Shown piece by piece: positions 1 to 64,000 of a stretch of 64,000 nt of DNA (positions are counted from its first letter, which is position 1; every line of letters starts with the position of its first letter). The DNA comes from Nicoliella spurrieriana (GTDB taxonomy: Bacteria > Bacillota > Bacilli > Lactobacillales > Lactobacillaceae), in assembly GCF_023380205.1 (NCBI RefSeq), contig NZ_CP093361.1, positions 682,001 through 746,000 of the forward strand, given 5' to 3'. The notes below the pieces were generated by a model, which had not been told where the DNA came from, did not search any database, and saw only the letters and a list, made by a program, of their open reading frames with translations. The position numbers were made by a program, and so were the translations under genes.

Positions 1-3000
1 GCGCCACTGCTTCCTCATCGGAAGCAAGTAGCGCTACCGTGGCTGCCAGTGCCGCTGCGAGCGGTGCGACTGCCGATGCTGCCTTAGCATCGAGCTACGC
101 TAGTGCCACCGCGGTTTCCACCAGCGCGACTGCGAATGCAGATCAAGCTGCGAATACCGCTGCGGTTACTGCTAACAGCGCTGCTGCTGCTCATGCTTCC
201 AACGTAGTCGTTAGTTCCGCTGCTGCAGTCGCTACTTCAGCCGCCAGTGCTGCGAGCGCTGCGCACGTGGTTGCTGACTCCGCGAATGCGGATGCGCAAT
301 CGGCTAAGAATGCTGCCAGCGTTGCTGCTAACTCAGCGAATGCCCAAAGCATGCTCGCTAGTTCGGCCGCCCTTGCTGCCAGCGTTGCCGCATCGAACGC
401 CCAACGGGATGCCGCTTCTGGAGACTCTGCCTCCGCATCGGCTGCCAACGTGGTCGCTTCCACGCAGGCTTCAACCGCCAGTGTTGCGGCCGCTGCTGCA
501 GTGGCTGCTTCACAAACCGCATCGACTGCGACCGTCTCAGCATCTAATGATGCAATGACGGCTTCATCCGCTGCGAGCGTTGCCAGTGCCGCTGCCAGTG
601 CTGCTGATTCCGCCAGTGCAGTTGCATTTAGTGCCGCTAGTGCTGAGGATGCTGGCGTAAGGAGTGCCAGTGCTGCTTCATCTGAAGCCGCTAGTGCTAC
701 GCCAGCCGCTTCGAATGCTGCTAGTGCCACGAATGTAAATGCCAGCCTTGCCGCTAGTGCTGCGATTGCAACATCCACTTCGACTGATACCACCACGAGT
801 GCCGCTAGTGTAACTGCTGCTTCGGCTGCAATTGCAAATAGCATTGCTGCTGGCCATACTGCAAACGCCGTGGTTAGTTCCGCTACTTCCGTAGTCAATT
901 CCGCAGCTGCCGTAGCCAGTTCGGCCCATGCCGACGCTGCATTAGCCAATACTGATGCTCAATCAGCAACCAGTGTTGCCAGTGCCGCTGCTCAAACAGC
1001 CACGGCCCAAAGTACGCTTGCTAGTTCCGCTGCCAGTGCTGCAACTTCGGCTGCCGCAGTTGCTAAGCAGGCGGCCGTAGTCGGGAATGCCTCCCTGGCC
1101 GCATCTGCGAACGTGGTGGCTGCATCGCAAGCTGCGACTGCTTCAACTGCAACCTCCGTTGCTGTTGCCGCTAGTCAAGCTGCTTCGACTGCTGCAGAAT
1201 CCGCTGCCAGCGACTCTGCCCGGGCTGCTTCCGATGCGCAGTTGGCCATTGCTGCCGCTAGTGCCGCATCATCTGCTACCATGGTTGCGAGTGTTGCTGC
1301 CAGTGCTGAAGATGCCGAATCCAACCGGGCCGGCGCTTCATCATCCGAAGCTGATCGTGCCAACGTGACGGCTTCTGCTGCTGCCAGTGGGGCGGTCGTA
1401 AATGCCAGCCTTGCTGCTAGTTATGCCAGTGCTGCTTCAATTGCCACTAGCACGACTGCCAGTGCCGATGCTGCCGCAACTTCATCAGCATCAGCCGCCA
1501 ACAGTGCTGCCGCAACGCATCCAAATAATCCGGTCGTAAGCTCCGCCGATGCAGTGGTTAATTCCGCTGCGAGCGTAGTTAGCTCCGCGCATGCGGATGC
1601 CAACGTTGCCAATGCCGCTGCCCAATCGGCTAAGAACGTCGCCAGTGCCGCTGCCCAATCCGCAGTTGCCCAAAACGCATTGGCTAGTTCCGCCGCTAGT
1701 GTTGCCAGTGTTGCTGATTCAAATGCTAAGCACTTCGCTGATGTAGGGGACTCCTCCGCCGCAAACTCTGCGAACGTGATTGCTGCGCAACAGGCATCGA
1801 TTGCAAGTTCGGCTGCCAGTGCGGTGGTGGTTGCCAGTCAAACGGCTTCCACGGCCACTCAATCCGCATCCAGTGCTGCTGACCGGGCCGCCAGTGATGC
1901 GAGTGTTGCCACTGCGGCTGCCAAGGTAGTTGCTACTGCCACGACCACGGTCACGAGTGCTGCAAGCGCTAATGATCAAGCCGACTCCAGTGCAAATGAC
2001 ACGTCTTCTGCCGCCGCTAGTGCTGGTTCCGCCGCAGTTTCGGCTGCGAGTGGGGCCACGACCAACGCGAGTGTGGCTACCAGTGCCGCCAGTGTCGCTA
2101 GCGTTGCTGCTATTCAAACCACGAGCGCTGAACAAATCGCAGCTACGACTTCCGCTAACGTTAACAGTCTTGCAACAACGCATGCTGCTAACCAAGTGGT
2201 TAGTTCCGCTGCTGGCGTAGTCAACTCGGCTGCGAGCGTAATCAGCTCCGCTAACTCGGACGCTAGCGCTGCCAATGCGATCGCTCAATCGGCGAAGAGC
2301 GTGGCTACCGCTGCTGCCCAATCCGCAGCGACCCAAAGCCTGCTTGCTAGTTCGGCTGCCAGTGCTGCAAGCAGCGTTGCCGCCAGTGCAAAGCGCTTTG
2401 CCGATGCTGGAAATGTAACGTCAGCCGCATCTGCGAACTCGCTTGCTGCGCAACAGGCAGCGACCGCTAGTTCCGCTGCGTTTGCCGCTGTGGTTGCTAG
2501 TCAATCGGTTTCATTTGCGACCCAATCCGCTACCAGCGCTGCCGTTCGGGCAGCTTCTGATGCGCAGGTTGCTTCGATTGCCGCTAGCCTAGCTTCATCA
2601 GCCAACGCGGTCGCCATCAGTGCCGCTAGCGCTGAGGATGCTAACATCCATAGTGCTCAGTCCGCTAGCGCTACCGCTACCAGCGCCAATGCGGTGGCCA
2701 ATAGCAATGCCAGTGCGGTGACCGTCGCTGCTAGCCTTGCCGCTAGTTACGCCAGTGATACCGCTGCTTCCACTAACTCAACTGCTAGTGCGAACTACGC
2801 GGCTGCTACTGCTGCTAAGAATGCGGATAGCGTTGCTACGACCCACTCGGCTAATCAAGCGGTGAGTTCCGCTGCTTCGGTTGCAAACTCTGCCGCCAGC
2901 GTTGCTAGTTCGGCCCACGCTGATGCTAGTGCCGCCAGTGCGGATGCCCAATCTGCGAAGAGCGTGGCCACTGCGGCTGCCCAATCTGCATCCATCCAAA

Positions 3001-6000
3001 GCACGACCGCTAGTTCCGCCAACGCGGCTGCTAGTTCCGCTGCTATCAATGCGCAAAGCTACGCTGCAGCTGGTGATTCAGTTAATGCTGCTTCGGCTAA
3101 CGCCGTTGCATCACAACAAGCTACGATTGCTAGCTCCGCTGCTGCACAAACCGTCGTTGCTAGCCAAACGGCATCCACCGCCGTGGTTGCTGCTGCTAGT
3201 GCTTCGGCGCGGGCCGCATCCGATGCGCAGGTCGCAATTGCTGCTGCCAGTGTTGCTGCTAGTGCGAATAGCGCTGCCGCCACTGCCGCTAGTGATGATG
3301 ACCAGGGCGTTTCGAATGCCAGTGCCACTTCATCTGCTGCTGCGAGTGCCAACGTCGTTGCATCCAGTGCCTTCATTGGCATTGCTTCCGATGCGAACTC
3401 CGCCGCTAGTTACGCCAGTGCTGCGAGTGCATCAACGAGTCAAACCGCCGATGCTACTTCGGCCACTGCGAGTGCGACTGCGGTCGTGAACGGGATGCTT
3501 TCTGCGCACCCAACGAACCAAGTGGTTAGTTCCGCTGCCGCGGTTGCTAACAGCGCCAATGCCGTTGCTAGTGCTGCCCGTATTGATGCAAATTCAGCGA
3601 ATGCGGATGCCCAACTTGCTAAGAGCGTGGCTAGCTCAGCTGATCAACTGGCTGCTGCCCAAAGTGCAGCCGCTAGTTCCGATGCCGCTGATGCTGCAAT
3701 GGCAGCCTTTAATGCTAAGATGTACGCTGCTGCCGGCAATTCGGTTGCTGCAGCGAGCGCCAACATGGTGGCATCACAACGGGCTGCCAGTGCAAGCACT
3801 GCCGCTGCCCAAGCAGTGTCAGCTAGTCAAACGGCATCCACCGCGGTTTCCTCCGCATCTAGTGCTGCAGCCAGAGCTGCTTCTGATGCGCAGGTCGCAA
3901 GTGCTGCTGAAATCAATGCTAGCCTAGCGGTTGTGAATGCATCATCCGCCGTAAGTGCTGGGACGCAAGACGACAGTAGTGCCAATGCTTCGATTTCAAG
4001 TGCTAATAGTGCGAGTGGCATTGCCATCAGTGCTGCTAATGGGGCGACCCAAAATGCATCACTGGCTGCCAAGTACGCTAGTCAAGCAAGTGCTTCGACC
4101 AGTCAAGCCGTTAGTGGCAATGCGACTGCTTCCGGTGCCGCTAGTCAGGCCAATGCAACGGCCGCTGCGCACCCAACGAACCAAGTTGTTAGCTCCGCTG
4201 CGAGCGTGGCTACTTCCGCTGCTTCCGTTGCCAGTGCTGCCACTGTCGATGCGCAATCCGCCAATGCGGATGCCCAATCGGCGAAGGTCGCTGCTAGTTC
4301 TGCTGCTGGCGTGGCCACTGCTGCCAATAACAACGCCAGCGTAGCGACTGCCGCTGCATTATCAGCTGCTGCCGCCGCTAAGCGTTATGGAGACAATGGT
4401 GACAGCAGTGCCGCTGCGAGCGCTAATTCCGTTGCTGCCTCACAAGCACAAGTAGCAATGGCTGCTGCTTCCACCGCCGTGGTTCAATCGAACGCCGCTG
4501 TGGTAGCTGCGCAAAGTGCTGCGAGCGCTTCTGCCCGTGCAGCTTCTGATGCTGCGATCGTAAGTGCTGCATTATCCACGGCTGCTTCTGCGAACCAAAT
4601 GGCTACCAGTGCTGCTAACAGTGGGAGTGTGACCTCGAGTGCTGTTGCAAGTACCACTGCAAACACTAGTGCTCAGGGGAGCCAAGCTGCTTCCCAAGCC
4701 CAAAGTGCGCAAAGTGCAAACTCACTAGCATCGATTTACGCTAGCTCCGCTAGTGCTAATAATACTGGGGTCCAAAGTAACACGACTGCTGCTAGTTCAA
4801 CCGCCAGTGCTACTAACAGCATTGCTGCTGGTGCATCGCAAAATGCCAGTGCCCAAAGCTACGCGAGCCAAGCTGCCAGTGCCGCTACGGTGGCCAGTGC
4901 CGCCGCATCACAGGCTGCTTCGAACAACGCCATCGCCCAAAGCGCAAGCAGTACCGCGCGTTCAGCTAACAGTCAGGCTGCCAGTGCTAATAGCATGGCT
5001 AGTTCCGCTGCCAGCGTTGCTAATTCACTTGCCAGCGCAATTAATTCCGCAGCCAATGCCGGAAATTACTCCGCAGTGAACACGCTTAATAGTCAACTCG
5101 CATCCGCTAATAGTGCTGTGAGTGCCTACTACAGCAATGCAACGCTTGCCAATCGGGTCGCAGACGATGCCGCCAATACAGCAAGCGGGGCCCAATCAGC
5201 TACCCAATCGTTGAATGCGGTGGCCACTAGTGCTTCGGCAGTTGCCAGCGCTGACTACTCGAATGCCGTTCGGGTAACCACGTTGTCGAATGCCGCTAGT
5301 CAATATGCTAGTGTTGCCAGCGTTGCAAATAGCAATGCCGCAATTAACGCTAGTTCCGTAAGCGCTGACTGGAACCGGGCTGCGCAATACTCAATTGCTG
5401 CATCCTCAAGCACTTCGCTGACCTATGCACCTGCTAGTCAAGCCCAATCGATTGCCAGTCAAGCCATGAGCATGGCCGCAACGATCTACGCAACGCCAGC
5501 AGTGCTTAGCTACGCTAGTGCGGTTAATTCCGCTGCCCAAGTGATTGAATCCGCATCTGCGGATGCGGTCATTGCCAATAGTCAGGCGCGGTCCGCCACT
5601 GCGATTGCTAGTTCTGCTGCGGTGGTTGCAAGTAATGCTGCCAATGCTGCCAACGCAGCCTACAGCGTTGCTGCAAGTGCAAATGCGGCCGCATCACTTG
5701 CTTACTCCCGTGGCGATGCTGCTGCTGGGAATAGCTATGCTGCGATTGCTTCCACTGCTGCTAGCTCCGCTGCCGCTGCGAATACGCAGTTGCAAGGGGC
5801 CAACTCATTGGTTGCAGCTGAGACTTCGTTGGCTAGTTCGGCTGCTAGTCGGGCCGCTAGCGATTATCAAACCATCGCTGCTGCCGCAAAGGTCATCTTT
5901 GCACAACAATCCGCCGCAAGCAGTGCGAATAGTTCGGCTAGTTCCACTGGTTCGAACGGCACATCAAGTGCGAATAGCTCGGCCACGTCAGCTGCTAATT

Positions 6001-6809
6001 CAGCTAACTACTACTCCGCTGGGGTCAGTGCCGCTAAGCACGCCCAAAAGAAGAACGCTAGCTACGCAAATGAACCAACTTACCAAGGCGCCTACGATGG
6101 TTACAAGGCCGGGTACAATAATAAGGCCGCCAAGAGCGACTTTACTGGATTAACTTCAGCCTACGCCACTGACTATCAAAAGGCTTACCAAGCTGGGCAA
6201 GCTGCTTACAAGGCGCAAGTGGCCAAGGGAACTGCTGCTGCTAAGCGGGCTAGTCGGGTAGCACAATCGTTAGCTGGCAAGTCTGCCGGGTACAAGTATG
6301 GCTACCTCAAGGCGTTCAATGCGAAGTTGAAGCGTCATCCTGAATACGTTTACAACACGCAGGGCCTTTACGTCCACGCCGGGAAGAACTTCACGACGAA
6401 CGGCCGGCTGAAGGGTTACGCTAAACCATCAGCACAAAACAAGATTTCTGAATTCAAGATCACCAAGGTTGCCATTGCCAAGAGCGGACTCGTTCGTTAC
6501 TACGTCAAGAGTCGTTTAACGGACAATCCAATCAGCGGCTACATTACCGCTAAGCATGGCTTCACCGCTAACACTTACTACCGGCAAGGTGAAATGAACC
6601 AAGCCAATAGTAAGCACGTCCAGGTCATTGGTAAATCTGGGATCCGGATTCATGAAAGTCAACGCTTTGACTCAAAGGCGGGTAAGTACTACCGGCCTGG
6701 AGCTAAATTAAACGTTGAACGGATTGTTAAATATAAGGGCATTACGCGCTTCTACATTGGAAATGGCAAGTACATTACCAGTAATAAGAAGTTCGTTAAG
6801 TTCATTTAA
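1..6809 (+). CDS. Giant Ala/Ser-rich surface protein 1, C-terminal part (5' partial)
   Basis: The frame is open from base 3 to the TAA at 6807-6809 (2268 codons); the start lies upstream of the window. An in-frame GTG at 39 is an ordinary internal valine codon, not a start. Nearly all of it, to about base 6000, is Ala/Ser/Asn-rich sequence with heptad spacing and proline hinges (NVVVSSA, NPVVSSA, HPTNQVV) exactly 663 bp apart. Capping units with more tyrosine follow (about 4842-6000), then a Tyr/Gly/Lys linker (YQGAYDGYKAGY, KSAGYKYGYL, about 6003-6340). Last come two surface modules: a DUF5776-like one (about 6344-6580) and a SLAP-like one (about 6612-6806) ending GKYITSNKKFVKFI. The tail is homologous to those of genes 2 and 3, so the missing N-terminus probably also carries a signal and an adhesive domain (inference). 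There is no LPXTG motif; wall attachment would be non-covalent. Confidence 0.9.
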   Translation, partial: ATASSSEASSATVAASAAASGATADAALASSYASATAVSTSATANADQAANTAAVTANSAAAAHASNVVVSSAAAVATSAASAASAAHVVADSANADAQSAKNAASVAANSANAQSMLASSAALAASVAASNAQRDAASGDSASASAANVVASTQASTASVAAAAAVAASQTASTATVSASNDAMTASSAASVASAAASAADSASAVAFSAASAEDAGVRSASAASSEAASATPAASNAASATNVNASLAASAAIATSTSTDTTTSAASVTAASAAIANSIAAGHTANAVVSSATSVVNSAAAVASSAHADAALANTDAQSATSVASAAAQTATAQSTLASSAASAATSAAAVAKQAAVVGNASLAASANVVAASQAATASTATSVAVAASQAASTAAESAASDSARAASDAQLAIAAASAASSATMVASVAASAEDAESNRAGASSSEADRANVTASAAASGAVVNASLAASYASAASIATSTTASADAAATSSASAANSAAATHPNNPVVSSADAVVNSAASVVSSAHADANVANAAAQSAKNVASAAAQSAVAQNALASSAASVASVADSNAKHFADVGDSSAANSANVIAAQQASIASSAASAVVVASQTASTATQSASSAADRAASDASVATAAAKVVATATTTVTSAASANDQADSSANDTSSAAASAGSAAVSAASGATTNASVATSAASVASVAAIQTTSAEQIAATTSANVNSLATTHAANQVVSSAAGVVNSAASVISSANSDASAANAIAQSAKSVATAAAQSAATQSLLASSAASAASSVAASAKRFADAGNVTSAASANSLAAQQAATASSAAFAAVVASQSVSFATQSATSAAVRAASDAQVASIAASLASSANAVAISAASAEDANIHSAQSASATATSANAVANSNASAVTVAASLAASYASDTAASTNSTASANYAAATAAKNADSVATTHSANQAVSSAASVANSAASVASSAHADASAASADAQSAKSVATAAAQSASIQSTTASSANAAASSAAINAQSYAAAGDSVNAASANAVASQQATIASSAAAQTVVASQTASTAVVAAASASARAASDAQVAIAAASVAASANSAAATAASDDDQGVSNASATSSAAASANVVASSAFIGIASDANSAASYASAASASTSQTADATSATASATAVVNGMLSAHPTNQVVSSAAAVANSANAVASAARIDANSANADAQLAKSVASSADQLAAAQSAAASSDAADAAMAAFNAKMYAAAGNSVAAASANMVASQRAASASTAAAQAVSASQTASTAVSSASSAAARAASDAQVASAAEINASLAVVNASSAVSAGTQDDSSANASISSANSASGIAISAANGATQNASLAAKYASQASASTSQAVSGNATASGAASQANATAAAHPTNQVVSSAASVATSAASVASAATVDAQSANADAQSAKVAASSAAGVATAANNNASVATAAALSAAAAAKRYGDNGDSSAAASANSVAASQAQVAMAAASTAVVQSNAAVVAAQSAASASARAASDAAIVSAALSTAASANQMATSAANSGSVTSSAVASTTANTSAQGSQAASQAQSAQSANSLASIYASSASANNTGVQSNTTAASSTASATNSIAAGASQNASAQSYASQAASAATVASAAASQAASNNAIAQSASSTARSANSQAASANSMASSAASVANSLASAINSAANAGNYSAVNTLNSQLASANSAVSAYYSNATLANRVADDAANTASGAQSATQSLNAVATSASAVASADYSNAVRVTTLSNAASQYASVASVANSNAAINASSVSADWNRAAQYSIAASSSTSLTYAPASQAQSIASQAMSMAATIYATPAVLSYASAVNSAAQVIESASADAVIANSQARSATAIASSAAVVASNAANAANAAYSVAASANAAASLAYSRGDAAAGNSYAAIASTAASSAAAANTQLQGANSLVAAETSLASSAASRAASDYQTIAAAAKVIFAQQSAASSANSSASSTGSNGTSSANSSATSAANSANYYSAGVSAAKHAQKKNASYANEPTYQGAYDGYKAGYNNKAAKSDFTGLTSAYATDYQKAYQAGQAAYKAQVAKGTAAAKRASRVAQSLAGKSAGYKYGYLKAFNAKLKRHPEYVYNTQGLYVHAGKNFTTNGRLKGYAKPSAQNKISEFKITKVAIAKSGLVRYYVKSRLTDNPISGYITAKHGFTANTYYRQGEMNQANSKHVQVIGKSGIRIHESQRFDSKAGKYYRPGAKLNVERIVKYKGITRFYIGNGKYITSNKKFVKFI
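201..4841 (+). repeat. Tandem 663-bp units (221 codons), gene 1 tail array
   Basis: The hinge asparagine, or its aligned equivalent in motifs such as NVVVSSA, NAVVSSA, NPVVSSA and NQVVSSA, starts at bases 201, 864, 1527, 2190, 2853, 3516, 4179 and 4842. All seven intervals are exactly 663 bp. Each unit runs through a first helix-like stretch, a Gly-Asp break (AAGDS-like), a second stretch with a conserved Arg (RAASD), a DQG-like break and a third stretch ending in the next hinge. The repeat continues upstream of the window. Confidence 0.93.
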
Positions 6810-6817
6810 CATTAATT

Positions 6818-6870
6818 AAAAATAAGGGAATTAGATCGACAGGGATGCCGATTTAATTCCCTTATTTTTT
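6818..6870 (+). terminator. Intrinsic terminator of giant gene 1
   Basis: A perfect 16-bp stem (arms 6818-6833 and 6854-6869, core AATAAGGGAATTA) is extended inwards by one G-U and four more pairs (ATCG 6835-6838 with CGAT 6849-6852) around a 10-base loop. It is followed by a T-run. The A-run on the 5' side would let it work on the opposite strand too. Confidence 0.9.
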
Positions 6871-6907
6871 TACAATTTAAATTATTAAATTACTGTTAAT
6901 TTTTGTG

Positions 6908-6921
6908 ATAAGTGTTAAAAT
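6908..6921 (+). promoter_or_regulatory. Candidate extended -10 promoter of giant gene 2
   Basis: The 12-mer ATAAGTGTTAAA (6908-6919) is shared with the region upstream of giant gene 3 (38719-38730). It contains TG-T-TAAAAT (6913-6921), a plausible extended -10 with five of six consensus bases. I see no convincing -35 box. Transcription would start near 6928, giving a 5' UTR of about 50 bases that begins just ahead of a hairpin. Confidence 0.4.
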
Positions 6922-6934
6922 TTAATCATACGTT

Positions 6935-6961
6935 AGTGTGCAATCAGTATCCTTGCACGTT
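6935..6961 (+). promoter_or_regulatory. 5'-UTR stem-loop of giant gene 2
   Basis: GTGCAA (6938-6943) pairs perfectly with TTGCAC (6953-6958) around a 9-base loop. Three more outer pairs, two of them G-U, extend the stem to 6935-6961. It lies between the candidate promoter and the ribosome binding site GGAG (6968-6971). Gene 3 has a different hairpin in the equivalent place. Possible roles are mRNA 5'-end protection or translational control; both are inference. Confidence 0.45.
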
Positions 6962-6979
6962 CAGATTGGAGATGTTCCG

Positions 6980-9900
6980 ATGCTTTATAATAAATTTGAA
7001 TATAGTAAAGTTAATGATAAAAAAGTCCTCCGGAAAGTGAAAAAGCAATGGGTAGTAATGTCACTATCCATGTTTACAATTCTTGGTGGGGGTGCGGCAA
7101 TTAGCCAACACATCACGACGGTTAGTGCCGATGCTAATACTAGCTCTACATACACTTCGAGTGAAACTAGTGATGATACTAAATCATCCGCTAGTGCTGA
7201 AAATGCGGGGGCTAGTTCTGCTGATAATTCAAGCGCTACGACCGCTTCTAGTACGCAGGACAGCTCTGCAAGTACTACTAGTGCGAGCTCAAGTGCGACC
7301 ACGGAAAGTAGCTCGACTGACACGACCAGTGGGGCTACTTCGACCAGTAGTGACAGTAATTCTAGCACTGCTTCAGCTTCCAGTAGTGCTGATGGTAGTA
7401 GTACTTCCAGCAGCGCTGACAGTAGTAGTGCCGATAGTAGTTCCGCCGACAGTGCCTCAGCTAGTTCAGCTGTAAGCGCTGGTTTTGCTGCGGCTTCATC
7501 AGCTGCAAAGGCTGGGACCACGGTCTCAAGTAGTTCTGATGCTAACTTCAATAAGGGGGTTTCAGAATACAATTCCTCAGCTGCTGCAGCTTCTGCTTCT
7601 GCTGATTCAAAGGGGAGTTCCTCAGCTGACAGTCAGGATAGTTTATCATCCGCAAGTGCTTCTAGCTTATCAGCAACCGCTAGCAGTGCAGCTATTCAAT
7701 TGGATCAAGGTTTAATGGATCGGATTGCTGATGATACTGATGGTACTAATAATACCAATAATGGTGGTACTGATGGTAACACCGACAATAATGGCACCAC
7801 TAGTGATGGTAGTGATGCATCTAGTGCCGCTTACAATACGGTGCTTGCTGCACTTAAGAGTGGAGAATCATACAGTGTTAGCAACAGTTCTGATTCTGCC
7901 ATTTCTGCTGCGATTTCGAATGCTCAGGTAGCTTATAGTGCTTATACCTCAGCATTCAGTGCTGGATTTATGGCAGCATCGAATGGAACTTCAGCCAATG
8001 TTAGTAGTAGTGATTCCAATGCAGCTAATGATGGGAGCTATGCTTATGCAGCAGCTACTGCTGGTGCAGTGGCTGCTTGGAACTCGTTGCACCCTGATGA
8101 TTTAAAGTCAGCAGCTTCCAATTCCTATAATACTTCAAGTAATGCTTACTACGCATACTATGCAAATGGTTATAATGCCACAATTGATGCATATAACAAG
8201 TACAATTCACTAAATGCCAGTGCTGGGACCCAATCTGGTTCCGCCATCTACGGTTCCGGTGGGCTTGGCCAACAAACTAGTGTAACTAGTGGATCCGTTA
8301 ACCGGAACACCAGCGCCCAAGTGGTCAATTCGCCTAGTGATAGCGCCGAAGCCACTTCTGGTAATGATGTAACATCTGGCACTGCCGGTAATATTTCTGG
8401 TGCTTCGGTGAATGCTTCGACTGCTAACGTTGCATATAACTATGCGGTCGATTACTTCTTAAGTCGTCAAGGAGCCTATGATGCTGAAAGTGGGCGTTGG
8501 AACGGTGCCGATAGCAAGGGCTCTTACACGGTTCTTAATACTCAGACCAATACCAATAATCCTTATATTCAAGCATACAATGGGGCCCAAGCTGCAATTA
8601 ATAATGAAAGTACCGGTAGTTTTACATCCGTTAATAAGTTAACTGGTAACAATAGTACTAACTATACTTATGGTTATAATGACGTTGCCAATAAGGTTAA
8701 TAATGGTTACGTTGATGCTACTGGCACCACCACGTACATCTACTTTGCTTCGAATGCAGGGATGGTGGATAGTTACTTAGGATCCAGTAGTATTAACGGT
8801 AATCATACCGAATTACGACTGACCACTGATATGCTAAGTACGAGTGGGAGTAACCAAGCAACTCCTAATGGTACGTCGACTTACATCACTATTAATGGAC
8901 AAAACCACATTGCTGATTTGACCACGATGCATAATAACCCAGTTAATGTTAATTTAACGCTGGAAAACTTTGCTAAAATGTATGGTTCTAATATTTATGG
9001 ACAAATTAATATGTATAGTTCCAACCAAGGAAGCCTAACGTATAAAAACTTAAACTACGAAGGTTCCCAACTCTTCTATGGGCCTAACGTTCCGAATGTT
9101 TATATTGCTGGAAACGTTAATGTTATTAGTGAAGGTCACTACACCAGTCCATTTAATACTAATTATCCGACTCAAAATAATAACCAACAAAATATGCAAA
9201 TCAACAACCTTGAATTACTGCCGAACTCTTCTTACTACGGGCAAACCGAAGATGGAAACGTAATTGAATTAAATGGAAACTTAGTTATGGATCAAGGTTC
9301 AACGATGACCCTTGCGCCTGGTGGTAGTGGTGGTGAAAATGCTGGTAGTTTCAGCCGAAACGGCCAAACTGGGAATGAAGGGCTAGCCATCACCGGTGGG
9401 GGTGCCACGATTAACCAAGGTGCCACGTTGAACATTATTCCCCGCGATAACCAAGCCGATGCAATGGTTAACTCCGGGTACGTTAACATTAACGGTGGAA
9501 CCATGAACGTTATTTATAACAACGCTCCATCTGATGGTGATCCACTATGGATTAAGGGTTCTGTGAACGTGCAAAACGGTGGAGCCCTTAATGTTCATGG
9601 AGCTGGAGCTAATTTCGCTGGCTTTGGTGGCAACATGGTGACGGTTACGAATGCTTCCATTAACATCCAAAACCGGGGAAACTTGGCGATTTATACGGAT
9701 GGTCAAACGACTAATACTGGCTTGACCCTCTTAAAGAACTACCAAAGTCAAGTGACCATCAATAACCCCGGAACCAACGTCTTTTTGAGTAAGAATGGGA
9801 TTGATAATAATGCTGGTGGTAAAGGGGTTGGGAACTTCTTTAACACTACGCCAATCAATGCCTATGCAGTGAAGGGGCAGGTTGATGATCAAACAGATAC

Positions 9901-12900
9901 TCAGCCACAGTATTTAGTTACGATTAACGGGAAGAGTGGAAATGTGGTTCAGGTCTATGACCAAAATGGAAAATTAGTTAGTGATCCAGCCATTACGAAC
10001 TTTGACAATGCTAGTTCCCAATATTTAGCATTCCATTCCGTGCCAACCGTCTTTATCGCTGGGACCCCAGCTTTAGCAAATGATTCAAACGCGGCATCTA
10101 AGTACGATGTTGCTTCTACCATTAACTTAAGTAACGTTAATGATACCAGCGGCTATGTCTACGTGCGGGTAACCACTAATGGTAGCGATGAACCTACTGG
10201 CACCACTAGTGTGACGACTAACAATCCTACTGTGGATAATCCAGCGAATGCCGCCCTGACTAGTGGGATGTTGAAAGATCCTGGTCAGGCAGATTCTACC
10301 GGTGGTGATACCGCAATCAAGAATGCCTATACGACTGCCATTCCGGTTAGTGCGTTTACTAAAACGGGTGATGGAACTTATACCTACAATTATTTACACG
10401 CAATTAATGCCACCACTAGTGAGCCAACCGATGTTATTGTAACTGCGCAATATGGGGTTACTAACAGTAGTACTGAAATTAAAAATAATGGTAGCAATAC
10501 TACGGTTACGAACGTTTCACATAACCCTGCAACCGCACCAATTACTAATAGTACCAATACTATTTCTGGTAAGATTACTAGCAACGTTGTATACCCAGAT
10601 CGGACGGGCCAATATAACTCAGCAGCACAATCAGCCCAAAACAGCGCTGCTTCATATGCGACCGATGTTGCTAATGTATCCAATGCAATGACATCATATT
10701 CTAGTGTTGCTAGTTCTGCCTCCGTGGTAGTTGATAGTTACAATGGTGCTGCGCAATCATTAGCGAACGATTCTGGAATTAAGAGTGATGCTAGTTTAGC
10801 ATCAGCTGTTAATTCTGCATCCGTTGCAATTAATTCAAATAGTGCTGATGCTAGCAAACAATCATCCATTGCTAGTTCGGCTTCTTCAGCTGTGAGCGCT
10901 TCAATCGCACAAGCACAGTCATTAGCAAGTACTGCTAGTTCGTATGCAGTGCAAGCATCCAGTGCAATTAATGTTTTTCAGAGTGCTACTAGTGTTACTC
11001 CATCGGCTTCTGCTACTAGTGCTATGAGTTCAGTCGATGCTGCTGCTTCTGGCTATGCATCTAATGCTATCTCTACTGCTTCATCAGCAAGTGCTGTTTC
11101 AGCTGCTATTAGTTCTATTAATAACGATGGGCAAAAAGCTGCTGCGCAAGCAGTTCAAGATGAAAATTCAGCTGCATTCCAGGGAACGGTTCTTGCATCT
11201 GCTGCTAATAGTTTAGCTAAGTCGTCTGCTTCTAAGGCTGATAGTGAAAACACTCAAATTTCATCTAATTCAACTGCTACTAGTTCTCAAGCTAGTGCAA
11301 TCGCATCCTATGCGAGTGCCTTCCCTAAGAATACGACTGTGCAAAGTGCTAATACTGTTGCGGAATCTGCGGCTAAAACGATGTCATCAGCTTATTCTGC
11401 TGGTTCATCAGCTAATTCAGTTGCTCAAGCACAATCTAGTATTGCTAGCTCTGCATATGCAGCTGCTCAAGATGCATTTGGTAGTGCTAGTTCAGCTTAT
11501 TCATTCTTTAGTTCGCAGGTTTCATCGGCACAACAGCTTGCTTCTTCAGGAAGCAATGCTAGTGCTAGTGCTGCATTATCTACTGCGATTGCATCATATG
11601 AAGCTGCTAGTGCTTCTCGCTCCGCAGTTCAAAGTCAGTATAATTCTGCATATGCCGCTAAAGTTTCCGCATCAAGTGCTGAATCCGTGGTTGCTGCTAA
11701 CTTGAAGTCGGCTTCCGCTGCTGCTGTTGCTGTATCTAAAGCAAATATTGATGCATCAAGTGCTGCTTCTTCTGGAATTAGTGCTAATGGTACTGCTAAA
11801 ACAGCCGCTGATGATGCTTCGAGTGCTGCTAGTGTTGCTGCTAGTGCCGCAACGGGATCATCAAATGGCTCCAATAATCCAGCCAATACCGCTTCTCGTG
11901 CTGCTTCAGTTAGTTCAGCTGCCTCTGATGTTGCATCTAATAATACTAATACTAGCTCGTCAACATCGCTTGCTAGCTCATATGCAAATAATGCAGATGC
12001 TGTAGCAAAATCTAACCCTAATAATTCGGCTATCCAGTCCGCAGCTAGCACCGCTAGTTCATATGCTAGTGATGCTGCCTCTGCATCTAGTGCCGCATCT
12101 AATGCTAATGATTCTGCATCATCAGCTAAGGTGAAAGCGGATAGTGCAAATGCAGCTGCGTCCTCAGCCAATAGTGCTGCTCAGTCTGCTTCCGTAAATG
12201 CTAGTTCTGCATCCGTAGCTGCTAGTCAAGCAATTGCAAATGGTGATGATCCATCTTCTGCCCTAGCTAGTGCTTCAGTTGCTCAATCCATTGCAGTTTC
12301 TGAAGCTAGTGTTGCTTCTAGTGCTAATATTTCAGCAGCAGATGCATCCAGTGCTGCTTCTAATGCGTCAAGTGTTGCCTCCAGTGCAGCATCTAAAGCC
12401 GCAGGTGATGCTACTTCCGCTAGCGTTGCTGCATCGAATGCAGCTAGCATTGCAAGTTCAGGGGCCGCAGTCGCTACTTCTGCTGATGGGGATGCTAAGG
12501 CTGCTGCCAGTGCCGCTTCAGTTGCTAATGATGCGACTTCTAATGCCTCTAGTGGTGCTGATAGCGCTTCAACTGCCACTAGTAAATACTCTAGTGAAGC
12601 TAGTGCTTCATCCAGTCAAGCTAGTGTTTCAATTGGTTCTGTAACTTCTGCTCAGACCACAGTTAATGGTTTGAATAGTGCTAACTCATCGAATCCAACT
12701 GTAAGTAGCGCTTCATCTGCAATTTCCAGTGCTGCTTCCGTGGCTGATGCAGCATCCAGTGATGCCCTTGATGCATCCAGTGCTGCTAGTTCAGCTAGTT
12801 CGGCTGCTAGTTCATATGCTGCTTCCGCTAGTTCAGCAGCATCCGATGCTAATGTTCAAAAATCACTTGCCTCTAGCGCGGCTTCTGCTGCCCATTCTGC

Positions 12901-15900
12901 TTCGGCTGCAGGGGACTTCTCTGCTGCTAGTTCAGCAGCGTCAGTAGCTGCTAGTGCAAAGGACAAGGCAATTACCGATCAAAATACTGCAGAATCTGCT
13001 TCTAAATCTGCTGATGGTCAGGTTACAGCTGGATCAAATGCTGCATCTAAAGCCGCCAGTGCTTCCAGTGCAATTGCCAGTGCTGCTAAGGTTGCATCCG
13101 ATGCCGCATCTGCTGCCCAATCCGCTGCTGATGCTGGTAAGGATACTAACAGTAAGGCTAGTGGCTACGCTTCAAGTGCTGATAACTATGCAAGTATCGC
13201 TTCTAGTGCCGCCTCTGGTTCTTCCAGTGGTTCTGCCGACGCATCCAATGCGGATTCGCACGCTAGTTCAGTGAGCGCCGCTGCTGCTAGTGCATCAGAT
13301 AATAATGAAACGACGAGTTCATCTGCATCCCTTGCTAGTTCATATGCATCCGATGCTAATAACGTTTTAAGTAGCAATCCTTCTAATTCCGCCGTTAGCA
13401 GCGCTGTAAGTACCGTTAATTCTGCTGCTACGGTTGCATCATCTGCATCAAACGATGCATCGAAGGCTAACTCTGCAGCTCAAGCTGCGAAGAGTCGTGC
13501 TGATGCTGATAGTTCTACTGCTGCTTCAGCCAACGTTGCTGCCTCTACTGCTGCTTCGACTGCACATTCTGCCTCAACGGCTGCTAGTGAAGCTGCTGAT
13601 AAGGGGGACTCAAGTGCTGCTGCAACTGCATTAAGTGCTGCCTCGAATGCTGTTAACAGTGCTAGTGCTGCTGCCAGTGTTGCCTCAAGTGCTAACGCGG
13701 ATGCTTCAAGCGCTGCTTCAGATGCAAGTAGTGCATCTTCAGTGGCCTCTAGTGCATCTTCAGTGGCTTCCAGTGCTGCTGATGTTGCAAAGACGGCTAC
13801 GCAAAGTGCTACCGACGCTGCCAAAACTGCTGGCCAGGGATATGTAGATAGTGCAAATGCTGCCTCCAGTGCTGCTAGTTCCGCTGCTGCTGCTACACAA
13901 AATGCTGCTTCTAACGCCTCTAGTGGTGCTGATAGCGCTTCAACTGCCACTAGTAAATACTCTAGTGAAGCTAGTGCTTCATCCAGTCAAGCCCATGACT
14001 CAATGGGTTCAATTGCTTCAGCTCAATCATCAATCGAGAGCTTAAATAGTTCTTATGCTAAAATTCCAGCGGTAAGTAGTGCAACTTCAGTAATTTCTAG
14101 CGCTGCTTCGGTTGCTGATGCCGCTTCTAAGGATGCTACTGATGCCTCCAGTGCTGCTAACTCTGCTAGTTCCGCTGCAAGTTCACATGCTGCTGTTGCA
14201 AGTTCAGCCGCTGCCGATGCAGTTAAACAAAATAGTGCTGCATCATCTGCTGCTTCTGAAGCCAGTGCTGCTGCTGCTGCTGGTGATAATGTGAAGGCCA
14301 GTTCAGCTGCATCTGCAGCGGCCGCTGCGCAAAGTGCTGCGCAAAATGATCAAAAGGCTGCAACGGATGCCAGTTCTGCAGCTGACGCTGAAGTCTCAGC
14401 TGGTTCAGCTGCTGCTGCAAAGGCATCGAGTGCATCGAGTGCCATCCAAAATGCAGCCTCAATTGCTGCTGATGCTGCATCCCACGCTGCTGAATCCGTT
14501 AGTGCCGGAAACGCATCCAATGCAAGTGCAGGTAATTACGCTGATACTGCTGCAAAGGCATCGAGTGCTGCTGATAGTGATGCTACTGGTGCTAATTCGG
14601 GCGCTTCTGCCAACCCAGCTAATACTTCATCACGGGCTGCTGCGGTAAGTACCGCTGCCTCTGATGTAGCAAGTAATAACTCTGCAGCTTCAAGCGGAGC
14701 TAGTTCGGTTAATTCCTATGCAAGCGAAGTTAATTCAATCGCATCTAGGAACCCAACGAACTCCTCAATCGCAAGTGCTAACGCAACCGTTAGTTCAGCA
14801 GCTGTCGTTGCTAATTCAGCTGCTAAGGATGCTTCTGATGCTAACTCTGCTGCTCAATCTGCTAAGAGTCGTGCTGATAGTGATAACGCGGTTGCTTCGT
14901 CTGCTAATACGGTGGCTTCTCAACAAGCCTCTGCTGCTAAGTCTGCATCAATTGCTGCCAGTGATGCGGTAGCGAGTGGTGATCCATCTACAGCTTCCAG
15001 TGCAGTTTCAGTTGCATCGACTGCTGCATCGACTGCTGCTAGTGCCGCTACGGTTGCTCATAATGCGAATGCTGATGCTGCATCTGCGCAAAACGATGCG
15101 AATGCAGCTTCAGCTAAGGCTTCCAGTGCCGCTGGCACCGTTGCTGATGCAAATAAAACTGCCGCTGCCGCTGCTGACGTTGCTAATAAACAACAAAACG
15201 GAAGTTACGCTTCCGCCGCCGCTGCTGCTGCTGCTAAGGCGCAAGCCGATAGTACCGCTGCTTCCGGTGCCAATGGTTCCGCTGCTAATAACGGAACCGA
15301 TGCATCACTGAAGTCCAGTCAAGCTGGGGCTTCATCCAATCAGGCCAGTGTTGCCAATAGTGGGGTAAACTCCGCTGCTGCCGCTGTCAACTCCTTGAAC
15401 AGCTTGAACAGTAGCAACCCAGTGGTCTCCAGTGCTTCTGCAGTGATTACTAGTGCTGGTTCAGTTGCTGCTTCTGCTTCTGCTGACGCCACCAGTGCGT
15501 CTTCAGATGCATCGAGTGCGAAGTCCGATGCCGATGCTGCAACTTCCAATGCAATCGCTGCATCCACTGCCGCATCGAGTGCCTTTGTTGATGCTAGTTC
15601 ATACGCCAATGCTGCTTCCGTGGCTGCTTCTAATGGTGATGGTCAAGCTGCATCTACAGCTGCCAGCCAGGCTGCTTCCGCTGCTGCAGTTGGTGATAGT
15701 GCATTATCCAGTGCAAACGTAGCTTCCAATGCTGCTAACTCGGCTGCCCAAAAGGCCACTAGTGCTGCCCAACGGGCTGCTGGTGATCAATCAGCTGCTG
15801 CTAGTGCTGCCTTAGTTGCTTCCAATGCCGCTAATGACGCTTCAAATGCCATTGCTAACGGCATTTCCAGTGCCAACAGTGCGACTAGTTCCGCTGGAAC

Positions 15901-18900
15901 TGACGTTTCATCAGCCAGTGCAGCCGTTTCAAGTGCTGCTAGTGCTACCAGCTCTGCTAGTGCTGCCACAAGTACTGATTCATCACAAACTAGTATTTCC
16001 AGCTCCACCGCTAGTTCATTTGCAAACAACGCAAACTTAGATGCTGCTGATGCTGCTGCCGTTGCTTCTGCTAACCCAGGGAACGCTTCGATCGCCTCTG
16101 CTGCGACCCGGGCTGCCAGTGCTGCAAGTACTGCTAACTCCGCTAGTTCAGTTGCGCAATCTGCTTCCCAAACGGCATCGAGTGCTTCCAGTGTTGCTAG
16201 TTCCGCTAACTCGACTGCTAATAGTGCTAACAGTGACGTTAGTTCCGCTAATAGCGACTATGCCTCTGCATCCGCCGTTGAAGCCTCCGCTGCTAAGACT
16301 AGTAATAGTGCCTTAGCATCAAGTGCCGCTAGTGCTGCTGCATCTGCCGCTGCCCGGGCTAAGTCCGGGGCTGCCGTTGCGAGTCAAGCTGCTGCGACTG
16401 CATCATCGGCTGCCGTTGATGGCTCCAATGCCGTTGTTACTGGGAGTAGTGCGGCTGTTGTTGCTTCAGGGGCTGCCACTGTGGCTTCCCTTGCCGATAG
16501 CACCGCTAATTCCATGAATCCTGTTAAGTCAACTAACAATGACTCAGCTGCCAGTGCTGGAAACAGCATGGCATCCAGCGCCGTTAGTGCCGCTAACTCT
16601 GCATCCGCTGTGACTGGATCAGATTCTAGTGCCACGAGCGCTGACGCATCGAATGCTGATAGCTACGCTTCCGTTGCTTCCACTGCCAATTCCGGTGCCG
16701 GAAGTTCGACTAGTGTTGCTAACAGCGATGCTGCTCAAACCAATAGTTATGCTTCTCAATACCCAACGAATACCACCATTAGTAGTGCCAACAGCGTTGC
16801 TAGTTCCGCAAACTCCGTTGCTAATTCTGCAAATTCGGATGCTGCTAGTGCCAACAGCGTTGCTGCCAATGCTAAATCCGTTGCTGACTCCGCATCCAAT
16901 GATGCTAGTCAACAAAACTCGGCTGCTCAATCAGCTGCTAGTGCCGCTAGCGCTGCTTCTGCTTCCGCTTCATCTGCCTATGCTGCAGGGAGTACCGCTG
17001 CTGGGGACCGGTTTGCTCGTCAAGCCAGCCTCGCTGCAAGTAACGCTTCTGCTGCTGCTAATCAGGCTGCTTCAGATTCATCGACCACTAGTTCCGCCGT
17101 TGCGGTAGCATCCAGTGCTGCATCGACTGCAACTTCCGCTAGTTCAGTGGCTTCATCCGCTGCTGGCGTGGTTTCAAGTGCCTTCAATGACGCTTCCTCC
17201 GCAGCTTCTGCTGCCGGTGGTTACGCAAGTGGGGCGGCTAACGATGCTTCGATTGCATCGAGTGCTGCTTCCGGTGCTAGTGCTAATTCGGCTGCCACTG
17301 GGTCAGATCAATCTAACGTTGCCAGTGCTTCTTCAGTTGTGAACTCCGCAGTTAGTGCTACTTCAAACTTTGCTGGCACCGCCGGTTCCGCTAGTTCGGT
17401 AACGGCATCGATTGCTTCTGCTAACCCATCCGATTCAAGCCTTGCTAGTGATGCTCACGTTGCATCCTCTGCAGCATCAGTTGCTAATTCTGCAAGTGGG
17501 GTGGCTAGTTCTGCTAACTCCGTCGTTAGCGCAGCAAACTCCGATGCAAGTAACCAAAACGCTAGTGCCAATGCTGCTAGTTCTGCTGCTGCAAATGCTG
17601 CCACTGCCGCTAGTTCTGCTGCGGTCGTTGCTTCTAGCGCCGCTGCTAAGGGTGATAACTCAACTGCTAGTTCTGCTAGTGTCGTTGCTTCTCAACAAGC
17701 ATCCACTGCAAAATCAGCATCGAGTGCTGCCTCTGCTGCGCGTTCCAATGCTGATAGCGATGCTGCCGTTGCGTCACAAGCTGCCAACGATGCATCTTCA
17801 GCCACCAACGCTGCTAGTTCTGCCAATGCAGTTGCTAGTTCCGCTGCTAACGATGCCCAATCCAGAGCCGCTAGTTTGAATCCATCCGATTCAGCTGCTA
17901 ACCCTGCCCGGGCAAGTAATGCTGCCTCTGCTGCTGCATCAAATGCTGCTGCCACTGACAGTTATGCTAAGGTCGCTTCATCAGCTAATAGTGGGGCTAG
18001 TGCAGTTCCATCACAAACGAGTGCCAATAGCTCGACTGCTAGTTCTGCAACTAGTTTGACGAGTGCAATTGCATCCAAGTACCCAAGTATTGCTGCGGTT
18101 AGTTCCGCTAACCAAGCTGCCATCGTTGCTTCCAGTGCTGCTAGCTCGGCTAATAACGATGCTTCCATTGCTGCAGACCAGGCCAGTGCTGCCAATTCAT
18201 CAGCGCAAGCTGCTAAGACCAGTGCTGATAGTGCCGCTGCAGTTGCTAGTTCCGCAAACTCCGTTGCTGCGAGCGTTGCTAACAAACAACCATTTGATTC
18301 CGCCGCTGCTTCCAGTGCTGCCAGTGTTGCTGAATCTGCGAACGCCGTTGCTTCAGCTGCACAAAGCAATGCTTCTAACGCTGCCAGTGATGCTCAATCA
18401 GCATCCGTCCGTGCAGCGACCGATTCCGGCTTAGCTCAGTCCGCTGCTTCGGCTGCAAGTACTGCTGCAAGTAACGCTGCTGCAATCAGTAACGCTATCG
18501 ATGGTGCAAACTCAGAAGCTAGTTCAGGTAGTTCCGCTGCTTCAAGCGCCGCTTCAGATGCCACTAGCTATGCCAGTGGCCAACCAAACGGCCCAATCAG
18601 TGCCAACAACGCTGCTTCCCACGCCGCTTCAGTCAGCGTGATCGCATCCAGTGCTGCCTCTGCATTGAATTCTGATACTTCGGTTGCCAGTGCCACCAGC
18701 GCTAGCGCTGCCACTGTGAACTCACTTGCCAGTGCGAACCCATCGAACGGGAGCATGCAATCCGTTGCTTCGGTTGCCAACAGCGCCGCTGCCAATGCTT
18801 CTGCTGCTAGTTCGGCTGCTTCAACTGCGAACACCGCAATTCAATCAGCCAAGAGTCGTGCAGACGTTGCTTCATCTACGGCTGCTAGTGCCAACTCCGC

Positions 18901-21900
18901 AGCTAACTCGGCTGCCCAAGCTGCTAGCCTAGCTAGTTCTGCTGCTAAGTCAGCTGCCAACGCTGGGGATCCATCCACTGCTTACAGTCAAGCAAACATC
19001 GCTAGTCAAGAGGCTGACAAGGCCAGAAGTGCCGCTGCTGCTGCTAGTGCTGCCAATAACGATGGTTCCGCTGCCGCAACCGATGCTGATACCGCTGCTA
19101 AGAGCTTGAACTCTGCAAACAGTGCCCTTGCTTCTGATGCAACCGTGGTATCTAGTGCTGCCAATGCTGCTAATTCAATGGCTGATGGTGGTTACGCTTC
19201 CGCTGCTGCTGACGCTGCTGCTAAGGCTGCAAAAGACAGTGTCGCTGCTTCAGGCGCAAATGGTTCCGCTGCTAATAACGGCACCGATGCATCCTTGAAG
19301 TCTAGTCAAGCCAGCGTTTCATCTAGTCAAGCTAGTGTTGAAACCAGTGCGGTTAATTCAGCTGCTACGACCGTTAACTCCTTGAACAGCTTGAATAGCG
19401 CGAACCCAGTGGTGGCTTCTGCGACCTCAATGGTCAACTCCGCTAGTTCAGTTGCTAATTCAGCTTCCGCAGACGCTACGCTTGCATCATCCGATGCTTC
19501 CAGTGCTAAGTCCGCTGCTGATTCCGCCACTGCTAGTGCTGCTTCTGCTTCTGTTGATGCTTCCTACGCTGCTTCTGCTGCTAATAGTGCTGCCAGTGCT
19601 GCTAAGACGGCGCACGGTTCCGCTGCTGCTAGTCTTGCTAGCCAAGCTGCCGTTGCCGCATCCAGTGCTGACACCGCATTATCAAAAGCTAACGTGGCTT
19701 CAAATGCTGCCAACTCGGCTGCCCAAAAGGCTACGAGTGCCGCTCAACGGGCTGCCAATGATCAATCCGTTGCCAATAGTGCTTCGTTAGTCGCTTCCAC
19801 TGCTGCTAGTCAAGCAATGAGTGCCGTTTCAGCTGGGATTTCTAGTGCTAATAGTGTGACTAGCTCTGCTGGAGCTGACGTTTCATCAGCAAGTGCGACT
19901 GGCTCCAATGCCGCTGTTGCCACTTCATCCGCTAGTGTTGCTACTAATTCTGATTCAGTTCAGACTAGTTCTGCGAGTGCAACTGCCAGCGCTGCTGCCA
20001 ACAATGCTAATTTGGATGCCCAAGATGCCGCTGCGGTTGCTTCTGCTAACCCAGGAAACTTCGTGATTGCATCCAATGCCACGAAGGCATCCTCCGCTGC
20101 CAGTGTTGCTGCTTCCGCTAGTTCGGTTGCGAACTCCGCATCCCAAACCGCTTCCAGTGCTTCTAGTGTTGCTAGTTCTGCTAACGTGGTCGCATCGAGT
20201 GCTAATAATGACATTAGTGCTGCTAACAGTGACTACGCATCTGCATCCGCCGTTGAAGCTTCCGCTGCTAAGACCAGCAATAGTGCTTTAGCATCGAGTG
20301 CCGCATCTGCTGCTGCATCTGCCGCTGCCCGTGCAAAATCCGGTGCAGCCATTGCGAGTCAAGCTGCTGCGACTGCTTCCTCCGCTGCTGTGGATGGTTC
20401 CAATGCCGTTACTGCTGGCTCCAGTGCTGCCTTTGTTGCTAGCTCTGCCGTTGCCACTGCTTCGGCTGCGGACGCTGCTGCCAATGCATCCAACGCTGCT
20501 AAGCCATCTGATCCGGACTCCGCTGCCAGTGCTGGAAATGCACTTGCATCGAGTGCGGTCAGCACCGCTAATTCGGCTGCTGGGGTAACCACGCCAGCTG
20601 CTAGTGCTACCAGTGCCGATGCATCGAATGCTGATAGCTACGCTAAGGTGGCTTCCGATGCTAATACCAGTGCCGGCAGTTCAACCAGCCTTGCTAACAG
20701 CGATACTGCTCAAATTAATAGTTATGCTTCTCAATACCCAACGAACGTTGTCATCAGTAGTGCCAGCGTTGTCGCTAGTTCAGCCAATTCAGTGGTTAAT
20801 TCCGCAAACTCAGATGCTGCTAGTGCTAACAGCGTTGCTGCTAATGCCAAGTCCGTTGCTGACGCCGCATCTAACGATGCTAGTCAACAAAACTCAGTTG
20901 CTAGTTCTGCCGTTGCTGCTGCAACCGCAGCTTCCAACTCCGCTTCATCAGCCTACGCCGCAGGAAGCACTGCTGTCGGGGACCGGTTTGCCCGTCAAGC
21001 TAGTCTTGCCGCAAGTAATGCTTCATCTGCCGCTGCTCAGGCTGTCCTAGATTCAAGTACCACTAGTTCTGCCGTTGTGGCTGCTTCCAATGCTGCTTCG
21101 ACTGCTACTTCCGCTAGCTCAGTTGCTTCATCTGCTGCTGGGGTGGTTGCAGGAGCCTTCAATGACGCTTCCTCCGCAGCTTCTGCTGCTGGTGGTTACG
21201 CAAGTGGGGCTGCAAACGATGCTAAGAAGGCATCGAGTGCCGCTTCCGTTGCAGATTCCAACACCGCTGCTACGAATTCAGATCAATCTGGTATTTCCAG
21301 TGCCGCTGCATTCGTAAACTCAGCTGCTGGTGCTACTTCGAACTTCTCGAATGCCACTAGTTCTGCTAGTTCCACTACTGCATCGATCGCATCAGCATAT
21401 CCAAACGACTCCAGCCTTGCTAGTGACGCTACCGTTGCTTCCTCCGCTTCCGGAGTAGCTAGTTCCGCTAACTCGACGGTTAGTTCCGCTAACACCGTTG
21501 CGAGTGCCGCTAGTGCCGATGCAAGCAACCAAAATGCCAGCGCCAATGCTGCTAGCTCGACTGCCAATGCCGCTGCTAGTTCTGCTAGTTCCGCTGCTGT
21601 GGTTGCTTCGACTGCGGCTGCAAATGGTGATAACTCGACCGCTAGTTCCGCTAGTGTCGTTGCTTCTCAACAAGCATCGACTGCCATGTCAGCTTCTGAT
21701 GCCGCCGTTAGTGCGCGTTCGAATGCTGATAGTGACGCTGCCGTTGCTTCCTCCGCTGCCGTCGTAGCTAGTTCTGCGACCGCCGTTGCCAGTTCTGCTA
21801 ACACCGTTGCCAGTTCTGCTGCTAACGATGCTCAATCTAGAGCCGCTAATTTGAATCCTTCGGATCCAACTGCGAACTTGAACCGGGCAAGCAATGCTGC

Positions 21901-24900
21901 TAGTGCTGCTGCATCCAATGCTGCTGCTACTGATAGCTATGCTTCCGTTGCGTCATCCGCTAACAAGGGTGCTAGTGCAATGCCTAGTCAAACTAGCCTC
22001 GCTAGTTCGACCGCTACGTCTGCAACGACCGTTACCGGTTCAGTGGCTAAGACGTACCCAAGCAATACCGCAATTTCGTCCGCTAACCAAGCTGCCATCG
22101 TTGCTTCAACGGCTGCTAGTTCCGCCAATACCGATGCTTCGATCGCTGCTAGTCAAGCAAGTGATGCAAACTCATCAGCCCAAGCTGCTAAGTCAGTTGC
22201 CGATAACGCTGCTGCCTCCGCTTCCGCTGCGAACTCCGTTGTTGATAGCATTGTGGCTTCCGCAACGCCATTCACTTCGAGTGCTGCATCTGCAGTTGCT
22301 TCTGCTACTAGTTCTGCTGAAGCTGCAAACTCCGCTGCTAGTGCTGCTCAAACGAATGCTTCTAACGCTGCTTCTTCAGCTCAATCAGCATCCGTGCGGG
22401 CCGCTACCGATTCATCATTAGCTAGTTCCGCTGCGTTGGCCGCAAGTACCGCTGCCAGCAACGCACTTGCAATTAGTTCCGCCATTGTGACTGCGAACTC
22501 AATTGCTAGTTCAGGAAACTCCGCTGCCTCTAGTGCCGCAATCGTAGCTACGAGCTACGCTACTGGTCAATCCAAGAGTGATGCAAGTAATGCTGCTTCG
22601 AAGGCCGTGACCGTTAACTCCCTTGCTTCCAGTGCGAACTCAACGTTCAACATTGCTAGTTCCGCTGCCAGTGCGGTTAGTGCTAGCAACGATGGAATTA
22701 ATTCCATTGCTAGTGCCAACCCATCGAACGGGAGTATGCAATCAATTGCCTCGGTTGCTAACAGTGCTGCTGCCAATGCTTCTGCTGCCAGCGCCGCTGC
22801 TTCAACGGCAAATGATACGATTCAATCAGCTAAGAGCCGTGCAGACGTTGCTTCTTCGACTGCCGCGAGTGCGAACTCCGCTGCGAACTCCGCTGCCCAA
22901 GCCGCTAGTCAAGCCAGTGTTGCTGCCTCGACTGCCGCTGCGACCGGTGATCCATCGACTGCCAGCAGCCAAGCTGCCGTTGCCAGTCAACAGGCTGATA
23001 AGGCTAGAAGTGCTGCCAACGCCGCTAGTGACGCATACAGTGCCGGAAGCGATGCATTGACCTCAGCTCAATCCGCTGCCAAGGTCTTAGACTCTGCTAA
23101 TGGCGCCATTGCTGCTGATTCCAACGTGGTTGCGAATGCCGCTAACGCTGCGAACTCATTGGCCGATGGTAGTTACGCCTCTGCTGCTGCGAATGCTGCT
23201 GCCCGGGCTACTCAAGATAGTATTGCCGCTTCTGGAGCCAATGGTTCCGCTGCTGCCAATGCTACTGACGCTTCATTGAAGTCCAGTCAAGCCAGCGTTT
23301 CATCCAGTCAAGCTAGTGGGGAAACTGGCGTTGCCAACTCCGCTTACTCACTGGTTAACAGCTTGAACACGAACAACAGTGCCAACCCAACCGTTGCCTC
23401 TGCTAGTTCCGTGGTCGCTTCCGCTAGTTCCGTTGCTAACTCAGCATCCGCTGACGCAACCCAAGCATCATCTGATGCTACGAGTGCTAAATCCGCTGCT
23501 GATTCATACACGGCTAGTGCTGCCAATGCTTCAACGGCTGCTTCATTAGCTGCCTCTGCTGCGAACTCATTTGCCGCTCAGGCGAAGTCAGCCCACGGTT
23601 CTGCTGCCGGTAGTCTTGCTCAACAAGCATCCGCTGCTGCCAGTGCCGCTGACCTTGCATTCTCAAGTGCCGCCGTTGCATCGAATGCTGCGAACTCCGA
23701 AGCCCAAAAGGCTACCAGTGCTGCATTGCGGGCTGCTTCAGATCAATCATTAGCATCCAATGCTGCCAATGATGCATCGGTTGCTGCCGGCCAAGCTTCG
23801 AGCGCCATTGCCGCTGGGATTTCCAGTGCCAACAGCGTTACGAGTTCTGCTAGCGCAACGGTATCATCCGCAGTCGTTACCGGCTCGAGTGCCGCTAGCG
23901 TTGCTAATTCCGCAAGTTCTGCTACTAGCAGCGATTCAGTACAAACGAGTTCCGCTAGTTCGACTGCAAGCTCTGCCGCTAATAGCGCTAACTTCAATGC
24001 TAATGATGCATCTGCCATTGCATCTGCTAACCCAGGCAATGCTTCAATCGCATCCGCTGCAGCGAAGGCTGCCAGTGCCGCTACAGTTGCTAACTCCGCA
24101 TCTAGTGTTGCAAGTTCTGCTTCACAAACTGCATCCAGTGCTGCGAGCGTTGCAAGTTCCGCTAACACGGTTGCCGCCAGTGCAAATAACGACATCACTT
24201 CCGCTAATAGTGACTATGCTTCCGCTTCTACTGCTGAAGCATCCGCTGCTAGCGCTAACGATAGTTCAGCCGCATCCAGTGCTGCATCTGCCGCTGCATC
24301 TGCTGCTGCCCGGGCTAAGTCCGGTGCTAGCGTAGTATCCAACGCTGCGAGTGCCGCTGCTTCCGCTGCCGTCGTTGGTTCTAGTGCCGTTGTTGCTGGT
24401 AACAGTGCTGCTGGGGTTGCTAGTTCCGCTGCTGTCGATGCATCGAATGCTGATAGTGCTGCCAACTCAATGGATAGCTCTAAGCCAGCTGATCCATCTG
24501 CTGCTGCCAGTGCCGGAAACAGCACCGCTGCCAGTGCTACTAGTGTAACTAGTTCCGCTGCTAGTGTGACTGCACCAATTGCTGCTGCTACTAGTACCGC
24601 TGCTTCCAATGCTGATAGCTACGCTAAGGTTGCTTCTGACGCCAACACCGGTGCCGGGAGTTCGACCAGCGTTGCTAACAGCGATAATGCTCAAATTAAT
24701 AGTTATGCTTCTCAATACCCAACCAACGCTACGATCAGTAGTGCAAACTCAGTTGCAAGCTCCGCGAACGTCGTTGCAAACTCCGCAAATGTAGTTGCTG
24801 CGAGCGCCAACAGCGTGGCTGCCAATGCTAAGTCCGCTGCTGACTCCGCATCCAACGATGCTAGTCAACAAAATTCAGTTGCGCAATCAGCAAATAGCGC

Positions 24901-27900
24901 TGCGAATGCTGCTTCTGTAGCTGCATCCTCTGCATACTCAGCTGGGAACACCACTGCTGGTGATCGTTACGCCCGGCAAGCAAGCTTAGCTGCTACTGAC
25001 GCTTCCAACGCTGCCGTTAAGGCGGTTAGTGATTCAAGCGTTGCTAGTGCAGCCGTGGTCGCTGCTTCAAATGCAGCTTCGACCGCTATTTCCGCTAGCT
25101 CAGTTGCATCATCCGCTGCTGGGGTCGTTACGAGCGCCTTCAACGATGCCTCTTCCGCAGCTTCTGCTGCCGGTGGTTACGCAAGTGGGGCGGCTAATGA
25201 TGCTAAGAAGGCATCCAGTGCTGCTTCGGTTGCTACTTCGAATGCTGCTAGCGCTAACTCCGGTCAATCCGGCGTTTCAAGTGCTTCATCAGTCGTAACT
25301 TCCGCTACTAGCGCTGCTTCTAGCGTTGCAAGTGCTACGATCGCTACCAGCAACGCCATCTCAGCCGCTAATTCGACTGCAACTGCTGGTGGTCATCCTA
25401 ACAACCCACAAATCTCAAGTGATGCCAACGTTGCATCATCCGCTGCCGTCGTTGCTAATTCAGCTAACGCAGTCGTAAGTAGCGCTGCCAACGACTTTGC
25501 GAACGCTAGTTCCAATGCCAGTGCTGCATTTAGTAGTGCCAATGCTGCTAGCTCCGCTGCCAACAGTGCCGCTACTGCCGCTAGTTCCGCTGCCGTCGTT
25601 GCATCGACCGCTGCTGCTAAGGGTGATAACTCGACTGCCAGTTCCGCTAGCGTGGTTGCTTCTCAACAAGCATCAACTGCCATGTCAGCATCCAATGCTG
25701 CCGTTAGTGCTAGTTCGAATGCCGCCGTTGCATCCAATTCAGCTAGTGTAGCTGCTTCGAAGGCTGCCTCCGCTGCTGCAGTTGCTAGTTCTGCAAACAC
25801 GGTCCAAAGTAACGCTGCTAAGGATGCCCAATCCAGAGCCGCTGCTTTGAATCCAAATGATCCAACCGCGAACTCAGACCGGGCAAGCAACGCTGCTGCT
25901 GCTGCTCAATCCAATGCTAACGCTGCTGATAGCTACGCTGCAGTTGCCGCTAGTGCAAATAGTGGAGCACAACCACTATCCAGCCAAGCAAGTGTATCCA
26001 ACAGTCAAGCTAATTCCGCAGCTAGTTTGGTAAACTCAATTGCTTCTAAGTATCCAAGCAATTCCGCAATTTCCAACGCTCAAAATGCGGTTTCCGCTGC
26101 TGATAGTGCTGCTAACTCTGCTAACAACGATGCTTCGATCGCTGCGAACCAAGCAAGCACTGCCAACGCCTCCGCTCAAGCTGCTAAGTCGACTGCTGAT
26201 AACGCTGCTAGTTCGGCTAGTGTTGCTAACTCGATTGCAGCATCTGCTGCTCAGGTCACACCATTTACTGCGAGCGCATCTGCCGCTGCTTCAAAGGCTG
26301 CTGATAGTGCTGAATCCGCTAATGCGGTCGCATCTGCTGCCCAAAGCAATGCTTCAATTGCCGCTAGTTCCGCTCAATCCGCATCGAACCGGGCTGCTAT
26401 CGATTCATCATTAGCAAGTTCGGCTGCTGCTGCCGCTAACGCTGCGCGTGACAATGCGATTGCCGCTAGTCAAGCCATCGCAAGTGGGGCCAGTGCTCAG
26501 GCTGCTGCACAAACTGCTGAACAATACGTGAAGGCTGCCAGCGTTGCCGCAAGCAACGCCGTTCCAGTTCAAACGTCCGCAAGTTCCAATGCTGCCAATG
26601 CCGTTGCCAGTGCGAATGCTACTGGTAGTGACATCGCTGCATTGAGTGCTACGAACTCCGCTGTTACTAGCTTAGCTTCAGTTAACTCCGGTGATTCTGG
26701 AGTTGCTAGTGCCGCTAGTTCAGTTGCTTCATACGTTGCTGCCGGCTCAACTGCATCCGCTGCCGGCTCCACGGCCGCTTCCAACGCTGCCGTTGACAGC
26801 ACCAATGCCGTTAATGCCGCTAGCCAAGCTGCTGGTCAATTCCAAGCTGCTTCGAATGCTTCACTTGCCGCTTCATCCTATGCTTCCGCTGCTGCTAGCT
26901 TCGGTAGCAATGGTGATAGCGTCAATGCTTCCATTAACTCCAGCTTAGCTGATTCAGCCGTTGCTGCTGCTAGCCAAGCCGCTGTGAATGGTTCATCATA
27001 CACTAACGTTGCCGTTAGTGCCGCTCAACAAGCAACCACTGAATCCCAAAACGCTGCGAGTGCAAAGGCTGCTACTAACGCCGCTGCATCCAATGCTGCG
27101 AAGGTTCAATTGAGCGTTGCCAACTCCGTTGCCCAGGTTAACAATGCTGCATCGAATGAAGCTAGCTCCGCACAACCAGTTGCATCCAGTGCTACTTCCG
27201 GAGTGAGTGCTGCTTCATCTGGCATCGTGGTTTCCAGCAAGTCTGCTGATGTTAGTTCATCAGTTGCTAGTTCTGCAAACGATGCTGCTTCTGATGCCGC
27301 TTCGACTGCCAGCGATGCTGCTAGTCGGGCTGCCAGCGTTGCATCTGAAAACCCAACTGACTCCTCAGTTGCCAGCGATGCTGCGAAGGCTCAATCAGCT
27401 TCCGTTGTTGCTTCGGTTGCTGCTTCCACTGCTGCTGCTGCCTCGAGTGCTGCACGGGATGCTTCCAGTACCGCATCCAGTGCGAACGACACGGCTTCAT
27501 CTGCTAACACCGCTGCAAACAGCTACTCCGTAGTTGCTTCTAGCGATGCCACTGCCGCTTACCAAGCATCCAGTGCTGGGAACATGTCAGCTGCTAAGTC
27601 TTACGCAGATGCCGCTTCTACCGCTGCTGGTTCTGCATCGGCTCAAGCATCGATTGCTAATGCCGCATCCAGTGCCGCTGCCTCTGCTGCGAAGTCAGGT
27701 TCAGACGCTGCCGCTAAGGCCGTCAGTGCCCAAACCGTTGCATCTAGTGCTGCCGTGGTTGCATCCAATGCCGGGAGCTTTGCTTCCTCTACTGGATCAT
27801 CCAATGTTGCCAACGCGACTGATGCAAACAGTGCCGCTAGTTCAGCTGCGCTTGCCGCATCTAGCTTCGCAGCTGGTGCTACGACCAGCCTCTCCGATGC

Positions 27901-30900
27901 CAATGCGACTGATTCAGCTGCATCTAGTTATGCTGCTGACGCTAGTTCCGCTAATAGTGGGGCTACCGGAACTTCCAATGCCGTTAACAGCTTGAATGCT
28001 TCCGCCAATAGCGTTGCTTCTGCTAACCCAAGCAATGCGGTTGTAAGTAGCGCCGCTACGACCATCAGTTCCGCTAACCAAGCGGTTTCTAGTGCGGTCG
28101 TTACTGCAGTCAGTGCAAACAGCCAAGCTTCCGCTGCGAAGTCAATTGCTGATGCCGCTGCGAACTCCGCTAGCGTGCAAAACTCATTGGCTCACCGGGC
28201 TGCTGACCAAGCCGCTGCTGCTTCTGCAAGTGCTTCATCTGCATACGCTGTGAAGGACTACGCTGCAGGCAATAGCTTTGCCAGTGCTGCCGTTGCTGCC
28301 GCATCGAACGCTTCGGTTGCCAGTGCGAATGCATCGAATGCCGATTCAGTCGTTCAATCTGCTACGGACTCAGCTTCTAATGCTGATGCCAGTGCGGTTG
28401 CTGCTTCTAGCACCGCCGCTAGCCTAGCTGCGGTTGCCAGTGCTGCTGCTGATAGCTTGAACGCTGCCGTTAAGGTCCAAAATTCACAAACGAGTGAAGC
28501 ATCCTCAATTGCTAGTTCAGCTACCGCCGCTTCTAGCGTTGCCAATGCTGCCAATAGCAACACCAGCAACAACAATTCTGCTACTTCTAGCAATGCGGTT
28601 GCTGCCGGTTCGACTGCTACGTTAGTTTCATCCACGGCTGTATTGGCTAGCTCCCAAGCTGCCAATGCCCATGCCGCTTCTAGCGTTGCATCATCCGTTG
28701 CTGCTGCTGAAAACATTACTGATCCAATCACTTCTTCACAACTTACGAGTGACGTTTCAGTTGCATCCTCCGCTGCAACGAGTGCCGATGCTGCTAACTC
28801 ATCTGCTGCTCAAGCCCAAAGCGATGCCAATGCTGCTTCATCGACAGCAAATGGGGCTTCAAAAGCTGCTTCAGCTGCGAGAGCATCTGCTGCCGCTGCA
28901 ACGGTGAACGCAAACTCACTTGCTAGTCAAGCTTCATCCGCTGCCGTTGCTGGGAACAGTTCGGCTGCTGATAGCTTGAACAGTCAAGCTAAGGCTGCTG
29001 CCGATGCCGCAAGTGCCCAAACCGTAAGCGCCCAAGCTGCCGATAGTACTGCTGCCAGTGCTAGTTCGACTGCTGCCGGGGCTTCACAACGGGCTAACAG
29101 CGCCTTCAGTGCCGCTAGTGTTGCGAACTCGATCGCATCATCCGCTGCTTCTGATGCTCAATCCAGAGCCGCTAGTTACGATGCTAACCAAAGCAAGAAG
29201 CGGGCTTCGAATGCTGATTCAGCAACCGATAGTCACGCCGGAGTAATTAGTAGTGATAGTGCAAACGTTAACAGCGCTTCTGCTACCACCAGCAACGTGG
29301 TTTCAAACACCACGGCTGCTTCTAGCAACGCTGCTAGCGCCGCTAGTGCTACTGCTGCTCAAGCTTCTGCACATCCAAAGAACTCAGTGATTGCCAGTGC
29401 GAACTCGACTGCCCAATCCGCAGCTGCCGTTGCATCCAATGCTGCTTCAGATGCTAGCGATGCGAACGCAATCGTTTCGAGTGCATCCAGTACCGTTAGT
29501 TCTGCCTCTGCAGTTGCGAAGGGTGCACAAAGCTTAGCTTCCGCTGCTTACGACAGTGCTTCAGCTTACGCATCGCAAGCCGCTGATTCGACTGCCACGC
29601 CAGCCGCCCGGGCCGCTGCTCGGTCCGCTGCTGCCAGTGCCGCTGATAGTGCTGCTGCACAAGAACAAATTGCATCGAACGCTGCTGCTGCTGCTGACAA
29701 TGCAAATAGTGCTGCCAACAGTGCTACGAGCCGGGCTAACCGTGATCAATCGATCGCAAACACTGCCGCTGACCAAGCTGCCAGTGCTAATGCTGCTGCT
29801 AGTGACGCTGCTAACACCGGTTCACAGACCAACAGTGCTGCTGATTCCGCTGTGAATGCGGCTACGACTGCTAGTTCGACTGCCTCAACCGCTGCTACCG
29901 GTGCCAATAAGGATGCTAGTCTTGCTTCGAAGTACGCTAGTCAAGCTAGTGTATCGACTAGCCAAGCATCCAGTTCTAACACCTTAGTTTCCGGTGCTGC
30001 ATCATCTGCAAATAGCATTGCAGCTCAATACCCAAGCAACTCCGCCGTTGCTTCCGCTGCAACTGCTGCTACGACTGCTTCCAACACCGCAAGCTCTGCT
30101 ACTTCAGATGCCGAAAGTGCTAATGCCGATGCTCAATCGGCTAAGGCCGCTGCTTCAGCTGCTGCTTCCAGTGCTAATGCTGCCAGTGCTGCTGCTAGTT
30201 CCGCATCGATCGTTGCCACTAGTGCTGCTTCGAATGCGAAGAGCTACGCCAGTGATGGGGATGAATCCGCAGCCCAAAGTGCAATGGCGGTTGCTTCGAA
30301 TGCTGCTTCGACTGCCGTTTCCGCAGGTTCAACTGCGGTTGCTGCTAGTCAGACTGCTTCGACGAACGCTTCCGTTGCATCGAGTGCTTCAATTGAAGCT
30401 TCTAAGGCCGCTGCAATTGCTTCCGCTCAGGTTGCCGTTGCCAACTCAGCTAACAACGCTGCTAGTGCTGCTGCTAGTGCTGGGAACCAAGGTTCCGCTA
30501 GTGCGACTGCTGCATCGAACACCGCTAGTGCTGCTAACTCCACGGCTTCCGTTGCCGCTAGTGGTGCCAATGCCGATGCTACTAAGGCATCCAGTTACGC
30601 CGTTCAAGCTAGTGAATCAACGGATTCAGCATCGAATGCCGATGCTTCCGCCGCTGATAATTCAGCCGCTGCAAGTAGCTTTGCTTCAGCCCACCCAAGC
30701 AACGCGGTCGTAAGCTCCGCTGCTGCTGTGGTTAGTTCCGCTGCCAGCGTTGCTAGTTCCGCCCACGCTGATGCTAATAGTGCTAACTCACAAGCTCAAT
30801 CAGCGAAGGCTGCTGCTTCGACTGCTGCTGTGACTGCTAACTCAGCAAGTACGGTTGCTTCGAACGCTGCCGATGCTGCTTCATCCGCTGCTAGCGAAGC

Positions 30901-33900
30901 TGCTAGCTACGCCGTTGCCGGAAATGCTGCCTCAGCTACCGCTGCCAATGCAATTGCATCCAGCCAGGCTGCGACTGCTTCCGTTGCCGCTTCGACTGCG
31001 GTTGAACAATCCAAGGTTGCTTCGACTGCCACTGAATCAGCATCCAGTGCCTCCGTCAGAGCATCCAATGACGCTCAGACCGCGATTGCTGCCGCTTCTG
31101 CTGCTTCGTCCGCTGAAACCGACGTTGCCAATGCCGCTAAGGCCGGTGATCAAGGTTCAACGAGTGCTAATACTGCAAACAGCGAAGCATCCAGTGCGAA
31201 CACCGCTGCTTCCAATGCTGCTATCGGTGCTAGTCAAGACGCTGCCTTAGCTGCGAAGTACGCATCCCAAGCTAGTGATTCCACGAAGGTGGCATCCAGT
31301 GCTGATGTTAGTGCTTCTGGCTTTGCCAGTGATGCCAACAGCATGGCTTCTGCTCACCCAAGCAACGCAGTCGTAAGTTCCGCTGCTTCCGTTGCTACCT
31401 CTGCTGCTAGCGTGGTTGCTGCTGCTCATACCGATGCAAATAGTGCTAACAGTGATGCTCAATCTGCAAAGGCTGCCGCTTCGACTGCTGCTGCCTCCGC
31501 CAATGTTGCCAGCACCGCTGCCTTGAGTGCTGCTTCAGCAGCCTCAATTGCCGCTTCCGTTGCAAAGAGCTTCGCTGCTGCTGGGAACACCGTTTCCGCT
31601 GCTTCTGCGAACGTGGTTGCTTCGAACCAAGCTAGTGCTGCTTCAGATGCCGCTGCTTCCGCAGTTGCTGCATCCAGTGCTGCTTCGACTGCGACTGAAT
31701 CCGCATCGAGTGCTTCCGTCAGAGCTGCAAGTGATGCCAAGGCTGCTACCGATGCAATGAACGCCGCTTCATTAGCTAACTCAACTGCCAACAGTGCCGT
31801 GGTTGCTGGTTCTCAAGGATCAGCTAGTGCTGATGCTTCATCTTCTGAAGCATCCAGTGCCAACACCGCTGCTTCGACTGCTGCCAGTGGGGCCAACAAT
31901 GATGCTGTCATTGCTTCTAGTTACGCTAGTTTAGCTAGTTCATCGACTAGTCAAACTGCTGGTTACAACCAATCCGCTGCCGTCGTTGCTAGTTCTGCTA
32001 ACAGCATTGCCAAGGCGCACCCATCCAACGCAACGGTTAGTTCCGCTGCTTCAGTGGTTAACTCCGCTGCCAGCGTTGCTAGTTCGGCCAATGCAGATGC
32101 TGACGTTGCTAACAGTGCTGCTCAATCTGCTAAGGCTGCTGCTAGTGATGCCGCTGCCAATGCGGATAACCAAAGTGCAGTCGCAAGTACCGCTGCCGTT
32201 GCTGCTAGCCAAGCTGCTGCCAACGCTAAGAGCTACGCAACTGCTGGTGATTCCGCTTCTGCTTCCGCTGCGAACGTAGAAGCTGCTAACCAGGCTGCGA
32301 CTGCTAGTCAAGCTGCATCTAACGCTGTGGTTGCAAGTCAAACTGCTTCAACCGCCGTTAAGTCAGCTGCGAGTGCTTCATCCAGAGCTGCCAGTGATGC
32401 CGCCATTGCCAGTGCTGCTGTTAACTCCGCAATCGCTGCTAATTCAGTTGCTAACAGTGCTGCGAATGCTGGTTCGAACGAAGCTGATAGTGCTAACACG
32501 ACGACTAAGTCTGCAAATAGTGCTAGTGCTGCTGCAGTTAACGCTGCCAGCGGTGCCAATGCTAACGCCAGCTTAGCAGCTAGTTACGCTAGTGATGCTA
32601 ATAGTTCGACCGTTCAAACTACGAACGCCAATAATTCAGCATCGAACAACGCAAGTTCCGCAAACAGCTTTGCTTCAGCGCACCCAGCTAACAAGCTCGT
32701 TAGTTCCGCTGCTAGCGTTGCCACTTCGGCCGCTGCAGTTGCTAATTCAGCTACGACTGATGCCAACTCCGCAAATGCTGATGCCCAAAGTGCAAAGAGC
32801 ATTGCGACTGCTGCTGCTCAATCTGCTAACCTCCAAAGCACGACCGCCAGTTCCGCTGCTGCTGCTGCTAGTTCCGCTGCAGTGGATGCGTTGAGCTATG
32901 CCGCAATTGGAAACTCAGCATCTGCTGATAGTGCCAACGTTGCTGCATCTAAGGCTGCCGTTACTGCTAGTGATGCTGCTGCTTCCGCAGTTGCAAATAG
33001 CCAAACTGCTTCGATCGCAACCCAAAGCGCTGCTAGTGCTTCAGCTAGAGCTGCTTCTGATTACGCCGTTGCCAGTGCTGCTGCTAACACCGCATCATCA
33101 GCTAACGATGCTGCATCCAGTGCCGCTAGTGATAATGATCAAGGTTCAGCTAGTGCTAATGCTTCATCATCTGAAGCTGCGAGTGCGAACACCGCTGCTT
33201 CCAATGCTGCTAGTGGGGCCGTAAACGATGCCAACTTAGCATCCAGTTACGCTAGCGCTGCTTCCAGCTCAACTAGTGTGGTTGCTAGTGCAAACAACGA
33301 TGCGACTGCCAATGCTTCGGCTGCTAATAGCCTTGCTTCAGCTCATCCAGCAAACAAGGTCATCAGTTCCGCTGCTTCAGTAGTTGCTACTGCTGCCGGG
33401 GTGGTTAGTTCCGCTAACGCCGATGCCAGTTCTGCTAATGCTGATGCACAATCAGCTAAGAGCGTTGCATCCGATGCCGCTAACTCCGCGGTCGTTAACA
33501 GCATGAGTGCAAATGCTGCTGCGATTGCCGCTAGTTCGGCTGCTGCAGTTGCCAAGAGCTATGCCGCAACTGGTGATTCAGCTTCTGCATCATCTGCCAA
33601 CGTGGTTGCCGCTCAACAAGCAAATAGTGCAAGTGCATTTGCTGCTTCTGCGGTTGCCAACAGTCAAACCGCTTCCAATGCGGTCTTGGCTGCATCCAGT
33701 GCTTCCGCTCGGGCTGCATCCGATGCGCAAGTCGCTACCGATGCTGCTAAGTTCGCTGCCGATGCCACTGCTGCTGCTTCGAATGCTGCTAGTGCTAACG
33801 ATCAAGGTTCTGCCAGTGCTAGTGCTTCAGAATCAAAGGCCAACAGTGCTAACACCGCCGCTGCTTCTGCAGCTAGTGGGGCCAACGCCGATGCTAACTT

Positions 33901-36900
33901 AGCTTCGAGCTACGCTAGTGACGCCAGTGCTTCGACTAGTCAAACCGCAACTTCCGATAGCGCTGCTTCAGCTGCCGCAACGACCGCTGATAGTTACGCT
34001 TCCGCTAACCCTGATAACCAAGTCGTTAGTTCTGCTGACTCGGTTGCTGATTCCGCTGCTGCTGACGCAAGTTCTGCTCATCAAGATGCCAACTCTGCGA
34101 ATGCCGATGCTCAAATAGCTAAGAGTGCTGCTAGTTCCGCTGCTGCTTTAGCTGATGACCAAAGCAGTACCGCTAGCTTTGCTGCGAGCGCTGCTAACTC
34201 TGCTGCATCGCTTGCATCCAGTTACGCTGCTGCTGGTAATTCCGCTTCCGCATCATCCGCAAACGTGGTTGCTGCCCAACAAGCTGGCAACGCCAGTGTC
34301 GCTGCTTCGAATGCTAGAACCGCTAGTCAAGTTGCTTCGACCGCTGTCCAAAGTGCATCGAGTGCCTCCGTACGGGCCGCTTCCGATGCCCAAGTGGCCA
34401 GTGCTGCTGCTAGCCTCGCTTCATCTGCGACCGTCGTTGCTGCAAGTGCTGCGAGTGCCGGTTCTGCTGGAATTCAAAGTGCTCAATCCGCTACGGGTTC
34501 AGCTACGAGCGCGAACACTGCTGCTTCTAACGCTGCCTCTGGTGCCAATAACGATGCCAGCCTTGCTGCTAGTTACGCCAGTGCTGCTTCTGAATCCACT
34601 AGCTTAACCTCTAATGCAGATTCATGGGCTTCCGCTACTGCTCAATCTGCTAACGGCTACGCTTCTGCACATCCAAGCAACGCCGTGGTTAGCTCCGCCG
34701 TTGCAGTCGTTAACTCCGAAGTTGCCGTTGCCAGTTCCGCCCATGCCGATGCAAATTCAGCCAATGCTGATGCTCAATCGGCCAAGAGCGTTGCCAGTGC
34801 TGCCGCTGCTTCAGCGACTGCCCAAAGCGCAAATGCCAGTGCCGCTTCCGTTGCTGCGAGCGTTGCCGCTTCGATTGCAATGAGCTACGCTGCTACTGGT
34901 GATTCAGCTTCTGCATCATCCGCCAACGTGGTTGCTGCTCAACAAGCTGCGAATGCTAGTTCTGCCGCTGCTGGCGCTGTTGCTGCGAGTCAAACCGCAT
35001 CGATCGCCGTGCAAAGTGCATCCAGTGCTTCCGCACGGGCCGCTTCTGATGCGCGGGTCGCTGCCGATGCTGCCAGTTACGCTGCTTTTGCTAACAACAC
35101 TGCATCGAGTGCTGCTAATGACAACGACCAGGGGGTTGCTAGTGCCAATGCTTCCTCATCCGAAGCAAATAGTGCTAACACAGCCGCAGGCAAGGCTGCC
35201 AGTGGGGCTGCAAATGATGCCAACTTGGCATCCAGCTACGCAAGTGATGCTAGTGCATCAACTAGTCAAACTGCCGACGCTGATTCAAACGCATCCAGTG
35301 CTACTGCGATCGTTAACAGTGCGCTTTCTAGCCACCCAAGTAACGCCGTGGTTAGCTCCGCTGCCGTAGTTGCCAACAGCGCTTCCGCCGTTGCTAGTTC
35401 CGCCCATGCCGATGCTAACTCAGCCAATGCTGATGGCCAATCCGCTAAGAGCGTTGCTAGTTCCGCTGCTGCTTTTGCTGCTGCGCAAAGTGCTGCTGCA
35501 TCTGCTGACGCTTCCGCTGCTGACACTGCCGCATCGAATGCTAAGATTTACGCTGCTGCAGGTAGTTCTGAAGCTGCTGCTTCCGCCAACGCGGTTGCAT
35601 CACAAAAGGCTGCCAGTGCGAGCGCTGCTGCTTCCCAAGCCGTGGTTGCTAGTCAAGTAGCATCGACTGCCGTGCAAAGTGCATCGAGCGCCTCTGCTAG
35701 GGCCGCTTCCGATGCGCAGGTCGCAAATGACGCTGCTAGCGCTGCTAACTCCGCTGCCTCCGTTGCTTCATCTGCCGTGGTTGCAGGTGATCAAGGTTCT
35801 GCCAGTGCCAATGCTTCTATCTCCGAAGCAAATAGTGCCAACACAACTGCTTCTGGCGCCGCCAGTGGTGCTAGCCAAAATGCTTCCCTTGCTGCGAAGT
35901 ACGCTAGTCAAGCCAACATCTCGACTACTCAAGCCGTTAGTGGCAACGCATTAGCTTCAGGTGCCGCAAGTCAAGCTAACGCGATTGCATCTGCTAACCC
36001 AGCTAACCAAGCAATTAGTTCTGCTGCGACCGTAGCTACTTCCGCTGCGGTAGTTGCAAGCTCTGCTGCTGGAGATGCACAACAAGCTAACTCAGATGCT
36101 CAATCTGCTAAGGCAACTGCTAGTGCCGCTGCTGCTTCTGCCAACGCCGCTAGTTCAACGGCGAATGTAGCCACTTCCGCTGCATTGTCCGCTGCCGCAG
36201 CTGCAAAGAGCTACGCAACGACTGGTGATAGCCTAGCTGCTTCATCCGCTAACCTCGTTGCTGCTTCCCAAGCTGCCGTAGCAAGCTCCGCTGCTTCCAC
36301 TGCGGTTGCTCAATCTAGTGTTGCTTCGACTGCTACGCAAAGTGCATCCAGTGCTTCGGTTCGGGCTGCCTCCGATGCCGCCGCTGTCAGTGCCGCATTA
36401 TCAGTTGTTAACTCAGCTAATAACGCTGCTTCCAGTGCTGCTGCCGTTCAAATGGCTACTTCCAGTGCTGCATCTAGCGCTGCCGCTAGTGCCAACGCTC
36501 AAAGCAACCAGGCTGCATCCCAAGCCCAAAGTGCTGTGACTGCTAACTCGTCAGCATCCGTTCACGCTGCTTCTGCTAGCGCTAATAACGCTGGAGTCGA
36601 CAGTAACTCGAATGCCGTTAGTTCAACCGCTAACGCCATCAACAGTATTGCTGCTGGTGCACCACAAAACGTGAGTGCCCAAAGCTACGCTGGTCAAGGA
36701 ATGAGTGCTTCATCCACTGCTAGCGATGCTGCTAGTCGGGCTGCCAGTGCAAACGTAGTTGCCCAGGGGGCAAGCAGTGCTGCTAGTTCTGCTAACGCAC
36801 AAGCCGCAGCTGCTGATAGCATGGCAAGTTCCGCAGTTTCAGCTGCTAACTCGCTTGCTAAGGCCGTTGCATCTGCTGCCAGTGCCGGAAACTACGCTGC

Positions 36901-38599
36901 AGTAACCTCACTCAACAGTCAATTAGCTTCTGCTAATAGCGCTGCCGGTTCTTACTACAGTGCCGCTGCCGTTGCCAACCGGTTGGCTAGTTCCGCTGCT
37001 GGAACCGCAAGTGCTGCTCAATTAGCAACACAATCGTACAACTCCGTTGCGACGAGTGCTTCTGCAGTTGCCAGTGTTGCTTACTCGAATGCCGTTCGGG
37101 TAACGACGTTGTCCAACAACGCAAGTCAATACGCTTCATCTGCTAATGTTGCGAACAGCTATGCTGTAAGTAACGCTAGCGTTGTAAACGCCGACTTGAA
37201 CATTGCTGCTCAATACTCAGTTGCTGCATCATCAAGCACTTCGATGACTTACGCACCTGCTAGTCAAGCACAACAAATTGCTAGTCAAGCCGTTAGTCTT
37301 GCTGGATCATTGTATGGTAACTCAGCGGTTAACAGTTTTGCATCACTTGCCAACTCCGCTGCACAAATGATCACGTCTGCATCTGCTGATGCGATGATTG
37401 CAAATAGCCAAGCTAGTTCCGCTACGCTGCTTGCTTCATCCGCTGCTGCGGTTGCTAACACGGCTGCGAGTGCTGCCAACGCTGCAAATAGCGTTGCTGC
37501 CAGTGCCAATGCTGCTGCATCATTAGCATACTCACGGGGTGATGAATCAGCCGGAAACAGTTATGCATCGCTTGCTTCATCCGCTGCTAGTTCCGCTGCC
37601 GCTGCTACAAGTCAAATGCAAGGTGCTAACTCCGTAGTTGCATCTGTTACGATGCTTGCTAGTTCTGCTGCCAGTCGGGCTGCTAGTGATTATCAAACGA
37701 TCGCATTGGCTGCGAAGGTCATCTTCGATAACCAATCCTCCGCTGCGAGTGCCGTTAGTTCCGCCAGTTCAGCTGTTTCATCAGCTAACTCCGCTAACTA
37801 CTACTCCGCTGGGGTTAGTGCTGCTAAGCACAACGAAAAGAAGAGCGCTAGTTATGCTAACCAACCAACCTACCAAGGGGCATACGATGGTTACAAGGAT
37901 GGTTACAAGAACAAGGCTGCTAAGGCTGACTTCACTGGCCTGACTGCTGATTACGAAGATAGTTACCAACGGGCTTACCAAGCAGGTCAAACTGCTTACA
38001 AGGCTCAAGTAGCTAAGGGTGCTGCCGCTGCTAAGCGGGCGACCCGGGTTGCTCAATCGTTGGCTGGTAAGTCTGCCGGATACAAGTATGGATACCTCAA
38101 GGAATTCAATGCGAAGTTGAAGCAGACACCACAATACGTTTACAACACGAAGAACCTTTACGTTCACTCTGGTAAGAGCTTTACCACTAAGAACCGGGTT
38201 CTAGGGTATGCTAAGCATTCAGCACAAAACAAGATCTCAGAATTTAAGGTTACCAAGGTTGCAATTTCGAAGAGCGGACTTGTTCGTTACTACGTCAAGA
38301 GTCGCTTGTCGGCTGAACCAACCAGCGGTTACATTACTGCTAAGCATGGTTACACCGCCAACACTTACTACAGTCAAGGCGAAATGAACCAAGCTGGCAC
38401 GAAGACCGTTCAGGTAATTGGTAAATCTGGAATCCGGATTCACGATAGCAAGGTCTTTAACACGAAGACCGGCCAACACTACAAAGCTGGTAAGAAGCTA
38501 AACGTGCAAAGAGTTATTAAACACAATGGAATTACCCGTTTCTACGTTGGTAGTGGTAAGTACATCACTAGTAACAAGAAATTCGTTAAATTCATTTAA
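6980..38599 (+). CDS. Giant secreted adhesin-like protein 2, 10,539 aa
   Basis: The start chosen is ATG 6980, 8 bases after GGAG and matching gene 3 (both MLYNKFEY); an in-frame GTG at 6938 lies inside the 5'-UTR hairpin. Residues 1-50 form an export leader related to KxYKxGKxW signals (KVLRKVKKQWVV, then a hydrophobic stretch; likely cleavage after TTVSA). A Ser/Thr-rich linker runs to about 164 and a Tyr/Asn-rich region to about 575. Residues about 576-1031 are a beta-helix of the pectate-lyase-like adhesive type with Asn/Gly-rich turns. A small beta-rich module follows to about 1205. Residues about 1207-10,270 are Ala/Ser heptad array in units of about 221 aa. The end is a Tyr/Gly/Lys linker, then DUF5776-like and SLAP-like modules (from about 10,386). 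I saw no cysteine and no LPXTG. Probable role: very long stalked surface adhesin (inference); the ligand is unknown. Confidence 0.93.
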   Translation: MLYNKFEYSKVNDKKVLRKVKKQWVVMSLSMFTILGGGAAISQHITTVSADANTSSTYTSSETSDDTKSSASAENAGASSADNSSATTASSTQDSSASTTSASSSATTESSSTDTTSGATSTSSDSNSSTASASSSADGSSTSSSADSSSADSSSADSASASSAVSAGFAAASSAAKAGTTVSSSSDANFNKGVSEYNSSAAAASASADSKGSSSADSQDSLSSASASSLSATASSAAIQLDQGLMDRIADDTDGTNNTNNGGTDGNTDNNGTTSDGSDASSAAYNTVLAALKSGESYSVSNSSDSAISAAISNAQVAYSAYTSAFSAGFMAASNGTSANVSSSDSNAANDGSYAYAAATAGAVAAWNSLHPDDLKSAASNSYNTSSNAYYAYYANGYNATIDAYNKYNSLNASAGTQSGSAIYGSGGLGQQTSVTSGSVNRNTSAQVVNSPSDSAEATSGNDVTSGTAGNISGASVNASTANVAYNYAVDYFLSRQGAYDAESGRWNGADSKGSYTVLNTQTNTNNPYIQAYNGAQAAINNESTGSFTSVNKLTGNNSTNYTYGYNDVANKVNNGYVDATGTTTYIYFASNAGMVDSYLGSSSINGNHTELRLTTDMLSTSGSNQATPNGTSTYITINGQNHIADLTTMHNNPVNVNLTLENFAKMYGSNIYGQINMYSSNQGSLTYKNLNYEGSQLFYGPNVPNVYIAGNVNVISEGHYTSPFNTNYPTQNNNQQNMQINNLELLPNSSYYGQTEDGNVIELNGNLVMDQGSTMTLAPGGSGGENAGSFSRNGQTGNEGLAITGGGATINQGATLNIIPRDNQADAMVNSGYVNINGGTMNVIYNNAPSDGDPLWIKGSVNVQNGGALNVHGAGANFAGFGGNMVTVTNASINIQNRGNLAIYTDGQTTNTGLTLLKNYQSQVTINNPGTNVFLSKNGIDNNAGGKGVGNFFNTTPINAYAVKGQVDDQTDTQPQYLVTINGKSGNVVQVYDQNGKLVSDPAITNFDNASSQYLAFHSVPTVFIAGTPALANDSNAASKYDVASTINLSNVNDTSGYVYVRVTTNGSDEPTGTTSVTTNNPTVDNPANAALTSGMLKDPGQADSTGGDTAIKNAYTTAIPVSAFTKTGDGTYTYNYLHAINATTSEPTDVIVTAQYGVTNSSTEIKNNGSNTTVTNVSHNPATAPITNSTNTISGKITSNVVYPDRTGQYNSAAQSAQNSAASYATDVANVSNAMTSYSSVASSASVVVDSYNGAAQSLANDSGIKSDASLASAVNSASVAINSNSADASKQSSIASSASSAVSASIAQAQSLASTASSYAVQASSAINVFQSATSVTPSASATSAMSSVDAAASGYASNAISTASSASAVSAAISSINNDGQKAAAQAVQDENSAAFQGTVLASAANSLAKSSASKADSENTQISSNSTATSSQASAIASYASAFPKNTTVQSANTVAESAAKTMSSAYSAGSSANSVAQAQSSIASSAYAAAQDAFGSASSAYSFFSSQVSSAQQLASSGSNASASAALSTAIASYEAASASRSAVQSQYNSAYAAKVSASSAESVVAANLKSASAAAVAVSKANIDASSAASSGISANGTAKTAADDASSAASVAASAATGSSNGSNNPANTASRAASVSSAASDVASNNTNTSSSTSLASSYANNADAVAKSNPNNSAIQSAASTASSYASDAASASSAASNANDSASSAKVKADSANAAASSANSAAQSASVNASSASVAASQAIANGDDPSSALASASVAQSIAVSEASVASSANISAADASSAASNASSVASSAASKAAGDATSASVAASNAASIASSGAAVATSADGDAKAAASAASVANDATSNASSGADSASTATSKYSSEASASSSQASVSIGSVTSAQTTVNGLNSANSSNPTVSSASSAISSAASVADAASSDALDASSAASSASSAASSYAASASSAASDANVQKSLASSAASAAHSASAAGDFSAASSAASVAASAKDKAITDQNTAESASKSADGQVTAGSNAASKAASASSAIASAAKVASDAASAAQSAADAGKDTNSKASGYASSADNYASIASSAASGSSSGSADASNADSHASSVSAAAASASDNNETTSSSASLASSYASDANNVLSSNPSNSAVSSAVSTVNSAATVASSASNDASKANSAAQAAKSRADADSSTAASANVAASTAASTAHSASTAASEAADKGDSSAAATALSAASNAVNSASAAASVASSANADASSAASDASSASSVASSASSVASSAADVAKTATQSATDAAKTAGQGYVDSANAASSAASSAAAATQNAASNASSGADSASTATSKYSSEASASSSQAHDSMGSIASAQSSIESLNSSYAKIPAVSSATSVISSAASVADAASKDATDASSAANSASSAASSHAAVASSAAADAVKQNSAASSAASEASAAAAAGDNVKASSAASAAAAAQSAAQNDQKAATDASSAADAEVSAGSAAAAKASSASSAIQNAASIAADAASHAAESVSAGNASNASAGNYADTAAKASSAADSDATGANSGASANPANTSSRAAAVSTAASDVASNNSAASSGASSVNSYASEVNSIASRNPTNSSIASANATVSSAAVVANSAAKDASDANSAAQSAKSRADSDNAVASSANTVASQQASAAKSASIAASDAVASGDPSTASSAVSVASTAASTAASAATVAHNANADAASAQNDANAASAKASSAAGTVADANKTAAAAADVANKQQNGSYASAAAAAAAKAQADSTAASGANGSAANNGTDASLKSSQAGASSNQASVANSGVNSAAAAVNSLNSLNSSNPVVSSASAVITSAGSVAASASADATSASSDASSAKSDADAATSNAIAASTAASSAFVDASSYANAASVAASNGDGQAASTAASQAASAAAVGDSALSSANVASNAANSAAQKATSAAQRAAGDQSAAASAALVASNAANDASNAIANGISSANSATSSAGTDVSSASAAVSSAASATSSASAATSTDSSQTSISSSTASSFANNANLDAADAAAVASANPGNASIASAATRAASAASTANSASSVAQSASQTASSASSVASSANSTANSANSDVSSANSDYASASAVEASAAKTSNSALASSAASAAASAAARAKSGAAVASQAAATASSAAVDGSNAVVTGSSAAVVASGAATVASLADSTANSMNPVKSTNNDSAASAGNSMASSAVSAANSASAVTGSDSSATSADASNADSYASVASTANSGAGSSTSVANSDAAQTNSYASQYPTNTTISSANSVASSANSVANSANSDAASANSVAANAKSVADSASNDASQQNSAAQSAASAASAASASASSAYAAGSTAAGDRFARQASLAASNASAAANQAASDSSTTSSAVAVASSAASTATSASSVASSAAGVVSSAFNDASSAASAAGGYASGAANDASIASSAASGASANSAATGSDQSNVASASSVVNSAVSATSNFAGTAGSASSVTASIASANPSDSSLASDAHVASSAASVANSASGVASSANSVVSAANSDASNQNASANAASSAAANAATAASSAAVVASSAAAKGDNSTASSASVVASQQASTAKSASSAASAARSNADSDAAVASQAANDASSATNAASSANAVASSAANDAQSRAASLNPSDSAANPARASNAASAAASNAAATDSYAKVASSANSGASAVPSQTSANSSTASSATSLTSAIASKYPSIAAVSSANQAAIVASSAASSANNDASIAADQASAANSSAQAAKTSADSAAAVASSANSVAASVANKQPFDSAAASSAASVAESANAVASAAQSNASNAASDAQSASVRAATDSGLAQSAASAASTAASNAAAISNAIDGANSEASSGSSAASSAASDATSYASGQPNGPISANNAASHAASVSVIASSAASALNSDTSVASATSASAATVNSLASANPSNGSMQSVASVANSAAANASAASSAASTANTAIQSAKSRADVASSTAASANSAANSAAQAASLASSAAKSAANAGDPSTAYSQANIASQEADKARSAAAAASAANNDGSAAATDADTAAKSLNSANSALASDATVVSSAANAANSMADGGYASAAADAAAKAAKDSVAASGANGSAANNGTDASLKSSQASVSSSQASVETSAVNSAATTVNSLNSLNSANPVVASATSMVNSASSVANSASADATLASSDASSAKSAADSATASAASASVDASYAASAANSAASAAKTAHGSAAASLASQAAVAASSADTALSKANVASNAANSAAQKATSAAQRAANDQSVANSASLVASTAASQAMSAVSAGISSANSVTSSAGADVSSASATGSNAAVATSSASVATNSDSVQTSSASATASAAANNANLDAQDAAAVASANPGNFVIASNATKASSAASVAASASSVANSASQTASSASSVASSANVVASSANNDISAANSDYASASAVEASAAKTSNSALASSAASAAASAAARAKSGAAIASQAAATASSAAVDGSNAVTAGSSAAFVASSAVATASAADAAANASNAAKPSDPDSAASAGNALASSAVSTANSAAGVTTPAASATSADASNADSYAKVASDANTSAGSSTSLANSDTAQINSYASQYPTNVVISSASVVASSANSVVNSANSDAASANSVAANAKSVADAASNDASQQNSVASSAVAAATAASNSASSAYAAGSTAVGDRFARQASLAASNASSAAAQAVLDSSTTSSAVVAASNAASTATSASSVASSAAGVVAGAFNDASSAASAAGGYASGAANDAKKASSAASVADSNTAATNSDQSGISSAAAFVNSAAGATSNFSNATSSASSTTASIASAYPNDSSLASDATVASSASGVASSANSTVSSANTVASAASADASNQNASANAASSTANAAASSASSAAVVASTAAANGDNSTASSASVVASQQASTAMSASDAAVSARSNADSDAAVASSAAVVASSATAVASSANTVASSAANDAQSRAANLNPSDPTANLNRASNAASAAASNAAATDSYASVASSANKGASAMPSQTSLASSTATSATTVTGSVAKTYPSNTAISSANQAAIVASTAASSANTDASIAASQASDANSSAQAAKSVADNAAASASAANSVVDSIVASATPFTSSAASAVASATSSAEAANSAASAAQTNASNAASSAQSASVRAATDSSLASSAALAASTAASNALAISSAIVTANSIASSGNSAASSAAIVATSYATGQSKSDASNAASKAVTVNSLASSANSTFNIASSAASAVSASNDGINSIASANPSNGSMQSIASVANSAAANASAASAAASTANDTIQSAKSRADVASSTAASANSAANSAAQAASQASVAASTAAATGDPSTASSQAAVASQQADKARSAANAASDAYSAGSDALTSAQSAAKVLDSANGAIAADSNVVANAANAANSLADGSYASAAANAAARATQDSIAASGANGSAAANATDASLKSSQASVSSSQASGETGVANSAYSLVNSLNTNNSANPTVASASSVVASASSVANSASADATQASSDATSAKSAADSYTASAANASTAASLAASAANSFAAQAKSAHGSAAGSLAQQASAAASAADLAFSSAAVASNAANSEAQKATSAALRAASDQSLASNAANDASVAAGQASSAIAAGISSANSVTSSASATVSSAVVTGSSAASVANSASSATSSDSVQTSSASSTASSAANSANFNANDASAIASANPGNASIASAAAKAASAATVANSASSVASSASQTASSAASVASSANTVAASANNDITSANSDYASASTAEASAASANDSSAASSAASAAASAAARAKSGASVVSNAASAAASAAVVGSSAVVAGNSAAGVASSAAVDASNADSAANSMDSSKPADPSAAASAGNSTAASATSVTSSAASVTAPIAAATSTAASNADSYAKVASDANTGAGSSTSVANSDNAQINSYASQYPTNATISSANSVASSANVVANSANVVAASANSVAANAKSAADSASNDASQQNSVAQSANSAANAASVAASSAYSAGNTTAGDRYARQASLAATDASNAAVKAVSDSSVASAAVVAASNAASTAISASSVASSAAGVVTSAFNDASSAASAAGGYASGAANDAKKASSAASVATSNAASANSGQSGVSSASSVVTSATSAASSVASATIATSNAISAANSTATAGGHPNNPQISSDANVASSAAVVANSANAVVSSAANDFANASSNASAAFSSANAASSAANSAATAASSAAVVASTAAAKGDNSTASSASVVASQQASTAMSASNAAVSASSNAAVASNSASVAASKAASAAAVASSANTVQSNAAKDAQSRAAALNPNDPTANSDRASNAAAAAQSNANAADSYAAVAASANSGAQPLSSQASVSNSQANSAASLVNSIASKYPSNSAISNAQNAVSAADSAANSANNDASIAANQASTANASAQAAKSTADNAASSASVANSIAASAAQVTPFTASASAAASKAADSAESANAVASAAQSNASIAASSAQSASNRAAIDSSLASSAAAAANAARDNAIAASQAIASGASAQAAAQTAEQYVKAASVAASNAVPVQTSASSNAANAVASANATGSDIAALSATNSAVTSLASVNSGDSGVASAASSVASYVAAGSTASAAGSTAASNAAVDSTNAVNAASQAAGQFQAASNASLAASSYASAAASFGSNGDSVNASINSSLADSAVAAASQAAVNGSSYTNVAVSAAQQATTESQNAASAKAATNAAASNAAKVQLSVANSVAQVNNAASNEASSAQPVASSATSGVSAASSGIVVSSKSADVSSSVASSANDAASDAASTASDAASRAASVASENPTDSSVASDAAKAQSASVVASVAASTAAAASSAARDASSTASSANDTASSANTAANSYSVVASSDATAAYQASSAGNMSAAKSYADAASTAAGSASAQASIANAASSAAASAAKSGSDAAAKAVSAQTVASSAAVVASNAGSFASSTGSSNVANATDANSAASSAALAASSFAAGATTSLSDANATDSAASSYAADASSANSGATGTSNAVNSLNASANSVASANPSNAVVSSAATTISSANQAVSSAVVTAVSANSQASAAKSIADAAANSASVQNSLAHRAADQAAAASASASSAYAVKDYAAGNSFASAAVAAASNASVASANASNADSVVQSATDSASNADASAVAASSTAASLAAVASAAADSLNAAVKVQNSQTSEASSIASSATAASSVANAANSNTSNNNSATSSNAVAAGSTATLVSSTAVLASSQAANAHAASSVASSVAAAENITDPITSSQLTSDVSVASSAATSADAANSSAAQAQSDANAASSTANGASKAASAARASAAAATVNANSLASQASSAAVAGNSSAADSLNSQAKAAADAASAQTVSAQAADSTAASASSTAAGASQRANSAFSAASVANSIASSAASDAQSRAASYDANQSKKRASNADSATDSHAGVISSDSANVNSASATTSNVVSNTTAASSNAASAASATAAQASAHPKNSVIASANSTAQSAAAVASNAASDASDANAIVSSASSTVSSASAVAKGAQSLASAAYDSASAYASQAADSTATPAARAAARSAAASAADSAAAQEQIASNAAAAADNANSAANSATSRANRDQSIANTAADQAASANAAASDAANTGSQTNSAADSAVNAATTASSTASTAATGANKDASLASKYASQASVSTSQASSSNTLVSGAASSANSIAAQYPSNSAVASAATAATTASNTASSATSDAESANADAQSAKAAASAAASSANAASAAASSASIVATSAASNAKSYASDGDESAAQSAMAVASNAASTAVSAGSTAVAASQTASTNASVASSASIEASKAAAIASAQVAVANSANNAASAAASAGNQGSASATAASNTASAANSTASVAASGANADATKASSYAVQASESTDSASNADASAADNSAAASSFASAHPSNAVVSSAAAVVSSAASVASSAHADANSANSQAQSAKAAASTAAVTANSASTVASNAADAASSAASEAASYAVAGNAASATAANAIASSQAATASVAASTAVEQSKVASTATESASSASVRASNDAQTAIAAASAASSAETDVANAAKAGDQGSTSANTANSEASSANTAASNAAIGASQDAALAAKYASQASDSTKVASSADVSASGFASDANSMASAHPSNAVVSSAASVATSAASVVAAAHTDANSANSDAQSAKAAASTAAASANVASTAALSAASAASIAASVAKSFAAAGNTVSAASANVVASNQASAASDAAASAVAASSAASTATESASSASVRAASDAKAATDAMNAASLANSTANSAVVAGSQGSASADASSSEASSANTAASTAASGANNDAVIASSYASLASSSTSQTAGYNQSAAVVASSANSIAKAHPSNATVSSAASVVNSAASVASSANADADVANSAAQSAKAAASDAAANADNQSAVASTAAVAASQAAANAKSYATAGDSASASAANVEAANQAATASQAASNAVVASQTASTAVKSAASASSRAASDAAIASAAVNSAIAANSVANSAANAGSNEADSANTTTKSANSASAAAVNAASGANANASLAASYASDANSSTVQTTNANNSASNNASSANSFASAHPANKLVSSAASVATSAAAVANSATTDANSANADAQSAKSIATAAAQSANLQSTTASSAAAAASSAAVDALSYAAIGNSASADSANVAASKAAVTASDAAASAVANSQTASIATQSAASASARAASDYAVASAAANTASSANDAASSAASDNDQGSASANASSSEAASANTAASNAASGAVNDANLASSYASAASSSTSVVASANNDATANASAANSLASAHPANKVISSAASVVATAAGVVSSANADASSANADAQSAKSVASDAANSAVVNSMSANAAAIAASSAAAVAKSYAATGDSASASSANVVAAQQANSASAFAASAVANSQTASNAVLAASSASARAASDAQVATDAAKFAADATAAASNAASANDQGSASASASESKANSANTAAASAASGANADANLASSYASDASASTSQTATSDSAASAAATTADSYASANPDNQVVSSADSVADSAAADASSAHQDANSANADAQIAKSAASSAAALADDQSSTASFAASAANSAASLASSYAAAGNSASASSANVVAAQQAGNASVAASNARTASQVASTAVQSASSASVRAASDAQVASAAASLASSATVVAASAASAGSAGIQSAQSATGSATSANTAASNAASGANNDASLAASYASAASESTSLTSNADSWASATAQSANGYASAHPSNAVVSSAVAVVNSEVAVASSAHADANSANADAQSAKSVASAAAASATAQSANASAASVAASVAASIAMSYAATGDSASASSANVVAAQQAANASSAAAGAVAASQTASIAVQSASSASARAASDARVAADAASYAAFANNTASSAANDNDQGVASANASSSEANSANTAAGKAASGAANDANLASSYASDASASTSQTADADSNASSATAIVNSALSSHPSNAVVSSAAVVANSASAVASSAHADANSANADGQSAKSVASSAAAFAAAQSAAASADASAADTAASNAKIYAAAGSSEAAASANAVASQKAASASAAASQAVVASQVASTAVQSASSASARAASDAQVANDAASAANSAASVASSAVVAGDQGSASANASISEANSANTTASGAASGASQNASLAAKYASQANISTTQAVSGNALASGAASQANAIASANPANQAISSAATVATSAAVVASSAAGDAQQANSDAQSAKATASAAAASANAASSTANVATSAALSAAAAAKSYATTGDSLAASSANLVAASQAAVASSAASTAVAQSSVASTATQSASSASVRAASDAAAVSAALSVVNSANNAASSAAAVQMATSSAASSAAASANAQSNQAASQAQSAVTANSSASVHAASASANNAGVDSNSNAVSSTANAINSIAAGAPQNVSAQSYAGQGMSASSTASDAASRAASANVVAQGASSAASSANAQAAAADSMASSAVSAANSLAKAVASAASAGNYAAVTSLNSQLASANSAAGSYYSAAAVANRLASSAAGTASAAQLATQSYNSVATSASAVASVAYSNAVRVTTLSNNASQYASSANVANSYAVSNASVVNADLNIAAQYSVAASSSTSMTYAPASQAQQIASQAVSLAGSLYGNSAVNSFASLANSAAQMITSASADAMIANSQASSATLLASSAAAVANTAASAANAANSVAASANAAASLAYSRGDESAGNSYASLASSAASSAAAATSQMQGANSVVASVTMLASSAASRAASDYQTIALAAKVIFDNQSSAASAVSSASSAVSSANSANYYSAGVSAAKHNEKKSASYANQPTYQGAYDGYKDGYKNKAAKADFTGLTADYEDSYQRAYQAGQTAYKAQVAKGAAAAKRATRVAQSLAGKSAGYKYGYLKEFNAKLKQTPQYVYNTKNLYVHSGKSFTTKNRVLGYAKHSAQNKISEFKVTKVAISKSGLVRYYVKSRLSAEPTSGYITAKHGYTANTYYSQGEMNQAGTKTVQVIGKSGIRIHDSKVFNTKTGQHYKAGKKLNVQRVIKHNGITRFYVGSGKYITSNKKFVKFI
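15416..26692 (+). repeat. Higher-order repeat, about 3.98 kb, 2.8 copies (six units per copy)
   Basis: Copy A is 15416-19402, copy B 19403-23383 and copy C 23384-26692 (the last copy lacks its final unit and diverges). Unit lengths in order are A 666, 687, 663, 657, 657, 657; B 654, 687, 663, 657, 663, 657; C 654, 687, 678, 657, 633. Diagnostic motifs recur once per copy: NPGN, then YPTN, then LNPSD or LNPND after AQSRAA, then SAKSRAD. The six units differ from one another more than equivalent units of different copies do, as in higher-order satellite repeats. Confidence 0.87.
30038..36667 (+). repeat. Tandem 663-bp units, gene 2 tail array (10 exact intervals)
   Basis: Hinge asparagine codons start at 30038, 30701, 31364, 32027, 32690, 33353, 34016, 34679, 35342, 36005 and 36668. 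Every interval is exactly 663 bp. Typical hinges are HPSNAVVSSA, HPANKLVSSA and NPDNQVVSSA. The array continues without a break into capping units that are shared with genes 1 and 3. Confidence 0.93.
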
Positions 38600-38618
38600 T
38601 GTTTAACGTCAATTAATT

Positions 38619-38672
38619 AAAATAAGGAAACTAAGTTGGATTTTCATCCGGCCTAGTTTCCTTATTTTTTTT
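38619..38672 (+). terminator. Intrinsic terminator of giant gene 2
   Basis: AAAATAAGGAAACTA (38619-38633) pairs perfectly with 38654-38668. An inner helix GGAT/ATCC (38638-38641 with 38646-38649) plus flanking wobble pairs closes a four-base loop. A T-run to 38672 follows. It resembles the gene 1 terminator in its outer AATAAGG core but differs inside. Confidence 0.9.
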
Positions 38673-38718
38673 AAGATTTTTTAAATTTAACGGTAATAAA
38701 TTCATGTGCAATTATTTA

Positions 38719-38732
38719 ATAAGTGTTAAACT
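38719..38732 (+). promoter_or_regulatory. Candidate extended -10 promoter of giant gene 3
   Basis: This carries the same 12-mer as before gene 2 (ATAAGTGTTAAA, 38719-38730), giving TG-T-TAAACT (38724-38732), a weaker -10 match. No clear -35 box is visible. Transcription would start near 38739 and leave a 5' UTR of about 68 bases. Confidence 0.35.
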
Positions 38733-38752
38733 GTAAGTATGTAATATTAGGC

Positions 38753-38770
38753 GGTAATTTAATAATTACC
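38753..38770 (+). promoter_or_regulatory. 5'-UTR stem-loop of giant gene 3
   Basis: GGTAATT (38753-38759) and AATTACC (38764-38770) form a perfect 7-bp inverted repeat around TAAT. It lies between the candidate promoter and the strong ribosome binding site AGGGGAG (38792-38798). It could be an mRNA hairpin or, being near-palindromic DNA, a regulator site. The sequence is unrelated to the hairpin before gene 2. Confidence 0.45.
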
Positions 38771-38806
38771 ATGAAGCTAATTAAGATAGGTAGGGGAGAT
38801 GTCCTT

Positions 38807-41800
38807 ATGCTTTATAATAAATTTGAATACGATAAAGTAAATGATCAAAAGGTGCTCCGCAAGGTGAAAAAGCAATGGGTAGTAGTCTCACTATCCATGT
38901 TAGCAATCCTTGGGGGGACAGCACTAGAGCAGTCTGGCCGCGCGAATGCGGAAACGGTTGACTCTAGTGCCAATGTGAGTCAAAAAGCAACAACGACTAG
39001 TGGTACATATGGTGAAAGCTCTGGTGCAGCAACGACCCAAAGTGCGACCTCAGCAAATGATAGTGCTACGAACACCACTGAATCCGTCCAATCGGGTTCC
39101 ACGCAGACTGATAGTTCGACTGCAAGTGCTACTAGTACTAATGGTTCAAATCCTAGTGCTAGTTCTACGGTTTCATCTAGCGCTGATACTAGTGCAGCGA
39201 CTAGTTCCACTAACACCAGTACTGGCTCCAGTGCGAGTTCGGATACCAGTGCGACTGTAAGTTCTTCCGCTAGTGCTAGCTCTTCTGCTGAAAGCAACGG
39301 GAGTTCATCTGCTACTGATAGTCAAAGCAGTAGTTCGACGACGGATAGTAGTAGTGCATCTGCAGATAGTAGCGCTGCTAGCGCTGCCGTTAGTGCTGGT
39401 TTTGCGGCTGCTTCATCAGCTGCGCAAGCCGGGACGACTGCGCCAAGTAGTGCGGACGCTAACTTCAATAAGGGCGTTTCAGAATACGCCTCTTCAGTTG
39501 CCGCTGCGTCTTCATCCGCATCCAATCACGATGGTAGTTCAGACTTAGATCAAACTGCCAAAAGTTTAGCTAATGGGCTCAGCTTGCGGGATGCTGATGG
39601 TAATGATGACGGCATCAACGGTAGTAATGGTAGTAGCGGAAGTGACGGCAGTAATGGTAGTAATGGCAGTAATTCCGCCGATAGTGCATCCAGTGCCGAA
39701 TACAGTTCGGCCTATTCACTAGCCTTTTCAGCTGCCTCAAACGGGTCTTCTTACTCTGCCAGTGGCAGTGTTGATTCAAACGTCGCCAGTGCGATTTCCG
39801 CAGCCCAAGTGGCTTATAGTGCTTATAGTTCAGCATTTAGTGCTGCTTTTATTGCTGCTTCCAATGCTGCATTAGCTGGTAAATCAGCTGTAACAAGCAG
39901 TGTTAGTGGTTATAATGATGGGCTGCAAGCTTACTACGCGGCTAATGCCGGGGCTGTATCGGCTTGGAATTCGTTGCATCCTGATGATTTGAAATCAGCT
40001 GATTCAGCAGCCTCCTTTAACGCTAGTAACGCCTATTACGTTGCTGGTTATAATGCCACGATCGATGGGTTTAATAAGTATAACGCATTAAATAGTAGTG
40101 CTGGAACCCAATCTGGCTCTGCAATTTATGGTGCTAACGGAATCGGACAAACTACTAGCGTGACTAGTGGTTCCGTTAACCGGAACACCAGTGCCCAGGT
40201 GGTTAATTCACCTAGTGATAGCTCTGAAGCTACTTCTGGCAACGATGTTCAACAGGGGACTGCCGGCAACTTGACCGGGACCGGAGTTAACACTGCTGCG
40301 CCAACCCAAAGTCTGGCTTATAACTACGCTGTTGACTACTTCTTAGGTCGGCAGGGAGCCTATGATGCTGAAACTGGTCGGTGGAACGGTGCTGATGGGA
40401 GCGGTGCTTATACCGTCTTGAATACCAAAGCCAACACCAATAATCCATACATTCAGGCCTATAACGGGGCTAATGATGCTATTAATAATGAGCAAAGTGG
40501 GAATAATTATTTCTCAGTTACGAATTTAACCGCTGCCCAGCAAAGTGCTAATTCCACTAATTACAATTACGGGTACAATGACGTTGCCAATAAGGTTAAC
40601 AACCAAAACATTGTTTTCGTAACTTATAATACCAGCAGTAAAAATATTTCTAGTTTCTTTACCCGTGGTTACATTAACGGGAACTCTGAAATGCGCTTTA
40701 CCTCTGATTTTAATGCGACCTCTGCTGATGTTACCGGGACAGCTTACGGTAGTAATATGAACATGATCGTTAACGGGCAAAACCACATTGTCGATATGCA
40801 AAAGTGGCACTATAACCCATATAACATTAATAGTTTAACGGTTGAAAATATGGCCAAGATGTATGCTTGGAATATTTATGGACCCGTTAACCTTTACAAT
40901 TCTACTTCTGGAAGCTTAACTTACCGGAACATTAACTTTGAAGGCTCTCAATTATTCTATGGATCGAGCTTGCCGAATGTATACATTGACGGTGGTGTTA
41001 GTGCGATTAGTGAGGGTCGCTATACCAGTCCATTCAATAAGAACTTTGGGACCCAAAATAATAACCAACAGAACATGCAAATCACTAATCTAGAGTTATT
41101 GCCAAATTCCTATTACTATGGTCAAACCGAAGATGGGAACGTAATTGAATTAGGTGGCAGCTTGAAACTTGATCAAGGGTCAACGATGACCCTTGCACCT
41201 GGTGGTAGTGGTGGTGAAAATGCTGGTAGTTTCAGCCGAAACGGCCAAACTGGGAATGAAGGGCTTGCCATCACCGGTGGGGGTGCCACGATTAACCAGG
41301 GTGCCACGTTGAACATTATTCCCCGTGATAACCAAGCCGATGCAATGGTTAACTCTGGTTACGTTAACATCAACGGGGGAACGATGAACGTTACCTACAA
41401 TAACGCCCCGTCTGATGGGGATCCAATCTGGATCAAGGGGTCCTTAAATGTCCAAAATGGTGGATCATTTAATGTCCACGGGGCCGGGGCTGGTTTCGCG
41501 GGCTTTGGTGGCAACATGGTCACGGTTACGAATGCCTCCATTAACGTTCAAAACCGTGGGAATATGTCAATCTATACTGATGGACAAACGACTAATAAGG
41601 GCTTAACCCTCTTAAAGAACTACAAAAGTCAAGTGACCATCAATAACCCCGGTACCAACGTTTTCTTGAGTAAGAATGGGATTAATAACGATGCTGGTGG
41701 TAAAGGGGTTGGGAACTTCTTTAACACTACGCCAATCAACGCCTATGCAGTGAAGGCCCAGGTTGATGATCAAACTGATGAAAAGCCACAGTATTTAGTT

Positions 41801-44800
41801 ACGATTAATGGGAGTAGCGGAAACGTGGTTCAGGTCTATGATCAAAATGGAAAGCAAGTTGCTGATCCAACCATCACAAACTTTGATAATGCCAATTCCC
41901 AATATTTAGCATTCCACGCCGTCCCAACGGTCTTCTTGAATGGTACTCCGGTACTATCACAGAATGCGAATGCTGCCTCTAACTATAACGTTAATGCGAA
42001 CCTACAATTAAACAATGTTAATAGCACCGATGGTTATGTTTACGTTCGGGTTCAAACCAATGGAACGGATGAAAAACCAGCAGCTGGGGATAATACTTCG
42101 AACACCACGACTGATAGTAATGGGATGTTAACAGACCCTGATCAACCGACTAGCACCGGTGGCGATAGTGATTATCGGAATGCCTATACGACTGCGATTC
42201 CCGTGTCTGCATTTACCAATAATGGGAATGGGACTTATTCATATAGCTATAGTCATTCAATTGATGCAATTAAGGCGCCCACTAAGCCCATTGATGTCAT
42301 CGTGACTGCTCAATACCAAGTTACTAACAGTAGTATTGAGATTAAGAACAATGGTAGTAATACCAATGTTATTAATCTTTCACATAATCCCGCGACTTCA
42401 CCGGTTACTAATAGTAACACTACCGTTAATGGTACGATTACCGACAACGCAATTGTAGTGAACCAAACGGGGAATTATAATACCGCCGCCCAAACAGCTA
42501 ACAGTAGCACTGCTTCATACGCTTCTTTGGCTGCTTCGGTGACTAGTGCTGCGACCTCTTATTCCAGTGTGGCCTCATCAGCCTCAGCTGTTGTTGATAG
42601 CTACAATTCGAATGCCCATTCGCTAGCTAAGGACTCCAACTTAGTTAGTGATGCTAGCTTATCATCAGCGTTTGCTTCAGCATCCAGTGCCATTAATTCA
42701 TACACTGCTGATGCTAAATCACAATCCTCGATTGCTAGTTCAGCGTCGTCAGCAGCTAGTTCAGCATTTGCTGCAGCCCTTGCTGCGTCTTCAGCAGCTA
42801 GTTCCGCTGCTGCTGTAACTGCTAGCGCAATCGTAGCTTTCAGTAGCGCTGCTAGTCTATCGACCCAACCTAGTGTTGCTTCTGCCCAGAACTCAATTAA
42901 TAGTAACGCATCTTCTGCATCCAGCATTGCATCAAGTGCTGCTTCGGCTGCATTGTCACTATCGGCAGCAGTGACTTCCATTAATGCTGATGGGCAAAAG
43001 GCTGCCTTACAGGCAATCAACGATCAGAGTGCGGCTGAAGTTCAAGCCCTTGTGTTAAATTCGGTTGCAACTAGTCTAGCCAACTCATTTGCTGGGAAGG
43101 CTGATTCTGAAAATAGCCAAATTAGCTCCAATGCAAGCGCAACTAATCAAGACGTTGCTTCCGTTGCCAGCATTGCTAGTCTCTATCCTTCTAATTCCGC
43201 AATTCAAAGTGACAAGGCTAGTGCTGATGCTGCATCTGCTATGATGTCATCAGCCTCTTCAGCTGGTTCAGCTGCTAATGCAGAAGCACTTAACAACAAG
43301 AGTCTTGCTGCTAGTGCAAGCGCTGCTGCTAGTTCCGCAGCTGCAACCGTCAGTGCTGCGAATGCTACCTTTAACAGCCAAGTTGCTGCAGCCCAAAATT
43401 TGGCTTCGAATGGATACAGTGCCAGTGCCCAATCAACGTTAACGAGTGCTTTGATTGCATATGCTGGTGCTAGTTCAGCGCGGGTGGTCCTCCAAAATGC
43501 GAATAAGGCAACGCTAAACGCTAACGTGGCCGCAAGTTCAGCTGAGTCCGTAGTGGCTGAAAACGTTAAGTCGGCTGGTCCTGCTGCAACTGCGCTTTCT
43601 AATGCCTCCAGTGCGGCTGCAAGTGCTAATTCAACTGCAACCAGCATTGCAAATAGTAATGGGGGCAGTGCCGTTACCGCTGCTAACGATGCATCTAAGG
43701 CAGCTTCTTCTGCTGCTACTGGAGCATCCAATGGAGCTTCAGATGCGGCAAACGCATCATCACGGGCTAACTCAGTGAGTGTGAACGCATCCGGGGCATC
43801 AGCAAATAACCAATTAGCAAGTTCAGCTAATAGCGCTGCTACTCAGGCATACACTCAAATCCAAGCGATTGTTTCCAATAATCCAAATAATTCACAATTA
43901 ACTTCTGCTGCTAGCGCTGCTAGTTCTGCAACTAGTGTTGCCACTTCCGCTGCTAATGCTGCTTCTGATGCTAATAGTGCTGCTCAAGCGGCTAAGCAAA
44001 GTGCTGATACTGCTAACGCGAAGGCATCATCTGCAAATACCGCTGCCAGTCAAGCAGCCACCGCAGCTTCTTCTGCCTCCGTGGTTGCTAGTGAAGCCGC
44101 TGCCAAGGGCGATCAATCGGCTGCATCCATTGCTGCAAGCAGTGCGATTGCTGCTGCTAGTCAGGCCAGTGCTGCTGCTAGTGATGCTGCATCTGCTAAT
44201 GATGATGCTTCAACTGCATCAAACGCTGCAGCTAATGCTTCTAGCGTTGCCTCCAGTGCAGCCTCTGCAGCCGCGAGTGCTAATGTCATTGTCCAATCTG
44301 CTAATTCCGTTGCCAATAGTATTGCCGGTGGCGCATCGAGTGCTGCCAATGCCGCAGCCAGTTATGCTAATCAAGCCTCTGTGAGTGCTAGTCAAGCAAG
44401 TGATTCTGCCACTAACAGTAATGATGGGGCGAATAGTGCATCGAGCGCTGCTGGTAGTTACGCCAGCGCAGCGGATGCTACTTCCAGTGAAGCTGGTTCA
44501 TCCAGCAGTGCGGTTACTGCTGCACAAAGTGCCATCAATAGTTTAATTAGTTCTAACCCAAGCAGTACGAGTGCTTTCAGTGCTGCTAGTGCCACTATTT
44601 CCAGCGCTTCAGCTGCGACTTCATCGGCTACAGGTAATTTAAACAGTGCATCTACCAGTGCAAGTTCCGCAAGTTCCGCTGCTGGTTCGTACGCAGCTAG
44701 TGCTAGTTATTATGCCAACCAGGCTAGTATTCAGGCTGCTATCGCTAGTTCTTATGCTAGTGCCGCAGCATTTGCTGCAAAGAATGAGAATACTGAATCA

Positions 44801-47800
44801 GCTACCAGTGCTGCTGCGTCAGCTTCCATCGCTGCTTCGAATGCCGCATCATACAATACTTCTGCTGCCGCTGCACGTGATTCTGCCGCTAGTGAGGCTT
44901 CCAAGGCTTCCGCAGCTAATTCCGTAGCATCGAGTGCTTCAGCGGTAATTTCAAACGCCGCTCACGATGCTTCTAGCGCTGCAGCATCAGCTGCTCAAGC
45001 GGCCGGTGAAAATGCTGCGAGCGATGCTGATAATAACGCTAGTTCGGCTGCCAGTGCCGCTGCCTTAGCTAAGAGTGCCGCTTCGAATGCGTTTAGTGGG
45101 GCGGATAGTGCCGCCGCTGATGCAGGGAAGTACTCCAGTGCTGCTAGCTCTGCATCCAATCAGGCTGCCCAATCAATGGGGTCAGTCACCTCCGCACAAA
45201 CTGCAATTAGTAGTATGGCTAGTGATAATCCGAATGATCCAACCGTAAAGAGTGCTGCTGGCACGATTGCCAGTGCTAGCGCTGCCGCTAGTTCCGCTGC
45301 CAGTGATGCTACTAGTGCTAATAGTGCTGCTAATTCAGCTAGCGTTGCTGCCAGTGATGCTGCTTCTCAAGCGCATTCAGCTGCTTCTTCAGCAGATAGT
45401 GCTGCTGCGTCAGCTTCTAATTTTGCTAGCCTTGCTCACTCCGCTGCTTCCGCTGGGGATGTTAGTTTAGCCAATTCTTATGCTAATGATGCTTCCAGCG
45501 CTAATGACAATGCCCAGTCTGCTAAGGCATCTGCAGAATCGGCAAGTAACTCCGCTAATTCACAGGTAGCAGCAGCTTCTAGTGCTGCTGCTAAGGCTGC
45601 CAGTGCCTCAAATGCTATGCAAAGCATTGCTAGTGAAGCCGCTGCCGCTGAACAAGCTGCTGCTAAGGCGGTCGCTGGTCAAAATACGAACAAGCAGGCT
45701 AGTGCATACGCTTCCACTGCCGATAGCGCTTCCGTTGTCGCATCCACTGCTGCAACTGGTTCTGCCCAGGGGGCATCCGATGCATCGAACACAGCTTCAC
45801 ACGCTAATTCGGTCAGCGTAACGGCTTCTGACGTTGCGTCAAGCAACGTTGCTGCTTCCACAGCTGCCAGTTCTGCGAACTCATACGCTAGTGCTGTGAA
45901 CTCGATTGCATCTGCGAACCTAACTAACCCGACGATTTCCAGTGCTAATTCCACCGTTAACGCTGCTGCTTCAGCTGCTAACTCGGCATCCAGTGATGCG
46001 GCAAGTGCCAACTCCGCTGCGCAATCTGCCAAGAGTCGTGCTGACAGTGATAACGCCAAGGCTGCTTCAGCGAACGCTGCTGCAAGTGCTGCTGCGAGTG
46101 CTGCGCATTCGGCTTCTGCCGTTGCGAGCCAAGCGGTTGCCAACGGGAACACTTCCGTTGCTGCATCTGCATTATCAGCGGCTGCTGAAGCTGCTGCTAG
46201 TGCTACGAGTGCTGCTAGCGATGCATCCAATGCTAATGCTGATGCCGCCTCTGCTGCTAGTGATGTGGATCGTGCCTCTACGGTTGCTTCCAACGCTGCT
46301 AATGTGGCTTCCAATGCTAATTCCGTTGCCGCCTCTGCTGCTGCTGATGCTAATAAGCAACTAGATAGCGGCTACGCAGCGGCTGCATCCGATGCTGCTG
46401 CTAAAGCGAAAGCCGATAGTGTGGCTGCTTCAGGCGCCAATGGTTCTGCTGCGCTGAACGGAAACGATGCTGCATTGAAGTCCAGCCAGGCTAGCGTTTC
46501 AGCCATTCAAGCTGGGGATGCTACCAGTTCAGTCAATTCCGCTGCTTCCACGGTTAGTGCGCTCAACAGCCTGAATAGCGCCAACCCAGCGGTTGCCTCC
46601 GCTAGTTCGGTCGTGGCTTCCGCTAGCTCCGTTGCTAATTCAGCTTCAGCAGATGCTACGCTTGCATCCTCCGCTGCGAATAGTGCTAAGGCTGCGGCTG
46701 ATTCCGCAACCGCTAGTGCCGTTGCGGCTTCGACTGCTGCCTCAGATGCTGCAGTGAAGGCCAGTTCATACGCTGCCGATGCGCAATCTGCGCATGGGCC
46801 TGCTGCATCCAGTCTTGCTAGTCAAGCCGCCTCTGCTGCTGGCGATGCTGATAGTGCATTAGCCAGTGCTAATTCAGCATCCAATGCCGCCAACTCCGCT
46901 GCTCAACAGGCGACGAGCGCCGCATTGCGGGCTGCTTCAGATCAAGCATTGGCTACCAGTGCTGCTAATGACGCCGCCAGTGCCGCTAATAATGCATCCA
47001 GCGTGATTGCTGCCGGGATTTCCAGTGCAAATAGTTCCGTTAGTTCGGCTGGTAGTGATGTTGCATCCGCAGTTACGACCGGGACCAGTGCAGTTAGTGG
47101 GGCTACTTCCGCTAGTTCCGCTACTAGTCAAGCCTCGGCCTCTGCTAATTCATCGAATTCATTAGCTAGTTCGGCTGCCAATAACGCGAACCTGGATGCT
47201 CAAGATGCCGCCGCCATCGCTTCTGCTAACCCAAGCAATGCTTCAATTGCTTCCGCTGCGAGCCAGGCTGCCTCCGCTGCCGGGACCGCTAGTTTTGCTG
47301 CTTCGTTGACTAGTTCTGCTTCCCAAACGGCTTCGAGTGCCTCCAGCGTTGCTAGTTCGGCTGCCAACGTTGCCACTAGTGCTAACAACGATGTAAGTGC
47401 TGCTAACAGTGACTATGCATCGGCTGCTTCCGTTGCCGCTGCGGCCGCTAAGACCAGTAACAGCGCCTTAGCATCGAGTGCTGCCAGTGCTGCGGCCTCC
47501 GCTGCTGCTCGCGCGAAGTCGGGTGCGGTACTAGCTAGTTCCGCCACTGCGATTGCATCATCAGCCGCTATTGATGGCACGAGTGCTGCTGCTAAGGCTG
47601 CCAGTGCCGCTGCGGTTGCTAGCTCCGCTAACTCGGTTGCTAACGCTGCCGATAGTGCTGCTAATTCAATGAACAGTGCCAAGCCTGCTAACTCCGCATC
47701 TGCTGCCAGTGCCGGGAACAGTACGGCTACTTCTGCGGTTGCTGCCACCAGTTCTGCTGCAGGCGTGACTGGACCAGCCGCTAGTGCTACCAGTACGGAC

Positions 47801-50800
47801 GCTTCCAATGCCGATAGCTACGCCAAGGTTGCTTCAGATGCAAATGCCGGTGCCGGGAGTTCCGCTAGCCTTGCTAATAGTGATACCAGTGCCGTTAACA
47901 GCTATGCAAGCCAGTTCCCAACCAACAGCCTCATCAGTAGTGCCGCTGTGGTTGCTAGTTCCGCTAATTCAGTGGTCAACTCCGCTAGTTCGGACGCTGC
48001 CAGTGCCAACAGTGTGGCTGAGAATGCTAAATCGACTGCCGATTCTGCCTCTAATGATGCTAGTCACCAAAACTCAGTTGCCAAATCCGCAGCTAGTGCT
48101 GCTTCCGCTGCTTCCTTAAACGCTGCTGCTGCATATGCTGCTGGTAGTACGACTGCAGGGGACCGGTATGCTCGTCAAGCTAGTCAAGCTGCTACCGATG
48201 CTAGTTCCGCTGCTACCCAGGCCCAAAGTGACTCATCCGCCGCTAGTTCAGCTGTCGTCGCTGCTTCGAGTGCTGCTGCGACTGCCACTTCAGCTTCTAG
48301 CGTCGCTGCCAGTGCTGCTAAGGTGGTTACCGGTGCGTTTGACGACGCCTCATCTGCAGCTTCAGCTGCCGACGGTTACGCAAGCGGTGCCGATAGTGAC
48401 GCCAAGAAGGCTAGCAGCGCTGCTTCAGTGGCTGCTTCTAACGCCGCTGCCACTAGTACCGATCAATCAGGAGTTACCAGTGCTTCTTCAGTCGTTAGCT
48501 CCGCTACGAGCACTGCGACTAGCGTTGCTAGTGCGACGACTTCCGCCAGTGCCGCCATTTCCGCTGCTAGCTCAATTGCTGCCGCCGGTGGGCACTCAGA
48601 TGATCCACAAATTTCAAGCGATGCAAGTACGGCTAGTTCGGCTGCCAGTGTTGCGAGCGCCGCTAATTCGACCGTAAGTAGTGCTGCTTCGGACTTCAAT
48701 TCCGCCAGTGTTGATGCTAGTTCAGCAATTGCCAGTGCCAGTGCAGCCAGTTCAGCTGCCAACGATGCCGCTAGTGCTGCCCGTTCAGCTGCGAACGTCG
48801 CATCTAGTGCCGCTGCTGCTGGTGATAATGCTGCCGCTAGTTCCGCTAGTGCCGTTGCGTCCCAACAAGCTGCTTCCGCAATCGCTGCATCGACCGCTGC
48901 TGCATCCGCACGGACCAGTGCTGATAGCGCCTCGACTGCTGCAGCTAAGGCTGCTAGTGCGGCCGCTGCTGCTGCGAACGTTGCTAGCTCCGCCAATGCA
49001 GTGCAAAGTTCCGCTGCCAATGATGCCCAATCGAGAGCTGCTAGTTTGAACCCAACCGATTCGACTGCCAATTCGATGCGGGCAAGTAATGCTGCGAGTG
49101 CCGCAGCCTCCAATGCTGCTGCGACTGACAGTTATGCCAAGGTTGCTTCCGATGCCAATGCTGACACCCAACCAACCGCTAGTTCTGCTGGTTCATCGGC
49201 CAGTGTTGCTAGTTCTGCTACCGCTGTCGTTAACTCGTTCGCTAAGCAATACCCAAGTAATGCTACCATTGCTGCCGTTAACACCGCTGCAAACAACGCC
49301 AACAGTGCCGCTAGTTCTGCTGGGACCGATGCTTCGATCGCTGCGAGTCAGGCGAGTGCTGCTAATTCATCCGCTCAGGCTGCTAAGGTCGTAGCGGATA
49401 GTGCTGCCAGCGTTGCCAGTTCCGCTAATTCCGTTGCCGCCAGTGCTGCCAGTGCGAGTCCATTTGACTCTGCTGCTGCATCGCAGGCCGCTGCTGATGC
49501 TGAATCCGCAAATGCGGTCGCATCCAGCGCCCAAACGAATGCTTCATCGGCCGCCAGTGCTGCCCAATCCGCATCCAACCGGGCTGCAATTGATTCCTCG
49601 TTAGCTAGTTCCGCTGCTCAAGCAGCCAGTGGTGCTGCATCGACTGCCACTTCCGTTGGCAATGCGCTTGCAAGTGCTAATTCAGTGGCTAGTTCTGCGA
49701 ACCCAGCTGCTTCCAGTGCTGCGAGTGACGCCACTAGCTACGCCAGTGGTCAACCTAACGGGCCAAGCGATGCTGATAATGCTGCTTCCCACGCCGCTTC
49801 GGTCAGTGTAGTGGCTTCCAGCGTTGCCAGTGCCTACAACAGTGCTAGTTCCATGGCTGCATCCGCTAACGATGCTGACGATAGTGCTCAATCAGTTGCG
49901 AGTGCTAACCCTGGCAACTCAGCACTTCAATCCGCAGTTTCAATTGCAAATAGTTATGCACAAAATGCATCGGCCGCTAAGTCAGCAGCTGCGATTGCTA
50001 ACTCCGCCGTGCAATCCGCTAAGAGTCAAGCAGACGTTGCTTCATCGACGGCTGCGAGTGCTAATTCCGCTGCTAATTCTGCTGCTCAGGCTGCTAGCCT
50101 AGCTAGTGATGCCACTTCCAGGGCTGTCGCAAATGGTGATCAAAACGCCGCTGCCAGTCAAGCCGTAGTGGCCAGTCAACAAGCATCGATTGCCGCTAGT
50201 GAAGCTGCAGTGGCTAAGGCTGCCAACACCGATGGCTCAAATGCCGCCAGCGTTGCTAGTTCTGCTGCCGCTAATTACAATTCCGCAAGCAGTGCATTAA
50301 GTTCTGCTGCTGGTTCGCTTGCCGAGGCTTTGAACAGCTTTAATTCCGCTGCCAATAGTGGCTATGCTTCCGCTGCTGATGCTGCTGCCGCACGGGCTGC
50401 TCAAGACCATAGTGATGCTTCCAGTGCCAACAGTGCTGCCGCAATTAATGGCAATGACGCTGCGCAAAGATCAACGCAAGCTAGCGTTTCATCCAGTCAA
50501 GCTAGTTCTGAGACCGGGGCTGTTAACTCAGCATCTGCTGCAGTATCCGCATTGAATCAACAAAATAGTGCCAACCCAGTCGTAGCTTCCGCTAGTTCGG
50601 TGGTTGCTTCTGCTAGCTCGGTTGCCAACTCCGCATCTGCAGATGCCACGATTGCATCCGCATCCGCATCCAGCGCAAAGGCTGCTGCTGACGCAGCCAC
50701 TGCCAGTGCTGTCGCTGCTAGTTCCGCTGCTTCCAGCGCTGCTGCTAAGGCATCCAGTGCTGCGAGCGCAGCCAAGGGCGCCCAAGGCCCATCCGCTGCT

Positions 50801-53800
50801 AGCCTTACGAGCCAAGCCATTGCTGCTGCAAACGATGCCGATGTGGCAGCATCGAACGCTTCTACTGCTTCCAATGCTGCTAATGCTGCCACCCAAAGTG
50901 CTGCGAGTGCTGCATTACGGGCCGCTTCTGATCAAGCATTGGCTTCCAATGCTGCCCGGGATGCTAAGAACGCTGCTAACGACGCTTCCAATGCAATTGC
51001 TGCTGGGATTTCCAGTGCCAATAGTGTGGTTAGTTCAGCTGGTTCTGATGTCTCATCCGCTAGTGCGGCCGGATCGAGTGCTGCGGTTGCCACTAGTTCT
51101 GCTAGTGATGCCACTAGTCAAGCATCTGCTCAAACGAATCTCGACAGTGCCAGTGCTAGTTCCGCTGCTAATAGCGCGAACTTAGACGCCCAGGATGCTG
51201 CTGCCATTGCAGCTGCTAACCCTGGCAATGCTTCGCTCGCCGCTGCTGCCGCTAAGGCATCCAGTGCTGCAAGCGTCGCTAGTTCTGCAAACACAGTTGC
51301 TAGTTCCGCTTCCCAGACCGCATCCAGCGCTGCAATTGTTGCTAGTTCTGCGAACGTGGTCGCATCGAGTGCCAATAATGACATTAGTGCTGCAAACAAC
51401 GACTATGCATCCGCATCCGCCGTTGAAGCTTCCGCTGCCAAGACCAGCAATAGTGCCTTAGCATCGAGTGCCGCATCTGCTGCTGCATCTGCCGCTGCCC
51501 GTGCGAAATCCGGTGCAGCCATTGCGAGCCAAGCTGCTGCGACGGCTTCAGCTGCTGCCGTTGACGGCTCCAATGCCGTTACCGCTGGTGATAGCGCCGC
51601 TGCCGTTGCTAATTCAGCCGCCAGTGATGCTTTCGCTGCGGATAGTGCCGCTAATGCAATGAACACTGCTAAGCCATTAGATCCCGCTGCTTCTGCTAGT
51701 GCCGGGAACAGTGTGGCCGCTAGTGCCGTTAGTGTTACCAGCTTTGCCACCAGCGTTGCCGATCCAATCTCAGACATTGCCAGCACCGATGCATCAGCTG
51801 CAGATAGCTATGCGAAGGTCGCATCCGCTGCCAATACCGGGACCGGTAGTGATGCTAGTCTCGCTACTAGCGCCACCAGCGCCGTTAACAGCTATGCAAG
51901 TCAATTCCCAACCAACACGCTCATCAGTAGTGCTGCTGCGGTCGCTAATTCCGCCAATGCAGTGGTCAACTCCGCTAGTTCAGACGCTGCAAGTGCCAAC
52001 AGCGTAGCTGCCAATGCTAAGTCGGTTGCCGATGCTGCATCTAATGATGCTAGCCAACAAGCTTCCGTTGCTGATTCTGCTAACACCGCTGCGATTGCAG
52101 CATCGAGTGCTGCTTCATCCGCATACGCTGCCGGGAGTACTGCTGCCGGTGATCGGTATGCTCGTCAAGCCAGCCTTGCTGCTAACGATGCTAGTTCCGC
52201 CACGAGTGCTGCTAAGAACGACTCCACAGCTGCTAGTTCAGCCGTTGTCGCTGCCTCCAATGCTGCCTCGACTGCCGTTTCCGCTTCTAGCGTAGCTGCC
52301 AGTGCCGCTGCGAACGTGGTCAGTGCGTTTAGTACTGCCTCGAATGCCGCCCAAGCTGCTGGTGGTTATGCCGGTGGTGCCGATAGTGATGCTAAGAAGG
52401 CCAGCAGCGCCGCTTCGGTTGCCAACTCTAACGTGGCTGCCGCTAGTTCGGACCAAACCAGCGTTGCCAGTGCTTCTTCAGTCGTTGAATCTGCCCAAAG
52501 CGCTGCTACCAGCGTTGCTAGTGCAACGACGTCCGCTAGTGCTGCCATCGCTGCCGCTAGTTCAATTGCTACCGCCGGTGGGCACTCAGCTGACCCACAG
52601 ATTGCTTCCGATGCAAGCACGGCTAGTGCTGCTGCCAGCGTTGCTAGCGCTGCGAACGCGGTCGTAAGTAGTGCTGCTTCAGACTTTACCTCCGCCAGTG
52701 CTGCTGCTAGTTCCGCAATTGCCAGTGCCAACGTAGCTAGCGCATCCGCAAACGATGCCGCTAGTGCTGCTCGTTCCGCTGCTAACGTCGCATCGAGCGC
52801 CGCTGCTGCTGGGGATAACGTAACTGCTGCTTCTGCTAGCTCGGTTGCCCCTCAACAAGCTGCATCCGCAATCGCAGCCTCCAATGCTGCCTCCGCTGCC
52901 CGAACCAGTGCCGATAGTGAGACTGCTGCTGCAGCTAAGGCTGCTAGTGAGGCCGCCTCCGCTGCCGCCGTTGCTAGCTCCGCGAACGCGGTCCAAAGTT
53001 CGGCTGCAAACGATGCTCAATCCAGAGCCGCTAGTTTGAACCCCGCTGATCCGACTGCGAACTCAGCGCGGGCAAGTAATGCCGCTGCTGCAACGCTATC
53101 AAATGCGTCAGCAACCGGTAGTTACGCTTCAATTGCCTCCGTTGCTAACGATGGGGCCCAAACGACCGCCCCACAAGCTGGTCAATCCAGCAGTCAAGCT
53201 AGTTCCGCAACTTCCGTTGTAAACTCGCTTGCTTCCCAATACCCAAGCAATGCCGCTATTTCCGCCGCTAACAACGCCGCCAATGCTGCTAACAGTGCCG
53301 CTAGTTCTGCTGCCAGTGACGCCGTGACCGCTGCCAACCAGGCAAGTGCTGCTAAGTCCTCCGCGGTGGCCGCTTCTCAATCCGCTGCGGTTGCAGTGGT
53401 AATTGCCAATAACGCTAGTTCGACTGCTGCATCCCTCGCCAGCGCACAACCATTTGACTCCGCTGCATCGCTGGCACTCTCCAGTGCTGCGAGCGCTGCT
53501 GATTCCGCCAATGCATCCGCTGCCGTTGCCCAAAGCACCGCTTCCACGGCTGCTAGTGCTGCGCAATCCGCATCCAACCGGGCTGCGACCGATTCGTCAT
53601 TGGCTAGTTCCGCTGCCCAGGCTGCCCAGGCCGCGCAAGCTGCCGCACTGAACACGACGCAGGCATTATCGACTGCCGCTAGTGCTGCCGCTGCCGCTCC
53701 TGGAGCCGGGAAGTACGTTTCCGCTGCATCATCTGCCGCTAGCTCGGCTACGAGTGCCGCTAGTTCGGCTGGTTCCAATGCCGGCAACGCCGTAGCGAGT

Positions 53801-56800
53801 GCTGCGGCTACCACCAGTGATACCGCTACATTGAGCGCAACCAGTTCAGTGGTTGCTAGCGTCGTTGCTGCCAACCCATCCGATGCTTCAGTTGCCGCTG
53901 CTGCCAGCACCGTTGCTTCATACGTTGCTGCTGGCGCAAGCGCATCTGCTGCCGGGGCTCAAGCCGCATCGCAAGCCGTTGTTGATAGTTCCGCTGCTAG
54001 CGTTGCTGCTGACCAGGCTGCAAGTCAATATGCTGCTGCCGTGAATGCCTCCAACGCTGCCAAGTCGTATGCTGATGCTGCGAACAGCTACGCCCAAACG
54101 GGTGATAGTGCGAATGCAGCCTTGAACTCCAGCCTAGCTGATTCCGCCGTTGCTGCCGCATCACAAGCTGCATTGACCGGTTCGTCATACGCCAATGCCG
54201 CCGTTAGTGCTGCCCAACAAGCAACGACTCAATCCCAAAGTGCTGCTAGTGCTAAGACCGCGACCCAATCAGCTGCTTCTGCTGCCGGTCAGGTTCAATT
54301 AAGCCTTACCAACTCGGTTGCCCAGGTTAACTCGGCAGCTTCGAGTGAGGCTAGTTCCGCCCAACCAGTTGCAGCCAGTGCCAGCGCTGATGCTAGTGCC
54401 GCTGCTTCCGGAGTGGTCGTTAACAGTAGCGCCGCCGCTGTTAGTTCATCGAACGCTAGTTCCGCAAATGATGCTGCTTCGACTGCCGCTTCGAATGCTG
54501 CCACCGTTGCCAGCACCGCCGCTAGCGTGGCTGCTGCCAACCCGAAGGATGCATCGATTGCAAGTGAGGCTGCGCAAGCCGCATCTGCCAACGCCGTTGC
54601 ATCCAGTGCCGCTTCCGTCGCTGTTCAAGCCTCCAGTGCGGCATGGACTGCTTCTAGCACGGCATCCAGTGCGAACGTAGTCGCTGCATCTGCTAACACG
54701 GCCACCGATAGCTTCTCAGCCGTGGCTTCGACTGAAGCTGCCGCTGCTTACCAGGCTTCCAATGCTGGCAACATGGCCGCTGCGAAGTCACATGCTGATG
54801 CTGCATCTAATGCTGCTGCAAATGCTGCTGCCCAAGCCGTTGTTGCTGATTCAGCTTCTGCTGCTGCATCCCAGGCTGCTGTAGCTGGCTCCGCTGCCGC
54901 TAGTCGCGCTGCCAGCGCCCAGGCGACAGCCCAAAGTGCTGCGGTGGCTGCTTCGACTGCCGGGAACTTTGCTTCCTCCGCCAGCTCGTTTAATTCTTCT
55001 GACGCAGTGACTGGCAGCAGTACTGCTGCTAGCGCCAATAGTGCCGCCGCTTCATTTGCCGGTGGGGCTGCTGGCAACGCCGATGATGCGAATAGTAATG
55101 ATCAATTGGCATCTAAGTACGCCAGTGAAGCTAGTTCTGCTACCAGTGGCGCCAACCTTTCGGCTTCCAGTGTAAGTAGTGCTGCTACTTCTGCTGGCGC
55201 AGTCGTTGCCGCCAACCCAAGAAATTCAGCCATCAGCAATGCTGCTGCTGCAATCAATTCTGCTAACGTAGTTGCATCTAGTGCGAACTCCGATGCAGTG
55301 CTTGCCAACAGTCAAGCTGCATCTGCTAAGGCTGATGCTGACGCTGCTAATAACACCGCCAGTTCACAAAGTAGCCTTGCTAAGCAGGCCGCTGCTCAAG
55401 CAAGCACGGCATCTGCCAATGCTTCGCTGGCATACGCCACTAAGGACTATGCTGCCGGAAACAGCTACACCGCCGCTGCGGTTGCGGCTGCTTCGAACGC
55501 ATCGAATGCTAATTCCGCCGCTGCTTCTGCCGCTGCCGCTGTTAAATCGGCCACTGACGTTGCATCGAGTGCCGATGGCCGTGCCATCGCTGATTCCAAG
55601 GCTGCTGCGAGTGCCGCGTTAAGCGCGAGTGCTGCTGTGGACGCCTTGAACAGCGCCGTTACAACCCAGAATTCACAAATTAGTGTGGCAAATGCCAACT
55701 CGAGTGCCGCTAGTTCCGCTGCTAGTGATGCGAGTGCTGCTAGTGTCAATGCTGACAGCAACAGTGCTTCGGCTGCTGCCAACTCGAGTGCCGCTAGTTT
55801 AGCTGCTGCCCAAACGTCTAGCAGTGTCAGCCTCGCTGGTTCATACACCAACGATGCGAGCGTTGCATCCTCCGTTGCTGCCCAAAACAGTGCGGATCCT
55901 GCGACCGTATCCGCATTATCCAGTGATGTAGCAGTTGCTTCGAGCGCCAATGCCCGGGCCAACGCTGCTAACCAAGCCGCCAGTGATGCTAGTTCGGTCG
56001 CCACCGCCGCTAGTTCTGCTGCATCGAGTGCGGTAGGGAGTGCGTCGACTGCCAACGCCGTTGCATCCTCTGCTAACCGCACCGCAAGCAAGTTGGCTAG
56101 CCAAGCTGCCTCCGCTGCTGCGACTGGCAAGAGTTCGGACGCTGACCGTTACAACACCTTAGCTAGTGCTGCTGCTAAGTCAGCTGCCGATGCTACCGCT
56201 AGTGCCCAAGCTGCCGCCCAGGTCGTTGCGAGTGCTAACTCAGTGGCTGCCAGTGCAACCCAAGCTGCCCAGAGTGCTTCGAGCACCGCTATTTCAGCTG
56301 GGTCACTTGCATCCTCCGCTGCTTCTGATGCGCAATCCAGAGCCGCTAACTTTGATGCTGACCTCAGCAAGAAGCGGGCATCGAATGCCTCCGTTGCGAC
56401 TGATTCACACGCTGGTGAAATTGCCAGTGATAGCGGAGTGGTTTCGAGCGCTTCCAGTGTTACCAAGAGTGCGATCTCAGCTGCTAACAAGGCATCGAGT
56501 TCTGCTGATAAGGCAACTTCCGCTACTGATTCACTAGCTTCTGCTAACCCTGAAAATGCGGTCGTTTCCGCTGCTAATTCAACTGCCCACTCTGCTTCAG
56601 CAGTGGCTTCTAACGCCGCTTCTGATGCCGTGGTCGCAAGTGGCATCGTTTCGAGTGCTTCGGCAGTCGTTAGTTCCGCTTCATCGGTTGTTTCAGATGC
56701 TCAACAGGCCGCATCGAATGCTTACTCCACCGCATCGAGCGCCGCTTCCGTTGCTGGTGATCCAACCATCACGGCTGAATCACGGGCCGCAGCGCGGTCT

Positions 56801-59800
56801 GCTGCTAAGGTGGCTGCGGATAGTGGGGCGGCTCAAGAAGCATTGGCTTCGTCAGCTGCTACCGATGCTTCCAACGCTGCTGCTGCTGCGAGTCAAGCTG
56901 CCGGCCGGGCTAGTCGTGATCAATCGATCGCGTCAACCGCCGCTGCCCAAGCTGCTGCCGCCCAACAAGCTGCGCAAACCGCAGTGAACAATGGGGCTAG
57001 TTACAACCGGGCCGCTGATTCAGCTGCGACTGCTGCCGCTGGTGCTGATACGACCGCATCCAATGCGGCTGCTGGTGCTGATCAAGATGCATCCCTTGCA
57101 TCTTCATACGCAAGTCAAGCCAGCGCTTCAACTAGTCAAGCGGTTAGCGGGAACGCAAGCGTTTCCAACGCCGCTGCTGAAGCTACCAGCATTTCATCAT
57201 CGAACCCAACCAACACCGTAGTTAGTGCCGCAGCTTCGACTGCGACTTCCGCTGCTGTTGTCGCTAGTGCCGCTACTTCCGATGCCGTAATTGCTAATTC
57301 ACAGGCCCAAGCTGCTAAGCAAACGGCTAGCCAAGCTGCTAGTTCGGCTGACTCCGCTAGTGCTGCTGCTAGTTCTGCGAACGTAATTGCTGTATCTGCT
57401 GCATCGGCTGCCAAGAGTTATGCCAGTGCCGGGGATGAATCCGCTGCCCAAAGCGCAAACGCAATTGCTTCGAACCAGGCTGCGACTGCCGTTTCTGCTG
57501 CTTCGGTCGCCGTCCTTGCATCCAACACCGCATCGGTCGCCGTCCAAAGCGCATCCAGTGCTTCGGTCCGGGCTGCTTCCGACGCCGCTGCCGTTGGTTC
57601 AGCCTTGAGCATTGCAAACTCCGCCAACGCCGCTGCTTCTGCTGCTGCAGAGGCTGGGAAGCAGGGCTTAGCTAAGGCTGATGCCACAACTTCCGAGGCC
57701 ACTTCGGCTGACACGGCTGCTGCGAATGCTGCTAGTGGAGCTGGAAGTGATGCTGCCTTAGCCTCCAAGTATGCAAGCCAAGCTAGTTCATCAACGAGCG
57801 AAGCTGCGACTGGCGACGCGGTGGTCAACACCAACACCAGTCAAGTCAACAGCATTGCATCTGCGAACCCAGCTAACAAGCTCGTTAGTTCCGCCGCTGT
57901 GGTTGCAAACTCCGCATCGATTGCCGCTAGTTCAGCTACTTCCGATGCTGTGATTGCAAATAGTAACGCCCAGGCTGCCAAGAGCACTGCCAGTGCTGCT
58001 GCTAGCGCTGCGACCTCGAACAGTTCGGCTGCCAGTGCCGCTGCTTCCTTAGCAGCCAGCGTTGCCGTTACTGCCAAGAGCTTCGCCAGTGCTGGTGATC
58101 CATCCGCTGCTGAAACGGCTAACTCGACTGCTGCTAGCTATGCTAACGCTGCTAGTGCTGCCGCTGCCCAAGCGGTTAGTGATTCATCAACGGCTAGTTC
58201 TGCTACCGTCGTTGCATCCGATAATGCAACGCGGGCTGCTAGTGACGCTGCTGTGGTTTCCGGTGCGGTCCAAGCGGTGCTTTCCGCTAACTCCGCTGCC
58301 GCTTCAGCTGCTGCCAATGGGGCTAAAGGGACGTCCAGTGCCGATGCCTCATCCTCGCAAGCCGCTAGTGACAACGCTGCTGCTAGTGCTGATGCAAGTG
58401 GTGCTGATAGTAACGCTGCCCTCGCATCCAAGTACGCAAGTCAAGCTAGCGTTTCAACTAGCCAGACTGCTGAAACGACCGCGAGTGCCAACTCGATCAA
58501 TAGCGCTACGTCCAGCATCGCAGTTGCCCACCCATCGAATGCAGTGATCAAGTCGGTCGCATCCGTTGCTAGTTCCGCGACTTCGGTTGCTCAATCAGCC
58601 AATAGTGATGCCATCACCGCCAACTCCGTAGCCCAAAGTGCTAAGAGTGCTGCCAGTGCTGCTGCTGCATCCGCCGATGCCGCAAGCAAGGTCGCCAGTT
58701 CGACTGCTACGCTTGCCGCTAGTTATGCCACTGCTGCGAAGAGCTACGCCACTGCTGGTGATGAATCCGCCGCTGCTGCTGCCAATGCTTCTGCAGTTGA
58801 TCAAACAAGCATCGCTAGTTCCGCTGCCGTTCAGGCCCATACCGGTTCGGTCGACGCCTCGACTGCTGCCCAAGCGGCATCATCCGCTTCGGTCCGGGCT
58901 GCTTTGGATAGCTCAATTGCTGCCCATCAACTAAGCATTGCGGCTGTGGCTGGTTCAATGGCTGCTTCCGCTGCGAACCAACAAAGCGCCGATGCACAAT
59001 CTGCATCCGCTGCCACTAGTCAAGCTGCTGCCACTAGTGTTGCGACTGCTTCTAAGGCTGCCAGCGCTGCCAGTGCCAACACCGCGACGACTTCGATTGC
59101 CAGTGCGGTCAGCGCCAACAATGCGAACACGCAAAGTGCGAACAACGATGCTGCATCCGCTGCCAACCAGGCCACGAGCTTAGCTGCCAATGCGCAACAA
59201 AACTCCAGTGCCCAATCATTTGCAATCCAGGCAATGTCGGCACAACAAACGGCCGCATCCGCTGCTGCTTTAGCCGCTAGCGCTAATTCGACCGCCCAAA
59301 GTGCCAAGAGTGCCGCTAGTGCTCAAAACAGCATTGCTTCGGGTGCTAACAGCATGGCCACGATTCTAAACCGGGATGCCGCTAGCTATGCTAGTGCTGC
59401 ATCTGCTGCCGCAAGTGCCGGGGACTACAGTGCCGTTAGTTCATACAACGCACTGGTCAACTCCGCAAACAGTGCCGCTGCTGGTTACTACAACATGGCT
59501 TCATCAGCTAATTCGGCTGCGAGCGCTCAAGCTTCAATTGCCGCTGCCGCTCAATCCACGGTTGCATCTGCAAACTCAGTTGCCATGGTGGCCCGGGCCA
59601 ACGCCCAATACGCCGCTGCCGCTGCTTACAATGTGACCCACTTGAGTAACAACGCAAGCAAGTACGCTGCAGCCGCAAGCACGGCTAACAGCTATGCGGT
59701 TTCAGCCGCCAGTGCGGTTAGTGCCGATCAAAATACGGCGGGCATGTACTCGTCAGTAGCATCTAGCTACACTTCATCGACGTTCCTACCGGCTAGTTCT

Positions 59801-61120
59801 GCTCAACTGCTTGCTAGTCAAGCTGCTAGCCTCGCTGCTTCTGCGACTGATAATTCCGCATTAGCTAGCTACGCCGTGGCTGCTAGTTCGGCTTCGACCA
59901 CGATCACTTCGGCGTCTGCCGATGCTGTGATTGCTAACAGTATTGCTAGTTCAGCGACCAACGTTGCCAATGCGGCTGCTTCTGCTGCATCGATTGCTGC
60001 TGCTAATGTCAACAAGGCCAACGCAGCTGCTAGTTCCGCTAACGTTGCTGCTTCGACGGCTTACGCACAGGGGAATCAATCACTTGGTGATAGCTATGCT
60101 TCCCAAGCTTCCCAAGCTGCGGCTTCCGCTGCTTCGGCTACCACGCAATTGCAAAGTGCCAATGCTACGTTGTCATCAGCCACCAGCGTTGCGCACTCCG
60201 CTGCTCAGCGGGCTGCTAGTGATTATCAAATCATCATTATGGCTGCGAAGGTCATCTTTGATGGGCAATCCAACATCGCTTCGGCCACTAGTAGTGTTGC
60301 CTCATCCGTGGCTAATGATTACTACAATCGTGGGTTAGCCGATGCCAAGAATGATAGTGCGAAGGACTCTGCCTACGCTAGTTATCCTTCCTACACGGGC
60401 GCCTACGATGGTTATCGTGATGCTTACAAGGGTAAGACTGCGAAGACCGACTTCACCGGCCAATCCAGCGTTTACGCTGCGGACTACGCCGCTGCATACG
60501 CGGCCGGCCACGCTGCTTACTTGAAGCAGGTCCGGGCTGGAAAGGCGGCTGCTCAGAAGTCACCTTACTACTCTAAGGCTTCGCTCAAGAACAAGTCGGC
60601 CGGCTACAAATTCGGGTACGTCAATGCCTTTAATGCTAGGTTGAAGAAACACCCAATCTACATTTACAATACCAAGGGGCTCTATGTTCATACGCAGGCG
60701 ACCTTCGGTCAGAAGACCCGCTTGAAGGGGTATGCTAAGAAACCACAAAACAAGATTTCTGAATTTAAGGTCTCCAGAATTGCCCTTTCCAAGAGTGGCT
60801 TGATCCGTTACTACATCAAGAGTCACTTGAGCAGTAGTGTCACGAAGGGTTACTTGACCGCAAACCGGAACTTTGTTGTGAATGCTTACTACACCAAGCG
60901 TGAACAGGCGGCTGCTAAATCCAATACCATTCAAGTAATTAACAAGAAGGGGATTCGGGTTCACAACAGCACCACCTTCGGTTCCAAGACTGGTCAATAC
61001 CACAAGCAAGGAGCCAAGCTCCACGTTGACAGAGTGGTTAAATACAAGGGCTTAACCAGGTTCTACATCGGCCATGGTAAGTACATCACAAGTAACAAAA
61101 AATTTGTGAAGTTTATCTAA
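38807..61120 (+). CDS. Giant secreted adhesin-like protein 3, 7,437 aa
   Basis: ATG 38807 follows AGGGGAG by 8 bases and aligns with the gene 2 start; an in-frame GTG at 38723 lies in the promoter region and is rejected. Residues 1-48 are the export leader (KVLRKVKKQWVV, hydrophobic core, likely cleavage after GRANA). A Ser-rich linker and a Gly/Ser/Asn stretch (GINGSNGSSGSDGSNGSNG, about bases 39609-39660) follow. Then come a Tyr/Asn-rich region, a pectate-lyase-like beta-helix (about 601-1053), a beta-rich module to about 1222, the Ala/Ser array (about 1222-7165), a Tyr/Gly/Lys linker (YTGAYDGYRDAYKGK) and two C-terminal modules (DUF5776-like from about 7,285, then SLAP-like). It is a paralogue of gene 2, colinear throughout but with 14 fewer array units. 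Adhesin function is inferred from domains only. Confidence 0.93.
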   Translation: MLYNKFEYDKVNDQKVLRKVKKQWVVVSLSMLAILGGTALEQSGRANAETVDSSANVSQKATTTSGTYGESSGAATTQSATSANDSATNTTESVQSGSTQTDSSTASATSTNGSNPSASSTVSSSADTSAATSSTNTSTGSSASSDTSATVSSSASASSSAESNGSSSATDSQSSSSTTDSSSASADSSAASAAVSAGFAAASSAAQAGTTAPSSADANFNKGVSEYASSVAAASSSASNHDGSSDLDQTAKSLANGLSLRDADGNDDGINGSNGSSGSDGSNGSNGSNSADSASSAEYSSAYSLAFSAASNGSSYSASGSVDSNVASAISAAQVAYSAYSSAFSAAFIAASNAALAGKSAVTSSVSGYNDGLQAYYAANAGAVSAWNSLHPDDLKSADSAASFNASNAYYVAGYNATIDGFNKYNALNSSAGTQSGSAIYGANGIGQTTSVTSGSVNRNTSAQVVNSPSDSSEATSGNDVQQGTAGNLTGTGVNTAAPTQSLAYNYAVDYFLGRQGAYDAETGRWNGADGSGAYTVLNTKANTNNPYIQAYNGANDAINNEQSGNNYFSVTNLTAAQQSANSTNYNYGYNDVANKVNNQNIVFVTYNTSSKNISSFFTRGYINGNSEMRFTSDFNATSADVTGTAYGSNMNMIVNGQNHIVDMQKWHYNPYNINSLTVENMAKMYAWNIYGPVNLYNSTSGSLTYRNINFEGSQLFYGSSLPNVYIDGGVSAISEGRYTSPFNKNFGTQNNNQQNMQITNLELLPNSYYYGQTEDGNVIELGGSLKLDQGSTMTLAPGGSGGENAGSFSRNGQTGNEGLAITGGGATINQGATLNIIPRDNQADAMVNSGYVNINGGTMNVTYNNAPSDGDPIWIKGSLNVQNGGSFNVHGAGAGFAGFGGNMVTVTNASINVQNRGNMSIYTDGQTTNKGLTLLKNYKSQVTINNPGTNVFLSKNGINNDAGGKGVGNFFNTTPINAYAVKAQVDDQTDEKPQYLVTINGSSGNVVQVYDQNGKQVADPTITNFDNANSQYLAFHAVPTVFLNGTPVLSQNANAASNYNVNANLQLNNVNSTDGYVYVRVQTNGTDEKPAAGDNTSNTTTDSNGMLTDPDQPTSTGGDSDYRNAYTTAIPVSAFTNNGNGTYSYSYSHSIDAIKAPTKPIDVIVTAQYQVTNSSIEIKNNGSNTNVINLSHNPATSPVTNSNTTVNGTITDNAIVVNQTGNYNTAAQTANSSTASYASLAASVTSAATSYSSVASSASAVVDSYNSNAHSLAKDSNLVSDASLSSAFASASSAINSYTADAKSQSSIASSASSAASSAFAAALAASSAASSAAAVTASAIVAFSSAASLSTQPSVASAQNSINSNASSASSIASSAASAALSLSAAVTSINADGQKAALQAINDQSAAEVQALVLNSVATSLANSFAGKADSENSQISSNASATNQDVASVASIASLYPSNSAIQSDKASADAASAMMSSASSAGSAANAEALNNKSLAASASAAASSAAATVSAANATFNSQVAAAQNLASNGYSASAQSTLTSALIAYAGASSARVVLQNANKATLNANVAASSAESVVAENVKSAGPAATALSNASSAAASANSTATSIANSNGGSAVTAANDASKAASSAATGASNGASDAANASSRANSVSVNASGASANNQLASSANSAATQAYTQIQAIVSNNPNNSQLTSAASAASSATSVATSAANAASDANSAAQAAKQSADTANAKASSANTAASQAATAASSASVVASEAAAKGDQSAASIAASSAIAAASQASAAASDAASANDDASTASNAAANASSVASSAASAAASANVIVQSANSVANSIAGGASSAANAAASYANQASVSASQASDSATNSNDGANSASSAAGSYASAADATSSEAGSSSSAVTAAQSAINSLISSNPSSTSAFSAASATISSASAATSSATGNLNSASTSASSASSAAGSYAASASYYANQASIQAAIASSYASAAAFAAKNENTESATSAAASASIAASNAASYNTSAAAARDSAASEASKASAANSVASSASAVISNAAHDASSAAASAAQAAGENAASDADNNASSAASAAALAKSAASNAFSGADSAAADAGKYSSAASSASNQAAQSMGSVTSAQTAISSMASDNPNDPTVKSAAGTIASASAAASSAASDATSANSAANSASVAASDAASQAHSAASSADSAAASASNFASLAHSAASAGDVSLANSYANDASSANDNAQSAKASAESASNSANSQVAAASSAAAKAASASNAMQSIASEAAAAEQAAAKAVAGQNTNKQASAYASTADSASVVASTAATGSAQGASDASNTASHANSVSVTASDVASSNVAASTAASSANSYASAVNSIASANLTNPTISSANSTVNAAASAANSASSDAASANSAAQSAKSRADSDNAKAASANAAASAAASAAHSASAVASQAVANGNTSVAASALSAAAEAAASATSAASDASNANADAASAASDVDRASTVASNAANVASNANSVAASAAADANKQLDSGYAAAASDAAAKAKADSVAASGANGSAALNGNDAALKSSQASVSAIQAGDATSSVNSAASTVSALNSLNSANPAVASASSVVASASSVANSASADATLASSAANSAKAAADSATASAVAASTAASDAAVKASSYAADAQSAHGPAASSLASQAASAAGDADSALASANSASNAANSAAQQATSAALRAASDQALATSAANDAASAANNASSVIAAGISSANSSVSSAGSDVASAVTTGTSAVSGATSASSATSQASASANSSNSLASSAANNANLDAQDAAAIASANPSNASIASAASQAASAAGTASFAASLTSSASQTASSASSVASSAANVATSANNDVSAANSDYASAASVAAAAAKTSNSALASSAASAAASAAARAKSGAVLASSATAIASSAAIDGTSAAAKAASAAAVASSANSVANAADSAANSMNSAKPANSASAASAGNSTATSAVAATSSAAGVTGPAASATSTDASNADSYAKVASDANAGAGSSASLANSDTSAVNSYASQFPTNSLISSAAVVASSANSVVNSASSDAASANSVAENAKSTADSASNDASHQNSVAKSAASAASAASLNAAAAYAAGSTTAGDRYARQASQAATDASSAATQAQSDSSAASSAVVAASSAAATATSASSVAASAAKVVTGAFDDASSAASAADGYASGADSDAKKASSAASVAASNAAATSTDQSGVTSASSVVSSATSTATSVASATTSASAAISAASSIAAAGGHSDDPQISSDASTASSAASVASAANSTVSSAASDFNSASVDASSAIASASAASSAANDAASAARSAANVASSAAAAGDNAAASSASAVASQQAASAIAASTAAASARTSADSASTAAAKAASAAAAAANVASSANAVQSSAANDAQSRAASLNPTDSTANSMRASNAASAAASNAAATDSYAKVASDANADTQPTASSAGSSASVASSATAVVNSFAKQYPSNATIAAVNTAANNANSAASSAGTDASIAASQASAANSSAQAAKVVADSAASVASSANSVAASAASASPFDSAAASQAAADAESANAVASSAQTNASSAASAAQSASNRAAIDSSLASSAAQAASGAASTATSVGNALASANSVASSANPAASSAASDATSYASGQPNGPSDADNAASHAASVSVVASSVASAYNSASSMAASANDADDSAQSVASANPGNSALQSAVSIANSYAQNASAAKSAAAIANSAVQSAKSQADVASSTAASANSAANSAAQAASLASDATSRAVANGDQNAAASQAVVASQQASIAASEAAVAKAANTDGSNAASVASSAAANYNSASSALSSAAGSLAEALNSFNSAANSGYASAADAAAARAAQDHSDASSANSAAAINGNDAAQRSTQASVSSSQASSETGAVNSASAAVSALNQQNSANPVVASASSVVASASSVANSASADATIASASASSAKAAADAATASAVAASSAASSAAAKASSAASAAKGAQGPSAASLTSQAIAAANDADVAASNASTASNAANAATQSAASAALRAASDQALASNAARDAKNAANDASNAIAAGISSANSVVSSAGSDVSSASAAGSSAAVATSSASDATSQASAQTNLDSASASSAANSANLDAQDAAAIAAANPGNASLAAAAAKASSAASVASSANTVASSASQTASSAAIVASSANVVASSANNDISAANNDYASASAVEASAAKTSNSALASSAASAAASAAARAKSGAAIASQAAATASAAAVDGSNAVTAGDSAAAVANSAASDAFAADSAANAMNTAKPLDPAASASAGNSVAASAVSVTSFATSVADPISDIASTDASAADSYAKVASAANTGTGSDASLATSATSAVNSYASQFPTNTLISSAAAVANSANAVVNSASSDAASANSVAANAKSVADAASNDASQQASVADSANTAAIAASSAASSAYAAGSTAAGDRYARQASLAANDASSATSAAKNDSTAASSAVVAASNAASTAVSASSVAASAAANVVSAFSTASNAAQAAGGYAGGADSDAKKASSAASVANSNVAAASSDQTSVASASSVVESAQSAATSVASATTSASAAIAAASSIATAGGHSADPQIASDASTASAAASVASAANAVVSSAASDFTSASAAASSAIASANVASASANDAASAARSAANVASSAAAAGDNVTAASASSVAPQQAASAIAASNAASAARTSADSETAAAAKAASEAASAAAVASSANAVQSSAANDAQSRAASLNPADPTANSARASNAAAATLSNASATGSYASIASVANDGAQTTAPQAGQSSSQASSATSVVNSLASQYPSNAAISAANNAANAANSAASSAASDAVTAANQASAAKSSAVAASQSAAVAVVIANNASSTAASLASAQPFDSAASLALSSAASAADSANASAAVAQSTASTAASAAQSASNRAATDSSLASSAAQAAQAAQAAALNTTQALSTAASAAAAAPGAGKYVSAASSAASSATSAASSAGSNAGNAVASAAATTSDTATLSATSSVVASVVAANPSDASVAAAASTVASYVAAGASASAAGAQAASQAVVDSSAASVAADQAASQYAAAVNASNAAKSYADAANSYAQTGDSANAALNSSLADSAVAAASQAALTGSSYANAAVSAAQQATTQSQSAASAKTATQSAASAAGQVQLSLTNSVAQVNSAASSEASSAQPVAASASADASAAASGVVVNSSAAAVSSSNASSANDAASTAASNAATVASTAASVAAANPKDASIASEAAQAASANAVASSAASVAVQASSAAWTASSTASSANVVAASANTATDSFSAVASTEAAAAYQASNAGNMAAAKSHADAASNAAANAAAQAVVADSASAAASQAAVAGSAAASRAASAQATAQSAAVAASTAGNFASSASSFNSSDAVTGSSTAASANSAAASFAGGAAGNADDANSNDQLASKYASEASSATSGANLSASSVSSAATSAGAVVAANPRNSAISNAAAAINSANVVASSANSDAVLANSQAASAKADADAANNTASSQSSLAKQAAAQASTASANASLAYATKDYAAGNSYTAAAVAAASNASNANSAAASAAAAVKSATDVASSADGRAIADSKAAASAALSASAAVDALNSAVTTQNSQISVANANSSAASSAASDASAASVNADSNSASAAANSSAASLAAAQTSSSVSLAGSYTNDASVASSVAAQNSADPATVSALSSDVAVASSANARANAANQAASDASSVATAASSAASSAVGSASTANAVASSANRTASKLASQAASAAATGKSSDADRYNTLASAAAKSAADATASAQAAAQVVASANSVAASATQAAQSASSTAISAGSLASSAASDAQSRAANFDADLSKKRASNASVATDSHAGEIASDSGVVSSASSVTKSAISAANKASSSADKATSATDSLASANPENAVVSAANSTAHSASAVASNAASDAVVASGIVSSASAVVSSASSVVSDAQQAASNAYSTASSAASVAGDPTITAESRAAARSAAKVAADSGAAQEALASSAATDASNAAAAASQAAGRASRDQSIASTAAAQAAAAQQAAQTAVNNGASYNRAADSAATAAAGADTTASNAAAGADQDASLASSYASQASASTSQAVSGNASVSNAAAEATSISSSNPTNTVVSAAASTATSAAVVASAATSDAVIANSQAQAAKQTASQAASSADSASAAASSANVIAVSAASAAKSYASAGDESAAQSANAIASNQAATAVSAASVAVLASNTASVAVQSASSASVRAASDAAAVGSALSIANSANAAASAAAEAGKQGLAKADATTSEATSADTAAANAASGAGSDAALASKYASQASSSTSEAATGDAVVNTNTSQVNSIASANPANKLVSSAAVVANSASIAASSATSDAVIANSNAQAAKSTASAAASAATSNSSAASAAASLAASVAVTAKSFASAGDPSAAETANSTAASYANAASAAAAQAVSDSSTASSATVVASDNATRAASDAAVVSGAVQAVLSANSAAASAAANGAKGTSSADASSSQAASDNAAASADASGADSNAALASKYASQASVSTSQTAETTASANSINSATSSIAVAHPSNAVIKSVASVASSATSVAQSANSDAITANSVAQSAKSAASAAAASADAASKVASSTATLAASYATAAKSYATAGDESAAAAANASAVDQTSIASSAAVQAHTGSVDASTAAQAASSASVRAALDSSIAAHQLSIAAVAGSMAASAANQQSADAQSASAATSQAAATSVATASKAASAASANTATTSIASAVSANNANTQSANNDAASAANQATSLAANAQQNSSAQSFAIQAMSAQQTAASAAALAASANSTAQSAKSAASAQNSIASGANSMATILNRDAASYASAASAAASAGDYSAVSSYNALVNSANSAAAGYYNMASSANSAASAQASIAAAAQSTVASANSVAMVARANAQYAAAAAYNVTHLSNNASKYAAAASTANSYAVSAASAVSADQNTAGMYSSVASSYTSSTFLPASSAQLLASQAASLAASATDNSALASYAVAASSASTTITSASADAVIANSIASSATNVANAAASAASIAAANVNKANAAASSANVAASTAYAQGNQSLGDSYASQASQAAASAASATTQLQSANATLSSATSVAHSAAQRAASDYQIIIMAAKVIFDGQSNIASATSSVASSVANDYYNRGLADAKNDSAKDSAYASYPSYTGAYDGYRDAYKGKTAKTDFTGQSSVYAADYAAAYAAGHAAYLKQVRAGKAAAQKSPYYSKASLKNKSAGYKFGYVNAFNARLKKHPIYIYNTKGLYVHTQATFGQKTRLKGYAKKPQNKISEFKVSRIALSKSGLIRYYIKSHLSSSVTKGYLTANRNFVVNAYYTKREQAAAKSNTIQVINKKGIRVHNSTTFGSKTGQYHKQGAKLHVDRVVKYKGLTRFYIGHGKYITSNKKFVKFI
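46583..53881 (+). repeat. Higher-order repeat in gene 3, about 3.99 kb, 1.8 copies
   Basis: Copy D is 46583-50572 (unit lengths 654, 687, 678, 657, 657, 657) and copy E 50573-53881 (654, 687, 678, 657, 633). The 678-bp unit with a PQISSDA or PQIASDA hinge is also found in copy C of gene 2 but not in copies A and B. Both genes end the block with the same 633-bp unit, so the block boundary predates the separate expansions. Confidence 0.87.
57212..59200 (+). repeat. Tandem 663-bp units, gene 3 tail array (3 intervals)
   Basis: Hinge asparagine codons start at 57212, 57875, 58538 and 59201, so three intervals of exactly 663 bp. This is the short version of the arrays in gene 1 (at least 7 intervals) and gene 2 (10). 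Confidence 0.92.
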
Positions 61121-61137
61121 TCACTAGGTCATGATTT

Positions 61138-61187
61138 AAAAAACACCATTTAATCAGTGTTGATACTGATTAAGTGGTGTTTTTTTT
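61138..61187 (+). terminator. Intrinsic terminator of giant gene 3
   Basis: The arms 61138-61158 and 61165-61185 (core AACACCATTTAATCAGT) pair over 21 positions with a single G-U pair and a 6-base loop GTTGAT. A run of T residues ends at 61187. It separates the giant gene from the transporter operon. Confidence 0.92.
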
Positions 61188-61199
61188 GGTGGCTAGCGG

Positions 61200-61227
61200 T
61201 TGCCCGAATTTGTTCGAGTGCTATAAT
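61200..61227 (+). promoter_or_regulatory. Promoter of the MFS transporter operon
   Basis: The perfect -10 box TATAAT (61222-61227) is preceded by TG one base upstream (extended -10, TGCTATAAT). A weak -35 box TTGCCC (61200-61205) sits 16 bases upstream. Transcription would start near 61234, about 37 bases before the ATG. I see no operator-like inverted repeat. Confidence 0.75.
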
Positions 61228-61270
61228 AAATTACATCATCATTCTTAATAAAAAAGGGGACATCCATTAG

Positions 61271-62524
61271 ATGACGCAAAACAATGCTTGGAAACGGAAC
61301 TTATGGGTCCTATGGTTTGGGACCTTTATTGATGGGATGGGATTTAGTGAGGTCATCCCGTTCCTGTCACTTTACGTTGGCTACCTGGGGCATTATTCCA
61401 AGGGTGAACTATCGATGCTAAGTGGATTGGTCTACTCAGCATCCTACGTGGTGGTGATGCTGACCGCGCCGATTTGGGGTCGGTTCGCAGATCGGCACGG
61501 GCGGAAACGAATGGTACTCCAAACGGCCCTGGGGTCTGCAATCACGTTGGGACTAATGGGCTTAGTGACTAACGTGTGGCAGCTAGTCTTGCTACGGGTG
61601 TTGCAAGGCTTCTTTGCCGGGGTGATTCCGAATTCGACCGCCTTAGTGGCGACTGAGACCCCCAAGGAACACGCCGGCTATGCCATGGGGATCATTACGA
61701 CCGGATATGTCGGGGGCAATCTAATTGGCCCGATTTTAGGGGGCATTTTAGCCCGCATCTTTACGATTCGGATCACGTTCTTGATTACCGCCGGCTTTTT
61801 ACTGGTGTCATTTTTGATTACCTGGTTCTTCGTCAAGGAAACTTTCAAGCCGGATCCGGAACGGGCCAAAACACCACTGTTTGATATTCATTTATTACGT
61901 GGTTTTCCGAAGCCCCGGTTTGTTATTTGGATGCTTTCTGCGACCGTAATCATCCAAGCCGGGTTATTTTCCATTTACCCGATCATTAGTTTATTGGTCA
62001 AGCAATTGATGCATGATCGCGGCCCGGTCACGATCGTTGCCGGATTGATTGCTTCACTCCCCGGAATTTCCATGTTTTTGACCTCCTCGATTTGGGGCCG
62101 CATTGGGGATACCCACGGGACGCAACGGGTCTTGATTCTGGGGATCGTGTTCTCTGGAATCCTGTACTTCCCCCAGGCCTTCACCACGAGTGTGGTAACG
62201 CTTGGGATTCTCCGCTTCCTGGTCGGGGCTGCGAATGCGGCAGTGTACCCCACGATTCAAACGATGTTAGCCAAGGAAACGCCTAGTAATATGACGGGGA
62301 TGGTCTTTAGTTTGAATCAGGCTGCCCAGGCACTGGGGGCCGTAATTGGTTCGATGATCGGTGGGGTCATTTCAAACCTCTTTGATTACAGTGGGGTCTT
62401 CATCTTTAATACGCTGATGTTATTATTTGTGTTAGTATTAATCCTGTGGCGGGTTCCCGAACTGCGTTGGAACGCAGGTAGGGCGACCAGCCAAAACGTT
62501 AGAAAGGAAGATCAGGATGGCTAA
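61271..62524 (+). CDS. MFS multidrug-efflux-type transporter (DHA1 family, PmrA-like)
   Basis: A 417-aa membrane protein, the usual length for 12-helix drug:H+ antiporters, which export hydrophobic or cationic compounds using the proton gradient. Family motifs are visible: motif A GRFADRHGRKRM (residues 70-81), motif B around LLRVLQG (107-113) with Arg109, and antiporter motif C GNLIGPILGG (149-158) in helix 5. A second GRIGDTHG loop lies in the C-terminal half, as expected from the internal duplication. The sequence resembles streptococcal PmrA and, more distantly, NorA/Bmr; the substrate cannot be read from sequence. ATG 61271 follows AGGGGA by 10 bases. The gene has its own promoter and overlaps the next gene by 8 bases. 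A close paralogue starts at 63009. Confidence 0.9.
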   Translation: MTQNNAWKRNLWVLWFGTFIDGMGFSEVIPFLSLYVGYLGHYSKGELSMLSGLVYSASYVVVMLTAPIWGRFADRHGRKRMVLQTALGSAITLGLMGLVTNVWQLVLLRVLQGFFAGVIPNSTALVATETPKEHAGYAMGIITTGYVGGNLIGPILGGILARIFTIRITFLITAGFLLVSFLITWFFVKETFKPDPERAKTPLFDIHLLRGFPKPRFVIWMLSATVIIQAGLFSIYPIISLLVKQLMHDRGPVTIVAGLIASLPGISMFLTSSIWGRIGDTHGTQRVLILGIVFSGILYFPQAFTTSVVTLGILRFLVGAANAAVYPTIQTMLAKETPSNMTGMVFSLNQAAQALGAVIGSMIGGVISNLFDYSGVFIFNTLMLLFVLVLILWRVPELRWNAGRATSQNVRKEDQDG

Positions 62525-62936
62525 AAATTTAAGAATTGTCGAACTAGCTGATGGCGGGTTAGATCAGGCGGTCATGGCCCAGCCAGCAGTCGACCTACCG
62601 ACGAAGCAGTTAGCCGACTTGTTGTACCGCAGTCAATACAAATCTGAAAATCAGGGGATTTACGTTGCGCCATACGAATCCTACCATGCTGACTCGGATA
62701 CCTATGATGCACAGGAACCATACGATCAATACTTGGAACACATGATCGCTGATTACCTGGGTGAATTTGCAACGATTCGCGAAGAAGCCCAAAGGCATTT
62801 CCACCGTGAAATGTCGGTCGGCTACTACGTCGAATTATTCATTGCCCGCCTGCATCGCAAGTTTGAGAACCACCAAGATGTCGGGTCGTTGGTGATGGTC
62901 GATGGGTATGAAAAAGAACTGACTGAATTAAAATAA
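62517..62936 (+). CDS. Hypothetical protein, 139 aa, translationally coupled to MFS gene
   Basis: I do not recognise this family. The ATG (62517) overlaps the last 8 bases of the transporter gene, with GAAAGGA 8 bases upstream, so translation is probably coupled. The protein is soluble-looking, with no signal or membrane segment. It is rich in Asp, Glu, Tyr and His, with an acidic, Tyr-rich centre (about residues 47-75) and a probable helical C-terminal half (FHREMSVGYYVELFIARLH). Being sandwiched between two related efflux genes suggests an accessory or stress-related role, but nothing in the sequence shows one. A terminator follows directly. Confidence 0.8.
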   Translation: MAKNLRIVELADGGLDQAVMAQPAVDLPTKQLADLLYRSQYKSENQGIYVAPYESYHADSDTYDAQEPYDQYLEHMIADYLGEFATIREEAQRHFHREMSVGYYVELFIARLHRKFENHQDVGSLVMVDGYEKELTELK

Positions 62937-62941
62937 TAAAT

Positions 62942-62977
62942 AGGAATGCCGTCCGTTGCGAGGAGCATTCCTTTTTT
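62942..62977 (+). terminator. Intrinsic terminator after the 139-aa gene
   Basis: AGGAATGC (62942-62949) pairs with GCATTCCT (62965-62972), and a short inner helix TCC/GGA extends it after a 2-base bulge. T-run 62972-62977. Only 31 bases separate it from the next start codon. Confidence 0.8.
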
Positions 62978-63008
62978 AACGCAAATTAATAATAAGGAGG
63001 AATTGATA

Positions 63009-64000
63009 ATGACAGAGTCAAATCGGAACTGGCGGAAAAATCTGTGGGTCCTTTTATTTGGGACCTTCATCACGGGGGTGGCGTTCAATGAAGTGATTCC
63101 ATTCATGTCGCTATACATTAGTGATTTGGGCACCTTTACGTCCGGACAACTATCGATTTTAAGTGGGATCGTTTACGCCGCATCGTTTTTGGTCGTGGCG
63201 CTCACCGCACCGTTTTGGGGGAAATTTGCTGACCGTCACGGCCGCAAGCGAATGATTTTACAGACTGCATTGGGTTCAGCAATTTCAATTGCCCTGATGG
63301 GCTGTGTGACCAACGTCTGGCAGTTCATTGGCCTGCGGTTTTTACAGGGCTTTTTTGACGGGGTCATCCCCAACTGTATTGCCCTGGTGGCGACTGAAAC
63401 CCCACGCGACCGGGTCCAATCGGCCCTCAGCATCCTTTCGACCGGCTACACCAGTGGCTTTTTACTGGGCCCCATCTTTGGCGGGATTTTAGTGAGTTTC
63501 ATTTCGATTCGGGTCTCCTTTTTTGTGACTGGCATACTACTATTTTCATTTTTCCTAATGGCCTTATTAATGGTCACGGAGGATTATCAACCGGATCCGG
63601 ATGCTGATGAGACTGGCTGGCATTTATTCCGGAACTTTCCGAATCCGCACTTCGTGTTGTACATGCTATTAACGTCGGTAATCGTCCAAAGCGGGTTGAA
63701 CGCAGTCTTTCCGATTATTACGCTCTATGTTAAACAGTTATTAGGTGGCCACGGGCCAATTGCAATCGTGGCGGGGTTAATTACCGCGTTGCCCGGGATG
63801 GCAATGGTGTTAAGCTCCCCCATAATGGGGCGCTACGGTGATCGCCACGGGGCTTCTAAGGCGTTAACGATTGGCTTTATCATTGTCATCATTGCCTACT
63901 TCCCACAGGGGTTCGCGACTAGCGTTACCATGTTGGGCATCTTTCGGTTCATAAACGGGATCGGGAATGCGGGGGTCTTCCCATCGATTCAAACCCTCTT
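63009..64000 (+). CDS. Second MFS multidrug-efflux-type transporter (3' partial)
   Basis: The frame is open from ATG 63009 to the window end (330 complete codons, no stop). A textbook ribosome binding site AAGGAGG (62994-63000) lies 8 bases upstream. The protein parallels the 61271 gene throughout: NLWVLLFGTF at the start, motif A GKFADRHGRKRM (71-82), motif B-like LRFLQG (109-114), motif C GFLLGPIFGG (150-159), and GRYGDRHG in the second half. It is therefore a tandem paralogue, but clearly diverged, so probably an old duplication with different substrates. No promoter is visible in the 31 bases after the terminator; expression may rely on read-through from the upstream operon. Confidence 0.9.
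   Translation, partial: MTESNRNWRKNLWVLLFGTFITGVAFNEVIPFMSLYISDLGTFTSGQLSILSGIVYAASFLVVALTAPFWGKFADRHGRKRMILQTALGSAISIALMGCVTNVWQFIGLRFLQGFFDGVIPNCIALVATETPRDRVQSALSILSTGYTSGFLLGPIFGGILVSFISIRVSFFVTGILLFSFFLMALLMVTEDYQPDPDADETGWHLFRNFPNPHFVLYMLLTSVIVQSGLNAVFPIITLYVKQLLGGHGPIAIVAGLITALPGMAMVLSSPIMGRYGDRHGASKALTIGFIIVIIAYFPQGFATSVTMLGIFRFINGIGNAGVFPSIQTL

Follow-up and report, generated by a model that had tools for sequence, protein, structure and literature searches.

The protein family considered here is already known (PMC12863079; PMC11349052), and it is the ordered super-repeat organisation of its units for which the literature searched gave no description. In Apilactobacillus kunkeei, the consecutive giant secreted-protein genes Giant1–5 encode proteins with a signal, an SRRP-like beta-solenoid head, a long alpha-helical repeat rod, whose repeats (e.g., of 62, 103, and 366 aa) have been termed highly imperfect, and a DUF5776/SH3b-like end (PMC12863079). 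The giant proteins of Nicoliella spurrieriana share the gene arrangement, the helical rod and the C-terminal end, and counterparts of the signal and the head are predicted for them; however, their rods consist of 221 aa units in ordered hexamers, and no positional super-repeat is described for the A. kunkeei giants (PMC12863079). Ser/Ala-rich repeat "megaproteins" with DUF5776 have also been reported from N. spurrieriana SGEP1_A5, which originates from stingless-bee honey, and from N. lavandulae Es01 (PMC11349052), that is, from the same genus and the same genome as the genes analysed below. The main text of that account treats size, composition, and domains, without unit length, positional classes, or super-repeats (PMC11349052).

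Super-repeats with positional types have been described in coding sequences of quite different kinds. In the A-band of titin, as in the present locus, domains at the same position are more alike than neighbouring ones, the end copies diverge, and duplication has been recursive within the coding sequence, with a positional similarity that peaks in the central super-repeats and is low at the ends (PMC10665226). Titin, however, is a muscle protein of Ig/FnIII beta domains with an 11-domain C-zone super-repeat and has no homology to the N. spurrieriana units (PMC10665226), which are all-helical by prediction, have no match in Pfam, and are thus not Ig/FnIII domains. The 3mer higher-order repeats (HORs) of NBPF/Olduvai are likewise gene-borne and carry positional subtypes, but they belong to human genes and are 3-mers of ~1.6 kb units of unrelated sequence (PMC9584774). 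Judged as an analogy of organisation, the titin A-band super-repeat is a closer counterpart of the arrays reported here than are satellite HORs. A limited literature search, which left most subscription journals outside, returned no description of such a super-repeat in a bacterial protein.

Genomic setting and architecture of the giant genes

The window analysed in this work is a stretch of 64,000 nucleotides (C2:682001–746000) from the type strain of N. spurrieriana, whose genome comprises 2,053,587 bases in two contigs of 1,709,727 and 343,860. Coordinates of individual features are given as window positions, and all of these features lie on the forward (+) strand. Giant genes follow one another over C2:571167–743120, and the window contains the end of this series, whose last two members are genes 2 and 3 (g2 and g3). 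Another giant pair, of 16,836 and 14,123 aa, is located at C2:1346984–1440152, and the giant genes examined total 280 kb, or 13.6% of the genome. The window opens with the 3' part of the paralog g1 (1..6809), whose single abcde block lies upstream of the window, followed by g2 (6938..38599), a giant surface protein of 10,553 aa with its likely true start at ATG 6980 (MLYNKF...), and g3 (38723..61120), a giant surface protein of 7,465 aa with a likely start at ATG 38807. MFS transporters are among the genes directly 3' of the cluster. The genus was sampled with two genomes, that of N. spurrieriana and that of the related strain Lactobacillus sp. Sy-1 (NZ_JACCIU010000001.1), isolated from Heterotrigona itama honey (PMC13134047), in which the giant cluster is syntenic and the flanking genes are alike on both sides. 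A search of the genome contigs with the alignment gave Sy-1 as the sole match, and a search with the C-terminus of g2 gave none. Nine further Lactobacillaceae genomes, in each of which two candidates were scored, gave weak matches to the hexamer (best E 3.6e-13) that were not accepted as homology, since an Ala/Ser composition can yield such scores.

The N-terminal region of g2 (6980..7180) resembles a signal of the KxYKxGKxW type, with a TIGR03715 score of 19.2 bits against a cutoff of 18; g3 scores 16.7 with the same model, and the PF19258 scores are 22.6 and 20.9 (cutoff 23.6). A beta-strand-rich head follows in g2 (8138..10795), for which a low-confidence AF2 model (mean pLDDT 44) suggests a beta-solenoid-like fold. 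Its best Foldseek match is the Limosilactobacillus reuteri SRRP structure 5nxk (prob 1.00, E 0.025), as the heads of A. kunkeei Giant1–3 likewise match the L. reuteri SRRP beta-solenoid best (PMC12863079); the head sequence profile gave no match to PDB chains. The modelled head fold thus appears common to g2 and SRRP (PDB 5nxk), while the N. spurrieriana giants differ from SRRP in their alanine-rich helical rod and DUF5776 C-terminus, and no LPXTG anchor was seen in the C-termini read directly, the DUF5776 end reading ...YITSNKKFVKFI. The DUF5776 regions (PF19087) occupy 37817..38596 in g2 (2.8e-15), which aligns with g1 and g3 and is SH3b-like in relatives, and 60338..61117 in g3; PF19087 is above cutoff in all three genes (1.9e-13 to 2.8e-15).

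The rod units are composed of ~57% Ala+Ser. An AF2 model of three units, computed with 60 window sequences (pLDDT 64, pTM 0.39), predicts three helices of ~71 residues per unit (H229–299, H303–371, and H381–453, moderate confidence), and a Foldseek search of PDB with this model gave nothing significant (best E 0.13). These helices, of ~71–75 aa and three per unit, suggest a third, lower level of amplification.

Organisation of the units into positional classes

The proteins were cut into 334 units by an HMM built iteratively from them (model length 220–221). This segmentation, together with the class identities, confirms the original prediction of six distinct units of ~221 aa that recur in fixed order. 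The classes a–f are represented by g2 units at positions 8–13, 14–19, and 20–24 and by the matching units of g3. Unit length is position-specific, class b measuring 228 aa throughout the window by HMM segmentation, and unit spacing is class-specific (mostly 229 aa for b, shortest for e).

In g2, units 1–6 (10790..14716), which are positionally related to units of the paralogs, are followed by unit 7 (14741..15394), an f-like unit (p) that precedes copy A and completes the (f-abcde) register. Block A consists of units a–e (15401..18712) with its f (18728..19381), both supported by the class tree and the unit-lag analysis and the former also by the HMM units. Block B comprises units a–e (19388..22681), 76% identical in aa to those of A, and an f (22709..23362) assigned from the same tree and lag analysis. 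Units a–e of block C (23372..26671) are of a distal type that groups with E of g3, h2, i2, and SeC of Sy-1, and behind them stands a terminal unit, T (26675..27337), which is not of class f. The remainder of the rod is made up of the single-copy units 26–29 (27341..30016), whose position is conserved in g3, h, g1, and Sy-1, a monomer-like array of units 30–37 (30020..35320), in which neighbours are alike (0.52–0.67 identity), and the conserved C-terminal units 38–41 (35327..37858). The gene g3 has an f-like unit p (45908..46558) preceding copy D, units a–e of block D (46568..49870; class identity, class tree, unit-lag analysis), the f of block D (49898..50548; class identity, class tree), units a–e of the distal-type block E (50561..53860), and again a T (53867..54526) that is not of class f.

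A full hexamer had been proposed for all five copies A–E. It is present in A, B, and D; C and E have five class units followed by T, the sixth unit after these two copies being only 0.36–0.42 identical to f, and the proposed end of the array at 26692 falls after the fifth unit of C. Because an f-like unit precedes A and the sixth unit of C and E is not f, the natural and integral register is f-a-b-c-d-e, and the arrays read (f-abcde)n-T, where T is a terminal unit distinct from the six classes. At the proximal end stands p, a diverged f-like unit that groups with f, and at the distal end T takes the place of f.

Copy A, used as a protein query against the genome, recovered the adjacent copy B and copy D of g3. 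By this protein-versus-genome search the copy starts and periods of the original prediction were exact, viz. C2:697416–701402 (3987 bp), 701403–705383 (3981 bp), and 728583–732572 (3990 bp), with copy C starting at C2:705384 and copy E at C2:732573. Among the 28 a–f units of the window, units of one class share an identity of 0.68 (minimum 0.52), those of different classes one of 0.44 (maximum 0.523), and neighbouring units one of 0.43; the nearest neighbour is of the same class for 28/28 units, a result reached by none of 10,000 label permutations. The same holds for all 70 units of the 14 a–e blocks in both species. Conservation is highest in class a (0.66) and lowest in class e (0.56).

A tree of all units, which had been put forward as a test, was built from 90 units of seven genes in the two species, and the units cluster by position and not by neighbour. 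The six classes and T each form one side of a branch (support 98–99 for a–e, 86 for f, and 100 for T), and a separate clade (100) unites the e units from the distal blocks of g2, h, g3, and Se. The class label changes 7 times on this tree, which is the minimum (0/200 shuffles), versus 83 changes for the block label. The best unit lag is 6 in g2, g3, and Se (0/2000 order permutations each) and in h (1/2000). Other genes of the family have other periods: Sx and Sy show a best lag of 5, y one of 7 (with 5), and g1, x, and Sa even lags; a 7,540 aa giant of an Apilactobacillus-like genome carries one local super-repeat of 4 x 106 aa (423 aa). Super-repeat formation hence seems to be a habit of this giant-protein family, with its period free to vary.

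Block number and evolutionary history

The number of blocks varies among the genes, n being 3 (g2), 2 (g3), 2 (h), 2 (i), and 1 (g1) in N. spurrieriana and, by best-match lists and the block tree, 3 (Se), 1 (Sd), and 1 (Sb) in Sy-1. Outside the array the sister genes align unit for unit: g2 units 25–29 match g3, h, g1, Se, and Sd, and T is conserved in g1, h, Sd, and Se. A separate zone of similar neighbours in variable number occurs in g2 (units 30–37), g1 (from unit 25), and Sd (25–30). Two levels of amplification, namely duplication and divergence of monomers and later duplication of the whole hexamer, had been suggested for the array, and they are supported by class clades that are older than the species split and than the duplications that gave rise to the paralogous genes, and by a block number that differs between paralogs.

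In the tree of concatenated blocks, g2A groups with g2B (99/98) and SeA with SeB (100/100), the distal blocks g2C, g3E, h2, i2, and SeC come together (96/95), and g1 groups with Sd and Sb. AU tests reject a clade of A, B, and C for the g2 blocks (p 8.9e-5) as well as for the Se blocks (p 1e-39), and with it concerted evolution of the whole array, and they also reject one common origin of the A/B pairs of g2 and Se (p 2e-6). Read in the simplest way, these results mean that two types of block were already present when the species separated and that the third was added, or overwritten by conversion, separately in each species; the third block could be the product of gene conversion of an ancestral third copy and not of a new duplication.

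Copies within one gene share ~58–82% aa identity and 62–81% nucleotide identity, and dS between them is 0.5–1.2, a range near saturation, so that dates derived from it are rough. For most copy pairs pN/pS is 0.32–0.39, and it is 0.52 for SeB–SeC. With dS of about 1 and pN/pS of ~0.3, the copies are old and constrained, and they do not form a young satellite-like array. The copies of alpha-satellite HORs are near-identical, unlike the within-gene copies of N. spurrieriana, and the proposed likeness to higher-order satellites thus extends to the arrangement of the units and not to the copies themselves. Identity between SeA and SeB is patchy, tracts of 0.97–0.98 lying beside tracts of 0.55–0.7, a pattern expected from gene conversion. 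That block duplication in this family is still ongoing is shown by dimers in Sb that are nearly identical (99.4% of nucleotides).

Origin and significance of the super-repeats

We consider it probable, at roughly 0.8, that these genes encode secreted, wall-bound adhesins with a rod of helical units that is lengthened or shortened by whole hexamer blocks through unequal recombination. Such proteins would consist of a signal peptide, a beta-solenoid-like head, a long rod of ~221 aa units, and a DUF5776 end with a probable role in cell-wall binding. By models of moderate to low confidence, three alanine-rich helices of ~71 aa form each unit. In a common ancestor the units would first have become distinct according to position, and the six-unit run f-a-b-c-d-e would then have been duplicated in tandem as a whole, presumably through unequal homologous recombination in which one copy of a block paired with another. 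Block-wise tandem duplication would account for the series n = 3, 2, 2, 2, 1 among the sister genes, in which each step is an entire block of ~1,329 aa. Purifying selection would hold the positions distinct, with patchy gene conversion between copies, and the reach of the rod would likely be altered in fixed steps that leave the order of unit-to-unit contacts undisturbed. Rod length may be the selected trait, and adhesion the function.

Another explanation, which we regard as possible though distinctly weaker, is that recombination at homologous units fixed the block length at whatever first misaligned; the hexamer as such would then be without function, except that it preserves the frame and the rod. 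The differing periods of the paralogs (2, 5, 6, and 7) and the presence of recent dimer expansions agree with such a neutral origin; however, the block number has remained small (1–3), the order was in place before the species separated and has persisted, and pN/pS is well below 1. Selection could instead act on the register and not on length alone, if the unit types differed in what they bind or how they pack and the hexamer were the functional period, as has been proposed for titin. The retention of the classes across species and paralogs, their specific spacing, purifying selection, and the unequal conservation of classes a and e are in accord with this proposal, which we nevertheless hold to be unlikely, as other genes of the family have periods of 2, 5, or 7 units or single units, g1 has a single block, and class conservation may merely reflect constraint from the packing of neighbours. 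It is similarly doubtful that the six unit types present six surfaces at fixed spacing, making the rod a titin-like molecular ruler or template on the cell surface on which the periods of 2, 5, 6, and 7 in the paralogs would set different spacings. Recent satellite-like amplification or an assembly artefact is very improbable despite the arrangement resembling alpha-satellite HORs, because the copies in the window differ by 24–37% in aa with dS of about 1 and the same organisation was independently assembled in Sy-1, and an artefact is ruled out by this divergence and the second assembly.

Under the favoured reading of a rod growing in blocks, the positional classes common to the two species establish growth by blocks with preserved order, and bacterial giant proteins can thus grow by duplication of multi-domain blocks whose internal order is then kept, as in titin. 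Because sister genes with the same succession of units elsewhere differ in the number of blocks, this family is tractable for studying whether that number is selected (as rod length), drifting, or kept uniform by gene conversion. Block duplication also explains in part how ~14% of a 2.05-Mb genome comes to consist of genes for giant surface proteins.

Interrupted paralogs and further giant genes

Paralog g1 of the giant surface-protein genes (window 1-6809; C2:639303-688809, C2 being the contig that holds the window) is broken where its reading frame changes, at about C2:679.6-679.8 kb, and two further paralogs are also interrupted, namely i by a TAA ending at C2:611446 and j by a break at C2:592157-592224. 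Decay, phase variation or assembly error may be the cause of these interruptions. Outside the window, two adjoining ORFs of the same family (C2:1346984-1440152, minus strand; 16,836 and 14,123 aa, both without a stop) contain super-repeats of 2 units and of 5/7 units. A 7,540-aa giant protein from an Apilactobacillus-like genome (G090:C4) carries a local super-repeat of 423 aa (4 x 106 aa) at aa ~5745-7000.

Repeat units and shared segments

Units 2-7 of the giant gene Sb from the related Nicoliella strain Sy-1 (G001:C1:411692-437827) form about three copies of a 451-aa dimer, the first two of which share 99.4% nucleotide identity; this array is a very recent multi-unit expansion. The 98.6% nucleotide identity between unit 6 of Sd, a different Sy-1 giant gene, and unit 8 of Sb suggests gene conversion between these paralogs. 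The beta-solenoid-like heads of g2 and g3 (window 8138-10795 and 39983-42640) share the stretch GGSGGENAGSFSRNGQTGNEGLAITGGGATINQGATLNIIPRDNQADAMVNSG with identical amino acids but differ in the flanking parts, which suggests that head segments were recently exchanged.
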